The notes beneath the pieces were generated by a model. It was not told the origin of the DNA, searched no databases, and was given only the letters and a program-made list of their open reading frames with translations. The position numbers and the translations under genes were made by a program. Shown piece by piece: positions 1 through 64,000 of a DNA stretch of 64,000 bases; within the stretch, counting starts at the first letter, position 1; each line of letters opens with the position of its first letter. This DNA is from Cristatella mucedo. Taxonomy: Eukaryota > Bryozoa > Phylactolaemata > Cristatellidae. The stretch is from assembly GCA_009760855.2 (NCBI GenBank), contig WPIO01000003.1:13073501-13137500 (forward strand), written 5' to 3'.

Positions 1-1793
1 CTTGAAATTGAGCAGCGAGGAGTGAGTGACAGGGGCTACTCTACTAAGCAATTTTGTTGACCTTGGGAAGGGGAGGGCCAGCCACTCGCAGGAGGGTGTG
101 GCAATGGTTATAGTTGGGCACATCGATCTCAGCCTTAGTTCTGGTCGAAGCAAACAGGTCAAGGACATCATCAATAATGTCATCATAATCAGGGCTTTAT
201 TGCATATTGAATGTGCATTTCGTAAGTTCACAAGAGTTGCTGCCGGAGTTATTGTAATGGTACGATTGCTAAGCTAGAGTGATTCGCTGCTGTCTTTTAA
301 AAAAATGCAAGAAATACTGTACCGTCTCTATTCTTCCGTCTGGGTCTCCCACCAGAGGTACCCTATTGACGAACCATAGCAGAGGCAGTGGCTTCTAGGA
401 ATGCATTTTAGGAATGCATTTGAGCGTCTTAAGCAAAGCGCCAATGGGCATGCACGAGTGCAGTTATACCAATAGTGATAAAGCATTCACATAGTAACCT
501 AAGAGCAGTAAATCTCCTCCTAGGTTTTTACATTAGCTGGAAAGAGAGCATGTCAATTGGCTAGTTCTAACGTGCACAGTTTCAGCACACACAAACACTG
601 GAGGGCAATTGACCCTGACGGTGCCAAGGCTGTGGGTAGCAGGTAGGTTTTTAGCTTCTTTTCAAATGTCGAGTGACGAGATATATTGGTGTCAATCGGT
701 TGTGTGTACCAGGCTTTCTTAGCAGAGGAACCGGAGGCATGGTCTCCGAGGGATTCGAGGTTTGTCAGTGGCACAGTGAACGACCAGCGTCAGAGCAACT
801 GGTGATGCTTAGAATGCGATGAGAAGTTTGACTAGGAAGTATTTCAGGTACGTTGGTAGGAGCATAAGAACAAAGGTTCATCAACCCCCCCATACAATTT
901 TTATGTTAGAGCCTGACGAGTTGTGAAAGTAAACACTCACCATACATGATTGTTCTGTTTCTTTTATTGTCTTGTCAGAAGGCAGCCTAAATTTAAGGAA
1001 GAGGCAATGAAACGTTGGCATCTCATAACCGGGCCTGATCGTGATAGTGCAAGAGATTATTGATTGGTCTATTAAAAGTTATATAATCAATAGGCACTAA
1101 TATTTCCTAGTCTTATGGCTTAGAGAGTGCTGCGTTCATGTACCCCTTCTGTGGAATGCCCCACGTTGAGAATGTGGACCTATTATTAAGGTGTGGGAGT
1201 TCTTGATGTCCTGCTCTACTATACCGTCTCCATACTTTTGTATGGCCGTGTGGCTTTTACGACCTGCTGACTGTGCTTTGAGGCTGCAAGAACTAGCACC
1301 TGTTATTGGTGCTTTGCATGATGCAAGACAATGACAAGTTCAGGAACCACTGTAACTCGTTGGTAACATTTATCTCGATAAGGATGGCGGGCACAATGTC
1401 CGTAAGTGTTACGGTCAAACCAAACTCTACAAGTTTTAAATAGGGCTCAGCCTAATCGGTTTCTGCATTCGACGCTCTTACGGGCTTCAACTTGTGGCAA
1501 AGCCTGTCACGAAAGTGAGCCTCACTCACTTCTGCGCTCGTTGAGCAAGAAGCAGAAACTTGTTGCATCTCCTGAGTCCGAAGCATTTGCCTCGGTCTTG
1601 AACGTTGCTGCTCGGCAGCTGGTAGCATAGTACGGTACGGTTTGTAATGAACGGATTTGCGGATTAGTGAGGTACGATACGAAGATGGAGCCGGTTCGCG
1701 CTAGGTCGTGAACGCTGTGCTGCAGGTCTGAAGGCATCGCGCTGCAGCTGTCGGCGTTGTGACGATTTCGGATCGCTTTCGGTGCGTTCACAG
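1..1793. other. Upstream or intronic DNA of caspase copy A, no exon recognised
   Basis: The large-subunit exons of copy A (those with the conserved IINN and SHG segments) should lie to the left of 1794. I read all three plus frames of this stretch and found neither segment, so they are either in an intron-separated region outside the window or absent. Short open frames here show no recognisable motif. A direct repeat of about 13 bp (AGGAATGCATTT type) is present near 397-421. Confidence 0.5.
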
Positions 1794-1926
1794 GCATGCA
1801 GGGGCACGAAGCTCGACCACGGCACCATAGTAACCGATGCGATCGGCGACATGGAGGTCGAGCAGAGGAATGCCTATCGCATTCCTTCCGAGGCCGACTT
1901 CCTCATGGCCTATTCCTCGGTTCCTG
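1794..1926 (+). CDS. Caspase copy A, exon with catalytic cysteine (partial gene)
   Basis: Caspases are cytosolic cysteine proteases that cleave after aspartate during apoptosis. This exon follows a TTCACAG acceptor and begins at the codon after the Gln of the QACRG active-site pentapeptide, so it reads ACRGTKLDHG. It then carries TIVTDAIGD, where cleavage after Asp would separate large and small subunits, and YRIPSEADFLMAYSSVPG, the conserved start of the small subunit in caspase-3/7. It ends with one base of a Gly codon before GTAAGCAG. The length is 44 codons plus one base, the same layout as the matching exons at 15953 and 30192. The catalytic Cys is present. Earlier exons of this gene are not in view. 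I am confident of the family, less so of the exact ortholog. Confidence 0.93.
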
Positions 1927-3526
1927 GTAAGCAGGCGAACGGTGTGGGCACGGGCTGGGCACCTGCGACTGGGCACCTGCCCCAGGGTGGCTGGGCTGCG
2001 CGCTTTTCCCCTTTCTCCCTCCTGGCTCTCGGCACGGTTGGCCGCGGCTGCTCACCGTCTCGATCGGCCGCTCAGTCTGCCACCCCTTGCCTTTGCACTG
2101 CCGTTGATGCGCTGTGGTTAGCATAACACACAAAGAGCAGCTTGAATCAAATCGTCGGTGTCAAGTTTGTAGCCTGGATGAAGCCAGTGTGGGCCAGATC
2201 GTCGGTGCTAAGAAAGTGTTCCCACCCGAAGGAATTGAGCAGAAATCGTCTTAATTTTTTGAGTCAGCGTAGCAGCATTTTTTAATTAGATTGCTGATTT
2301 TAGAGCACGGTATTGCATAGTGCAGGCATGGGCTTAGTCGCACTTGGCTGAATTTCACCTAGAAGACGATATTGATGCTAGCCGACCTGCTGCATCGTCG
2401 TTGCATCCGGAAGCAGGATCAACTGATCCTGATAAATTTTGTTTTAAAACTAGATAGGCACGGTTAAGATGTCCACGCATTGTATTGTTGTAAATAAGTT
2501 CAGAAATCATTTGTGTTAACACCGTACAGCTGCTATGCAGACTCGGTGCATGTAGGCGATTCTTGTTTGGGTGTTGCTTCTGGGCGAATTTTTCCCCAAC
2601 CATTGTACTTAGTGGGGGATGGCATGGTCCACTGGCTTGCTTTCCTAGGCATGTGAGCCATGATTGTTTGCATGAATTGAGGCTTCAAGAAAAACTTCGC
2701 CCAGCTTCTGCTTAACTCTCCCACGGCCGGCCGGATCCAGCAGCCGCGTTGATGCTCTCTTCTTCATAGGGATACAGTGGCTCAGTGCTGAGGTCGCGAA
2801 TCGTCGCAGTGTCTTGGGTTCGAGTCTCGCAGAGGGCAGCTATTTATTGCCCTCTTCCAGCCACTCTGCGTGTGAGCCACTGAATGCTCCTGAGGCTCAT
2901 AAGCTTGAGGCCGTTCAGCCGATCCCTAGATTTTTTGTAAAGCTGACTGACTTTAAAGCAAAACTGTAAAGCTGTTGCACCGGATGTGTACTTGCCGGGC
3001 GGTAGCCAGTGTCGTTGAGTCTTTTCCAAGGACGCCTGCAAAGTTTTCCACTCGGGAACACTGCACCCGCAGACCTTCTCCTTGCAGCTGTCTCCTTGCG
3101 CAGCGGGTTTACTGTTCAGCTTCATCCCCTGTCAGAGTGCTGTGTGCATCCCGTAAACTGAGCATCCCGTCAGCCAAAGAATCTGACCAAGGTCATCCAT
3201 CGAGTGTGCAAGTGCTTGCCACTTGGATAGTGGACCGTGAGAACCAATGTTTTGCCACGGCTCTCTTGTGTGGTGGAAAATAAAACAGTTTCTTGAGTGC
3301 CCATGGTCCCGTGACTCGGACTTAGGCAGGATCATGGTGGCAGTGTTTATCCGAGGGAGGTGCATGGTCTGATGAATAGATAAGCCCAACGTAAGCAGAC
3401 CCACTGGCAGCGATGCTACCCCTCCCCCTGCTCTCCAGCCTGGCAAGCTGGCTCGAGATCGCTAGCCGGAGCGCTCGGCCTGGCAGCGCTCAGAGTGCAG
3501 GCAGCGGTGACCGGTCTCGTTTCAAG
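1927..3526 (+). other. Intron of caspase copy A
   Basis: This is the 1.6-kb intron between the catalytic-cysteine exon and the small-subunit exon. Apart from a tRNA-like element near 2777-2890, nothing in it is recognisable. Short open frames on both strands look like chance. Confidence 0.7.
2777..2890 (+). mobile_element. tRNA-derived SINE-like element (family c)
   Basis: The stretch contains an A-box-like GTGGCTCAGTGCTGAGGTC followed by the B-box-like GGGTTCGAGTCTC with tRNA-like spacing, then a non-tRNA tail. It resembles the internal promoter region of tRNA-derived SINEs, but it differs from the two families that recur later in the window. Only this copy was seen, so the assignment is weak. 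Confidence 0.4.
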
Positions 3527-3750
3527 GTTTCTACTCGTGGAGGAACTCCAAGGAGGGCTCCTGGTTCGTTCAAGCGCTCACCAAGGAGCTGCTGGAGGCA
3601 GGCAGCAGGGAGATCATGAGCATCATGACGAAAGTCAACTATCGCGTGGCACGCGGCTTCGAGTCGAACGCTTCGCAGCCGTCCATGACCGGAAAGAAGC
3701 AAGTGCCCTGTATCACGACCATGCTTACAAAGCAGCTGTACTTCTTCTGA
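3527..3750 (+). CDS. Caspase copy A, terminal exon encoding the small (p10) subunit
   Basis: The exon starts after a TTTCAAG acceptor and completes the split Gly codon of the previous exon. It reads FYSWRNSKEGSWFVQALTK. SWRN is the loop that forms the S1-S3 substrate pocket of effector caspases, and its Arg contacts the P1 aspartate. The exon ends with KKQVPCITTMLTKQLYFF and a TGA stop at 3748-3750. The PCI..MLTK.LYF ending is a caspase-3/7 hallmark. All expected small-subunit motifs are intact, so copy A looks catalytically competent as far as it can be seen. No clear polyadenylation signal was spotted directly downstream. Confidence 0.95.
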
Positions 3751-3989
3751 CGCGAACGGCCCGACCTCCCGAGAGCCCCGGCGGTGGTCACAGCGGCAGC
3801 AGCCCACCGGTGCCGACACAGACGGCAGGAAATTTTCCGCATTGTGCCCAACGATGTGGCTGCAGGCATAGCGGTAGCAGTGGCCTGCTGGGCATTGCTT
3901 CCTGTTTAACTTTTTTTTTGGTCGCTACGACAGCTTGGATGTTGATTTTCTGTTTGCATCATCGATTCTAACCAAGTTCGATACCTAGC

Positions 3990-4740
3990 ACGAACAAAGC
4001 TTTACCTGGACTTGTCACCCGTGCGGTGCTTGCTCGGTGCTTGCTCGTGTTTCTGCAGTTTTCACCTTCCTCTGCAGCAGCGGTGAAATCGAAGAGCTAG
4101 CCCGAGCACTGCGACGATGCTCTACGCTCGGCTTTTGCTCAGTGGAGCAAGTGTCGTCTTGCCGAGCCGAGCCAGTGTTGCTATTGCTTTCGTGATAATA
4201 CAGCTGTGAAATTTTTTGAGCTTACCCCGTCGTTGGAGCTTCGCTTGCCGCTGAGACTGCATTCGGGCATGCCGGGAACAGTGCGACGTCCGACCCGATG
4301 GCACAATGCGCTGCTGGGGTGTCAGTTCAGCTCCCTCGCTCGTTCTGTTTTCTAGTTCGGCAGCTTTCCTGCCGTAGTTAGTGTTAAAGACAAAGTTCGC
4401 CAAAGTCTTCACTTCAAGCTCCACTCGCGTGGCGGCCATTTTAGTTCCTGGCCCGAGCTACGGTGCGAGATGTAATCATCGGTCGGCCGAGCAGTCTCTT
4501 GCTTCGGAGTGCAGCTCGCTCTCCCTCGCTTAGGCATTGGGCTCGAATACTCCAGGCCCCTCCTCAGAGTCTGGCTTTCGCGGTAGAAGCTAATGCTTAC
4601 CGCGAGCCCTGAGCCGCTCTTGGCTGTGCCTCAAAAATAGTCCAGAAGCTCTTTTTTGGCCCGAAATTTGTGCCCGAACTTCGTCTGACCAAACTGCCAG
4701 CCAGTAGTTGCCACCGCCTGACGCCGGTCTCTTGTTTTAA
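3990..4740. promoter_or_regulatory. CpG-dense segment, possible promoter region
   Basis: CpG dinucleotides are much denser here than in the flanks (repeated GCTCGG, CCGAGC, GTCGTC). On the minus strand, AAAATGGCCGCC at about 4433-4444 has the context of a start codon and resembles the ATGGCGGC motif often found at animal transcription starts. A 105-codon minus-strand frame follows it but has no recognisable domain. It may serve copy B or an unknown minus-strand gene. Confidence 0.25.
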
Positions 4741-5384
4741 ATTCTGGTCTGCCATTCTTAACAAAGCGCTGTATAGCATAAGCCGCAGTAATTAAACGTA
4801 ATTTTACACTGTTTCGAGCGTATTAATTGCTCGTACGAATCCTCGAAATTAACGACAGCAATTAAGGTCTCACTTCAAAATACTTGCTTATGGTAGTCAA
4901 CACAACGAGTAGTGCAGTGAGCACCGGCCTGAGGGGGTTGGGATGTGGTCGCTGTGTACAGGCTTCTAAAGCAGCATTCCATCAAGAGGTACCTACTACA
5001 TTCGGCACGTCTATCCGCGTACAGTTAGCCCCAACTTGCGAAAAAGATAGGGACCGGAAACCAAATTCGGCCCAAATTTTCCCGATGTTGACTCTCCTTT
5101 GCTTCAATCGCTGTCGTGGACGGCCTACTGCCTCCATCGTTCGAAGTGCTACTGACCACCTAGTCCCACAGCTGCCGTCCGGCCCTCGCGGTGGTGACCT
5201 TCCGCCTGGGTCGCCCTTCCCTTGAAAAACTCGCCGTGACAATCGGGTTGACAGGCCAGCCGACATCAATCCGCTGCTCCTTCGGGGAGCAGGATGCTGT
5301 AGCCATTGAGCAGGCTGGCGATGTGTGCTAAACATTCTTATAGCGCCCACAGAGAAGTTAATCTCATTCTTAGGCACTTTACAT

Positions 5385-5510
5385 TGCTTTCGTTATTCAG
5401 GACTCCTGGATTGAGCCCTTAATTTTGTGAAACGGGTGCACAACTCCCGGTAAAGCGCCTGAATAGAGATTTAGTTCTTCTCTCAGGGCACTAAACAAAC
5501 TAGCGATTGT
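5385..5510 (+). mobile_element. SINE family b, 3-prime fragment
   Basis: The segment GCGCCTGAATAGAGATTTAG followed by TTCTTCTCTCAGGGCAC matches the 3-prime half of the SINE b copies at 26068, 34470 and 37787. The tRNA-like head is too diverged to recognise. Confidence 0.5.
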
Positions 5511-8239
5511 TGTCATTTAGGCATCGACGAAGTTAATTTCTACGATGTCGTACTTATGAGCCACTGTCTCAGAGGTTCAACTGCTATCAAGAGTAACGAG
5601 ATTAGGGCGATTCATCAAGTGGATCGCATCAATCAGGGCTGTTTCTTGAGACTACGCAGGTCTAATGAGCCACGCCACAAGCAATTGTATTGGCTAAAGC
5701 TAGATCGCTGTATCAGCATTGCCATTTCCGGTTTCGATTTGATCGCATCTTACTCAGTATACAGTCATCGCCTCAATTACGGACATTGCAGGCGTAGCTG
5801 CATGGACACAAGGGAGATTTTGAATAGCTGAAAGTTTGAAAGATCGTGGAGAGGAACAACGGTATTAAATGTATGCAGTAAAGCTCTCAAGTTGTAACCG
5901 CCGATGCGCTGATAGCTGATGTACTTGGGAGTCTCTAGAGTATGCGTCTTCACAACGAAAGTTAATAGGTGCTATATGTGGTGCACTCAGAAAATTTCCT
6001 GCCTGTTAGTAAGTGACTGGTACTCGCTTTGGTTTTGTCGCTGATATCCATTTCGCTTATGTCACTGGAATCCAATTTTGCTCTACATTGTTCGGCTTTA
6101 TTAGTTATGTCTACATATTGTTGCTAAACTTTGCATGTTTTGTGCTGATCAATCGAGCCTCTTTATTCACTGCTAAAAAAGAAGTTAGTAAAGTAAAAGA
6201 TGAAACTGATAGCCGCTCGTTCTTCTTGTCACGGATCCTTTTAGAATGTCTACAGGTGGATAAGTTTAGCCGTCAAAACTACCACAATAACCTTTCGAGC
6301 TCTACGAAGCCCAACCGGTGAAATGCATCGAGACGTTGAAGTTCTTATCATGATGGGTGTACATGCCCGCGACATATTGAAACGAAACTATTATGCTGCA
6401 ATCCACTGATGTATGTCCTGAGATTCGGAATCGTTAATACCATTCCCATGCAAAGTTATCTAGGGTAGGGTAGCTCAGCCGACCCACATTAGCACACCGA
6501 TCTGGTTAGTTTTTTTTCTTTTGCTTGGTGATTCAGTCTCCGGTGACCATGCAATGGTTGCTTTGACTGCGTATAGTAATCCTAAATAGCAAAGAGGCAG
6601 TTCTTCACCGATCGCTATGGTAAATCCTTTTTAGTACACGCCTCGGCTGCCGCTGAAAGACTCAGCCCATAGTGATGTTGTGAAGCACCCTGATGGTCTA
6701 ATGAGTGTTATGTAATGCAAATTGGTAATGATTCCGTCTTAACAGTTGCTTATGCACTCACTGGCAGTAATTTAATAATTACTTGTTGGTAACTGTGATG
6801 CCTACGGTTTTCTGTGTCTGCAGGTAAGCCAGGCATCTACCAGATCAGCTGTTATGCCAGGCATCAAGCAGATGAAAGGGTCTTTTGTATTAAGAGCTGC
6901 GACCTGATTTACTTCTTTGCTTGCTCATGCAGGATGGCTACTATGGAGCGACTCCTAACAACTGCAGCAGTAACAGCAAAATCATATTTTTTTGCATAGC
7001 TTCAAACTATAACTGAATCTTTTACTATAGTTATTATCTCTTTATATTCTTTTCACTTTGGTGGTAAAGGATGTCAAGGATATCAACAGATCAGTGATAG
7101 CACCAAGCACAGTTGCAGCACCCACGAGCATAAAGCATAAAGGACGATTCACTTTTACGAAGCGAAGCGCAAGCTTGAAAAAGCATAAACATGGATCTGG
7201 GCTGACTGTCTAGCAACTGGCAAATAAGGACTGTCGTGGGTCTTAAATATCCATCCTAGCTTTGGCTAAGTCTAATATAAGTATGGAGTTGAATTACAGA
7301 CGTGCGAACCAAAAATTCTAATTTTGACCCTCAACCGTCTCCTTAAGCTCCCACGTCAGCACCATACCGAGCGATCCGTGCGGTGATCTGGCAGATCGTT
7401 TTTATAGTATTTTTTAAAGCAACATTGACTTATTGATCTCGTTGGTAATATTACCACTGAACTCTTCAATTCTTAGGTCCTTGCTCCACCTCAATGTCCA
7501 TCTTTAAGTCTGCCCCTGGTAACCTCTACTCGATGTTCACCCAGTTTATGAAGCCTGCTATCCGTCTAGATCACCTACCTGGTATCCTCCTTCTGAGGGG
7601 CTTATGTTTACTGGTGCCCTGCATAAGGAGTAAAATGAATATGGCTTTAGGCTCATTAAAGGTTCAAATATGTCTGTAAGCTCACAAGCCTTCAAAGAAG
7701 CTATTAGCAGGTCAGTTATTAAGAAGTCATCGCTAGAGCAGGAGTGGCTTAACTATCGATGGCCAATCGGTGAGCCATCAAAGTATGGAGTACTACGTTG
7801 GTGTATTATAGGTCCACTTATTTTTTTCAATTTGTTCTCCCTATCTTGCAGATTTAATCGCCAAGGTCAAGCCAGGCTTTCACGTTTATGCAGATGGCAC
7901 ACAGCCATTCCCGAGCTTTGATCCCTCCCTGGTTTCCAGCATTGCAGACCTTCAACTGCATTGCAGTTTGTGTTGCTGAAATTTATACTTAAATGGCAGA
8001 GCACATTTCAAATTGAGCTTGCTTAATGCAAACCAGTGACACTCAGAAACTTGAAATCTAAACACAAAATCGGTTTGGCCAGCATATCTCCTCTAGCATC
8101 TGCATAGATCTCCGTGTCCTGTTCTCCAAAATGAGTTATCATTGGATGGCTACATCAGCTCCATACTCTACCTACTTACAGCTACGTAGCATTGCAAACA
8201 TTTAGGCTTGCTTAGATTAGTACCCAGAGCCGGTCCACG

Positions 8240-8460
8240 GATTTCTGACATCCAACCCGGACTCCTATAATCTACTGCTTGTAGGCCTTCCTGCCTGTGC
8301 AATAAGATGCCAGCAGTTGGTGTGCGACTCTGAAGCTAGGCTTATCTGTCGCGAACGTCGAGAATTTTTCACATTGCACCACTTCTCGCCGACCTGCACT
8401 AGCTCCACGTCAAGCAGTGTATCGACTTCACAGTTTTCTCACTCACTTTTTTTCTTTAGG
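8240..8460 (+). mobile_element. LINE C-terminal fragment, degenerate
   Basis: The stretch around CACCACTTCTCGCCGACCTG, then GTGTATCGACTTCACAG, then TTCTCACTCAC, parallels the LINE tail at 13990-14250 at nucleotide level. Reading frames are broken. It is a decayed insertion. Confidence 0.4.
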
Positions 8461-10708
8461 TAGCTTCACTCTCTTGCTCTCGCCTGCTAATAGGAAGTAC
8501 TTCTTAATCAGGCCTCACATCGTGGTTCTTCTGATTCTGGTGTAGTTTGGCTGTGGCGCCAACAAAACTCTCTCGGAGACCACACTTTCTGTTCGTGTTC
8601 TTACAAAGCTGAGAAATTACTGCAGACATTACATCCCCCGACGTGACAACGGTTACAAGTAAGCTCACCGTTTCCACTGTACTTGCTCAATCCTGTACTG
8701 TCCTAAAGTGCCTAGTAAGAGACTGAGGTTTTTTGGGTTGTAATTGTTAATGTTTTATTATTAAGTTATTATGATGAAATGGTGTGAAAAACAGGATTTT
8801 AGCTTTGCTGTAAACATTGGCAAGTCGCTTAAGAGCTTCATTGCAGTTGCAAATGCTGAGAGCACGATCGGTAAAGGATCTGAGGTGTGCTTAGAGTCAT
8901 AGCTAAATGATCAGGCTCAGAGAGCAGGTGGTCTGACTGAGAGGCAGTCTGAGAGGAAAGGGCATTTCAGATAGGTAAGTCAGAGCAAGAGAATAGAGCA
9001 TTGTGTCATTTTGAGCACGCACCTTTTTAATGCAGGTTGCACAGAGCAAGTAACGATTGAATGCTGTCATGGCTTTTTGAGAAAATTCAAGCTGAAAGTT
9101 AAAGTTTACAGAAGCATAACTCGTGTTCCTTATTTCACACCTGGTCATTTCTGACTTAGGCTCCCAGACCATTAGTGCATTGTTTTTAGCACTATTCTAG
9201 TTTTTCATTACCAGGTTGTCTCGTCGCCTCATCGGCTGCTGCCACCGAGCGAATCGAATACAGACCACGGTTCACGATAATTGTGTTTCTTGATTTTACC
9301 CCTGTAGCCATCCAGCCTCTTGTGGGCTGTAGATCGATGGCCTGATTCTAGATGTCGAACCCAGTTGCCTCTCAACGAAGACCAACAGGTCACCGCAACC
9401 GCTTATGTCGTGTGTATAGCAGTTCTTACTCAGGAACTTCTAAATTGTGCTCTGGACAGGCAGCAATCGTGACAGCTAAACAAAAGCAGCCAAACAAACA
9501 GATGTTAAAAATCTTTACTGTAGTCGGGGACCAATCACCTTGATAAGATTGCATTCTAAGGCTTCCATCAGATGAATGTAAAGCAGTCGAGAAGACAAGG
9601 CGTGCTGCAGTGGGTTCAAAAGAAAATTAAGTCGCATAGCAGTTGTTTGCTAAATCGAAAAGGGTTAGAGGGTCTTGATTTTTATACCATATAGGAATAA
9701 ATACTCTGTGGCTCATAATTACACCGAAGCAAGCCCCTTCACAGGAAATATTTGAGTGCATCGAGGTTTGCTCTAAATATTGACATCTTGATATATTAAA
9801 TTTATTTATATTAAATATTGACTTTTCTTGTTTATGTTAGCTCAAGTAGTGATGTTGGTAATACGTGGGCTTACTGGTACATCCGATACTAACGTAGGGT
9901 GTGCTGGCCTTTTCCGTTAATGCTTGTGTTGCCATTCTTCGATGAGCAGATAGTGACTTTGATTGTTTGTAGAAGCTACATCCAGTCAGTTCAGTTACTT
10001 TATCTAGCATGGCACACATAGAGCAGGAAACTCAATCAATGGATACTGAGAATTCTTGCCCCTTTCAGGCGTCCGGGTGAGTTGCTGCATTTGTCCTAGC
10101 ACTTGTTTTCGAAGGCATGCTACCTGGAAAGGCTCTTTAAAAAAAGCTACACTTGACAATGCCTTATTTTTCGAGAGCCTGAAGTGTGCTTGCCTTGGAC
10201 CTGTCTAAAATTAACGAAGCATGCCCTCGGGCAGTCTAAATGCAATTACTTCTCTATCCACTCTAAGACAATGGATCGCCCCTGAAAAAAGAGTGACCGT
10301 CATCTCTGGAGCCTAGGGGCATAGCGAAGGCATGCCGTCCTCGGAGCCTTTTTGGCTGAACCTAAACAAAGTATTGAAAAGTGATATAATCTTCTCTTTG
10401 GCAAAACCTCAAAGCTGCTTGCCAATCAGCTAATATGCGTCGTTTTTTATACAGCCGTGTCAGCCTGCTATGGGCACAGTGCTCATAACAGCCTATTCGT
10501 GGTCGCCAGTGTATGTTTATATTTACGTTAAATAAATACGTTTTTTGTTATCTTTTAAATTTAGAGTTTCTGTCTAATACCTAAATAACTAAACCCTTAA
10601 CCATTAGACCTAAACTCTAAACCTCCAAACCCCATTCATTGGCTAAGCTAAAATGGCATCGTTTGTTCTTACAGTGGTTTCAGTCTGCTATGGGCGCAAT
10701 GCTCATCG

Positions 10709-10752
10709 CAGGCTGTTCAACATGGACGTTAGCGACCATGTTGAACAGCCTG
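10709..10752. repeat. Perfect 17-bp inverted repeat with 10-base loop
   Basis: Left arm CAGGCTGTTCAACATGG at 10709-10725 and its exact reverse complement at 10736-10752 flank the loop ACGTTAGCGA. It lies 256 bp upstream of the first recognised exon of caspase copy B. A related direct repeat (CAGCCTGCTATGGGCACAG) occurs near 10465. Confidence 0.9.
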
Positions 10753-11008
10753 CTATGATATCGCCTGTAGCTGCCGGTTGAAGTTTTCTGTAGCGTCTTA
10801 TGTGTGGCCAGTCGCGTTCGTGCGAGTTCACCGCGTCGCGAGTTCATTGCAGCACCATATGGTGTCTTTAGTGCGTGTGATAGTGGGGGCGCATGCCCGT
10901 GGCTTCGCCTGTCTGCAGCTGCTGGTTAGCTGCCGTTAGATGGCGTTAGACTGCGTGACTCCAAATGAGCGAGCGCCGAGTTTTCCTTTTTGTCTGTGTC
11001 TGTTTCAG

Positions 11009-11268
11009 CAGTGGCCTGTGTGGGCGGGTGCAACAGGCTGCAGCCGCACCCTGCGACGATCGGTACTACATGAGCCATGGAAACCGTGGCATAGCAATCA
11101 TAATAAACAACAACGACTTCCGTAGACTCAGAAGGATAGTATCAGAGCGTGTTGGGTCGGCAGGCGACGTGGCTGCATTAGAAAAGTGCTTCCAATGCCT
11201 TGGATTCAGTAAAGTCATAATTCAGAATGACCTGACTTGCACACAGATTCGGACTCTGCTTGCCGACG
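11009..11268 (+). CDS. Caspase copy B, first recognised large-subunit exon
   Basis: A strong pyrimidine tract ending TGTTTCAG precedes the exon. The first base completes a codon, the same phase as in copy C at 25115. It reads YYMSHGNRGIAIIINNNDF, the first beta strand and IINN loop of the caspase p20 fold, then SERVGSAGDVAALEKCFQCL, matching SRSGTDVDAANL of caspase-3. The Arg that helps bind P1 aspartate appears kept, but the GTD that follows is altered. It ends one base into a codon before GTAGGTGG. An upstream exon with the start codon must exist and was not found. The exon is open and family membership is clear, but the protein is probably not an active protease (see the exons at 15953 and 18554). 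Confidence 0.9.
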
Positions 11269-12519
11269 GTAGGTGGGCTGTGGCGCCTGACTGCTTGCTA
11301 TGCCTCTTCCACCTGCTTGCTATGCCCTCAGTTGGCTGGCACTGGGAAATTATAGCTTAGCATGAATGTCAAGATGAAGATGCAACATCGGACTCTCTCA
11401 TGTCCTCTTTACATGATCCACTACTACTGTCCAGTCTCCCATCTTCTTTTTTGTCTGTAAAGATTGTTGCTAAGTAGCTTGGCGCTACTCACTTCCTCAA
11501 CGGCCCTTCTGACTCAGGCTTTCTACGGACAATCAATTAGGTGTCTTATTCCTAGGCCTAAAGACTTGGGCAGACCGCACGATGAAGGCAGGGGGCAGTG
11601 GCAGCCCAGGGGCAGCAGCCCCTTCTGTCCACACCGTTCTTCTTAGCCGCTAGTCTCACTGGCCACTGTGCCGTATCCCGCCGTATCATTTGCCTACTGC
11701 CTTCTTTGCCGTCGCACTAACGTGTGGCAGTCACGAGCCCAGTGCACTTCAGCCCGTGCTCCACCTGTGCTTCACTCCAGGCTGTCAGAGACCTGTTCTT
11801 TACCACCGCCAGCTCGTAAGAGGATTCTGATGAGTCTCAGTCTTATTTTTTAATCATCTTCATAGCACTTCCTAGTGGGGCTACGGGCATCCACAGTTTT
11901 AGCTGCCAATGGCTACCTGTCCTTGGTAAGCCTTTGAACATCTCGAATCATAGTCCTCATTTATGAACTCGTCTAGTTCATAGCGATTTTCCTCCCTATC
12001 GACACTTTACTGGTCATAATCCAAATCCTCTTGTCAGCAGAACTTTTTCATTCCTGTGAAGTTTGTAACCCATCCGCTGTACTTTCTTAAATCTTTCGTA
12101 GATCATCTTTGTCACAATTGCTGAATTTGACAAAGGTCATGCAGTCTTATGAGTTTCGACAGTTTGACCATGAGAGTGGCTTTCTCTCCTGCTTGTTTTT
12201 CTCGCGGTCGTCTGCGATAGTTATACGTCCATGCTGCTCACTCTGCTCTTTTATTCCTGATGTATTGCGATACAAAACTGGTACTCTCTCACTCTTTGGT
12301 AATTTTTAATTTTGGCCTTTTTCCAGTCAAATTTAATTAACAACTGTGTGTGCATTTTGCCAATTGCATTTACATTTGCGTTGCTCACTTCCTGTTGGTC
12401 AGCGGCAGGTAATTTCCTTATGAGATTTGACAAAGAATCAAAAGCAAATTGTGTGAGTTTGCTGTCCATCGTTTGCAATGTCCTTAGCTGCAGTTTTATT
12501 TCCAGTTCCTATGTTGCAG
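11269..12519 (+). other. Intron of caspase copy B
   Basis: This is a 1.25-kb phase-1 intron. The segment near 11490-11525 (CAACGGCCCTTCTGACTCAGG) resembles a LINE tail also seen near 33020. Otherwise nothing is recognisable. Confidence 0.7.
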
Positions 12520-12692
12520 TGGCAAGAATGGACCATAGGCACCACGACATGCTGGCATGCGCCGTTCTGACTCACGGTGAAGAAGGCAAGATATTTGGTG
12601 TCGACAACAGCATGCCTGTGGAGGATCTACTTGCGCCGTTCAAAGATCCTTCCTGTTCTCTCATGGGGAAACCGAAGCTCTTCATTATACAA
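12520..12692 (+). CDS. Caspase copy B, exon with catalytic-histidine motif
   Basis: The exon follows the acceptor ATGTTGCAG and reads DMLACAVLTHGEEGKIFGVD, then LMGKPKLFIIQ. THGEEG matches the SHGEEG motif of caspase-3 that holds the catalytic His. His and Gly are kept and Ser has become Thr. GKPKLFIIQ is nearly identical to effector caspases and leads directly into the active-site pentapeptide. The exon ends exactly after the Gln codon, before GTATGCC (phase 0), as in copy C. The length is 57 codons plus two bases. Confidence 0.93.
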
Positions 12693-12806
12693 GTATGCCT
12701 AGCATTTGTGTGGTCTCACTTTCCATGCTTGGCAACGACGCATGGCTGGCTTCAAGTACTTGTGCCAGCATGTGTGCATGCACATGCTAGCATACATTTT
12801 TTTCAC

Positions 12807-12906
12807 GTGCGAGTGCATCTTCATGTTTGAGAGATTATCTGCGTGTGCGTGTGCGCGTGCGCGCGCACACGCGGATAATCTCTCAAACATGAAGATGCAC
12901 TCGCGC
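12807..12906. repeat. Long intronic inverted repeat (hairpin)
   Basis: A left arm of about 41 bp beginning near 12807 (GAGTGCATCTTCATGTTTGA and onward) is matched by its reverse complement ending near 12906, with about two mismatches. An alternating GT/GC purine-pyrimidine tract forms the loop. It begins 115 bp after the histidine exon of copy B. Confidence 0.85.
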
Positions 12907-12929
12907 ATGAGATGCACTCGCGCGTGCGC

Positions 12930-12932
<3 letters not shown>

Positions 12933-12979
<47 letters not shown>
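12933..12979 (+). repeat. TG dinucleotide microsatellite
   Basis: An uninterrupted GT/TG run of about 47 bp lies directly next to the hairpin right arm, within the intron of copy B. Confidence 0.97.
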
Positions 12980-12980
<1 letters not shown>

Positions 12981-13043
12981 TGCCTCTGTCTCTGAGCACG
13001 CTGGTGCACTTTGGTGCCTTAGCGCGTGTATGTTTATGGCTTT

Positions 13044-13061
13044 GAGAGGGAGAGGGAGAGA

Positions 13062-13128
<67 letters not shown>
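13044..13128 (+). repeat. GA dinucleotide microsatellite
   Basis: GAGAGGGA units pass into a pure GA run of about 85 bp in the intron of copy B. The apparent open frames across it are low-complexity artefacts. Confidence 0.97.
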
Positions 13129-13130
<2 letters not shown>

Positions 13131-13989
13131 GTGAGCTGGAGCAAGTGCATGGTTGCATGAGTGCAGGCTCGCTCCCTGGCGTCCAGGCAGTGCTTCGGTG
13201 GTATTCTGAACAGCTGCCTATGAGAGACGCGCTACTCCTTTGCTGCACTGCTGTTTAGTAAGTGCGCCCTTGTGGGCATGCGGGCAGGCTTAGCTACAGA
13301 TGACTCATAAGAGTATGCAAACGACGTGCACGCACCTGCATGTGGATGCAGCTGCCCAACCACTGGTCAACGGTGGCTGGATTTTTTCAAGCGTTAAGGG
13401 TACATGAAAGTCAGGCGAATCAAGCCTGCCGGTCAATTTACTATGTTAAACTAATGTACAACCATTGCAGTGCACCCTGGGCTGCAATGGGCTGCAAGCA
13501 TAATGTTTTGATCCTGATGGGACGAGTAGCATGGGTGGCCATTTGCTTGACTTCCTGCAGTGTGCCATTGCCCAGCTTAGCTGGCTGGCCGATGTGCAGG
13601 CTGAAGCCGGCAAAATGTGTACCTTATCTAATAATAACGTGTATAATGAAGGATGCTTACAGTGCGCCAAGTGAAGTAAATCAATTTTTAGGCACTGTAC
13701 TTATGCTGGAAGGAAGGGAGGAAGGTGCGTTGTCAACCCACGCGGGAGCAGCCAGGTGATTGATTGGGGGGGAGGAGACCTTGCGTTCGTGACTGCAGTG
13801 CTCAAGGCTGTAGAGCAATGGCAGTACCAGTGCATTCGTGATGGCATGAAAGGTCCAAGGAATTATGTGCATGAAAGGTCGAAGGAATGCGCAATACAAA
13901 ACTCTCCTGCTTAGCACCCACATAGTCTTTATGGGTTTGCGGAGTTACAGACGGAGATACATTACATTGTTTGTCGTGAGCATCGAAGT

Positions 13990-14250
13990 TGCCACATCAC
14001 TTCTCGCTGACCTGCTTCCAATGAAGCAGCATATTGACTTCAAGGTTCTCTCACTCACTTTTAGGTCCCATCATTCTGTGGCTCCAGCCCACCTATCAGA
14101 ACTACACCTCCACGAGGCTAGGCATCGTACCACTTGCTTTTCTGAATCAAATCGTTTAGCTATACATCATCCGAACCTTAAGTCCTTTGGAGACCGTGCA
14201 TTCAGTGCGGCGTATGACAAGCCTGGCTGCAGAGTTTTGCACAAACTGTA
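13990..14250 (+). mobile_element. LINE retrotransposon, C-terminal fragment
   Basis: The plus frame reads IDFKVLSLTFRSHHSVAPAH, then LSELHLHEA, and then SFGDRAFSAAYDK. This pattern (short-stretch IDFK..L, AP.HLSELL, FGDRAFS.AAP) is the well-known C-terminus after the reverse transcriptase in CR1-like and related LINEs. No intact RT precedes it, so it is a 5-prime truncated insertion. Confidence 0.75.
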
Positions 14251-15952
14251 AGTGTCTGATTGCACAGGCCGATAGACCAACAATCTGTGAGTTACATTCG
14301 TCGAGACAGGATGTTACCATGGACTAACCAGATAATGTTATGTCAGTCGGAAGTGAGTACCATCCTTTAGGAGCATTGGAACTGAAGATATGGAAGTATT
14401 TAAAGCTCTTTAGAGGCACGATTCAAATAGCTTAGTCAAAAGAGCAGAAGAAGCAATGGGAGGCTTGATGATGTTAAACTAAGTCAGGTTAGTAGGCTTG
14501 AGCAAGAGAATTTCGTGTCACCCACAGTTGAGTGACAGAATCTTGATCGGCTGCTCGATGCTCAGCAAAAAAGCTGAGTCACCTGCTGCTCATTCAGCAC
14601 GTGACTTTGCCCGTAAGCAAACGCGTAATTTTCTAGACTTCCAACAGCTTTGAATCGGCAGGTTATTGCTAAATGTATGGCTAGCTTCAAATCTAGCCGA
14701 TAGCCGTGTGCTCCCACCAGTAGCCAACACCGTGCTTTCTACAAGCCCGAGTGACCTCGCTGCCGAATGAGTGTGTGTACACGTCGTGGCTGGTGAAAAA
14801 AGTGAGTGATGCTGTTTTTTGTGCTTTCCTTTACTTGCCGAACTGATGCTGCATGCGGGCTACTGCTCAGCCGTGGCAGAAGTTAGTCGGCTGGTGGCTA
14901 GTTGAGCACTCCCACCTAGCCAGCAGCAGACAAGTGTCTACCGTTTTGCTGTGCTGTTTCATTCCCGGGAGTTACTCTATATCGAACTGCACAAAATCCT
15001 TTGCACAGTTCCTATGTAAATGAGAGCAAGAATTAGGCTTGTATGCAATCAAGAGTTAAGTAGCTCATGACTTTGCTCACCTATGTCCAATTTGTCCACA
15101 GCCACTTAAGAAGTTACAAGGTAGCATCGTGGTCACTGAGCACGGGTGAGTGCTCAGATGCATTGTGTCTTCATGTGCTGCTTGATTCTCGATCGCGACC
15201 CTATGAAACGAATGCCTGGCTAGCACGTGATCAGAGATCAACGTCAACGAAGGGTGCACCGCAGAGCGGGTGAGGTTATTCATCCTCTGCCGTTCGTGAT
15301 CGCCAACTATTTGTCAGACTGCACTATCAGACGTAGTCCGTAATCTCAAAAACCGTTACTTTGTTTTGTTTGCTTGCAATTGATTTATTCGCCAGCCTGC
15401 CTGCCTATCGCCAGATCTTCGACACTGTCGGGGTGATGGCCGTGGGTGTAATGATAGTTTAGAGTGAGTCCGACCGGCCAGTCCGATGAGGTGTGGGTTT
15501 TTCTACCCACTAAAGTTTTGTGCCTCCTCGCCCCTTTAACCGCGGCTCTACTTACCGGTGTCACATGCGACATCCTCCCTCGACACGGCCCCTCTCGGAC
15601 CAGTTTGGCTCTCGGCAGAGTCGTTTCGGTCGACTCTCTCAACCACTATTGGTTGCTCGGCAGCTCACTTGAACGGCCTCGTCGGCTTTTGCTTGCTGTG
15701 CTGCTGCTGCTGCCAGTCAGCTCCGTGCCGTGGATGCATGCATTATTGGCCTGCCATCGCCTCGTTTGCTGGAGTGGAGGCGGTCTACCGGCTGTCTAAA
15801 GCTGTGTTTCAAACTAGTAAAATAGCAAGTGCAGCAAATGTTGCTGTCACTTGCCCATAGTGAGTCCGGTATGCTGTCAGTGCTAGCCCTCGGCTCGTGG
15901 CAGCTCGAGAGAGCTCTCTAATGATCGCTTGATTTTTAAATGATGTTTGCAG

Positions 15953-16091
15953 GCCACGGACCAAGCACAAGGCCTCATCGTGACAGATGCCTTTGGGGAC
16001 CATGAGCCACCCATGGGTATAACTCCCACTAAATATTCATACCTCATACCGACAGAAGCCGACTTTCTGATCGCGTATGCGCCAGCATACG
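15953..16091 (+). CDS. Caspase copy B, active-site exon lacking the catalytic cysteine
   Basis: The exon begins after ATGTTTGCAG at the same phase-0 position as the ACRG exons of A and C, but it reads ATDQAQGLIVTDAFGDHEPP. The next residues after Gln should be Ala-Cys-Arg-Gly. Here they are Ala-Thr-Asp-Gln, so the nucleophilic Cys is missing. The frame is fixed by LIVTDAFGD and by YLIPTEADFLIAYAPAYG, which align well with A and C. The inter-subunit aspartate site (IVTD then Ala) is kept. It ends one base into Gly before GTTAGTCG, as in A and C. The length is 46 codons plus one base. There is no stop or frameshift, so this is a diverged coding exon, not an obvious pseudogene. Confidence 0.9.
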
Positions 16092-16274
16092 GTTAGTCGT
16101 CCGGCATGTGCTTATGTGCTGCTATAGCGGATGCTGAATCTGAGATACTATCTCACAGGCTCTAGTTTAGTGCACTGTCTGCGAATAATTGAGTTGTTTC
16201 TCTCACCTCGTTGTAATGTGGGGGAGTGTTTTGTACCAGTAAAAAATGATGCCTTTGGAAAAACAGAGCTCCCA

Positions 16275-16440
16275 GTTTCGATGGCCGAGGAGATGAGGTG
16301 CTTGTCTTTCACGACCGAGGTGGCTGGTTTGAATCCTGTAGTGGGCGATCCTTTATGCTAGCTGCAAGCAGTGGTGATAGCCGTTAAGGCTCTTCTGCCA
16401 CTATGCAAGCAAGGCTGTTAAATCAGCTAAATATTTTCCC
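16275..16440 (+). mobile_element. SINE family a (tRNA-derived)
   Basis: The copy contains CACGACCGAGG, then the B-box-like GGTTTGAATCC, then GTGGGCGATCCTTTA, GCAAGCAGTGGTGATAGCCG and AAGGCTCTTCTG, ending GGCTGTTAAATCAGCTAAAT. The same order occurs at 50224, 51902 and 60291. The tRNA-like head is diverged. Confidence 0.75.
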
Positions 16441-17771
16441 CAGATAATCTGCTCATCTTTTCCCGAGTCTATCCCTTGCGATATGCCTGGCTGGCAACCG
16501 GTGGCCTATTGAAACGCGTGCATGTCAAAGCAGCTAGATTACGATCGTGCTCTAGATTATTAGTGGTTACTGAATTTTAACGGTTAAGAGCCCGATATGT
16601 CCTAGTTAATGGTTCAGTCGTTATGAAAAGTCATTTTAGAGAGTTATGAGAAGTCATATTAGAGATAAGAGAGACTTGCACTTCAGGCTTCGAAGCAGTC
16701 AGTTGTACGCTATGGCTGGTGTCGTATACACTTCTTTCACTTAATTGCCACTCTGTGGCTATGGAATAGACTGTTTTATATTAGTGTCTTGACTCATTAT
16801 GTTAAGGTATGTGTGCTCTTGGTTCCCGCCAGGCTCTGCTAGCGGCAGCTTATCTGCATATGTTGATTCAGCAACTAAGACTTGTTAGCCGTGCTTCAAG
16901 GGGCCAGTTCTAACTATATTAATGGAGCGTCTGTAAGGACCAGATCCGGTACCTGCACTGTGATTGTGACCTAGGGACATTAGTTTAGGAACCTCCAGAG
17001 CGCTTTGGGAACACTTCTCACGGTGCATGTGTAGTAGTGCTGATACTCTTAAGTTCATAAACCTTTTAATTTCCTCGGCTCACAGAAAGAGCCATGGAGT
17101 ATGTTTTGCTTTCGAAACGTTATATGTGTGAAGACAAATTTAGGCAAATTTAAGGCAAATTTATATGAGTAGACTAGGTCTTTGTGCCAGTCAAGAAAAC
17201 AAAGAAAAATTACAGCCTTTCTAGAAGTGCTTCTATCCTAGCCCTGAACAGGCCTCGATCTCTCCCTCTCAGTATTCACTATTCTCTCAGTAGCTTTATT
17301 ATTGCCATTATTTATGAAGTTTAATAGATAGACAGCTTAAGCAAGTTTTGTGTACAGATTTGGCTTCCTAGTTCTTTCTGGGTACTTCGATCGAGCACGT
17401 GGGTGGCTATATTTCAGCACTAAATCTTGACCCTGAAAGATTACACGAAATTGCAGTTTTGCATTGCAGTGTGTCGCATACTGCTTTCCTTCCCATCCTG
17501 TGAACCTAGACGATCATTAGGTAAGGACTCGAACCCACGACCTGGGTCGTGAAGTGCTCCCACCTTATCTTAAGCTTTGTGTCATTAGTGAGGCATTTGC
17601 TGAGCTTTGACAGCCCAATGCTTCCGCAGTTCTTCTTCACTCTGTTTCTGTTGTAGAGTTTGCTGGGGAGCTTTCCGTGCGATGCTGAGTGCCGTTCTCC
17701 TTCGTTACTTATTGTCTGCAATAGCTATGCATATACAGAGATTCAGTTCTTTGAGAGCACTTCATCAAGTG

Positions 17772-17799
<28 letters not shown>
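17772..17799 (+). repeat. ATT trinucleotide microsatellite
   Basis: About nine ATT units lie in the intron of caspase copy B. Confidence 0.95.
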
Positions 17800-17802
<3 letters not shown>

Positions 17803-17837
17803 CTCACCCTGCTCTGTTTTTTCCGGATACATTGCTA

Positions 17838-18188
17838 TGAATGACTTGCCCGGCCACAATCCGTTGGGGGTGGGGTTAGCGATTGTCTGATTGGTTGTCT
17901 CTGGCCGTACGGAAGGCTGCCTCAACCAGGAATGACTGCTCGTGACAGCACTCGACGAAGGGCAGGAAGCCCTGCTGCTGGTCGGAGAGCCAGAAACCTG
18001 CCCAAATGTGGCCAGCAAGTCTCTCTATGCCAGGGCAGAAGACAGTAGCGTATACAGTGTGTCGTCAGCCTAGTAATCGGCCTCAAGTTTCTTGCTAGGA
18101 AGCCGTCGACCTGCTTGTGGAATAGGATGGTCGAGCCAACCTTCCATGACCGAGGCACGGTGCTAGTGTTAGGGCATGCATTGAGCAC
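17838..18188 (-). mobile_element. LINE reverse-transcriptase fragment, frameshifted
   Basis: On the minus strand one frame gives PRSWKVGSTILFHKQVDGFL, then NLRPIT, matching the P.SWK.G.TI..HK.GD....N.RPI block of LINE reverse transcriptases. A second frame continues with LSDQQQGFLPFVECCHEQSF, matching the S..Q.GF.P..GC.EH block. The change of frame shows decay. Confidence 0.7.
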
Positions 18189-18553
18189 ACTATTTTGAGG
18201 CGATAGGTTGGATCAAGTGAATGCAAAAGTCCGTATTCCATGCAGTCTGCCCTGAGTGAAATGTTATGCGCTGGATGCAGACACGCTGAGAATTCCTCCT
18301 GCGTGAAAGAGCTGACTCCGGCATCACAGGGTACATGCTGTCAAGGAGAGCCTCTAGAGCCTGCAGAGCCGTCGGTGGCTCGCCTGGCTGCCTCTGCCGC
18401 TCAGAAGTGAATGCACTGGCGATGATTTATCTGCTGTTCTTGCACCATTGCTGGTTTACCATGAACAGGCAAGACGTGGCACCATTGCCATATATGATCT
18501 CTGCTTTATTGTGTCGTGATTTTTACTTTCAATTGGCATTGGCGTGTTCACAG

Positions 18554-18774
18554 GCATTTACTCCAGGACAAAGGGCACCCGATTCATCAGGCATTTGGCT
18601 GCTGAGCTTGAGCAGATCGGCAACCGGGAAATCATGCAGGTCATGACCCGAGTTAGTCGGTTCGTGACGGAGGAGAATCAAGCTGCTGCTGCTGGGCAAT
18701 CGTCACTGCAAATCAGCCCTGGAATGGTGCCATGCATCACGACTATGCTCACCAAAGACCTGTACTTCGACTGA
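18554..18774 (+). CDS. Caspase copy B, terminal exon (p10-like) without the SWRN motif
   Basis: The exon follows GTGTTCACAG and completes the split Gly codon. It reads GIYSRTKGTRFIRHLAAELE, where A and C have F(Y/F)SWRN. The Trp-Arg-Asn triplet of the substrate pocket is gone through substitution and a two-residue shortening. It then has NREIMQVMTRVSRFVTEENQ, and ends PGMVPCITTMLTKDLYFD with TGA at 18772-18774. The conserved PCITTMLTK.LYF end and the helix EIM.VMTRV show that the fold is probably kept. Along with the missing catalytic Cys, this indicates a pseudoenzyme. An AATAAA lies near 19342. Confidence 0.93.
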
Positions 18775-20711
18775 AGCTGCTTGATGTCTAATCTGTGCTA
18801 CTCTCTACCTGTAGCTGCACCTGGTCTCGACGGCCAGCAGTCTGCACACGACCCTCTGCCTGCCTTGGATGCGGCCAATCATTTGGCGTTTGCAGCCTGT
18901 ACATGTCACCAACCTCTGCCTCGACAAGTAACTCCTGCATGCACGTGTTCGGGAAACCCTTTAATGCAACGCTGCATTCTTGTGACCTGTACCTGATCAG
19001 ATGCTTACTAGGAGTCTTTGATAGCGTGCAGACTTAATTGAAGGAGCTGCTTCTGCTACGCTGCTATGGAATCAGGGTGATTCGGATGGCGGGTTACCCG
19101 AGATTGTGATTGCCAGTTCGCTTTCGTTCATGTTCCTTCAATGCCCTTTAACTCCGGCAGTTGGGCATACGGGATTTCCTTTTTTTCTCTTAGCACTAGA
19201 GCAAATGCACGTCAAGTTTGTTGTCATGCTTACTGTGATACTTACTCTGTTTATACTTCTGTGTTTGCAATTCATTGTGAATTCCATATCACGCACACAG
19301 CCGATGTCGTTTTTCGCTGCACATACGCGCGGTTTGCCAGAAATAAATGCAGCACCATTTACTCCATACCGGTTTCCTACCGATGACGCCTGCCAGTGCT
19401 GCATTGCTTGTTCATCTTGTCAGCAGCAGCTTCTAACCATTGTAATTATTATCTCCATCTTCAGGCCTTGAGTTTAAAGCTTTCACAGCATAATTACTCT
19501 TACTGATGTCTGATGGGTGGTTTCTTTTCTTTCATAGCTTTAAAATAGAACTCGGACATTGTTGACACTAGTACACTCTGTTGAATGCTGTGAATCTGTT
19601 GTCTTAAACCGATACTAGGTGTCAATCGGGATAACGTAGCTATAAGCATGGGCTGATGCAGTTATGCAGCTTGCTATGACGTAGGAACATGTGTCCCGAG
19701 TAGACTGCACGAAAAATTTGATCGGAAGGCACTGTGCCAATCACTGGACCGGCAACCCCGAGATAGGCAGGCAGGCTACCAGGCCCAAACGTCCTCATTG
19801 GCTGGAAGGCTCCCTTACTCAGAGGAAGCTCGCTGGAGCATGGCCTTAGGGCGACCAACAGGCTGCCACTGACCTTTTGGCACAGCTGGGGCCATCACCT
19901 CTGCTCTTTTACCATATCCAAGGGGGAGTTATTTGCCTCCTTTCTCTACCAATCGAGTCTCACTCAACAGTCTCCTTCTCATTGACGGCTGCTTCTGACT
20001 CACCGGCTGTTGATGCCGTGATAGCAGCCGTTGCCTCGAAGACTGCTGCATCACATCCGGTAGCTGCTTCATTGCCAGTCACTACCCATAGCTGACTTGA
20101 GGCTATTACTCTCTTGTCACCACAACCGGCCTTCTCTCCCGGTCACATCTGCCGGTCACTCCAGCCCGTCTAACCGTCAGCAGATCAGGGAGTAGCCGTT
20201 GCTTCCTAGCTGCCGGGGGGGGGGAGAATGTCCAAGGCTTCTCTAAGCCTTAAGCACTGTTGATTACCTTCGACAGCATGAAGGAGTATACATCGAAGGT
20301 GCTTCCTTCCAGGATGGGAGGCAGATATTGTGCCGATCTGATGGATTGACATCTCACAGTTTGAGCCTCTGCTTCTTGAGAGTCCAGCAGCCAACTTGCA
20401 AAGTCATCACCTTCCCATTTGTATGCTTACCCTATACATGTCAGCTCTAACCTTGTTAAGCTTCTTGACATTGAGCATGCTACTACTAACCATTCGATCA
20501 TGCTTACTTTGTAGCAAATATGAAATGCCTATAATGAGATGAAGTTTTCTGAGGGTGCTATGCAAATGTATTATTATTATCACTGACGTAAAAGCATTGT
20601 AACAGCCTTGCTGTAAATCAGCCGAAATAGCTTGTAGCATGAATTAAGCACTGCCCAGCAGCAGGCTTTACTGACATATTTATTCTCCACCAGGCTCTGA
20701 GCTGACATATA

Positions 20712-20792
20712 GCCTACATGTAATAGTAATAATGTTAATTAATTTGATATAGCTCCCTCGGAGAACTCAATCTCTCTTAGGTGCTTCACATT
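20712..20792 (-). mobile_element. SINE family b, 3-prime fragment
   Basis: The stretch is the reverse complement of the SINE b tail: AATTAATTTGATATAGCTCC followed by GAGAACTCAATCTCT and AGGTGCTTCAC. Confidence 0.5.
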
Positions 20793-21341
20793 TACTGCAA
20801 AAGAGGCACGATTGAATGGTTAGTGGTATGTATTCTTTCCTCTTCAGGCTCCCAGCTTGACAGCAGACCAACACAGCCTGGCGTTTAGGTTACGTCCTGA
20901 GCATGTCAACGTTTCGTCTTTGCTATCTCCCCGGTCTGCCCTACCCTGCTTACCAGAAGCGGCCAGACAAAGGCAGGCCAACGTGCAATAGCCGAGAGCC
21001 AGCCGGCACTGAGACCATATTTAATCACTACGAAGTTTCCTATTACTGACTATGAGGAACGTCCAGACGCCGAATGTGAGTGCCGCCTAGCGAATCTTGT
21101 AACCTCTCTTGCGTGTTGGACTTCTAAACAGCAGCTATATATCAACAGGATTATATACATGAATTGTATTATAGAATTTAAAAAATTGGAAGTGTTGGAT
21201 TATTTTCTTAGCCTCCGCAGTCGATAGAATTCCCCCTGCAGTGGGCTACACAGCAGTGCAGTTACGCTGCTCGACATCGAGTAGGCTCTGTATTTCGACG
21301 GCAGTCTTACGCGTTTTGCTGTAAAAGGAAACCCCAGGAAG

Positions 21342-21398
21342 CCGCGTGGGAGCTTAGCTTGCTTGCTTGCTTGCGTGGGAGCTTAGCTTAGCTTGCTT
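21342..21398 (+). repeat. Short tandem duplication
   Basis: The motif GCGTGGGAGCTTAGCTTGCT is repeated twice, with extra GCTT units between and after the copies. Confidence 0.85.
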
Positions 21399-22704
21399 GT
21401 CCTACGAAGCGAAGCTTTACCGCAGTTGGACGAAGCATAGCGGCGTCAGACTGCCGGTGACCGAATGGTAGCGAGCGTTTGGTGCTTATCACTGAAGCGA
21501 TGCCGATCGATGCGCTCGCGCTGGGCTGTGCCCCATCTGGACGAAAAAGTAGAACCTCCGCAAGCTTCTCCGCCTTCGTTCAGCCTTCTATAAGCTTCGG
21601 ATCGCCGCCCCAGTCTTAGTGAAATAGGCACCAAACACCTAAGCAAGACTGAAACAGGGCAGAAAGAAAACGCGTCTCGTAAAAGCGGCTGATACATGTC
21701 GCCATGTCAAGAGACGTTACATCAGTTAGAAGTGAGTTCCAGGCTTTGTGGGCAAACGCACTTTAGGCACGTTGTCCACACAATTTGAGGTGTTGCTTAG
21801 AGGCATAGCTTAACGTCAGAAGCGAGTGTGGTAGTTCGGATAGTGCAAGATAATGTAGAGAGAAGCGAGTGACACAAAGTTTAATTCGATACTCTGTTTG
21901 ATGGATAGCCAGGCATATGAGTGCTGAGAGAACTAATATCTTATCAACTGATGGTATGCACTCGCTGTGTTCAGTCAATAACCCCCAAGTAAGTTTTAGC
22001 ACCTTGACGGGTATTCTATAGTAGTTAGAATGTGCTGGAATATGGTAAACACATTTAATTGCTGCAAACAAGACGGAACGATCAGGCCGTAGGGGAAGGG
22101 TGAATGTTTAGCAGTCGGCCGGGGAAAGGCGGCACTGGGGAATCCCCATGGGGGGACCCCTTTTAGCTCTTTCGTCCTGGTGGCTGGAATCGTATAGGCG
22201 GGACTGCTTGCTGGTAATTCGTTCCTACATTCGGCATCCGCCTAGTAAGGCAGGCTGTTGGCGCTCTCGTGGTACCGATTTTTCGCATTGAGCGTTTTTT
22301 TATCCTTCACTAGTTTTTAGGGCCGCGAACATATTCTGTCTTGGTTACAATTGTAGTTAGCACGGGCCAATCGCCTCGGAGTGGCTAGTGATGTAGATGA
22401 TCACCCTAACCGTGGGAACACCTGGAGCGAAGCGGAATGGTGGCTGAAAGGGAATTGTGGCTCCTCAAACGACTCAGCTAGCCCACTGATGTAGGACTAG
22501 CCACGTTATCATCTTTTATCCAGAGCATTTCACGCTTTTGTGTGCTGGAGGCAAGATGCAGTTTCTCAATTTACATGCTTCCTTTCTGGCATTTGTAACT
22601 GCCTAGAAAGATATCAAATTCCGTTATCGTGCTATTATTATTAGTATTATTAGTTTAGCCTAGACCTACCGACTGAGAGAGCCGATGGCATAAGGGTCTT
22701 GGTT

Positions 22705-22860
22705 TCGCTGGTTTGGCCCAGTGGTTAAGGTGCTTGCATCGAACCAAGGTCAAGGCGAATTTATTTCATAGCCGAGGTCTTAGGCTCGAGCCCCGTAAAC
22801 ATAAGTGAACCGCCTGAATAGAAGTTCTCTTAGAGAGCTATGCAAATGAATTATATTTAA
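22705..22860 (+). mobile_element. SINE family b (tRNA-derived)
   Basis: The copy begins GGTTTGGCCCAGTGGTTAAG (A-box-like), continues with GCCGAGGTCTTAGGCTCGAG and CCCCGT (B-box-like), then GCCTGAATAGAAGTTCTCTT and ends AGCTATGCAAATGAATTATA. It is one of the best-preserved copies in the window. Confidence 0.8.
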
Positions 22861-23020
22861 GGTGCTAGAACTTCAACTGCCTGGTCGTGGGTTCGAGTTC
22901 TGCCGCGGACAGTCCTTAATTGCCCACAGCAATCAGGGCGATAGCCGTAAGGCTCTTCTGCCGCTATATAAATGAGGCATTTCAGTCAGCTAAAATCTAC
23001 TTACACGGACATCCCTCCCC
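22861..23020 (+). mobile_element. SINE family a (tRNA-derived), directly after SINE b
   Basis: The copy contains CTGGTCGTGGGTTCGAGTTC (B-box), then CAATCAGGGCGATAGCCGTA, AGGCTCTTCTGCCGCTATAT and TCAGTCAGCTAAAATCT. It begins where the SINE b copy ends, without a gap. Confidence 0.75.
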
Positions 23021-23453
23021 GATTGGATTCGGCAAGTCTGGAATTGAGGGGAAATGTATTGTGGGATCCCAATTGCTAGCAAAACGAGCCTGCAGCTTGA
23101 TTGAAATATCCGCATGCCGGTATTTTACCTTCTTTTCTTCATAGCCATGGCCCCTGATGCCGATACGCCGAAATAATGTATTCTGCCTTCAACAGCTGTG
23201 GGCTTAGCGATAGATCACAAGCCTTGTGCAAGGTCTAATGGGTTAGCTGAGCTGGTCGTGCATAGTTATCATCGGTCAAGTAATTGACGTCGTAGCTTCA
23301 CCTAGTCAGGCAGAGAGCAAGCTGTGGTGGTGCCAGAGAGTGGGCACGAGAGAGGCATTTGCCCCCCTCCTTAAGGGGAGCAGCGACCTGGAATGGGAGC
23401 AGCGACCTGGGCTCTATACCTATAGCCCTGACATGACCCACTTCCAGTCGATG

Positions 23454-23955
23454 AGCAATTGCTGAAGCTCACTGGAGTGGAGGGAAAGCTGACCGGAACA
23501 TAGAGTTAGAGGATGTAAAGGTCATTGCTGGTAGTGACCATACCATGTGCATCTTGCCCCTACATGACAATCCTGGCACTCTGCCTCTCGCTGTCACTTC
23601 GACGTGCCCTTTTGGTGAGAAGCAGAGGACTTTTGCTGCTCACGAGCTATGGCTGGCTGCCAACCATCAGGCATACATCAATGCCGACTGGACAACCGCG
23701 GGTGGTGTTACTGAAGGTGCTAGCTTTAGAGCTAGCTGTAGTTTGTGTAGGTCTCTTGTCGAAGAAAAGGTTGCATTCACGAACCTGGCCAGGATTAAGC
23801 CAGGGAGGGACCAGACCTTGACCTTTCCACTGGAGCCCAATCATAGGAATGCCGAAAAATGTGTGTCGTACTGCATGCATCCCGGCACCCTCGTGATGTC
23901 GGTTGCATTGTTACATTTGTGTGCTGCTGCGGCTGCAAGCAACTTCCTTGCTTAG
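23454..23955 (+). CDS. Unassigned open frame of about 167 codons upstream of caspase copy C
   Basis: The frame is open from 23454 to the stop at 23953-23955, the longest non-repetitive open stretch in this half. Internal segments such as HELWLAANHQAYINADW and SLCRSLVEEKVAFTNLARIK look protein-like and are Cys-rich, but I recognise no domain. A good splice donor (TTTTG then GTGAGAAG near 23612) falls inside the frame. The phase does not match the phase-2 border of the first caspase C exon, so it cannot be joined simply. It may be a prodomain exon, a transposon fragment or chance. Confidence 0.25.
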
Positions 23956-24597
23956 TGCAAGTTTCAGCATTTTTTTCTGGCAGGTGAGCTGCTATGCAGG
24001 AAACTCGGCAACAACCTCCACAGGCAAGCGGGTGAGCATACATGGGGGGGGGGCTCACAGAACACCGATGATGTGGCTATTACTGAAGCTCTGGGGGGGG
24101 GAGAAGGGGATTTCAACCGTGCGAGCTACGATTTGTCATGCACTGCTTTTGCTCTGCTTTTTCTAGCTAGAGGAACTTGCACTTAGACTGGCTAAGACTT
24201 GCACTTAGACTAGCTTTAGACTAACCAACTTTAGACTTTAGACTAATTTTAGTACACAAACTAGCACCTATGATGTCCTCTACCACTCCAGTTACCGTGC
24301 TTGCCTAGAATAGAATATTGGTTCATAAAAATGGACAGCTAACAACGAAATTGTATGTCCTATGACTAGTGAAAAACAGGACGAGTATGGCCTTCACCGA
24401 GCCCTAGTGACTTGGGCTTCCGTGGGACACCTCAAAGCCAAGCCATGCTTATCAAGTAGCAGCCCAGGCAAACGCCGACATCAATCGAGCAGATGATCGA
24501 GGTGCAGCATAGTATGTCAGTATGTCAACGAGTGCAGTTTGTCACTGAAGCAGCTGCTTGTAATGAGATGCCCATTCTCAGATCTGTGCTCGCACGG

Positions 24598-24690
24598 CGG
24601 TGGGGATGGTGCAGAGGCGGGGATGGTGCGGAGGCGGGGATGGTGCCTGAAGCGGGAACGGTGCCTGAAGCGGGAACGGTGCAACGGCAG
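24598..24690 (+). repeat. GC-rich minisatellite
   Basis: Degenerate tandem units occur here: GGCGGGGATGGTGCAGA type three times, then CTGAAGCGGGAACGGTGC twice. All share a GGGATGGTGC or GGGAACGGTGC core. Confidence 0.9.
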
Positions 24691-24736
24691 GGTATGCCCG
24701 GTCTATCTATCTGGCTGCAGAGAACCCTGTGCAGTA

Positions 24737-24822
24737 CTCTCTCTCTCTCTCTCTCTCCCTCTCTCTCTCTCTCTCTCCCTCTCTCTCTCTCCCTCCCCCT
24801 CTCTCTCCCTCCCCCTCTCTCT
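24737..24822 (+). repeat. CT microsatellite
   Basis: A CT run of about 86 bp, interrupted by CCCT units, lies some 290 bp upstream of the first recognised caspase C exon. Confidence 0.95.
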
Positions 24823-25114
24823 AACTTTGTGCCCGACGATCGGCATGGCTGCAAGCAGAAGATGCGGCTTGGAAAAACTATTCGGTAGTCGCGCCATTGC
24901 TCCGTGCTGCCATTGCTGATCGATTCCTAAACCAACGCCCACGGTGCTGCCAATCCACCCCTGCTTCTCTGCTCTTTTTTGTCACACAGGCTTAGGCATA
25001 GCACTGTTACGCTTTTGATGACGTTTGCTTCATCCGTCAGTGAGGTGCACCGTATCTGCTTCTTGTGCATCCCATCCCATTCATCAGCCTCGCCTAATTT
25101 TGTTTCTTACAAAG

Positions 25115-25404
25115 TTTCACGGCCTCTGCAAACGTCGGCCCACCATTGAATGAAGGCCACCTGTCCACGAGGCAGCATGCAGCACCTACAGCCAATCCCC
25201 GCTATTGCATGCAGTACAAGAGTCGTGGAGTAGCCGTCATCATCAACAATATGAAATTCAACCCAGCCCTGAAGCTGGATGAACGACGTGGGACCGACTT
25301 TGATGCAATGAACCTGCATAGTTGCTTCGGACATCTGGGCTTTTCGAACATAAGAACCCACAAAAACCTAAAGTGTGATGACATCAGGAAGCGTCTGAAT
25401 GAAG
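25115..25404 (+). CDS. Caspase copy C, first recognised large-subunit exon
   Basis: The predicted acceptor is TTTCTTACAAAG at 25103-25114. The in-frame stop at 25095 forces an intron border after it, and the phase matches copy B. The exon reads YCMQYKSRGVAVIINNMKF, then DERRGTDFDAMNLHSCFGHL. RGTDFDAMNL corresponds to SGTDVDAANL of caspase-3, and the preceding Arg is the P1-binding residue. It ends DIRKRLNE plus one base before GTAAACG. The frame holds 96 codons between the split codons. About 30 residues precede the conserved fold, so the start codon lies in a further upstream exon I could not find. Confidence 0.92.
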
Positions 25405-25753
25405 GTAAACGAGTTTGCCATCGAGCGGATGCTCTGCTGCAGCTGCTATTAAGCCTCAGCTGCAGGCTTCTTGCTCGGATGTGCTGCCTTGAGTGCATGT
25501 TGGGTGCCTAGCGTCTGAAACCTGACGCCAGCCATAAGGAGGAGGAGGCTGGACTTCGGGGGCGGCAGCTCCCCTCCCACTTGGACCAATAGTGAAAGCT
25601 CATACTGGGCAATGCGACAGTCAACCCCCTTGGGGACAGCCGAGGTCGTCGAGACTCGGACCCTTTGGACAATTTCTACCTGGGTGCCCATGGCACCGCT
25701 AACCGACAGCCATTTGCCGACGCGGATGCGAAGCAAATGCCCATTCGGGTTTG

Positions 25754-25783
25754 GCTCCTTTTCGAGTGCACTCGAAAAGGAGC
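25754..25783. repeat. Perfect 30-bp palindrome
   Basis: GCTCCTTTTCGAGTG is followed at once by its exact reverse complement, with no spacer. It lies in the intron of caspase copy C. Confidence 0.95.
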
Positions 25784-26067
25784 GTTGCAACATGTAGCTC
25801 GTAAGCTTTCGGGAATTTGGCGTTGGACATTGCTGCTTGCTCGATCAAAAATCTCGCGAGCAAGTTTTCGTTTTGCAGCCTCGCTGCTTTACTGACCTCG
25901 AGGGCAGACTAAGAGTGACACAGTAAGCAAAGACTGCTCTAACTAGGCATCTCGGCTAGCTAGCGAATATCGATCGCGCCTAGTGCAGCCCGAAAGGCCA
26001 CGGCGTCTCGTGGCTCGAAGCTGCTAGTCAGCCCGAACTTTCTCGTAAATTCTTGACGAGCATTGCA

Positions 26068-26200
26068 ATGGCCCAGTGGTTAAGATGCACGTCCCGACAA
26101 AGGTCTGGCCGAGGTCGTTGGCTCAAGCCCCGTGGCATACGTGAAGCACCTGAATAGGGATTAAGTTCTCTTAGGGAGCTATAAAAATGAATTTCACACA
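26068..26200 (+). mobile_element. SINE family b (tRNA-derived)
   Basis: The copy starts AATGGCCCAGTGGTTAAGAT, then has GGCCGAGGTCGTTGGCTCAA, GCACCTGAATAGGGATTAAG and TTCTCTTAGGGAGCTATAAA. It is nearly full length. Confidence 0.8.
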
Positions 26201-26205
26201 AGGAA

Positions 26206-26235
26206 AAGCATGCTAGCGTTAGCGCTAGCATGCTT
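26206..26235. repeat. 13-bp inverted repeat, 4-base loop
   Basis: AAGCATGCTAGCG at 26206-26218 and its exact reverse complement at 26223-26235 flank TTAG. It follows immediately after the SINE b copy. Confidence 0.95.
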
Positions 26236-27122
26236 CGACTTCATTACAGGCATTCTGCCGACTCGCTCGAGAAGTTTTTGTGCTTTTACGCGGGAAAAGT
26301 GAAAATTGTGCAACTTGGCACCTGTTTGCGATTAATGCCGTTTGTGGCTGTAGTTCTGCATTAGCTGTCCATGCTCATGCATCCGGAGCCGAAATGGTGC
26401 TTCACTAAGGCGCCTAACTCTAAACCAGAGCATTTGAAATTCGTCTGGCAGACTGCTGCTGAAGTGCTGCGACCGCTGGGTTGTCTGCTTCTGCAGGTCG
26501 ATACTTTAGACACAGTGTTGTCAATCGGCAAAGCGGTAGCTAGGCCGATAGTAGCCATGGTGGCCAGGCTGACCGAGACTCTGGGCTCGTCGAGCAATTT
26601 ACATGTCGTGCGTGCTCATTGCAGCGAGTGTGTCGAGTTGTCGAGTGCACAGCAACGTCGTGTGGACAGGTTGACAACGTCGTGTTGACCATCGACACGA
26701 CTGCCAAGCTTTTGTTGTCCATGTGCATGACGTAGCCGCTGTAGCTGCTGCCACTGCCACTGCTGGCAGCGCTGGTCAGGCTTGGGTGGTCCGGCGCTGA
26801 GGATGCACGTTTGAGGGCGAGCGTGTTTCGAAGCGTGTGCTCGAGTATGCATTTTGGTCGGTGCTGATTTATGGCTGATTTTTGAGCGGTCAGCTTTCTG
26901 TCGTTCTCTTGCTGCATGGCATGCAAGCACTCAATGAGATGAGCACTGGACGAGATGAACACAGTTCCTGGTTACCGACCAAGCTCCAAGCTGTTGCAAG
27001 CCTTAGCCCATACTGTCCTTTGTTCATATAAAGATAGGATGTAGTTGCTGTTGAACTATAATTACAAGTATTGCATTAGTATTGTGTTACTTTGTCCTAC
27101 ACAGGCTTCGAGTGTTCGAATT

Positions 27123-27175
27123 AGTTGAGCTAATACAGTAGCCGCCCTTGTACCGGCTACTGTATTAGCTCAACT
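27123..27175. repeat. Perfect 22-bp inverted repeat, 9-base loop
   Basis: The arm at 27123-27144 (AGTTGAGCTAATACAGTAGC and two more bases) is matched exactly by its reverse complement at 27154-27175. The loop is CCCTTGTAC. A transcript would form a 22-bp stem. Confidence 0.97.
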
Positions 27176-27354
27176 GTACTCAATGTAGGGTGAAACGGAG
27201 AAACAGGAGCCAAGTCTGTGGCAGACTAGCAATTAGTGATCAAACTTTCTCCCGGCGTTGGCCACTACTCTGCACAGTGTTCGACGCATGGGTTCACCTG
27301 TATGTCAGGCACCGAACCCAGATCGAACGCCCACCCAATAGCATGCCACCGCAA

Positions 27355-27445
27355 TGCCTAAAACGTCAGTATCTCTCTCTGCTATTTCCGCTGGATCTAT
27401 CAGCAACGTTTGATAGAATTGATCACAAAGTCCTTCGTTAGCTCC
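27355..27445 (+). mobile_element. LINE reverse-transcriptase motif A fragment
   Basis: The plus frame reads LLFPLDLSATFDRIDHKVLR. This is reverse-transcriptase motif A (LDLSAAFDTIDH.VL) of LINEs, with the catalytic Asp in FDRIDH kept. The frame stops soon after, so this is a fragment. Confidence 0.75.
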
Positions 27446-27989
27446 CGTCGTCTTACCTAAGGTGCTATCATAGTGGAGAATTTCAGAACACAGACGACCG
27501 TCATGATGCGCCCGGTTCTTGGATGACTAAGACTACTTTAATTCACTACGTCCCTCTGGTGATGGATTGCTGTACTAGATGGCTGGACTCGAACCACGAC
27601 CCAGAGCACTGTTGCATATACGTTGGGTTTGTTGAGTAGGGAATGTTAGCAGTGAATAGCCCGACATCCAAGGTACCAGTGTTCCTGACTTGAGTGACAT
27701 GCTCAATTTTATTATGCTTTTGCTGTTTGGAGTAGGCCATCCCATCCAAAGGCATTGTGGTTCAGGCAAGCTCTTCTGCTTTCCATCTACACTTGCAGCT
27801 TAATCGTAGGTGTTATATGCATGAAGGTGAGCATGAGGGGCATATGAGGCATATGCCTCACCTGTGGCCAATAGTTGAGCCGTTGAAGTGGCGCTGCATC
27901 AGGCCACCAATGCAGATTATATTTCGTGTCGTCTGCTGCGATTGATTGGGCTCCCATATATGTGCCCGTTGAGAGTAATAAAGGAGAGT

Positions 27990-28420
27990 CTCGTTTACCT
28001 CGCACGTGCGCCTGCTGTGTCTCCGTGAGACTCCCACAAGAACAGCCGCTCCAGAGCCACTGTCATAGAACAGAAGCATAGCAGAGTCAGCAGAGCAGTT
28101 GAGGTAGTGAGTAGCATGGACGTAGCAGCTTAGGACCGCTAGAAAGGATGAGCCCTTGTTGGCAGCAGGAGAGTAGTTGTCCTTGTGTAAGAATTGTGGA
28201 AGCGAGTTCCACAGTCTAGGACCTGCAGAGCTAAAGCTTCTGTCGCCAACGGTCTTTAAGCGGAGGAATGGAACAGCTAATTTATTGTCCACACAGGACC
28301 TGAGGGTGCAAAGAGGCTGAAACTGGTGCAGCAGTTCAGCTAAGCATGGAGGAGCCAAGCCGCGGCGGGCCTTGGTGGGCCAGCGTAAGAACTTTGCTCT
28401 GTATCCGTTGATCAACCGGC
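27990..28420 (-). mobile_element. LINE C-terminal fragment
   Basis: The minus frame reads VPFLRLKTVGDRSFSSAGPR, then LWNSLPQFLHKDNYSP. This is the LINE C-terminal signature (LKTFGDRSFS.A.PRLWNSLP). The same tail recurs at 62000-62330 on the minus strand. Confidence 0.8.
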
Positions 28421-29245
28421 AGCCATCCTAGCTCTTTTAGCAAAGGAGAAGCGTGGTCAAACCTCTGAGACCTGAAAATTAGCCTTGCAGCCACATTCAT
28501 AGCCTTTGTAGTGGCCTAGTTGCTTTTTTTCGGTAGCACAGCCAAAAGGGAATTACAATAATATAGGCTTGGAGCGACAGTAGAAGGGCTTCATAGAACT
28601 ACCTGCTCATTGTCAAATGTCATGCAAAACCATATAATGACAGGTCAACTCAGCAGAGGAAAGACATGCCTGTGTATTATGATGAATCTTCCTATTTCGT
28701 GGTTGTCGGGAGGTTTTTTTATTCGTCACTGTAGAGTGCATTGCCCTTCTCTCATCGGACCCCTGCCGGTCGCTCTGTTTACTACTGTGACACAGCAGTT
28801 CCGTGACGGTCACTTCCTTTGGGGATGCCATAGGTCCACTAGAAATCCCTATTCCTTGTACCTTTCTTTGCAAGGGAAGTCCAAGGTGTTGTGAGTTATA
28901 CACCATGCTGACTTTGAATGCTGAGCGCAGGTCGTTAAACCTACTATAAAGAAGAATACTATTCAAACCAAGTGTTTTTCATAAGCAAATCATTAAAGTT
29001 CCATATTTTTGGACCACCAAACTGCAAGTGGGCAAGCAGGAAACGGCGCTCTTTGCGTTTCAATGCAAGCCAGAGGCCGAGCAGTGGTGCCACGTGCAAT
29101 GACTACACTGGTGCTCTCGCAATTGACAATTAACTTCATGGTATTCTATTCAATTCACTTCGTGGTATTCTGCATGCATGATTTCCGTTTTTTTGCTTGC
29201 ATGGCCTTGTTCATGCATACTCACTTTCTTGGCATGTGCTTGCAG

Positions 29246-29421
29246 TGGCTTTAACGAATCACAATGACCATGCCATGTTCGTCTGCGCTATTCTGTCACA
29301 CGGTGAGCTCGGTAAAGTCTATGGGACCGATGGGTTGATGGAGCTGCAGGAGATAGTCGACATCGTCAAACGGGGCAACAGCAAAGGTCTAGCAGGAAAA
29401 CCAAAGCTGCTCATAATCCAG
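29246..29421 (+). CDS. Caspase copy C, exon with catalytic histidine
   Basis: The exon follows GTGCTTGCAG and reads HAMFVCAILSHGELGKVYGT, then LAGKPKLLIIQ. SHGELG contains the catalytic His of the caspase Cys-His pair. GKPKLLIIQ ends exactly at the Gln of QACRG, before GTACAC (phase 0). The length is 58 codons plus two bases, one codon longer than in copy B. Everything expected of an active effector caspase is present. Confidence 0.95.
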
Positions 29422-29636
29422 GTACACATCGCGTGTGGATGCTCCTTAGCCCTGAATTATCTATATTCGTTCGTTAGTCGTCTGCCTGCTTCAGAATCAA
29501 AGCTACACTCTCTGTAAAGACGGAGAAATTTTGAAGTAATGACGACAAAGAGTATACGAGTAGAAGGGTGCAGAAGAGAAATACCCTAGAACGAGCTGAT
29601 TAAGCAAGAAGGAGAATGACACAGACAATGGATGGT

Positions 29637-29687
<51 letters not shown>

Positions 29688-29706
29688 GAGGGGGACAAAG
29701 AGAAGA

Positions 29707-29753
<47 letters not shown>

Positions 29754-29861
29754 GGGACAAAGAGAAGAGAGGGAGAGAGAGAGGGATAAAAGAGAGAGTG
29801 AGAGAGATAAAAGAGAGTGAGAAAGAGGAAAGAGAGAGTAAGAAAGAGAGAGAGGGGGGAC

Positions 29862-29932
<71 letters not shown>

Positions 29933-30191
29933 GGACAGAGAGAAGAAAGGGAGACAGAGAGAGATAAAAGAGTGAGTGAGAGAGCTAAAAGGGAGAGTGA
30001 GAGAGGGAAAAGAGAGAGAGAGAGGGGACAGAGAGAAGAGAGGGAGAGAGAGAGAGAGAGAAAAGAGGGAGTGAGAGAGAGATAAGGAGAGGACGAAATG
30101 AGGAAGAGAGATAGATTCGCGCAGTTTCTTGTTGCACTTTGATTGCTGCTGCTGTAGTGTTCCGGTCCAGTGTGCAATCGATGTCTCCTAG
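29422..30191 (+). other. Intron of caspase copy C, mostly GA repeat
   Basis: This 770-bp intron is dominated by a purine repeat at 29636-30113. The last 78 bp before the acceptor are unique sequence with a CTCCTAG border. Confidence 0.85.
29636..30113 (+). repeat. Long interrupted GA microsatellite
   Basis: About 480 bp are made of GA units with repeated GGGGGACAAAGAGAAGAGAG and GATAAAAGAGAG interruptions, so a higher-order unit has been duplicated at least five times. Almost all purines are on the plus strand. Long apparent frames on both strands are artefacts of the repeat. Confidence 0.97.
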
Positions 30192-30321
30192 GCATGCAGG
30201 GGAGAGCAGCTCGACGGTGGCGCCATTGTGACCGATGCTGTCGATCCACGGACTATCAGGCAAAGGTCTTACAGAATTCCGGTTGAGCAGGACTTTCTCA
30301 TGGCTTATTCGAGTACACCGG
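30192..30321 (+). CDS. Caspase copy C, exon with catalytic cysteine
   Basis: The exon begins after TCTCCTAG and reads ACRGEQLDGGAIVTDAVDPR, then YRIPVEQDFLMAYSSTPG. With the preceding Gln this gives the canonical QACRG with the catalytic Cys. AIVTD then Ala is the predicted inter-subunit cleavage site. It ends one base into the Gly codon before GTAAGCATG, exactly as in copies A and B. The length is 43 codons plus one base. Confidence 0.95.
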
Positions 30322-31397
30322 GTAAGCATGTTGTATGTTGTTGTTGTTGCTGTATGTTGTTTGGGTGCTCCAATCATTGAGAGAAATTGCTGCAATTATG
30401 CTCTAGGAAGTAGACTGTGAACCTGCTATGCAAGCTTAGACATGTTCGTGCTTAGGATATATGCAGCACACGTGAGGGTCTGGCAATCTTCAGACTTGCA
30501 AGAGAAAGACAGTTTCAGTGACTTCCTGTGTGGTTGGTAGCAATGGGAGCTGTCAGCTATGAAAAACTGCAGGCCGACTGCCGAAGTATGACGCTAGTGC
30601 AAGACAGAGGCGTTCCGACTGTCTGTTGTTATTTGGTTTTGCTCGACGTTTACCAATGCGTGGAGATGTCTATGGGAGTCTTTGAGTTTTTCTGCTGCTG
30701 TGTTTTGCTACCTTTTGCTGCTCTGGCATTCGGAGATGTCGGTGCTCGTGCAGCGTTAGCTACCTTAAAGACCTTGAAAGAAAGCGTAGTTGTTCTCCGG
30801 GCGCGAGTGGGCTGCATTCGAACAGGTCAGTGCCGTCTTGGCAGTGCCGTCGCGCGCTTTCTTTCGTAAGAATATATTTCATTTGTACAGCAACCTAAGA
30901 GAACTTGATCTCTATTCAGACGCCTCACATATGCATCGAGGCTCGAGGAGTCCACGACCTCAGCCACGACCTTGCAAAGGGGCGAGCACCTTAACTGCTG
31001 GGCCAAACCAGCTCTGCCAAGTTGGGTCTGAGACCCCATGCCGGGCGGCCCAAGCTCAGAAGCTGCGGAGCACGCTTGCATCGCTCGCCATTGCACGTAG
31101 CTATGGGCCGGAAATGCGAATGGGAATCGCGGGAAAAGATAACGGGAGTGCTACCACCGCAGCCAGCAGCGAGCACGAGCATTCACACAGTTATTGCAAA
31201 TATACTCGCGCGCGAGTACTCTACCCCTTTTGCGAGGCGTGCGTGGGTCGAGTCGCCACCACTCTCTGGCGTCTGCATGCATGCAAGCGAGTGGGTGGCC
31301 GTCTTCGTTCGGCCCGTCTCAGCAGGCAGGGGGGAGCGGCGGCCTGGTTTAGCCGTTGCTGTCGTGATTGGTTACCTGTCAGCTCGCCGTTTGTCAG
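30322..31397 (+). other. Intron of caspase copy C
   Basis: This is a 1.1-kb phase-1 intron. It contains a minus-strand SINE b copy (30870-31016), and its 3-prime half is CpG-rich. Open frames crossing into the next exon are artefacts of that composition. Confidence 0.75.
30870..31016 (-). mobile_element. SINE family b (tRNA-derived)
   Basis: The copy reads in reverse: ATATATTTCATTTGTACAGC, then TAAGAGAACTTGATCTCTAT, TCAGACGCCTCACATATGCA, the B-box complement GAGGCTCGAGG and the head AACTGCTGGGCCAAACC. It is nearly full length. Confidence 0.8.
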
Positions 31398-31630
31398 GCT
31401 TCTTTTCGTGGCGGAATCCGAGCAGCGGCTCGTTTTTCATCCTCGCTCTCACCGAGGAGATGAAGCGGCGCAGCGGCAGCAGCGAGGTGATGACCATTCT
31501 GACCCGGGTCAATCAGCGTGTGGCATACGAATTCAAGTCGAACACGGTAGAGGAGAGCACGCGAGACAAGAAGCAGATGCCCTGCGTCACGTCGATGCTC
31601 ACCAAAGAGCTGTACTTCACCAATGCGTGA
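31398..31630 (+). CDS. Caspase copy C, terminal exon encoding the small (p10) subunit
   Basis: The exon starts after CGTTTGTCAG and completes the split Gly. It reads GFFSWRNPSSGSFFILALTE, then SSEVMTILTRVNQRVAYEF, and ends KKQMPCVTSMLTKELYFTNA with TGA at 31628-31630. SWRN of the S1-S3 pocket is intact. The end PC.TSMLTKELYF is almost identical to caspase-3. Together with the exons at 25115, 29246 and 30192 this gives a complete catalytic domain with no visible defect. Confidence 0.96.
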
Positions 31631-32240
31631 CCGAAACGCCTGCACGGTGGCCGATGCCTGCGTGGCCGCTGCCTGCGTGGCGGCGGCCACGGTCTCCAGC
31701 TTGTGCCGCCCGGGCCTCGAGACACCACCCTGCCGCCTAGAATGTTCGGTCGCTCGTGCTGATGGCGCTGGCTTCTGTGCGCACTTGGTGGATGCCGGCT
31801 TGTGCTCGGTCCATCGTAGGATCGCTGCTTCTGTTGTCTAGGCACGTCCGGGGTCGTGACCCTTGGAGCAGATCTTATGACTGCTGGCCGTCGGCCCGAT
31901 CCTTGGTGTGTGTCGTCGCCACGGCAGCTTGCCCTATCATCTGCTTTGCGTGATGCAGTGCAACTGCTTTGTGCTGGACGACTTGGGTCTGTCGAGCCGA
32001 GTAACAGGCAGCTGTGTCGTGTGGGTTCACTACTCTTGTCGTTCCAGCTGTAGTAGCTGTGCTGCCTGAAGTCTTTGCTCATCAACTTCAGATTCCCAAT
32101 CAACGACGGTTCAGGACAGTGCCTGTTTCAGCCAGGCGCTGCATGGTGTGCTCGCTAGTCTCTTTTGGATTTTGCTTTTCCCCCTGGTTTGTAAAGGTTT
32201 CAATGTGTGTGTGTGTGCACGTGTGCGTAAGCGCGCTCGT

Positions 32241-32363
32241 GTGTGATCTGTAGTGTCAGCTGTGTATTGTACAGTTTTAACCAGAACATGTGCATCACCG
32301 AGGGTGTGTGGTCTGTAGTGTCAGCTGTGTATTGTACAGTTTTAATCAGAACATATGCATCAC
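32241..32363 (+). repeat. Two tandem copies of a 65-bp period
   Basis: Units 32241-32298 and 32306-32363 each run from GTGTGRTCTGTAGTGTCAGC to GCATCAC and differ at only about three positions. The near identity suggests a recent duplication. Confidence 0.95.
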
Positions 32364-32864
32364 AATACCTTCTCTCTTTATTTCCACGTAAAAGTACACC
32401 TAGCTCTGCTTGAACCGTAAATATTATTGAGCTAACCCACTGTGGTGGCAGCTGATTCAGGTGGTTACAAACTTTTCGCATATAAACTTTAGTTACTGAA
32501 ATGAAGAATTCAGCGAGAAACACCACCTTTGAATAGATGGTCCGGTAAGATGTTCTTGTTACCCTTCATACTAGGTATCTAGGCGATCACCAGCGATCAC
32601 CTGGTAATAGTTGATTTTCGAAGTCGCAGCACAGTTGCAGATGGAAGTGCGGATGCCCTGAAACAACTATTAGAACATGATTAGAGCTAGATTTTCAGCT
32701 ACGTGTCTCCTTTGCTGAATGTGATACAATTGCTGTTGGTTAATTAGCAGATACAAAACAAAATTTCTTCATATCTAAGCTGAGCTGCTGTACTAGTTTC
32801 AGCCTTCTTGAGTCCACTGGCCTTCTATAAACAATGAATTAGCTGCTCCATTCCTTGGCTGATA

Positions 32865-33060
32865 GGCCTTGGCGATGGAAGCTTTTGCTATGCAAGTTCA
32901 AGACCTAAACTGTGGAACTCAATTTCACAATTCCTACGAGCTCTGCTCTCCTGCTGCCGACTGTGGCGCATCCTTTCCAGAAGTTACGGGCTGCTATTTC
33001 CATGTGAATCTCTTCTTCAATTGCCCTCCTGACTCAGGTGCGCTTCTCACCTTTTCATTA
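32865..33060 (+). mobile_element. LINE C-terminal fragment, degenerate
   Basis: One plus frame gives KLWNSISQFLRALLSCC after a GD.SF-like start, matching PRLWNSLPQFLR of the other LINE tails in this window. Confidence 0.55.
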
Positions 33061-34467
33061 TTTCTGAGAAAGAGTTACAGACCGATTACGCTTGGCGAAG
33101 TTACAAACCGACGTACGTGTAAAATTACATTAGGCATTTTAAGAGGGTATCTTAAGTAGCTCGAGTGGACTTTGGTCAGGCTGAATGGGCTCTTGCTCAG
33201 CGTTCGTTCAATCCTTTGTAGCAGCAGCAGTCACAAGAGCTTGCATGACATGACATGAGCCTCTGTTTAAGGAAACCACCATGAAAATTGACTAATGCAG
33301 GTTGGTTCTTTCCGCCACCCCTGCATTAAACCATTTCGTAAGTGGGGGAAAGTAAGTCTGGTCTCAGTAGGGGATCTCTTCGGAGTCAGTATCAAGCACC
33401 CTTATCAGTTGCTGTAAAACACTGCTACTTTCCAATTCGTTCAGCAGTGCTGCACACACAGTGTGTGCAGCCAAAATTGGCAAATTTGCCATTAGCTATT
33501 TACTGATCCAGCCGCTCTGAATTGCTGTATAATGTAAGCTGCTGCTGGCAATCTATTATTAACTGATAGTTTGGCAGCAAGTTCATAATGTTGGACTGAT
33601 AGTGAGGATTTGAGCTTCGAAAAATTAAGCTGTTAAGCATTCTAATAGCAAGACATGCCTGGAGCTTAGCCTAGAGCTGGTTTAGGCGGCGTTGCATGTC
33701 TGCATGGTTGTGGGAGCCAGGGGAGTGCCTGAGCTTAGGCTGAATTAAATAGGAGATGGATAAGGTCAAGTTCAAATTATTTTTTTTGGACAGTGCATTG
33801 ATTGAGATGGAGCGTCGACAGACGACCTGACCATCTTAATCCGTTGAGCTAAGCTAACGAGAATAGGTTGGAATACATTTGTATAGCGCCCCGGGGACCT
33901 TAATCGATATTGAGCTGCTTTATATATGCCGAAGAGCTCTTGCTCACGACCATTATATGGAAATCAGGCATGAGCAGTTAGGTGTACCGATCATGTCGTA
34001 GGGATGGCGCTCCACGAATGACTGGCCTGCTTGGAGCTTCTAGCGAATGACTGGTCTGTTTGCGTCTGAGGAAAACATTGAGATTGTCAGCTCAGATGCT
34101 CCCACTTGACGACCCAGGTCGTGTGCTCGTGCCCCGATGCAACCCTTTTTATATATCTAGCTGCAGTGTGGCTGTCGCTGCAAAGTAGCTGTGAGGTTTT
34201 TCAAAAGCGCAGAAAAGGCCTGGACATCCACTGCTTGTCCTGGTGTCAGACTCCGTGGACAGACGGCACGTCGGTCAAGCAAAGACAGCATCAGTAGCCA
34301 CCACCACCGTCTGCTTTATTACTGCTGATGCAAGCGCCGAGCCCCCTTTTCCACCCTTATGACAGCAAACCGTCGCACGGACGCCTGACTTGCATGCTTT
34401 GTTAACAACATCCGCATGCACAAATACATGGAGGGTACCCACCTAATAATACTAGCATGTATGATGT

Positions 34468-34617
34468 TATCCCCCAGTGGTTAAGGCGCTCACCTTTAAC
34501 GACCGAGGTTAAGGTGAATGCAGTTACTGACCGAGGCTCGAGCCGTGGCATATGTGAAGCCCCTGGATAGAAATTAGGTTCTCTCTGGGTGCTATGCAAA
34601 TGAATTATATTTATTTC
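34468..34617 (+). mobile_element. SINE family b (tRNA-derived)
   Basis: The copy has CCCAGTGGTTAAGGCGCTCA, then GACCGAGGCTCGAGCCGTGG, CATATGTGAAGC and ATGCAAATGAATTATATTTA. It is nearly full length. Confidence 0.8.
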
Positions 34618-34793
34618 TTTATAAATATGGTATGTAACAGGAAGTGAATATTCATATGAGAATGTGTGCATAGGGATCGATGCACCCTTGACGGTATGCC
34701 CACATGAGTGTATATGCTTTGCTCAGCTGTCAACTTTGCTCTTCCCTCATCCTCTATATCTAAGGCAACCGCCCCCCAGCGAACTCGGCACAA

Positions 34794-34903
34794 TGCAGTC
34801 CTATAAGATTCGTAGGAAACGCGTATCCGGCGTCAATATCAGCCGCAGGCAGTTAGCCGTGGCTCATCCCGCCGTGCAGGACACCGGCATCGCCGATTCA
34901 GGT
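34794..34903 (+). CDS. Short open frame with ATG and possible splice donor
   Basis: From the ATG at 34794 the frame encodes a basic peptide of about 36 residues (MQSYKIRRKRVSGVNISRRQ and onward) before GGTGTAG. It is unrecognised. It lies a few hundred bases upstream of the gag-like frame and may belong to the same retroelement. Confidence 0.15.
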
Positions 34904-35328
34904 GTAGTGTGTTGTGCAAATGATGTGCAAACACTAAGCGTAATTAGGATCGGACGGGTGCTTACGGTTCCGACGCCTTTCATCGCACCGTCCACTGTCA
35001 AGCATGCAACAGTCTTGGTGCCATTACTATTATGGCACCGTATTCTTCTCTCTGCTTTGTGGCTATTTTGAGGTTATGACACAGTCGTTGGATTGTGGGC
35101 TGTTGCGAGTTATGGCACTGGTATATAAGTAACGGGCGGCAAAGGCACGGGAAGTCAGGTGGAGGACGCCGGGAGAGCAGCCGCGTACTGGCCCTCTGCG
35201 GCGTCTGTATGACTAAAAGTCTTTGAGCCCGCTTCGGTGTTCTGCGTGATATCGCACACCTGCCGCTTGGAGAATGTCAAACTACAAGCTATTTTGGCAG
35301 AGGCGGCAGTAGACCACGCCAGGAGAAG

Positions 35329-35874
35329 ATGCTGGAATACTACTACGTCGGGGATGACTTCGTAAGCTGGCTGCTCGACTCGGAGAGGAGGCTTAATGAA
35401 AGAGGTATCGACCCAGCTTTGTGGCACATGTACATATTAGCGTTCCTGGCAGGCGGTGCATTAACTTTCGCTGCGACCCTTCCTGACTAGGTGTAAGAAG
35501 ACTACGCCCAGCTGCGTGCAAAACTTGTGAAAGTGTTTGCAAGCCCCGAAGGTGAGGAGAGGCTTCGGCGGTGGGACTTGCAGAGTGCCAGGAAAGCGGA
35601 GGCGATAACACAGAAGCGGCTGGAGTTGGAGGCCGGCAAAGAGAAACTGCTGCGCTCGGATATGATAAACACTGGTCGGACTGAGGAGGCTGACAGGAGC
35701 GACCGAAAGCGGCAGCAGAAATCGCCGATGGTGTGCCGGATGACGAAGGCAGAGCCAGCAGAGACGCCGGTGGACCCGGCAGAGGCGGCGACAGAGCCAG
35801 CAGAGGCGGCGTCCACGAGCGAGGCGGAGGCATCCGGCACAGAGGCGGCAGCGTTCAACTATTGCGGCTACTAG
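35329..35874 (+). pseudogene. Decayed gag-like frame of a retroelement
   Basis: From the ATG at 35329 one frame reads through about 180 codons, with two in-frame stops at about 35488-35496. Segments ERRLNERGIDPALWHMYILA and EERLRRWDLQSARKAEAI resemble the capsid region of LTR-retrotransposon gag proteins, followed by an acidic repeat-rich tail of PAEAATEPAEAAS type. The end FNYCGY resembles the start of a zinc knuckle with its first Cys lost, and the rest continues only in another frame. The stops and the broken knuckle mean it is not functional. Assignment rests on general resemblance only. Confidence 0.5.
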
Positions 35875-36129
35875 GTCGGAAGCACTCCTATACCCGCTTC
35901 CTCCGCCGGTGTTGCAACCAGATAGCTGCGGCAGCTGAATGAGTTCCGCTCGGCAGTCTGGCTCTTGTGAGCAGTTAAAGGTGGGATCGACCAGTGATGA
36001 AGCTGGCTCGTAACTATCTTTGTCACGGCTCCGGCGAGTTGCTTCTGCTCCAGCCGAATTCTCTCGGCTTCAAGCTCGGCCTCCTCATCGGTCAGCCACG
36101 TGAAGATCGGAATTAAATCAAAGCACAGC

Positions 36130-36980
36130 TTATGATAATCTTGCATTACGTCGGCCGGCTGATCACCCCAACCGCGTTTTGCATTATCACTCAGATACAC
36201 TGGCACAACATTATTTAATGGCAACGCAATCTTTAGCCTCGCTAGAGCCTTCTCTAACGTCAGAAGCCAAGGTATAAAGTGCCCTCCACCGTTAGCAATT
36301 TTCTACGCTAGTATGGGCGTCCCCTATTGGCCATAGAAGGTCTGGTACTGAGAAGGTCTGGTTCTGACGTCGACATACATGAACCCGTAATGCCACGGAG
36401 TAAGAACGATTCAAAATTCTTCATTCCTACTGGGGTTTCATTTAATTGATGACACTGCACCTGATCGCAGTACGAGTGGGCTGTGACACTCGATGTGGTA
36501 AGCAGCCGGGACGGGCCATTAGTGATTGTTATGACAAGGGAGTCGGGGACTCCGGTGGGCGAGAGGGGCGAGGTGAGTCGTGCTTCGCCCTGCTCCATGT
36601 GTAGGTGAAATAAACTGATGGTTTTGCTCGTCGGCTAGCGTTCTGTGCCGTTCGCGACGATAACTCAGAATACCCCCTACTCTAGTTGCAGGTCCCTTGC
36701 TGTCAGCACAATAGACTCGTAATTCCTTAATGATGGCCTACTAACAAAGAGCAGCAGCTGCAACGCAGTTAAGCACACCTTCGTATTGCAATACTGTGTC
36801 ATGTTCGAAGATTAGCAGTCCTATAGGACGACTGTATGGGTTAGCAGCTGGATATCCAGAAGAGTGCTCCAGCCCATCGTGCATAAGTGTGTGAACAGCT
36901 TTTACTCGAGGAATTCCATATGTCTTGTGGACGTTCTACTGATTACTATGCCAGTCTTTTAAGCTTCTATACAGCTACAG
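36130..36980 (-). mobile_element. Unclassified interspersed repeat, copy 1 (interrupted)
   Basis: The nucleotide sequence closely matches 47440-48020, for example at GGCCGGCTGATCACCCCAAC, AAGCCAAGGTATAAAGTGCC and CCAGTCTTTTAAGC. On the minus strand it encodes GWGDQPADVMQDYHKLCFDL, so it is a piece of a coding mobile element. It is split at 36432-36676 by another insertion. The family is not recognised. Confidence 0.75.
36432..36676. mobile_element. 245-bp insertion with 5-bp target duplication
   Basis: The insertion is flanked by CTACT on both sides (36427-36431 and 36677-36681) and has inverted ends GGGGT and ACCCC. Copy 2 of the host repeat is uninterrupted at the same place (CATTCCTACTCTAGTTGCAG near 47711), so the empty site is directly visible. 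It contains AATAAA at 36609. The size, the 5-bp duplication and the polyadenylation-like signal fit a solo LTR. A MITE is also possible. Confidence 0.8.
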
Positions 36981-37117
36981 GACAATTTTACTATTACAGC
37001 AATAATAATAGCAATTCAATAATGGCAGTTCAGTTTTATTAACTAGCCAAGTCATGATGGGCCTTGTTGATCAGTAGATGAATTTCGCACTGTTACCAAC
37101 GTTAAGCGTATGGTAAA

Positions 37118-37255
37118 CTAAGTACCAGTGCAGTTGGCACAATTGGGATAACTGGTATTGGCACCCTTCAACCCGAAATCTTCTGTTGCTGGTGCTTCTT
37201 CCAGGCTTGCCATCCGCTGAGAGTCAGTCATATGCCTTAGGTCAAGTGAAGTATC
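37118..37255 (-). CDS. Terminal exon of the minus-strand Tudor-domain gene (predicted)
   Basis: On the minus strand a strong acceptor (GTATTTATTTCACAG) is followed by 46 open codons in phase 0. They begin DTSLDLRHMTDSQRMASLEE and end NCANCTGT with a TAG stop at 37118-37120. The peptide is acidic, then Cys-containing, with no known domain. Its phase fits the upstream exon at 40661-40780. I infer that it is the C-terminus of the same gene. It could instead belong to another unseen gene. Confidence 0.45.
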   Translation of the reverse strand, partial: DTSLDLRHMTDSQRMASLEEAPATEDFGLKGANTSYPNCANCTGT

Positions 37256-37380
37256 CTGTGAAATAAATACAGATGCATTTATAAAATGCCTACAAAACTG
37301 AATAAAGAAATCATCAAGGACGAAGCATACTATGAAAACCGATAAGAAGTAAGTCAGAAGCCAGGTCCAGGCTTTTGTAG

Positions 37381-37624
37381 CAAAAGAACTGACTCAAAAA
37401 AAAGATCTGAAGACAGGGCCGTATATCACGCAGCTCAACAAGTAAACCGGAGCAAGAGACCTACGAGTGACGCAAGAATGAGTGACATGACCTTGACTGA
37501 CCCTAGAGGTGAGTACGGATCCAGAGTTTTGCAGTCAGTACTTGATCGTATCGTCGCAAAGGCAGGAAGACCAACAAAGAAAGGATTACGGAAGGTTAAT
37601 CGAAAGGTCACGGGGCTTGCTTAG
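37381..37624 (+). CDS. Basic 80-codon open frame, possible terminal exon
   Basis: After a possible acceptor (GGCTTTTGTAG) the plus strand is open to TAG at 37622-37624. It encodes a Lys/Arg-rich peptide (for example RTDSKKRSEDRAVYHAAQQV and VLDRIVAKAGRPTKKGLRK). The codons look protein-like and no repeat signature is obvious. No family is recognised and no upstream partner exon was found. It overlaps the intron of the minus-strand gene. Confidence 0.25.
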
Positions 37625-37786
37625 CTGTGGTACCCTCAGTATTCGAATTTAGGCTGTGCTGTGTGCGTAAAAGCAAGCATACTTCACTGCCTTGCTAATA
37701 TAATAATGTATCAAAATGTCATTTGGGATGAGGCCCTCCAAAGTCCGTATACAGGTCAGGGGTTACGCTATTGTACTGGTCTGCCG

Positions 37787-37939
37787 AGCTGGTTTGGCCC
37801 AGTGGTTCAGCCAACCGCCCCGACCAACGTCTGACCGAGGTCGTGAGCTCAAGTCCCGTCGCATATGTGAAGCGCCTGAATAGAGATTAAGTTCTCTTAA
37901 GGGGTTACGCAAATGAATTATATATATATATATATATAT
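37787..37939 (+). mobile_element. SINE family b followed by AT microsatellite
   Basis: The copy has GGTTTGGCCCAGTGGTTCAG, GACCGAGGTCGTGAGCTCAA, GCGCCTGAATAGAGATTAAG and ACGCAAATGAATTATA. It runs into a TA dinucleotide tail at 37917-37939. Confidence 0.85.
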
Positions 37940-38092
37940 CTTTGCCCAGAAGTAAGGTAATCGCTCCCTACAAACCAGGTGTCACTTTCGAGTTCTATAT
38001 TGGGCAATTCTTTGTTTACCCACTGCAAGTGGTCTTCATTGCTGGCAAGGCTCTTCAGCTGCTAGGTAAATGAGGCTGTTGAATAAGGTTTT
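37940..38092 (+). mobile_element. SINE family a, diverged, directly after SINE b
   Basis: The stretch TTTCGAGTTCTATATTGGGC, then CCCACTGCAAGTGG, AAGGCTCTTCAGCTGCTA and GAGGCTGTTGAATAAG lines up with the SINE a copies at 50224 and 51902. It repeats the b-then-a order seen at 22705-23020. Confidence 0.65.
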
Positions 38093-38899
38093 CAGGCAAT
38101 GTCACGTGAGACCGTCAGCAGACTACCTACCGCGGAGGCTGAATACAGATCTTGCGATCGCTCCGGTTCTATCTCGAGTCCACTGCTGTAATTTAGTTCT
38201 TTCTGATAGGCCGAATATAGTCATACAGCCATCAATCCTTTGCAGTTAGTCAGGAATATCACAGCAAAATTGGTTACTGAATTCAAAATATTTGTAATAA
38301 GTCTTTATTTAATGCACAGTGACATGTTCCGATTGGTCAAAAGATGAAGAGCGACATCTATACTCTAACCACCAAGGCACGCTGCGGCTTAGCTCATTAT
38401 TTAAACTGAAGTGCAGCAAGAACGTTAGCCATCTGAAGCCCACTAGTCTTAGCAGTACAATATTAATTAGCTGTTTTAATCTTCCACTATTTCAATTTGT
38501 GGATCCTGGAGAAGGGAACCTACTTTTATAATTATCAGCGAAAAGTTTCTCTTGCAGCTGATTCCGGCATGTTATTTGCAGTCATTCTGAGCTGGTCATT
38601 TCACGGTACTTTCTTCCTTGAACGTGTTTCAGGCACAGCTTTTCTCCTCCCATTTCATTTGTTTCGTGAGATAGCGTCCGTTGGCAACTCTATGTCTATA
38701 CAGATGCTTTGAGTGCCCAAATCTGCTCAGCCAGCATAGGTTCTGTAGTAATCTGCTCGAAATACAGGCGTCCTTCCCCATAGAAACCTCTCACTAGTCC
38801 ACCAAATCAGCTCCACAGTCAGGTCTGCCTACATTTAACCACGACACATTGCTAAAGTTCAGACCTATTTGTGGCAGGAATACTTCATCCAAATTGTTC

Positions 38900-39285
38900 T
38901 CTGCATTTGTGAAATCTCATCTCGACTTCTGAAACTCACAGCTTGCTGATCTACCGGCCTGTGCAATCAGTCACTTACAGTTTATGCGGAACTCTACACC
39001 CAGGCTTGTCTGTAGTGAGCGTCGCAGCTGCCACAGCTCAATACGTTTTGCTGACTCCCAATCTAGCAGCTTACTGACTTTAAGGTCCTGTAACTCACTT
39101 TTAAGGTCCCGTCACTCTCCAGCTCCATCCACCTAACAGAACTACTCCCCCAGCAGGAGGCGTCGCACCACCCACTTTTCAATCACTCAAATCATTGAAC
39201 GATACATCGTACGAACATGAAATCCTGTGGAGACCGTGCCTTTAGGTGGTATGCTCCTAAAGACTGAAATTCACCCATGACTATC
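38900..39285 (+). mobile_element. LINE C-terminal fragment, degenerate
   Basis: The stretch parallels 13990-14250 at nucleotide level: TGACTTTAAGGTCCTGTAAC and TCACTTTTAAGGTCCCGTCA, then TGTGGAGACCGTGCCTTTAG. Frames are broken. Confidence 0.6.
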
Positions 39286-39689
39286 GTCGTGACATTTTCT
39301 GACATGACGAAATTTTAAATGAAGCAAACAACGCACCTGTATATCGCAGCAATTAATGGGTCCTTGCGATTCATCGTTTGTGTGCTTCTTCTTATTGACA
39401 CCGTGAACGCTATCAATAACAACATTTTACGTGTTGACACTATTCATATCGCCTCCAATCATGCTATGCTCGTTTAAATTATGCATGTTACGACTAATCA
39501 TTTGACCGTGTTTCCTTTACAGGTAATGTAAAATCCTTAGAAAGAGAGTAAGTTCTTTAAGAGCGTTATACAATTGTACTATTAGTATTATTAACTGTGT
39601 AATACAGATTTTAATGCATCCACTTACCCCATTGCTCATATAGCTTCTAGCTTTCTACAGGATCCATTTTATATTCCGGAAGATGCGAA

Positions 39690-40930
39690 TGGGCCTAGTG
39701 GGAGAAATGCATAGCTAGCCAGACGACGGGAGAACTCGGGCGCTAAGAGCATGCATATCTATGATATCTAATTGCTCGGGAAGAAATCCGGTAGAAGAAA
39801 CAGACAGAATGGATACGAATGTCAAGCATAAAGATGTTCATATAAAAGTAATGAAAGGAGCCTGCAACGTAGCATGCGAAACAAGCGATGCTACCACCAC
39901 AACCTTACCATTTCGGCACCTCGTCGGATATAAACTAACCTCATCTGGAAGACAAAGGGTAGATCACTGATCGAGTTTCTGGATATAATTGCAGAGGGTT
40001 ACGCGAGAATCACCGTTGGCGAATATGACCTAATAGAAAAATAAAAACAGCTAAGCAAGGCAAAGCTACTTTATGTCTTTCTCCGCACAAAAGTGGAAAG
40101 AGCATACGTTTTTTGCCGGTCACAGCGGGAACACAATGAACTAAGGTACCCCCCAGCATTACCAGACATGCAGTATTAAAAAGAGTAGCGATACATGGAT
40201 GCAAGCAAAGAGTTTTGCAATGTCTTCCAGCCTCACCGTGTACACTTTCAGAAAGCTTATTTGCATAACCCTATGGCTAAACTATACAAGGTAACGAATC
40301 GTCTGATAACCATTTGTTAATCAAGGCTCACACAAATACTCGATTATGTAAGAGCTAAAAAAGTTTTGTATTCTTACTTGGCAAGACAAAGTAAGTGACT
40401 TAGCCGCCGGGATTATTCATTTCAATAATATATGATATGTCTAGAAAAAAGATTTAGACTCCAGGTTGCTATACTAGTTTCTTGTGTCTAATAACTATTA
40501 CTATGAATAAAAGTATGTACCAGCATCTATTTTACACTCATAGTTCTAAGCCAAAATATTCGAAAGAAGCTTGAAAAGAGAATGCAATAGTTCCAATTTA
40601 TACTAACTGATTAATATCTTAAGACGATGAATGTAAAGTCATGGGCATGTTTTGACATACCTCGTATTCTACCTCAGGGCGGCTGCCTTTATACACGCCA
40701 GGCAACGTGGAGCCGTCCATATATCGTGCAACGACCTTGTCTCCAGCCTCGAGGTGGAGCTTGGCTTCCATCGTCGGCTTCTATATGAAGAAACAACGGC
40801 GATGCTGAGGAGCATATAGCATAAAGTCAAACACGCTGACTATTGGTTATATAAGGAATCATGCATGCAATCAAAATTATGCTTTCATAAACGAAAAGCT
40901 TGCCCATCACTAATTAAATCACTTATTTGT
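39690..40930. repeat. Left arm of an inverted segmental duplication
   Basis: This segment matches 55690-56540 in reverse orientation, including the Tudor-like exon at 40661-40780, intronic DNA on both sides of it, and the region around GGCGCTAAGAG and AGGAGCCTGCAA near 39740-39870. The left arm carries roughly 370 bp more than the right arm between 39990 and 40480. Confidence 0.8.
40661..40780 (-). CDS. Tudor-like domain exon (second Tudor unit, predicted)
   Basis: On the minus strand, after CTTCATATAG, 40 phase-0 codons read KPTMEAKLHLEAGDKVVARY, then MDGSTLPGVYKGSRPEVEYE, before GTATGTC. The pattern L..G..V.A.Y.DG....Y.G is typical of Tudor domains. It most resembles the second Tudor unit of SETDB1-type histone methyltransferases, although SGF29-like proteins share the pattern. 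Both borders are good splice sites in phase 0 and fit the exons at 46033-46203 upstream and 37118-37255 downstream. A damaged copy lies at 55818-55941. Ortholog assignment is inference. Confidence 0.55.
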
Positions 40931-41149
40931 TATTACCAAAGCCTTTTTCAGTAAAACAAATAATTCACATACACTGAAAGCTCTTAAGAGCTCATACCTG
41001 TACAAAGGAAACAAAAACACAGTTCTACATGGTCCCAAGTTTTGATACAGTGTTAGGACATGCTTTCATAAGCATGTTGAACTTTAGCAACAAGCCAGCT
41101 TCGTTAAAATAAAGTACATTACAATCCTACGCCACTGTGGTATAAGGAC

Positions 41150-41455
41150 ACAGGAGGCCAGTCCAGGTCCAGTTCAGGAAGTGAATAGTGTGAAATCAGA
41201 TTTACGGAACGGCTGGAAAGGATGCTCCATAGCTGTACTTGGCAGCAGATATGATAGGGTTGCGTAACAATTGTGGAAGCGATTTCTTTAGCGGATGACT
41301 TGCAGAGCAAAAGTTTTTTCTAACAACAGTCTTGAAGATAAAGAATCAAACAGCAAGTTTATTTTCCCTGAAGGGCCTGAGGGCACGAGAAGGCCAAAAC
41401 TGCTTTAGCACTGCAGCTTGGTACGAGAAGGCAAGCCCAAGACGTGCCTCGTGGG
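41150..41455 (-). mobile_element. LINE C-terminal fragment, degenerate
   Basis: The segment AACAATTGTGGAAGCGATTT, then AGCAAAAGTTTTTTC and AACAGTCTTGAAGATAAAG, follows the order of the tail at 28195-28270 (AGAATTGTGGAAGCGAGTTC). Frames are broken. A SINE b tail in the same orientation follows at 41470-41540. Confidence 0.6.
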
Positions 41456-42099
41456 TAATACTAATAATAGTAATTATTTTTCTATTTTCTATTGCAACCT
41501 AAAAGAACTAAATTTCGACTCAGATGCCTTACAACTTGATGGAAAGCGACAGATTTTAGGAATAAATAATTAATGACAAACCAGGAATCACCACATGACA
41601 ACAATGCAATATCACACAGGATCACACCCACGGATGTTGCCCTACAGGAGCGTATCAGCAAAACACTGTGAATCATGCAAAGGCAAGTAAACCACGAACA
41701 AAAAAGATAAGTTAACCATGGCCCTATACGAAAGCATTTCTCTCTTGCCTTTAGTGATATTGAGCAGCTATTCCCAACATGAAACAACATAAAAAGGACA
41801 GTTCGCTTGGACAGAGTCAAGGTTGTGTTGAACATGTAGATGTGCAGATTCTATATGAATTTCGTCAAATCAGGATCTTATGTGATGTCGGTTGGTGGCG
41901 ATTTATAGACCCTAGAAAACACGGTAACTGCTGGCGCGGTCTCTTGGGGAAGAAATTTATCAAACCATATCGGATGAAACCGTACAGCGATGAGAGGCTT
42001 GAAGTGAAAATAACTCAAAAAAGTAGCACGGAGCAAGTGAATGGAGCTATCTAAAAAAAAGTGACTGTAAGAATCTTGAGCTTGATGTGCTTGATAGGC
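41456..42099. other. Gene-poor stretch
   Basis: Apart from the reverse SINE b tail at 41470-41540, I see only a plus-strand open frame at 41779-42054. Its segment QIRILCDVGWWRFIDPRKHG looks protein-like and is followed by a GTAACTG donor, but no partner exon or family could be assigned. Confidence 0.4.
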
Positions 42100-43250
42100 A
42101 AACAGTGCAGATGAGAAAGTAGTCAACAAATATAATGGTTGTGAAGTTTACGATTCATATCCCAGCTGCCAAGTGTCATATCAGCTGTAAGCACGATATC
42201 GTTCAGGGAGGAAGACCCACAAGTAATGAGCAACAGAATTCTAGTCCGGATGTCAGGAATGCACAAAACAGCGTCTCTGCTTTCAAGCCCGAGTTTTTCA
42301 ATGTTATGTTGGTAAAAGTAGGCAGGCTTAACAGTGAAGCTGATATGCTTGTACACTAATAAGTCATTGCGGAAGAGGACACCCTAATTCCGCTACGAGG
42401 CAACAGGAGATGCGCTAGTCAAGCCGATTTGGAGTTGGGGTGAGGCATTTCAGTTTCTTAGCAATGCTTGGTTTGGCCATGATTACTACGTCGGATTAGT
42501 CGTAATTCAATGCTAGAAATCCCCGCCAATCAAAGTGCAAAGGTCAGCAATACGCACTATTAAGGAGCTAAGACAGTTTGGGATTCTGGAAGGCGTACAA
42601 GGATTAAAGCACAAGTCGTCTGCTTACAAAAGGCTCTACGTATCGGCAGCGTTACGACAACTCTAGATTACGCTTGACGATTACATTGGGCAAAGTAAGA
42701 GTGCAAATAGTGGCTAGAAAATGCACCTAAAACTCTAAACGGAAGCTAGGCAGCCCATTTTACATAGGTTGACTGGACGAATGTCCTCCATTGACATACA
42801 ATCCTTTGAATTTTTTCCAGACAATGTACCTAAAAAAATGCAACACCACCTGATATGCCTAAGGTGAGACGACAGATATTCAAGATGGATCGGGTAGTCA
42901 AAGGTATTAAGAGCTGCTAAGTGACCTAGCTGAACTGAAAGAGACTCTCTAAGTAAATAAGACTTGCGTTTGTCAGAGGTCACTGTGTACTTGTAGCAGT
43001 GTTGACTCAAGAAAGTTGACCCAAGTGAGTTGCCTCAAAATCTAACTGGAGCTTACTTGCTAGGTTTAAATTTTGGGTATGAAAGTTTGACATGCATAGT
43101 ATCTACGTCTGTAACTCTACAAAGCCGAGAGAAAAGGTGGATGTTACACTGAAAAGTTTTCTATAGAACACTCGAAGCCCATGTCACTTTATTCTTATCT
43201 ACCACTTCTCCTCAGGGTGTCTTAAAGAGGATGTAAACAGGAAGAATCGG
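42100..43250 (-). mobile_element. LINE fragment, antisense and decayed
   Basis: Blocks here follow the order of the better LINE copy at 56740-58640. ACAGTGAAGCTGATATGC and CATTGCGGAAGAGGAC match 57435-57480, and AGGTCAGCAATACGC with TTAAAGCACAAGTCGTC match 57630-57715. No open frame survives. Confidence 0.6.
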
Positions 43251-44840
43251 CACAAATTACCTGTGGTTTACTTTAGGCATATTAACAAGTGACCTGAAAA
43301 TAGCCTCTATGAACTCTAATATAAGCCTCTCTTGAAACAGGCTGCGATACAACACACCGAGGAAATACTTTCTTAGAATGGCGAAGTAAACCTAAGCGTT
43401 TCTGAAGGAGATAGTTAGGTATGAGGATAGAGGGCTAGTAATCTTCTAAGACAGGAGGGAGATGAACTTGCAGATCAGGACAGCGTGGCAGTGGCTGGAG
43501 CGGGTGCAAGATGAGGAAGAGAAAGGAGCTGAGATGATGAATACTGTAGGGAGGATTGAAGATTCATGTACTATTGAGAATCTGACTACGTCATTCTGCT
43601 TTTTTAACCTTGCAATTGGCATTTTGTTTTAGCCATTTGAATATCTGTGGAAAACTATGGATACCTTGGCGAGGGCGAACGTTATGCTTTGTCGCAAGAG
43701 AAAACTCCTCAACATTTTTAATCGGCGTCGTATTCTCGCATTCCACCACTGAGGGTTGATCAAATGGGGGATCAGGCAGAAATGCCGAAATATTACCAGC
43801 AGCTTTAATTTCAAGATCTTTCAGGTTTTGCAACTAGCAGAGGATTTCGTCATACCGAAGGGTATATATACCGTGCACACGTGGAAATTGGCATGTGATA
43901 ATATGCGCATATATAGGCAATAGGCAGGAGTGATATTGTCTAAGGGTCTCTTATAGAGAGTGTTATTTGACTCGAGTGAGCCCATGCCAATGAGCCACGA
44001 GAGAAAATGAATCAGCAAAAGAGCAAATTAGGCACCCGGGCAACAGTTTAGTCATTAAAGTGAATTTTAAAATCACGTAGCACAAGGAAGGGATTGGGTG
44101 AGAGAATGTAAATCAAATAAGAAAAAAAAATCTAAAATTAAGCAAGTTTTGGACACTGGGAATGATAGATGGCCAATGGTGGCTTATGGTTGGAGCTCAG
44201 TACTAAGCGTCAGACGACCGAAACTCAGAATTTATTCAGAGACAGACAGAACTATTAGACAATCATTAAACAGGTCTCTGCTGTCTCGTATATTCCGAGT
44301 TTAATGGTTGTCAGAATTTTAAAGCTACGAGAATTCGGCACGGCTCGAAAAGCGTGATTTGCGGAGCTCGGCGAGTCTGCAGAAGAGTTTTTGCTTTTTA
44401 TTATTGCGGCTATTAGTAATTTGTAGGCTTTCAATCAACTGGCGATAAAATCAGAAGAGTGGTAGAAAAATCATAATGGAACAGAAATACCACACAAACG
44501 TCACCTTAACGTAGTAGTTTATATTGCATCAAAAGAAGTCATTTAACATTTTGTCCCAAGTTGAATGGAATCGATCTAAAAGTAAAACTGTTAGTTTATT
44601 TACAGAAAAAGAAATATGCAGGGTTGAAAGTAAAATATGTCGACCGTCGAGAGCTTTTTATAGAGTAGCACATACGATGCTGTCGCTACGAATGAAAGAA
44701 TAACAGCTTCCAACCCATGCGTGCTTGCTTTCATGGAAGCATGACCAACACGAGTGGATGACTATGCATATGGCCACACCTAAACTCGACAGGAAATGCT
44801 CAAGAGCCTCACTTTGACTGCAATAGTAGAAAATATTACT
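43250..44840. other. Region with no recognised element besides one candidate exon
   Basis: A plus-strand open frame at 44098-44304 (basic, Ser-rich) has no recognisable domain. The motif GAATTCGGCACG at 44331 is noted elsewhere as a curiosity. Confidence 0.4.
43665..43833 (-). CDS. Candidate exon of unknown protein
   Basis: On the minus strand, after TCCTCTGCTAG, 56 codons are open (LQNLKDLEIKAAGNISAFLP, then DPPFDQPSVVECENTTPIKN) before a GTATCC donor in phase 1. The frame also stays open for about 22 codons past it, to a stop. The peptide looks real, but the phase does not fit between the exons at 46033 and 40661. It may be an alternative terminal exon or belong to another gene. Confidence 0.25.
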
Positions 44841-44848
44841 ATCTAGGA

Positions 44849-45034
44849 CAGTGGTTGGTTCTCAACCTTCCTAATGCCACGACCCTTTAATGCAGTTCTT
44901 CATGTTGTGGCCACCCCAAAAATAAATTGTGTTCGAAATGTGGAACTACATGTTCTCCGATAGTCTTAGGCGACCACAGTGAAAGAGTCGTTCGACCCCC
45001 AAACGGGTCGCGACCCACAGGTTAATAACAGCTG
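44849..45034. mobile_element. SPIN-like non-autonomous hAT transposon
   Basis: The 186-bp element begins CAGTGGTTGGTTCTCAACC and ends GGTTAATAACAGCTG, with internal TCCTAATGCCACGACCCTTT, TCTTAGGCGACCAC and GGGTCGCGACCCACAGGTT. These are the diagnostic segments of the SPACE INVADERS (SPIN) hAT family as I remember it. An 8-bp target duplication ATCTAGGA flanks it exactly (44841-44848 and 45035-45042), which is the hAT hallmark. It has no coding capacity. The family name is from memory and needs an alignment. Confidence 0.85.
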
Positions 45035-45249
45035 ATCTAGGACCATTGGGAACAACGATTGGACTGGCAGAGCAGGTATAGCATGCGTTATAGGCAGGCG
45101 TGGTTCAAATAATTCTTTTCCGATCGATTTTATTCGCGTCTTTTCGGGGTCAGGTCTCAGCCACCAGAGCAGTCACCCGCGGAGCCCCGTAAGTGCTCGT
45201 TCTTGATCATTTGCTCTTCTCCATTTATAATCAACCTTTGGAGAAAGCA

Positions 45250-45460
45250 ATTCGGCATATCGAATAGGCTAGCAACTTTATGCTGACGAAGGTTTGTCGT
45301 TTAAACTGAATACAATCTGCTGCAGCGACCGATAAACTGAATGGATGCCTTGCAGACATTCGATCTTGGGTGTCGGCTAATTTCCTTTAACCATACGACG
45401 ATAAAACGTAACTGCTACTTATAGAACACCACAAGCGTGTGGCTAGGCTAGAAGAATTTG
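45250..45460 (+). mobile_element. LINE reverse-transcriptase fragment
   Basis: Plus-strand frames give YADEGLSFKLN, corresponding to the YADD motif with the second Asp changed. DKLNGCLADIRSWVSANFL follows, the usual segment after YADD in these LINEs. Stops and frame changes show decay. Confidence 0.7.
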
Positions 45461-46032
45461 CTCTTCTAATAAGTGATGCTATTGTGCGGCTGTCACCACG
45501 TGCTTGGAATTTTATGTGTCGTCTTTTTTCAACTTGTGTATAGCCGTAGCCGAGGGGCTTGTGCGAGTACTTTACAGGCAGGCATGTATTGTGCTTCGCA
45601 GCAGAATGATTGGCGAAGCAAAGCTGAGTGAAAGTACGCAAGGACTTGGCTGGCAAAGACTCTTTGCATTAGGAGTAAGGATAGAGTAGGGCCTTGCGTG
45701 TCAGCCTGCCACAAAACGTCAGCTGTTAAGTTACTCGTTGACTACGGCAATATTTTTAATTGTTGATTGCTGCAATATTCATCATCCTAAGCGCAATTGG
45801 TGTGACCTATAAATCCTCCGACGTGGAGCCTCGACGTGGAGCCAAAATGCTGCTCTTTCCTTTAGCTTGCACTGTCTCTCACAGCGACTCTCAGTATCTT
45901 TCTTTTGAGGGCGAAGCTAGGCATCAGGACTCACATACAGAATTGAGCTTGGTAAGATGGAACTGAAAGCGACAAGGATAGAATGGCCCTTAGAAAAAAA
46001 CATTTCTAGCGGCCCATCCTGCAAGTACTTAC

Positions 46033-46203
46033 AGTTATTTCGTGGCGGTAGAGGTCATTGATTGTTATATGCTTACTCCGAAAGTAAACAGTATGATATT
46101 CGGCCGTCGTTATTTTTTCAACGGTTGCGTACGTGTAAGTCGTCTTTGAAGGACTTTCTTCGACATATACAACAGCTTCACCAATTTCTGGACCACAGTC
46201 AAT
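46033..46203 (-). CDS. Tudor-like domain exon (first Tudor unit, predicted)
   Basis: On the minus strand, after TTTTTTCCTTAG, 57 phase-0 codons read IDCGPEIGEAVVYVEESPSK, then TTYTYATVEKITTAEYHTVY and FRSKHITINDLYRHEIT, ending at GTAAGTAC. The G..VVY...S..Y.YATV..I....Y.V.F pattern fits a Tudor barrel. Joined to the exon at 40661-40780, the order matches two adjacent Tudor units as in SETDB1. Splice signals are strong on both sides. Function as a reader of methylated histones would be inference from the fold. Confidence 0.5.
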
Positions 46204-46502
46204 CTAAGGAAAAAATGTTATGAGTAGCTATTGAAATTTTAGTTTTCATGCCCTCCGACACAACATCGTATGCTAGATTTGCATTTAACGTCGCCTAAAC
46301 AATGCGTGAAATGAGCAGCACTTGCTGGTAGCAACCAGATGCACGTTGAGGTACACTTTATGCAAGTAGTAAGTACAACTAAGTAGACTACATATTTTAC
46401 GACTAACTACATAAAATGAAGCGTGAAAAGAGCTCTTAGTGTACTTGAAACGCTCAAGCAACTAACGGATACAATCCAGCTGCTAACGAACACGATCATC
46501 CT

Positions 46503-46558
46503 ACACACACACACACACACACACGCACGCACGCACACACACACACACACATATATAT
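46503..46558 (+). repeat. CA microsatellite
   Basis: A run of AC units with CACG interruptions ends in a short AT run. It lies about 300 bp upstream (on the minus strand) of the Tudor exon at 46033-46203. Confidence 0.95.
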
Positions 46559-47239
46559 GTAAGCTGTTACAAGTCTTCGGAAATTCTTCAGCTTCTGAAA
46601 TGATGCTATAGGAAGATTTGCGCACCTCCGGTGTAGCTGCTGGTCTTTCCGAGGAGGCCATCATCAGCGAATTACGAGTTTATTGTGTGGACAGCAAGAG
46701 ACCTAAAATTGAAAGGAGCATCGTCCTTACACTGAAGATTTACATTTGTACGCAAGTCAATCACAAAATATGCTCGCTCACAATACTTTTTTTGCAGATC
46801 TGCCTAAAACAACACAGGAGAACGACAGGCACTCACTGGTAGAGTACAACTAGCAGCAGTAAATCGGTAGGATGGTCGTGCTACAAAAAACGCGAAAGTG
46901 GGCTTGCAAGATGACGAAGATCGATGCGGCTAGCTTTAGTGTACTTGATGAGAGTATGCAAGTGTCTGTAGATTCCAGCACGGAGAGACACCCTTATCCT
47001 ACCTTTCGTCCGTAGGCGGTCTGAACAGCAATGAAAGGGATAAAACGCTAGCATCTAGAAGCTAAGTTACTCAATCATTTAACGAAAGTCATTAATTAGT
47101 AAACGCCTTTTGACAAAGCGAAACTTTGTGTTATAATTATCATCGTTGATTTTTTCAGTGATTTCAAGGGCTTGCATTACATTAAAATAAAGATAGCCAT
47201 GAGCAATGCATATTTGAGGCAAAGAGTAAATATAAATAA

Positions 47240-47303
47240 ATATAATTCATTTTTATAGCGCCACAAGAGAGCTTTAACTCTATTCAGGCGCTTCAGATAG
47301 AAG
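47240..47303 (-). mobile_element. SINE family b, 3-prime fragment
   Basis: The stretch is the reverse complement of the tail: TATAATTCATTTTTATAGCG, then AGAGAGCTTTAACTCTATTC and AGGCGCTTC. Confidence 0.6.
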
Positions 47304-47399
47304 CCATCAGTAAACTGTACTTAAGCCCCTTCCCACCCTTGTCTAGGCGGGGCACTACAGTTATACAATTTGGAAACAAGAAGTTAGGGAGCGAGGTAC

Positions 47400-48389
47400 C
47401 TAGGCAAAGTGAACGCACATAATGACTGCCAGTTTGTGGTAATCTTGCTTTACTTCGGCCGGCTGATCACCCCAACCGTCCAGGTACAGTGACAAAACAT
47501 GATTTAACGGCATCGTAATCTTGAGCCTTGCTACAGCCTTCTCTAACGTTAGAAGCCAAGGTATAAAGTGCCCTCCGCCGTTAACCATTTTGTCCGTTAG
47601 TATGGCGTCCCATATTGGCCATAGAAGGTCTGGTACTGAGAAGGTCTGGTTCTGACGTCGATATACATGAACCCGTAATGCCACGGAGTAAGAATGATTC
47701 CACATTCTTCATTCCTACTCTAGTTGCAGGTCCCTTGCTGTCAACACAATAGACTCGTAATTCCTTAATGATGGCTTACTAACAAAGAGCAGTAGCTACA
47801 GTTCAGAGAAGCACATCTTCCTGTTTCATTACAGCGGTAGCTGTATGGTGTTCGAAGATTTGCAGTCCTACAGAACGACTGTATGAGTTAGCAGCTGAAT
47901 CTCTAGAAGAGTGCTCCAGCCCATCGTATACCAACGCGTGAACAGCTTTTACTCGAGAAATTCCATATGTCATGTAGAAGTTCCGGTGATAACCATGCCA
48001 GTCTTTTAAGCCTAGATTAAGCCACTGGCGAATTTTATGCGGGCTAAGAACTCTTGCCAAGCTTACTATGCCTGCTATCAAACACGATTTCACATTGGTG
48101 TACGAATTAACAAGCGACGACATCTACCAAAAGGCATAATTGCAAGTGCTTTCGGGATGGGTCGATGGAAACGCTTTAAGCGGGCCTTTGATCCTCGTTG
48201 TCTTCACTTCCACATTTGCAAGCTTAATTCTGCACACGAGTCCTGATACCTTGTTTAGCTCTCCCAAGAATATTTTTTTCCGTTCGCTTAAAACGTCTCG
48301 CTTACCTAAGTGACTCATTGCCTCCCAAGACTTTACCATGATGCGTTTGGCACTTTGACTAGGGTCGTTAAGCTGTGCACGTAACCAAT
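47400..48389 (-). mobile_element. Unclassified interspersed coding repeat, copy 2
   Basis: The minus strand carries three successive open frames that read as pieces of one broken coding unit. At 48389-48124 is RIMVKSWEAMSHLGKRDVLS. At 48123-47803 is LKDWHGYHRNFYMTYGISRV. At 47705-47400 is LLWPIWDAILTDKMVNGGGH, then GWGDQPAEVKQDYHKL. The last two match copy 1 (36130-36980) closely at DNA level. I do not recognise the family. The first segment also has splice-like borders (48250-48389), so it might instead be a cellular exon. Confidence 0.6.
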
Positions 48390-48689
48390 CTTAAAGCAGG
48401 ATTGTACCATGCTATCAGATCATATTCGCTATAAGCCAATATATGTCGTTTAAGGGTGTCATCACAATCTTAGCTGTCAGGCGTTTTAGTCGAAACCGAA
48501 AAGTATCTGTTCCTCAAGACACGTTCTTTTTCAATGTGAGTAGTCACGCAGTAAGGGCGCATTGGAAAAAATGCATTTATAATATCGCCTGTCAGCTGAG
48601 CTGTATCATTCGCTTCCATTTTGCATTAGGTTCACAAAATTATATTCAATTCTGCTATAGGACTACGAAAACATTGATTTATTGTTCTA

Positions 48690-49255
48690 TGTTTACGGGA
48701 TTGTACCTGAAGCAGCACGTTAGCCACTACATGCAAGAGCCATTTTTAATCTTTTTACGAAAAAGATGGCGACCAGGAACGCTTGATGGAGCTCAACTTG
48801 ATTACAAGGAGTAACACAAAGTGCCTGAAATACTGACTAGGCAGAACTATATCGTACAAAAAGAATAATCAAGCCTTAGTTCTTCCACACATATCAAGAA
48901 GAATCTGCCACCATTGAATAAAAATGCGAAACAGAGCCAACAAGAGTTGATAACCGAGCTTAGCATGATGCTTGAGCAGAAAGAAATTAAGCTACGCCAA
49001 ATTAGAGAAGGTCTAGGCAGGTGGAAAAACGAGCAGCAAGATTCGACACCAAATGATCAGCACATATTGGAGGAGTCAAATGAAAGCTTACAGAAACTCA
49101 GAGGATCTCCGAACGACCGCAGCAAATTTGGGGAAATGAAGCTGGAGAGGTACTTTGTAAAATACCTTGCCTGGGGCTCGCTCTATCCAATGTCGCCAGA
49201 AAAGGCGGCAGGAGGCATGACACTGGCTCTCAAGTCAATGCATTTATTAACATAA
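48690..49255 (+). CDS. Two adjacent unassigned plus-strand open frames
   Basis: The frame ending at 48814 includes YLKQHVSHYMQEPFLIFLRK. The frame at 48914-49255 begins with a likely coiled coil (SQQELITELSMMLEQKEIKL and onward). Both look protein-like. They cannot be joined by phase with the sites I can see, and no family is certain. They may be exons of a plus-strand gene or transposon pieces. Confidence 0.2.
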
Positions 49256-49498
49256 TGCAAAAACTTGAAACAAATTAACAATCATATAATAAAATTATAA
49301 AGAGACATTAATAATATGTCGTCCAACAATTGTTCGAATGCAGCCCTTTTCGTAAGCCCAAGAAGCGAAGGCCTTTTCGATGGCGAGAGAGAATTCGCCT
49401 TTGATTTTACCAAGCGTATCCCTGTACGCCCATGTTACTAAGGCTCTGAAAAACTCGATCTCGCCAGATCTGCATCTGTAGTGATATGTAGTTATCGA

Positions 49499-49600
49499 AG
49501 GCCGTGATAGCCCAGGGGTTAAGGTGTTCGGTCTTCCCAGCGAGGTCTCGGGTTGGGATCCTGCAGTGGGCGATCCTTTTTTGCAAACTGCAAGTGGAAT
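49499..49600 (+). mobile_element. SINE family a, 5-prime fragment
   Basis: The copy has GGCCGTGATAGCCCAGGGGT, TTAAGGTGTTCGGTCTTCCC, then GATCCTGCAGTGGGCGATCC, ending soon after. Confidence 0.7.
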
Positions 49601-50223
49601 TGAAGCTGCGAGTGAAGCGGAACATTAAAAGAAAAGAATAAGGTACCCCAAAACAGAAAGGAGGCATTCAATGCGTGGGAACATATCTGACGGGGACCCT
49701 ATAAAAGTTCCCAGGTTTCAAATTTTGTAAATCCGCACATGGAATATACATCAAATACAGCTTCGCTGAGCCAGACTAGCAGCGCTGATAATTCTCTGGA
49801 AGAGGATAGCTAGTAACTTGAGAATTGTTCAAATTGAAACTCTGAATGAAACTAAGTTGTGAATAATTTGTATAAATGCTCAGTAACTTGCTCGTGTTAC
49901 ATAAGAAATGTTGATTTTAGCGTTAATCATTTCTAATAGGGTAACGTTTTTGGCGAAACGTCATGCCGTTAAACAACTCGGAGACGGTCTTATGCTCCAC
50001 CCACCTAATGAGTTTGGCTTGCGTGGGAGAGCAGGTGACCCTCCGAAGCCCGCGAACGTGACTTGTGACCGAGCCCATATCATGGAGCGAAATTATGCTT
50101 CTATAGTAGGACATTTCCTAATTGGCTCCTAGCTCACTATTCTGTCTGGCTAGTCACTCCATTCCGATAGCCCTTTTGATTGTTTCACATGTGCCTTTAA
50201 ATATAAAATCCACGAACTAGGTG

Positions 50224-50413
50224 GAGATAGCCGTGATGGCACACTAGGTAAGGCGGTTGCTTTCACGACCTCGGTCCCGAGGTCGTGGGTTCGAATCCTG
50301 TGGTGGGCGATCCTTTATCGCCACTGCAAGCGGTGGCAATAGCCGTGAAGGCTCTTCGGTCGCTATACAAAAAGGGGCTGTTTAATCAGCTAGGATTTAT
50401 TATTATTATTATA
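50224..50413 (+). mobile_element. SINE family a, full-length copy
   Basis: This is the best reference copy: GATAGCCGTGATGGCACACT, AGGTAAGGCGGTTGC (A-box-like), GGTCGTGGGTTCGAATCCTG (B-box), GTGGGCGATCCTTTATCGCC, AAGGCTCTTCGGTCGCTATA, TAATCAGCTAGGATTTATT and an ATT tail. An 11-bp inverted repeat (CACGACCTCGG) lies in the middle at 50264-50287. Confidence 0.9.
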
Positions 50414-51349
50414 AGCCGTGGTCTAGAATCAAAGAGAAGTGCGAAATCTTATTGTTTATTGCTTGTATGGGCGTGACTACGCCACGTCATTCCACCACAG
50501 CCGGACTCACACCGCTCCGCCTGGCCTACAGGCGAGCATACCGGCTCATTAGGCGGTGCAGTTGGACAGTATCGGCTGACTAAGCTGAATTTAAATGCAA
50601 CAGATCAACTGTGGGCGCCTGACCCGCTAGTCCTGCAGCAAGGAACTTTCTACCTGTGCGTCGGCCTGTACCTATCCACTATCTCTCTCCCTCTCTCTCT
50701 TCTCACCGGGAGCTCCGGAGCTGCTTCTACGACGGCTACTACATCCGTGTGTACGCTCGCACGCTTGTGTCGCCTTCGTTTAATGGAATACAGCCGTCGT
50801 CGTCAGTACGACAACCGACTTGTGGGGCTTCGCTCTTCGTCGCGCCGCCATCGTGTGCCCACGAGCCCCAACACTTGTATGTGGACTCGGAAGGACCAGA
50901 TCCTAAATGTCTAATTTGCTACTCGGACACGTCAGCAATGCAGTCGAGTCTCCTAACTTTTACCTGACAGGCGAAGTCTAAAAGCTCGCACTGCGAAATT
51001 CCTTCTTTGCAGGTCTTTCTGCCTTTGCAATTAGACATTTTTAAAGATGTGATGGGTAGTCAGCAAATATTCCTTAAGGCAGTCAGCTTGATTCAGCTGA
51101 GTGACTTCAGTATCTGCGTGCCAATGGGCTCTGGAGTTGGGCGGCCAAACGGCTATACGTTCCCTGGTGTCCTGGTGAAGGTAGCTGGCCTGTGTTGGAA
51201 TTCGAGGTTCGTTCAAAATGCACTTTACCCTGTAGTTGAGGTGTGCAGGTATAAATTCGTTTTCGTGGATCAACAACACGTCATCCTTCTTTAGAGCATA
51301 TTTTACATGTTTTTGCGGCTGTGTGGGTGGATGCTAGACAGCAACGAGT

Positions 51350-51412
51350 ATATGATATGACATATGGTATGATATATATTATATGATATGTGGTAGGATA
51401 TATATGATATGA
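51350..51412 (+). repeat. AT-rich tandem repeat
   Basis: Degenerate units of ATATGATATG type lie in succession. Confidence 0.85.
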
Positions 51413-51901
51413 ACAGGACGAGCTGTCAGTATAGCAGCCACGGAGATCTAAATCTCATTTTAGGAAAATTATGTACGCTGGAAACCATAGTGACCATAAC
51501 CGCAGTAGCCATAATTAATAGCTATAAGCACAAACCATTTCCTCCAACTTGCAGAATAAGATTAAAAGAAACTTTAGCTCTTATGCAATCAGGTGTTTTT
51601 ATGTGTCTTAATTTATGAAGGTTTATCAGACAGCAAGATACCTGCATGATAAGGTAGATATAGGGTCTAAAAAATATGCTTACAACAGAAGCTTACAGTA
51701 AGCTTTGAATACTTTGCAAAACTTGGCCTAGACATTAGATCGTTACTCTTTTCTATACCCAGTGTCAGGTAGCCCCAGGAGGGTAGCGCGTTTTATTAGA
51801 TATCCACTCACAGTAAGCGGCCTTGAGAGACCAATGCTCTCCACCCATATGTGCTAAGAAAGACGTAAAATTGCTTCGAATGGCCATATTGTCATTATTT
51901 T

Positions 51902-52086
51902 GGTGAGCCGTGATGGCACACTAGGTAAGCCGGTTGCTTTCATGACCTCGTTCCCAAGGTCGTGGGTTCGATTCCTGTGGTAGGCGATCCTTTATCGCCA
52001 CTGCAAGCGGTGGTAATAGCCTTAAAGGCTCTTCTGTTGCTACACAAAAAGAGGCTGTTGAATCAGCTAGGATTTATTTTTTATTA
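51902..52086 (+). mobile_element. SINE family a, full-length copy
   Basis: The copy is about 90 percent identical by eye to the one at 50224 over its full length, ending TGAATCAGCTAGGATTTATT. The close similarity suggests recent activity of the family. Confidence 0.9.
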
Positions 52087-52553
52087 TCTGTTACATTTGG
52101 TCATATTCGAAAATAGTGATTTTTGCGTTGCCCACAAAAAATCAATCCAGAGACTAAATCGGATATCTGCATCTTCATCTTCCATGTGAGCAGGGAGAAG
52201 CACCGTCCTTGTCGAACTTGGGCTGACGCCAACGCTCCCTTTTCCACTGTGGGATTTATATCATAAACGGGTAGCCTTGCTTTTTAAGTAATCTGAATAT
52301 CCTCAGAGATGTCCTTTTAAGCACGTAATTTCTTGGCAATTTTTTCCCGGTCAGAGTAGTTTCTTTTGGCACGTGTTCTGCATTAATGACTCCTGAACAT
52401 ACTACTGGCACAGAAAAGGCGAAACAAATAACACTGCAAATATGTTGATAAATATATTGGACAGTTTTGAAGCATAGGTGGAAGACAGCTAAGTAATGCT
52501 GCTGATATCCAATTAAATTCGCTGTCTTTAAAGTAGGGACAACGAAATCCTAC

Positions 52554-52630
52554 CTCATCCGAACCCAGGCATCGCGACCAAATTTGATTATGAAATCTCC
52601 GGATTCGTAAAGCTCAAAGACCGGGAAATA
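52554..52630 (-). CDS. Candidate exon on the minus strand
   Basis: After CATGCGTAG the minus strand reads 25 codons, YFPVFELYESGDFIIKFGRD then AWVRM, before GTAGGAT. Its phase-0 start fits the candidate exon at 54737-54783 upstream. It ends two bases into a codon, and no matching downstream exon was found. The peptide looks structured (beta-rich) but is unassigned. Confidence 0.3.
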
Positions 52631-53098
52631 CTACGCATGAAACGTAGGATGGCCGCCGACTAGAGCCTCCGTTAAGGAAGAGATGTCGCAGCAACAGCTG
52701 CTGGGAAGTACTCCAAGAAACCAAGCACAATATTAAACACGAAGCTGCTGTCTAAGATTCTTACTCCAACGTGCAGTTTTTTTTATCACATTAGCAGTCA
52801 ACGGCATACCCATAATCTCACTACTACTTACAAATTCCTTTGGAATTAGTTTCGGCATTCGAAGTGTGGCCGCTTTGCAAGACCAGTACGATACCACCGT
52901 ACAGTGGCCTTGTGGAAGCTCACGTCACGCGAAAGTTCGGTGCAGCAGCGTCTGCCAAGCCACTCATTATTTAGTGCCCTCTTTTCGGCCCAAGCTTACC
53001 TTGGCTCCAGCAGCACGCACACTCCAATGACGAGGTATCTGACGAGGGAGACATTTATTAATCTCCAAGTTCACTATGTTCTGAAATGCTGGTGAAAA

Positions 53099-53280
53099 AA
53101 ATGCTAGCTGATTCAACAGCCTCTATTGTATAGCGACAGAAGAGCCTTTACGGCCACCACCACCGCTTGCCGAAGCGTTAAAGGATCGCCCACCACAGGA
53201 TTATTTGAACTCACGACATCGGGGGAGGGGAGCCAAGGTCGTGAAAAGTAACCACCTTACATATTGAGCCATCACGGCAC
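53099..53280 (-). mobile_element. SINE family a
   Basis: The copy reads in reverse: GCTAGCTGATTCAACAGCCT, AGAAGAGCCTTTACGGCCAC, AAAGGATCGCCCACCACAGG, then the B-box region and GAGCCATCACGGCAC. Confidence 0.85.
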
Positions 53281-54736
53281 GCAAATTTAATGTGTGCCGA
53301 CTGAGGAGCTGAAACATAAGAGAGCATAGAAAAGTCGAGAACTTTATTAAAAGATAGCTGGATGCGTGACCTGAGCACAAACCAATAATCAATTCAATTC
53401 CTGACACAAATCTGGAAACATTTCAAAAGACCTTATGCAGAAATTAGGTTATTACGCAAAAATTGAAGAAATGGCACGAGAAACTAGCTTCCATCGACAA
53501 AGGCATCTCACTGAATCGTCAAGTTTTAAGCATGCAAAGCCCGAAGGCTGTGAATGTCAAAAATACGTTACCAAACCACTAAGATCTCACATGCTGCGAC
53601 ACTTTCCCTGTTGCTGAGAACAAGCTGAAGTAAAAAAACTGCTTGGCTATCAACGATGCTAACCTGAAAGATTTTCTTTTTTCGTACTCCGAGATCGGCG
53701 CGACATGGCGCGATGGATTAACCCAAAGACCAACGTGCCTATTTCGATCTAAAGTCTGTCGCGGCACGTAATGAAAAACCAGTTGGCACTCAGGTTCTCT
53801 GCTCAGCTAGTGCCCAAGTAGCATGTGGCGACGGTAACTATCGCCAGCAAGATAGCAATGCCAGCTTCATCTAAGACATTTTACTTTCTTTATATTCCTT
53901 GCACTAAAAATGGCTTTCTTCACACTGTTAGTGATTTCGCTATTAACATTTATCGACCCCATCGTATTGCATGACATCTGATCTTATACAGATTTCATTC
54001 TCGGCGAATGTGTTTTCTTAGCATCCAAAAGAGCTTGCGAATCAAGAAACCGTAAGTATATTTGCTGTCAGCAGCAAACTCATGTCTCCTGCCCGTATAA
54101 TTTAACGATCTACCAAGCATGCATCCTTAAGGCAATACTATAACACGACACATACCTTTGATAAAAAAAAATACAGCTGGTCCTTCCCACTCTGAAACCC
54201 TTAGATTTGCAGCTGAAATAAAGAAAGAAATGATTGCACAAACGAGACTTAAAAGGTCACAAAAAGTGTCATTATTATTAAATTTGACTGTTTTTTATGT
54301 TTGTCAAAGAACAACACCCTGCCTTTAAAAACGTCGCGGTTGCTGCTTCTCTTGAAGCGATTTTTTAAGCACTTGGGTTGAGATTTGGTTCTCTTAGAAT
54401 GGTATGCAAAAGACTAGCTATTACTACTTCTACACTTTTAAAACTTCAAAGGGTTGTTCGATCTTCAATTTTGGTATGCTAACATCTTAAAGCGCGAGCC
54501 CCACAGCCACTTAGGCCTACAGCCACTAACGACTTAGCTGGACTACTACCGCATAGCGTGAGCCCTACGGCCAAAACTGTGTGGCCCATCACGACTACTA
54601 TTGCGCTCGTAAGAAGTGAGCAACAACGAATTGCGCCCTCGCAGTAGCGGGACGTCCGGGTGCTTGCTTGTTTTCCTGGACTGAGTAGACCGATATCATG
54701 CGGGCAGCGCTCGGTTCGAGTGACATATATTCTTAC

Positions 54737-54783
54737 CACATTTTTAGGCTCATGCAAATCTGCTGGTTTACGTCTCTTGGCCT
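54737..54783 (-). CDS. Candidate small exon on the minus strand
   Basis: After ATTGCTTTTGGCAG there are two bases of a split codon and 15 codons (AKRRKPADLHEPKNV) before the strong donor GTAAGAAT. The phase fits the exon at 52554-52630. The call rests only on splice signals and open frame. Confidence 0.3.
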
Positions 54784-55689
54784 CTGCCAAAAGCAATTAA
54801 CATAACAATTTAAAAGCACCGTGGCAAAAGAGTAGGTATTTATCAGAATATTATTGTAATAGTCCTAAAATTGACTGCGTATTACTCCTGGAGCCGAGCC
54901 AAAGCAAAAACAATGTCGCTTACCGCTGCTGCCACGTGCTGCAAACTTGCTAACATTTCTCTTACCTGCTAACGCACTCTTCGTCCAGATGTCTTCAAAT
55001 AAGAAACGGAGGTGGAAGTCTCAGGTTGTCATCAAATGACTCATTTACCGACCCGTAGGGGATTTCATCCTTTCGCGGCTGAATTTATAAAAGGTCAAGT
55101 TTAAAATGGAGTCGCGGTCTCGTGGTGCCGCAGCTGATTATTTTTAGGATCGTCTTTCCTACTATGCATACATTATATTTCTGCCTCACGATTCGATCAC
55201 TGATTTTTTTCTGAATATGAAAACGTCAGCATGAATACAATAACTAGCGGAAAAGCGTGGTAAATATTATCGGCATAAGCCTAGGAAGGAGGCGCACCTG
55301 CGAATGCCATGAGATTCGTGAGCGAGGCTTAGGCTCATAGCTGGCGATTTCAGTTGCCATCTCGATAATTTAGGTCTGCACAGTTGATCTCAATAATTAA
55401 AAGTTAAAAAGCAACTTGCTGTCAATCTAAGGATTTAATGCGCTCTATTTGAAGCAAGTTGACTTGTTGCTGAAGTTCAATATAGTTAGGAAAGAACGGG
55501 CATTACCTATTACTTTATCAAAATTGAGGACCATGCACAGGAGTGTTTTATGCCATTTGTACAGGTATGAGCTCTTTAGCGCTTTCATTCCATGTAAGCG
55601 TTTTTTTTTTTACCGGAAACGCCATAGGCAATGGCAACCGTTGGTTTAATTGATGGTAGACTTAATTATAGTATAGGTGGGTTAAGTCC

Positions 55690-56540
55690 AGTCTAGCGAA
55701 CTTTCCATTTATGAAAGCATAATTTTGATTGTATGCATACTTTCTTACATAGCCAAAAGTCAGCATATTTTAATTTATTCTATATGCTCCTCAGCAGCGC
55801 CGTTGTTTATTCTATAGGAGTCGACCATAGAAGCCCAGCTCCACCTCGAGGCTGAAGAAAAGGTTTCTTTGTACGACGTACAGACGGCTCCACGTTGCCA
55901 GGCGCGTATAAAAAGGCAACCTCTCTGAGGTAGAATACGAGGTGCGTCAAAACAAGCTCGTAACTCCATATTCATTGTCTGCAGATATTAACCAGTTTGT
56001 ATAAATCAGCAACATCTCGTCCTTTCAAGCGTCTTTCGAGTGTTTCGGTTTCGAACCATGAATGTAAAGTAGATGCTGGTACATGCTCTTATTAATAGTA
56101 ACTAATGCTCTTGACTCTGATGTGCCCAGAACGACGTAAAATGGCCTGGCCACAATGTTTCTATTTTGTACCTTAGCTCTCGGTCGGGTATGGTCTTTCC
56201 AGAGTTTCCCCGCAGAAGTTCAATTCGCAGAATCAATCCGCAGATTCAGTGATCTGTTCATTGTCTCCAGATCCGACTGGTTGATATTCGGCGTGGCACC
56301 GAAACGGTAGGGTTGCGTGGGCAGCATCGCTTACGTCGTATGTTATTTTGCAGGCTCCTTCCTTCAATTGTACATCTGTCCGTTTCCTCTGCCGTCTTTC
56401 CTTACCCGAGCGGTTGGAGATCCAAGGTAGGCTGCCTCTTAGCGCCCAAGCTATACCCCCAGTCAGCTGATTGTGCGTTCTTTTCACATGGCCCATTCTC
56501 TGGTTCCGAAAATAAAAATCTGTAAGCAGTGGGGTATGGG
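55690..56540. repeat. Right arm of an inverted segmental duplication
   Basis: This is the reverse-oriented match to 39690-40930. It includes ATGAAAGCATAATTTTGATT near 55710, the damaged Tudor exon, ATGAATGTAAAGTAGATGCT near 56058, and the segment around 56230-56460. Confidence 0.8.
55818..55941 (+). pseudogene. Frameshifted copy of the Tudor-like exon
   Basis: The sequence matches the exon at 40661-40780 in the opposite orientation, including the acceptor TTCTATAG and a GTGCGTC donor. It is 124 bases instead of 120, so the frame breaks after EAQLHLEAEEKV and meets a stop. It is part of the inverted duplication. Confidence 0.75.
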
Positions 56541-56739
56541 GATGCATTTCTGATCTTTCTTAGACTGTTAATAATACTAATACATTTATATAGTGCCCTT
56601 AGAGAGCCTCATCTCTAAGGACTAATCTATTTGCCATAAAGGAAGCAGGATCAAATAATCAGTGGTAACAATTCCAACAGGCATAGCACGGTTAGAGGTG
56701 ACATGCACAGAGTGAACAGGTAAAATATGGTTTGTGGGA

Positions 56740-58640
56740 GCGTTCGCAGTGTCAGCGAGAAGAAGCACTCAAAGGGTGATTCACAAGAACCCACCAAATG
56801 CTACGATAAACAGGTGCGTTGTTTGCATCTTCGTCTAGTCAGGGGATGTCGCGACGACAGTCGTGGATGAGTTGCAGTCTATAGGAGTGCACCAACTAAA
56901 GGCTCGATCTCCGTAGGATTTGAGGTTCGTACAAGGTTTAGCTAAACAATTTTAGTGATGAGAAAAGCGGGTGGTGCGATGCCTAACCTGCTGAGGGAGT
57001 AGTTCTGTTATGTAGGCATTAGCCAGAGAATAAGGGTCCTAAAAGTGAGTGACAAAACCTAAAGGTCGATGCGTTGCTTGATTGGGAGCCAGTGCAAGTC
57101 AGCGAGAGGTAAGTGGCTTTATATTGCTATGGCGACACTCACACCAGGCAAGCCTAGCTGCAGAGTTTTATAACAATTGTAAGGAGAAATTGTAAAGGAA
57201 ATTGCTAGTTTTGGATATTTTAAATTGCACAGGCCGAAAGCCAATAGTTCAGCATTCAATAGGTTACCAGCAATAGGTTTCCACGATAGTCCAGCATTCA
57301 ATAGGTAACCATGACATCAAGTCATGGCGGTATGTAAGAAATGGACGGACCACTTTGGATGTAGTATCCCTATCTATCAGACCCGGTTGCTAGCACGTTT
57401 ATGTAGCTGAAAGGTGATCGACCTGACAGTGGAGCTGATGTGGTCATGTAATGAGAGGTCATTTTGGAAAAGAACAGCTATATTTCGTGAAGCTGTTAGT
57501 AGAAATATGCTGGCATATGTGATTTTGAGCGTTTAGCTTTTCAATTTCGGTGTCGCTTGTTTTTCGATCGCTAGGAAGTTGAATTTTTATAACTATTTAA
57601 TTTGAGAAAGGTTGCTTCCATCCAAGTACAGATGTCAGCAATACATGCAGCAAGAGAGTTGAGAGAATTTGACGGCCTGGGGGATTTAGAGTTATGAAAG
57701 CACACGTGTGTCATCAGCGTAGAAGGGAAAGCACGTGCCTTTTGATCACATCAGCGAGAGGAACAGAAGTAAAAATTGCAAAAAAGAAGCTTATCAAGCA
57801 CAGATCTCTAATAGAATCACGTACTTTAGTCTTTACTCGGATTATTTTTGTTCATTTACATCAATAATCAGGAGTCTCGCACCAAGATAAGACGTAAATC
57901 ATGGAAGTGCAATGCAGTGCCAGTTATGCCTGTGCGATATGAGAGGCATTCTAATAGGACTTGGTGATCAATAGTACCTAACGCTGCAGAAAAATCAAGC
58001 AGAGCAAGCAGAAATACTCTATACCTAAATACGCATTTCTGAGAAGGTGTTAAGCACCCGAAGCAATGCTGACTCTGTGGAGTGACTAGCTTTTAAACCA
58101 AACTGTAGCTCACTTGCTAAATTTGAACGTTCAATGCAAGAGTTCAGCTGGGCGGCCACAACTCACCAGTGTCCGTGATAAGAATCGCTGTAGGAAGACT
58201 GGGCAGACGTTGGTGTTATGCCGTTGAGTTTTCTAAAGCGCACTCCGAAACTAAGCAGCGTTTGGTAGAAATGCAGTAGCCAAAGAACTCCGTCTCACGA
58301 AACAAATAAAACGAAAGAAGCAAAGCTGTGTCTAGAATACGTTCTAGGAAGTATCTTGGAAGTACCAGCTCAGAATGGCTGAAAATAACATTACAGAGTC
58401 AGCTGTAAAATAAAAATTTTCGTTAGGAATTGGGGAAGTATTTTTCTCAGGCCAGGATCCACAGAGTAAAACCGTGGTAGATTAAAGCAACTAATAATTT
58501 GCACCGATAGGAATCGTGTGCTTCAGCCGATTAAAGCTGTTGCAGCTGTTCCATTGAAATAATGAGTTAAGCCGCAGCGTGCCTTGTTGACTAAAGTATG
58601 TATTTCGCTCTTTATCTGTTGACCAATCGGAATGATTGAT
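56740..58640 (-). mobile_element. LINE retrotransposon copy with reverse-transcriptase motifs, decayed
   Basis: On the minus strand, RT motif A appears as LLALLDFSAALGTIDHQVLL near 57955-58005, with the catalytic FD changed to LG. Motif C appears intact as FPFYADDTRVLS, with YADD at 57710-57721. About 90 residues separate them, the usual spacing. The C-terminal region (QRIDL.VLSLTF type) follows at 56940-57110. Frames are broken throughout. It is the longest LINE copy in the window. Confidence 0.8.
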
Positions 58641-58823
58641 AACGGTTTGATAACGATTGATTACGATAACTTTTTGACATGAGAATTAATTACGATGGCT
58701 TTTTATGGATGCCACTTCCTACGAGAACGGTTTTAACCTGAGGCAGCCTTCAAAGAGGACACTTAAATGAAGAGCACTAGCTAAAGATCACACTGCTGAA
58801 GTAGTCAATAATACAATACAATA

Positions 58824-58990
58824 TTAGCCGATTTAGCAGCCTCGTACAGCGGCAGAAGAGCCTTAAAGACTATCACCACCGTTTGCAGTTAGCATTAAAG
58901 GATCGCTCACAGCAGTTTTCGAACTCGTTACCTCGGTCGGGAATAGGGAGCGCTTGACCTCATTGGCTTTCATGGCCACTCGCTTAAGGA
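58824..58990 (-). mobile_element. SINE family a
   Basis: The copy reads in reverse: GCCGATTTAGCAGCCTCGTA, GCAGAAGAGCCTTAAAGACT, AAAGGATCGCTCACAGCAG and the B-box complement TTTTCGAACTC. Confidence 0.75.
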
Positions 58991-59334
58991 AAATTGCTGA
59001 GCACAATAGGGAAGCTCATTCGCTTATAACAGCCATAAGCACGCGTTAGCTTAAGGAAATCGACCCGTATCCTGAAAAGGATGTCTACATAAAGTAGACA
59101 TTAGCTTTATCAGTTTGTTTGAGCTGATTGAGAGGTTTTGAATGATAACTCCGCCTTAGCGTCGTCGGCATAGAATGATACCCAATACGACGACCCCAAA
59201 GATATTTCCCCAGAGGCCGATTCTTTGTTCGCAGAGAATGGTAAAGTGTAAAAAACATAACCGTAAAAAATTCCATAGATTATCGCTCTGAAGACGGCCT
59301 CACACGAAACAGACAAAAATCGATCCCAAAAATG

Positions 59335-59482
59335 TTTACTGATTCAACAGCATCATTTGCATAGCGGCCGGAGAGCATTACGGCTATCACAACCACTGGC
59401 AGTGGGTTATAAATAATCGCTCAATGCAGAATTCGAACCCTGATTAGCCCTGTAGGCTACCTAGTGATCTAGCCATCGCTGA
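59335..59482 (-). mobile_element. SINE family a
   Basis: The copy reads in reverse: TTACTGATTCAACAGCATCA, CGGCTATCACAACCACTGGC, ATCGCTCAATGCAGAATTCG, then AACCCTGATTAGC and TAGTGATCTAGCCATCGC. Confidence 0.75.
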
Positions 59483-60290
59483 GAACCAATGCCAAACCGG
59501 GGTCAAGCCAACCGGTCTAAGGCCCCTCCAGGGAGCTCACTGTCACAATTCCCGATGCCTATGTGAAACTCCAAAGTCTAGGAATGCAGGAAATCCCACG
59601 ACTACCAGAGCAGCTGCTTTAACTAGCTATTAGCGAGCAGTTCCACTGTGGAACACTACAATAGGGCATACATTTTAGCCACAATTTAACCTATTTAGGT
59701 TCACACCCGCGTCTCTAGAAATTGGTGCCTTACCGGGGTCGCGTTCCAAATTTTCTGCCGGCTGCAAACTTCTTTAAGCCGGCGGCGTAGCTTAAAGGTC
59801 GTCTACGAGGATTGGCTGGTTCTGGTAAGGTCAACATTCTAACCTCTTTTAAAAAGTTCAGCCTTCTCCTCGAACGTCCAGTCCTTACGCAAAGTCTTGG
59901 TATTAATTAAACGAACGATTCACCTTTGAAATTTGGGGTATTCCTCGTTTGAATGAGCTGACCATACCCTAACTGCCTTGATCATCAATTACACCTCACC
60001 AACCTTCTTCGAGGATATGCGGGCTCACGTTTGTGTACAATTGAACTCAGCCGATGCTCTCTGGGCAGGCGGGATGAGCGGCCCCAGCCAAGCGTGGGTC
60101 AGACGGAAGTGGCACCTGTGGACGGCTAATGTGTCTCTCAGGGCAATGCAGCTCCAGCATTGCCGTCGATGAACAGGTGGCACGTGAATAATTTTCGGCA
60201 TTTTCTGCAGCTACCGGATGAGAGTGGTTTTGCTTTTGGGCAAGCGGTGCAAATAGACAAGTGGCGCACAGACCAGGTTTGATTGTGTTG

Positions 60291-60462
60291 AAGGTCGTGA
60301 TAGCCCAGGAATTAAGGTGCTTGCTCTTCACGATCGAGGTCGTGGGTTCGAATCCTGCAGTTGGCTATCCATTATTCTCAACTAGAAGTGGTAGTGATAG
60401 ACGTTAAGGCCCTTCTGACGCTATACAAATGAGACTGCTAAATCAGCTAAAAAAATATAGAA
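60291..60462 (+). mobile_element. SINE family a
   Basis: The copy has GGTCGTGATAGCCCAGGAAT, GGTCGTGGGTTCGAATCCTG, AAGTGGTAGTGATAGACGTT and AAGGCCCTTCTGACGCTATA, ending GCTAAATCAGCTAAAAAAAT. Confidence 0.85.
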
Positions 60463-60825
60463 ATATATTATGTTGCTGGTCTATAGTAGCCGGCCACCTA
60501 AGGGGTGCCTCCATACATGCCCTTTAGCTTAATGTTCAGAAGGTAGCCCTGTTCTTGAGAGGCTGGCTCTGAAACTACACGCTGCTCTTGGTAAGACATA
60601 CCCTGAGTTGCACAAAGACGTAGCGCCGACACACAATCGCCTTTCGAATCTCGAACCTCGTGTCGCCCCCTCGAGTGCCTTCACGGTGGCCGGCGCTTTC
60701 CGGGTTGGTTTTACTGTGGCTAAGATCACTTAATAAGCCTTCTGCCCAAGTTTAGCTTCGAATGATTATCTTGCAGAAACCAGCACTCGAACTTAATCCG
60801 CATCGCCCATTTGGCACGCCAATAA

Positions 60826-61592
60826 ATGATTACTGAGTTTAAGAGTTGGTTGGTTCCTGTGCGCTGCTACGCATATAGAGCAGAACTCGTGCCAAAATGT
60901 GTGTCTAAAGATTGTGGAGACAATTATGAAACTGGGAAACTCATTGCTAAAGCGAGCGATTCATCCAAAATCATTGTCAGAGGTCAAGACTGGCCTGAAT
61001 GTACAGCACGTTATGGCGCATTGCTTAAAGAGTCAGCGATCTAGCTCTACACCTAGGGAAATATATTATATCAAAGCAATGAAGCAGCGCACTAATTCGG
61101 TAAATTCTATGCACCGTCATACCCCCAAAGCCTTTGCTGCAGATGACCAAGCACTGTTATTTACTAAGGAACTAGTCACGATCTTGCAGCGTCGAACATT
61201 AAAAAAGTATTGTTCGTTCATATGTGTATCTCTGGCTTACCACAGAATAGCGATCCCTCTGGGAGAGCCTTCATGGAGCTAGCATATCGCTCTCTTGTGC
61301 CTGGATCAGGATGGATGCCCTTAGTTTCGCAGTAATTAAAAAATCGCAGTTCTGTTTTAAGCCTGTCGTAAATATTTCAACTGAGACAACTTACAACACA
61401 CGTGACACAAGTTTTGTTCTGAATGCAGAGGAGTCCGATCCTTTTCAGCTACTTCGAAAAATCGGCCAGAGGCTGAAGTTCTCTCTGCCACCCAATCTTT
61501 GTGCCGCAGTCATTATGAAGACGCGTACGCTGGTCCGAGCACTGTCAGAAGAGCTGTGGCAGCTCCACTCGTTTAAATTCCGCATTTGGTAG
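60826..61592 (+). CDS. Three successive unassigned open frames
   Basis: Frames at 60826-61044, 60899-61282 and 61311-61592 follow one another in different phases. Each has protein-like stretches, such as KASDSSKIIVRGQDWPECTA, KAFAADDQALLFTKELVTIL and LLRKIGQRLKFSLPPNLCAA. The pattern fits a single coding region broken by frameshifts, perhaps an old mobile element. No motif allows a family call. Confidence 0.25.
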
Positions 61593-61979
61593 TTTTTTTA
61601 AAGGCTTCCACCAGCAGTGCTTTATTCGCAGACTGACAACGTGTTCTACTGGGTAGTCAGTTTTCTAGCCCGGTAAATTCGAGTTTAATTACTGGCATGG
61701 ACAGATGAGCAAAGTTTGTAGATGTCTACACCTCGGAGGCATAAGAGATTAGGGAACTAAAATTACTCAGGGACACCAATTTTGTCGCGTAATATATAAA
61801 TTGTCAATCGTATCGAAAGCTAAGTCTCTATTTCTGGCAAACTAGTGACGTGAATATTCGGTTCAGTAATTTTTTACATTGGGAACCTATAGGTAATAAT
61901 GACTGAGGCTGGTTACTATCATGTTACCGCAAAAAATATTTTTGGGATAGTATATTCCATTTTATTAATGTAATGTATC

Positions 61980-62330
61980 TCCGTCTGTAACTCCACAAAG
62001 TCACAAAGACCATGTGGGTGTCACGCAGCAGAGTTTTGTATAGCGCACTCACAGCCTAAGCGGCTTTCGGTACGCATTCGGTAGCCAACAGACTTTGTCT
62101 CACGCGACAAAGAAAAAGTGGGAAGCATAGCAGAGTCAGGAGAGCAGTTGAGGTAATGAGTAGCATAGAAGTAGCAGCTCAGGACCGCCGAATAGGATGA
62201 GCCATAGCCGGCAGTAGGAGAGTAGTTGTCGTTGCGTAAGAATTGTGGCAGCAAGTTCCACAGTCTAGGACCTGCAGAGCTAAAGCTTCTATCGCCAACG
62301 GTCTTTAAGCGGAGGAATGGAATTGTTAAA
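61980..62330 (-). mobile_element. LINE C-terminal fragment
   Basis: The minus strand reads LKTVGDRSFSSAGPRLWNLL, then PQFLRNDNYSPTAGYGSSYS. It is nearly the same as the tail at 27990-28420, including the downstream non-coding part. Confidence 0.8.
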
Positions 62331-62759
62331 AATATCTCGTATTTGGTGCCGTTACATTATCAATGTATTGTACTGTCCAGATTAACAATATCTAGAATTA
62401 TTGCAATACTTTTTGGGCAATTTAAGTTTTAGCAGTGCCTCCAGAGCACGGAGTCTGACCCCAACGTGAGGATCCCGCACGGACTGCGTTAGTCCCTGCC
62501 GTGTGGTGGTAGTCATCATTTTATAATTTTTGCTTTTATGACAATTTGTATAGTTTGCAATTGCAATAACATCATATTGTAATGTCTGCTTGGACAATAT
62601 AAATACATTAATTTATAGCCTTGAAAATCGACAATACAATAACAATATATTTGTTCCAAAGCCTGGTTACGTTAGCTCTCGGCTGTTAAAAATCTCAATT
62701 ACGATGTCAGGAGACCGATTGGTTAGGATCAGGTCGGAGGTCAGCATTGGCAAGCGTTA

Positions 62760-63032
62760 AGTAATATCTATGGGTAAGTCGCCGGAAGCAACACTGTAGG
62801 GGCGCGTGATTCCGGCTTGACGGAGAGCGAAGCCCCACGCGCAAGAGTCGTGGCATTGTCGACGACTGTATTATATGATATAGCAGCCGTCGTGCGTGCT
62901 GCTCCGGAGCACGTGGTGTTGAGAGAGAGAGAAGAGAGTAGATAGCGTGCGTGCAGGCCAACGCACGGCAGAAAGTGAATTTCGCGGCAAGGAACGCTTC
63001 GCGTGCTGGCAAGGAGTGCGACCGTTGGGCGA
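62760..63032 (+). promoter_or_regulatory. CpG-rich segment before a possible gene start
   Basis: CpG density rises sharply at 62780-63180 compared with the AT-rich flanks, as expected for a promoter and first exon. No TATA box stands out. Confidence 0.3.
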
Positions 63033-63183
63033 ATGGAGCGTCGGCGGGGGGGGGGGGGGTGAACCACGTGACGGCGATGACACGCCCACAACACTGACCC
63101 AGGATAACTCCAAAGACGTAGGCGATGGTCAAGGTTGTTCGTCTGGCTTAAAAGCCTCGGCCACCGGAGATGACTCTGTCAAC
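63033..63183 (+). CDS. Predicted first exon of a gene running off the right edge
   Basis: An ATG at 63033 is followed by Arg codons and a run of 14 G (63046-63059). After the run, the frame GEPRDGDDTPTTLTQDNSKD, then VGDGQGCSSGLKASATGDDSVN, is open to a strong donor GTAAGTG in phase 0. The ATG and this frame differ by one base across the G run, so either the run length is wrong or a different start is used. The acidic Ser/Thr-rich peptide has no domain. Confidence 0.35.
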
Positions 63184-63892
63184 GTAAGTGTTTTCGCTTA
63201 GTGGTGCCGACGAGGTCCCCGATTATATTGGTTATAAAGCAGCGCTAGGCTGTCGGTTGAGCTTGCATTCTCTTTTATCCGCAGATTGTTGGAGGTAAGA
63301 ATAGCGGCGCCAGGCCTACACGGCGACTGCCTTCGGCAGCTTTTTAGGTGCTATTGTGCTGCTCACCCATTCGACTTGTGAACTGCTAAATATGCGCCGT
63401 GGATTTCTCAAATATGGAAATCGTTAGCGATTATCTTCGAAAATAGAGATGGGTGAAACTCTGACAAGCTGTTAGATGTGCCCATGTTAGTGGTTTTTAA
63501 ATCTCCAGGGTTTGTCTAATCCTACCTCATTCATGTGGCCGTAATTTAAGTTGAAACTTTATCAACAGCAGAAAGAAAACGATTGTTGTATGCGTCGTAG
63601 CTACATATGTCACTTTGAAGTTTTTTGGAGCACTTTTTATTGTGGTAGTTTGCGAATTACTGGAGATAAGAGTTACTTTTCAGTTCTCCGATATCTGATA
63701 CATTTGAATCTGACTGAAGCTTTTGAATGCGGGTATTTTGTAGCTATGGAAGAATTCCCTTACTTTAGCCTCTATTTGAGCCGCTATTTTATAATTTTTA
63801 GAATTCTTTGTCGCGATCTTCGGTGTGTTTTCACTCCGAGTTTGCTCTAACTGTGCTGTTGTATTTCTAGAGCTTGTGCTTGTTCACCACAG

Positions 63893-64000
63893 TTGGAAGA
63901 ACCCACGGGAAATCGTTACTGCTTCTTCAGTTTTTCAAGTGGCAGTGATCAATGGCTGCCAGATGATACTTTCTACACATGCAGATACATCACCAATAAT
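63893..64000 (+). CDS. Predicted second exon, cut by the window end
   Basis: After TGTTCACCACAG the plus strand is open in phase 0, matching the exon ending at 63183. It reads LEEPTGNRYCFFSFSSGSDQ, then WLPDDTFYTCRYITNN. The block RY.FF.F..G..QW.P.D..Y.C resembles the strand after the second Tudor unit in SETDB1-like proteins. The resemblance is short and could be chance. Confidence 0.35.
   Translation, partial: MEEPTGNRYCFFSFSSGSDQWLPDDTFYTCRYITNN

Follow-up and report, generated by a model that had tools for sequence, protein, structure and literature searches.

Does a caspase gene that has lost the codon for its catalytic Cys decay, or can it be kept for something other than catalysis? 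The question is raised by a locus of the bryozoan Cristatella mucedo at which three caspase genes lie in tandem. We analyzed a window of 64,000 nucleotides (contig WPIO01000003.1, positions 13,073,501 to 13,137,500) that contains the middle gene (copy B), its downstream neighbor (copy C), and the last two exons of its upstream neighbor (copy A). Copies A and C are active-looking, as judged from the His-Gly, QACRG, and SWRN motifs encoded by both, whereas copy B had been predicted to be a catalytically dead, effector-type paralogue.

Features of the three caspase genes (window positions unless contig positions are stated)
Feature	Position	Strand	Remarks
Copy A core exon 1	13070182-13070392 of the contig		upstream of window; start placed at core, exon border not mapped
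Copy A core exon 2	13070926-13071101 of the contig		upstream of window
Copy A exon 3	1794..1926	+	ACRG
Copy A exon 4, stop included	3527..3750	+	SWRNSKEGSW
Copy B exon 1, p20 start of caspase core	11009..11268	+	5' pyrimidine tract and CAG
Copy B exon 2	12520..12692	+	LTHGEEG and KPKLFIIQ; donor CAA/gtatgc
Copy B exon 3	15953..16091	+	QA, three-residue gap, TDQAQG versus QACRGTKLDHG; no Cys in exon
Copy B predicted inter-subunit cleavage site, IVTD, then Ala	15977..15988	+	common to A, B, C; absent in D
Copy B exon 4 (p10), stop included	18554..18774	+	
Copy B loop L3	18562..18582	+	SRTKGTR versus SWRNSKEGSW in A; three codons fewer, both Trp gone
Copy B putative dimer strand beta-8	18724..18768	+	13/15 identical to copy A
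Copy B possible poly(A) signal, AATAAA	19342..19347	+	
Copy C exon 1	25113..25404	+	5' end tentative
Copy C exon 2	29246..29421	+	LSHGELG
Copy C exon 3	30192..30321	+	ACRGEQLDGG
Copy C exon 4, stop included	31398..31630	+	SWRNPSSGSF

All four exons of copy B are open; their junctions carry AG at the acceptor and GT at the donor and have phases 1/0/1. The intron phases of copies A and C are the same, as had been predicted, and those of the outgroup caspase D (contig C11) agree at the same three junctions; D has an additional intron farther upstream. The exon-2 donor of copy B has lost the G at -1 that is present in A, C, and D. The 5' end of the gene is tentative, with a candidate in-frame start ATG at 10965; comparison of three upstream regions for further 5' exons gave weak, chance-like matches only. 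The Peptidase_C14 profile (PF00656) spans the joined protein over its whole length (1-233; 137.4 bits, 8.1e-40; copy C scores 200.7 bits). The best 60 of 210 PDB sequence matches to copy B are all caspase-7 or caspase-3 (apopain), the top ones being caspase-7, which places copy B with the effector caspases of the caspase-3/7 type and not with the caspase-8/10 type. Profile search found no DED in the four exons read, and Rfam gave no match in the window at gathering scores. We considered a recent tandem duplication as the origin of the array, but repeats of at least 80 bases within 3700-35000 are only microsatellite-like, mostly GA/TC, so the copies look old.

Part of the catalytic machinery is retained in copy B. 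The His-Gly motif (LTHGEEG, His at 12573-12575) is the same as in copy A, and the loop-1 Arg is present in exon 1 (SERVG). Exon 3, in contrast, opens with ATDQAQGLIVTDAFGD, where copy A has ACRGTKLDHGTIVTDAIGD and copy C has ACRGEQLDGGAIVTDAVDP, and the QACxG motif is gone. The original prediction read QATDQ as standing in place of QACRG. The absence of the Cys holds, but a residue-by-residue replacement does not: in the MAFFT alignment, Cys-Arg-Gly is missing as an in-frame loss of three codons, and the Thr that follows is retained. A pattern search of the intron at 12693-15952 found zero instances of AG/GCNTGY...GG and zero of AG/NNNTGYNNNGG, so no substitute Cys exon matching either pattern was found there. 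A QACRS in frame 2 at 13421 was rejected as a hidden Cys exon, as no AG lies directly 5' of its Ala codon. A search of the 572 Mb assembly with copy B gave 21 matches, of which the only near-identical ones were the four B exons themselves and the remainder were paralogues or weak; among the best candidates, which alone were scored, none was a duplicate of B that retained the active site.

We found that the damage to copy B extends past the Cys, to L3 and to other sites in the substrate-binding loops, which had not been noticed before. The SWRN..GSW pattern of the L3 pocket is absent; the alignment gives S, a three-column gap, and RTKGTR, with ambiguous placement of the Arg. Separate lesions are present at Cys-Arg-Gly and in L3, L1, and L4. 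With loop borders that were chosen after the alignment had been inspected, sites at which A and D are identical are altered in B at 20 of 29 positions in the substrate loops versus 19 of 90 elsewhere (p = 5.5e-6), and the same comparison for active-looking copy C gives 8 of 29 and 26 of 90 (p = 1). Sites shared by A and C are altered in B at 16/26 loop positions and 32/106 elsewhere (p = 0.0055); in D, the figures are 5/26 and 42/106 (p = 0.067). Without gap columns, the contrast in B has p = 0.0005 for L1-L4, 0.09 for L1-L3, and 0.11 for L2 and L3. Together with the missing Cys and the caspase-7 matches, the loss of the L3 pocket residues supports the prediction of a catalytically dead effector-type paralogue.

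Copy B also retains a predicted cut site, IVTDA, and a predicted dimer strand, MVPCITTMLTKDLYF. We take IVTD to be the site at which the subunits are separated, and beta-8 is presumably the strand through which caspases dimerize, as in caspases generally. The conservation of beta-8 does not significantly exceed that of the rest (p = 0.27).

Several measures indicate that the reading frame of copy B has been constrained. Where A, C, and D share a nucleotide, B differs at 24/99, 20/131, and 22/38 sites at codon positions 1, 2, and 3; the corresponding leave-one-out counts are 24/99, 14/125, and 14/30 for active-looking C and 31/106, 23/134, and 25/41 for D. In a codon maximum-likelihood analysis of 235 codons in 4 taxa, for which only the topology with the best score was used, the omega of the B branch was 0.065, with 2ΔlnL of 19.7 against omega fixed at 1. 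Saturation at synonymous sites, with t at its bound, makes this estimate rough. It averages the time before and after the loss of the Cys and, like our other constraint measures, does not date that loss. In a grid of pairwise omegas, t was likewise at the grid edge in every row except that for the A-C groove. The exons of B differ in length from those of A by whole codons (-3, +6, and -3 bases for exons 2, 3, and 4), and six internal alignment gaps fall between blocks that are homologous in frame. A protein tree of seven caspases of this genome (no caspase-8) placed A, B, and C in one clade (95/95) and B with A (81/82), with a long branch for B (0.89 versus 0.15 for A); contrary to this tree, the codon model favored A+C / B+D (lnL -3193.9) over A+B (-3202.0). 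We found no broken frame, no lost splice site, and no neutral decay over the full length. The codon-position bias, the branch omega, the whole-codon length differences, and the restriction of erosion to the loops all support the view that copy B is not a plain pseudogene, and an old selected pseudocaspase fits better than a decaying one.

The intact, conserved scaffold that remains despite the loss of the Cys and much of the pocket suggests that copy B probably serves to regulate its active neighbors and is not a dead gene. Our preferred reading, to which we give a probability of about 0.45, is that it is a selected effector-type pseudocaspase that tunes a neighboring active caspase, copy A in the first place, through a heterodimer. 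Copy B would have been without its nucleophile and much of its substrate groove for a long time, while its fold stayed under selection. It would most likely be expressed as a zymogen-like protein and be cut between IVTD and Ala by an initiator that also processes A and C, and its p10 dimer strand would then pair with an active neighbor. Such a heterodimer would have one working site, supported in trans by the linker segment of B after the cut. The effect on copy A could be that of an enhancer if A is limiting or that of a cap if B is in excess; the sequence favors neither sign.

The strongest alternative, which we consider unlikely, is that copy B is a selected pseudocaspase with a purely dominant-negative action, poisoning the dimers of its neighbors or competing for the initiator at IVTD. 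The retained IVTD and dimer strand would suit this role, and sequence does not separate inhibition from enhancement. Precedents point both ways in the cited excerpts: inhibition of apoptosis was reported for C. elegans csp-2 and csp-3, although the effect of csp-3 on ectopic death was not reproduced (PMC3591282), and the characterized mosquito decoy CASPS18 is described as an enhancer (PMC4840389). Also unlikely, and next in rank, is a recent silencing, in which an active, diverged caspase lost its Cys late in its history and is now a pseudogene still free of stops. The long branch and the omega, being a whole-branch average, are compatible with this account, and an open frame survived 30, 60, and 81 simulated random substitutions on the copy A coding sequence with probabilities of 0.40, 0.16, and 0.09. 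The probability falls to 0.016 with 162 substitutions (half of the 324 differences between A and B). The multiple loop lesions, set against a remainder that has changed no more than that of active-looking C, would require a long period after the loss during which the scaffold was still under constraint, unless the loops had shifted beforehand toward a new specificity.

Two further accounts are less probable. It is improbable that copy B encodes a selected, non-catalytic protein without an effect on its neighbors, for example one that serves as an IAP sink or an adaptor or that binds uncleaved substrates. The p10 of a cut copy B would begin AFGD, and an Ala followed by a bulky residue loosely resembles an IAP-binding motif; the corresponding ends of copies A and C would read AIGD and AVDP, so this neo-N-terminus is not special to B, and the loss of the L3 groove argues against a substrate binder. 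Most improbable is a read-through or chimeric transcript that joins exons 1 and 2 of B to exons 3 and 4 of C and encodes an active enzyme, with B exons 3 and 4 seldom used. Because A, B, and C have their intron phases in common, such joins would stay in frame, and the exon-2 donor of B is atypical at -1. Exons 3 and 4 of B are nevertheless open and conserved in their scaffold part, a possible poly(A) signal lies at 19342, and the join would cover 17.5 kb.

Copy B is not the only caspase relative of its kind in this genome. At least three further caspase-like genes lack the Cys, and two of them are intronless CARD genes; the two dead CARD-caspase ORFs have a likewise rough omega of 0.14 relative to each other. 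Dead caspases may therefore be a regular part of how this animal controls cell death. (As a separate observation, COX1 makes sense, on comparison by eye with conserved positions, when TGA is read as Trp, AGR as Ser, AAA as Lys, and ATA as Met, which is the invertebrate mitochondrial code.) A bolder version of the preferred reading, which we regard as doubtful, makes copy B the counterpart of FLIP(L) at the executioner level: encoded between its partners, and having kept the IVTD site and dimer strand but not the groove and Cys, it would be processed together with copy A and act in obligate one-site heterodimers, alongside CARD pseudocaspases at the initiator level. If this is true, copy B and the two intronless CARD pseudocaspases would form two tiers of pseudocaspases that control cell death in the lineage. 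As a dead copy between active-looking sisters, in which both the discarded and the kept parts are visible, copy B makes regulation by pairing testable with three proteins.

Decoy or inactive caspases have already been described in mosquito, worm, coral, bivalve, and human. To our knowledge, few pseudocaspases of the effector type have been studied. According to the cited excerpts, Aedes aegypti CASPS18 (Bryant et al. 2010) is a decoy that enhances its paralogue CASPS19; like copy B, it is inactive, of the effector type, born by duplication, and accompanied by an active paralogue, but the pair are homologues of Drosophila Decay, and orthology to copy B is not expected (PMC4840389, PMC3141678). 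CSP-2 and CSP-3 are caspase paralogues, and CSP-3 is comparable to copy B in lacking an active site; CSP-2 retains a VCCRG motif, whereas copy B has no catalytic Cys but both subunits (PMC3591282, in part). Acropora caspase-X, as excerpted, combines an active caspase domain with an inactive one that is believed to modulate it, as we propose for copy B, but the two domains share one polypeptide and the inactive one lacks both His and Cys, whereas copy B is a separate gene that keeps the His (PMC4715348). Bivalve caspases without His or Cys are described, in the portion cited, as members of expanded invertebrate sets, some predicted to be inactive (PMC7836458). Human FLIP(L), in the text cited, forms a heterodimer with caspase-8 that has one active site; it resembles copy B in having a caspase fold without catalysis and in sharing a chromosomal region with active paralogues (PMC7586951). 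FLIP(L) is of the caspase-8/10 type with tandem DEDs, whereas copy B is of the caspase-3/7 type with no DED in the exons read, and FLIP(L) is described as having its linker cut by the partner and as acting in a one-active-site heterodimer (PMC7586951); a linker cut and such a heterodimer are what we propose for copy B.

Three caspase genes follow one another on the plus strand of the window (G000:C332:13073501-13137500), in the order A, B and C. All four exons of copy B are open with AG and GT borders, and its junction phases (1, 0, 1) are those of copies A and C, as the original prediction had it; the outgroup D, a caspase gene on another contig (C11) of the same genome, has the same three junctions and one extra intron. 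The active site reads Q|ACRGTKLDHGTIVTDA in A, Q|ACRGEQLDGGAIVTDA in C, Q|ACRGTKLDRG in D, and Q|ATDQAQGLIVTDA in B, where a three-codon gap in the alignment falls on Cys-Arg-Gly. Exon 3 of copy B contains no Cys, and the nucleophile has therefore not shifted within this exon. In the preceding intron, where a Cys-bearing exon would have overturned the predicted loss of the catalytic residue, we found no phase-0 acceptor leading, one residue later, into Cys-x-Gly. A search of the eukaryotic assembly (572 Mb, 688 contigs) gave no second copy of B among 21 scored matches.

Locations and properties of the caspase genes and ORFs
Feature	Location	Strand	Remarks
Copy A, core exons 1 and 2	upstream of window	plus	
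Copy A, exon 3	1794-1926	plus	ACRG exon, within window
Copy A, exon 4	3527-3750	plus	end of gene, within window
Copy B	11009-18774	plus	four open exons, AG/GT borders
Copy C	25113-31630	plus	
CARD + caspase ORF	L021:2697-4172 (G000:C518)		intronless
CARD + caspase ORF	L022:3048-4631 (G000:C111)		intronless
Caspase gene	G000:C288 near 3.85 Mb, L018	reverse	SSNGG + ARRG

The exon-2 donor of copy B (12690-12698) is CAA|gtatgc, without the G at -1 that copies A, C, and D carry; retention of this intron would yield a p20-only protein. An in-frame ATG upstream of exon 1 (10965-11008) would add MSERRVFLFVCVCF..., which is signal-peptide-like by eye. These bases also read as a pyrimidine tract and CAG, and are probably an acceptor. 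Two near-identical coding-like stretches at 36336-36443 and 47624-47719 (EGLVLRRSGSDVDIHEPVMPRSKNDS..., weak tblastn matches) are perhaps a dispersed repeat.

By its matches, copy B is an effector-type caspase, because the joined protein matches Peptidase_C14 (Pfam; 137.4 bits, and 200.7 bits for copy C) and the best 60 of its 210 PDB matches are all caspase-7 or -3 (top, 146.9 bits). Copy A matched caspase-7 in the PDB at 267.3 bits. A seven-protein tree placed A, B, and C in one group (95/95) with B beside A (81/82), on branches of 0.89 for B and 0.15 for A. The codon model instead favored the pairs A-C and B-D (lnL -3193.9 versus -3202.0 for A with B), a conflict perhaps due to long branches. 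The array looks old, because between 3700 and 35000 the units share no long repeats except microsatellite-like ones.

The alignment places the damage to copy B in the substrate loops, whose roles are assigned by caspase-3/7 structures. With loop borders chosen after the alignment was seen, A-B identity is 12/46 in loops L1-L4 and 112/201 elsewhere, compared with 26/46 and 106/201 for A-C and 29/46 and 90/201 for A-D. Sites identical in A and D are changed in B at 20/29 loop and 19/90 other positions (p = 5.5e-6), and in the active-looking C at 8/29 and 26/90 (p = 1); those identical in A and C are changed in B at 16/26 and 32/106 (p = 0.0055), and in D at 5/26 and 42/106 (p = 0.067). When each three-codon loss was collapsed by hand to one event, B differed at 9/17 loop versus 10/64 other sites common to A, C, and D (p = 0.003). 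Excluding gap columns weakened the contrast (p = 0.0005 for L1-L4, 0.09 for L1-L3, and 0.11 for L2 and L3 together). Loop L3 reads S---RTKGTR in copy B versus SWRNSKEGSW in copy A, with both Trp lost; the remaining Arg may or may not correspond to the original pocket Arg. Copy B retains the His-Gly motif, the loop 1 Arg, and the linker cut site IVTD|A, which is common to A and C and absent from D. It has a five-codon insertion after the cut, and the post-cut segment is kept. The dimer strand (beta-8), MVPCITTMLTKDLYF, is 13/15 identical to that of A, a conservation that is not significant alone against the rest (p = 0.27).

One main rival holds that copy B is a fresh pseudogene. Where A, C, and D share a nucleotide, B differs at 24/99 first, 20/131 second, and 22/38 third positions; the leave-one-out counts of C and D follow the same pattern. 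Averaged over the whole branch, copy B does not look neutral: a four-taxon codon model (235 codons, best-scoring topology) rejected omega 1 on the B branch (2ΔlnL 19.7), with an estimate of 0.065 that is loose because four of five branch lengths were at the upper bound. Grid omegas for A-B were 0.24 for the loops, with deleted codons excluded, and 0.12 for the remaining sites, both with t at the grid edge. Exons 2, 3, and 4 differ from those of copy A by -3, +6, and -3 bases, and the six internal protein-alignment gaps (+1, -1, -3, +5, -3, and +2 codons), whole codons by construction, are each flanked by in-frame homology. In simulations on the copy A CDS, 162 random substitutions (half of the 324 A-B differences) left the frame open in 1.6% of cases, and 30 did so in 40%. 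These tests span the whole B branch and alone cannot date the Cys loss; selection after that loss is suggested because the loops eroded yet the scaffold is as conserved as in copy C.

Effector caspases act as dimers in which each half lends its post-cut linker segment to support the active site of its partner. Copy B has lost what serves catalysis alone and retained the cut site, dimer strand, and post-cut segment, and the simplest use for it would be to pair with copy A as the silent member of a heterodimer. We put the probability that it tunes the activity of copy A as such a partner at roughly 0.45, slightly short of even. The other main rival is that copy B is an inhibitor only; C. elegans csp-2 and csp-3 are reported inhibitors, and the csp-3 effect was not reproduced in PMC3591282.

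Other dead caspases occur in this genome, a tally that rests on part of its 30 PF00656 matches. The top two whole-domain matches are the ORFs on C518 and C111, whose active sites read ESSQG and EASRG, so that Ser replaces Cys and Glu replaces the Gln before it. In the seven-protein tree the two group as sisters (100/100), and their pairwise omega is 0.14 (95% upper bound 0.18; 2ΔlnL 122.9; t at bound), from an optimizer that did not converge on five other rows. Among solved structures, the C518 ORF best matches a chain called JF1cpCasp2 (126.3 bits). Both are likely selected initiator-type pseudocaspases and, if the Ser is common by descent, have been maintained as dead proteins since their split. 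In the C288 gene both catalytic residues are replaced and the acceptor before ARRG is intact; the gene may be decaying, because one exon match contains a TGA.

Mitochondrial COX1 (L046, G000:C688) fits the invertebrate code, and an ATP6-like sequence (by eye) lies directly upstream in the same reading register. Four other contigs hold five further COX1 matches, three of which contain internal TAA or TAG; nuclear copies may be among them.

Catalytically incomplete caspases are on record elsewhere: some bivalve caspases lack His or Cys (PMC7836458), a single chain carries both an inactive and an active domain in coral caspase-X (PMC4715348), and a decoy role that enhances CASPS19 is described for CASPS18 (PMC4840389). 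FLIP(L) and caspase-8 are described as acting as a heterodimer with one silent half (PMC7586951), and copy B, as proposed, would resemble FLIP(L) in being a silent half paired with an active caspase.
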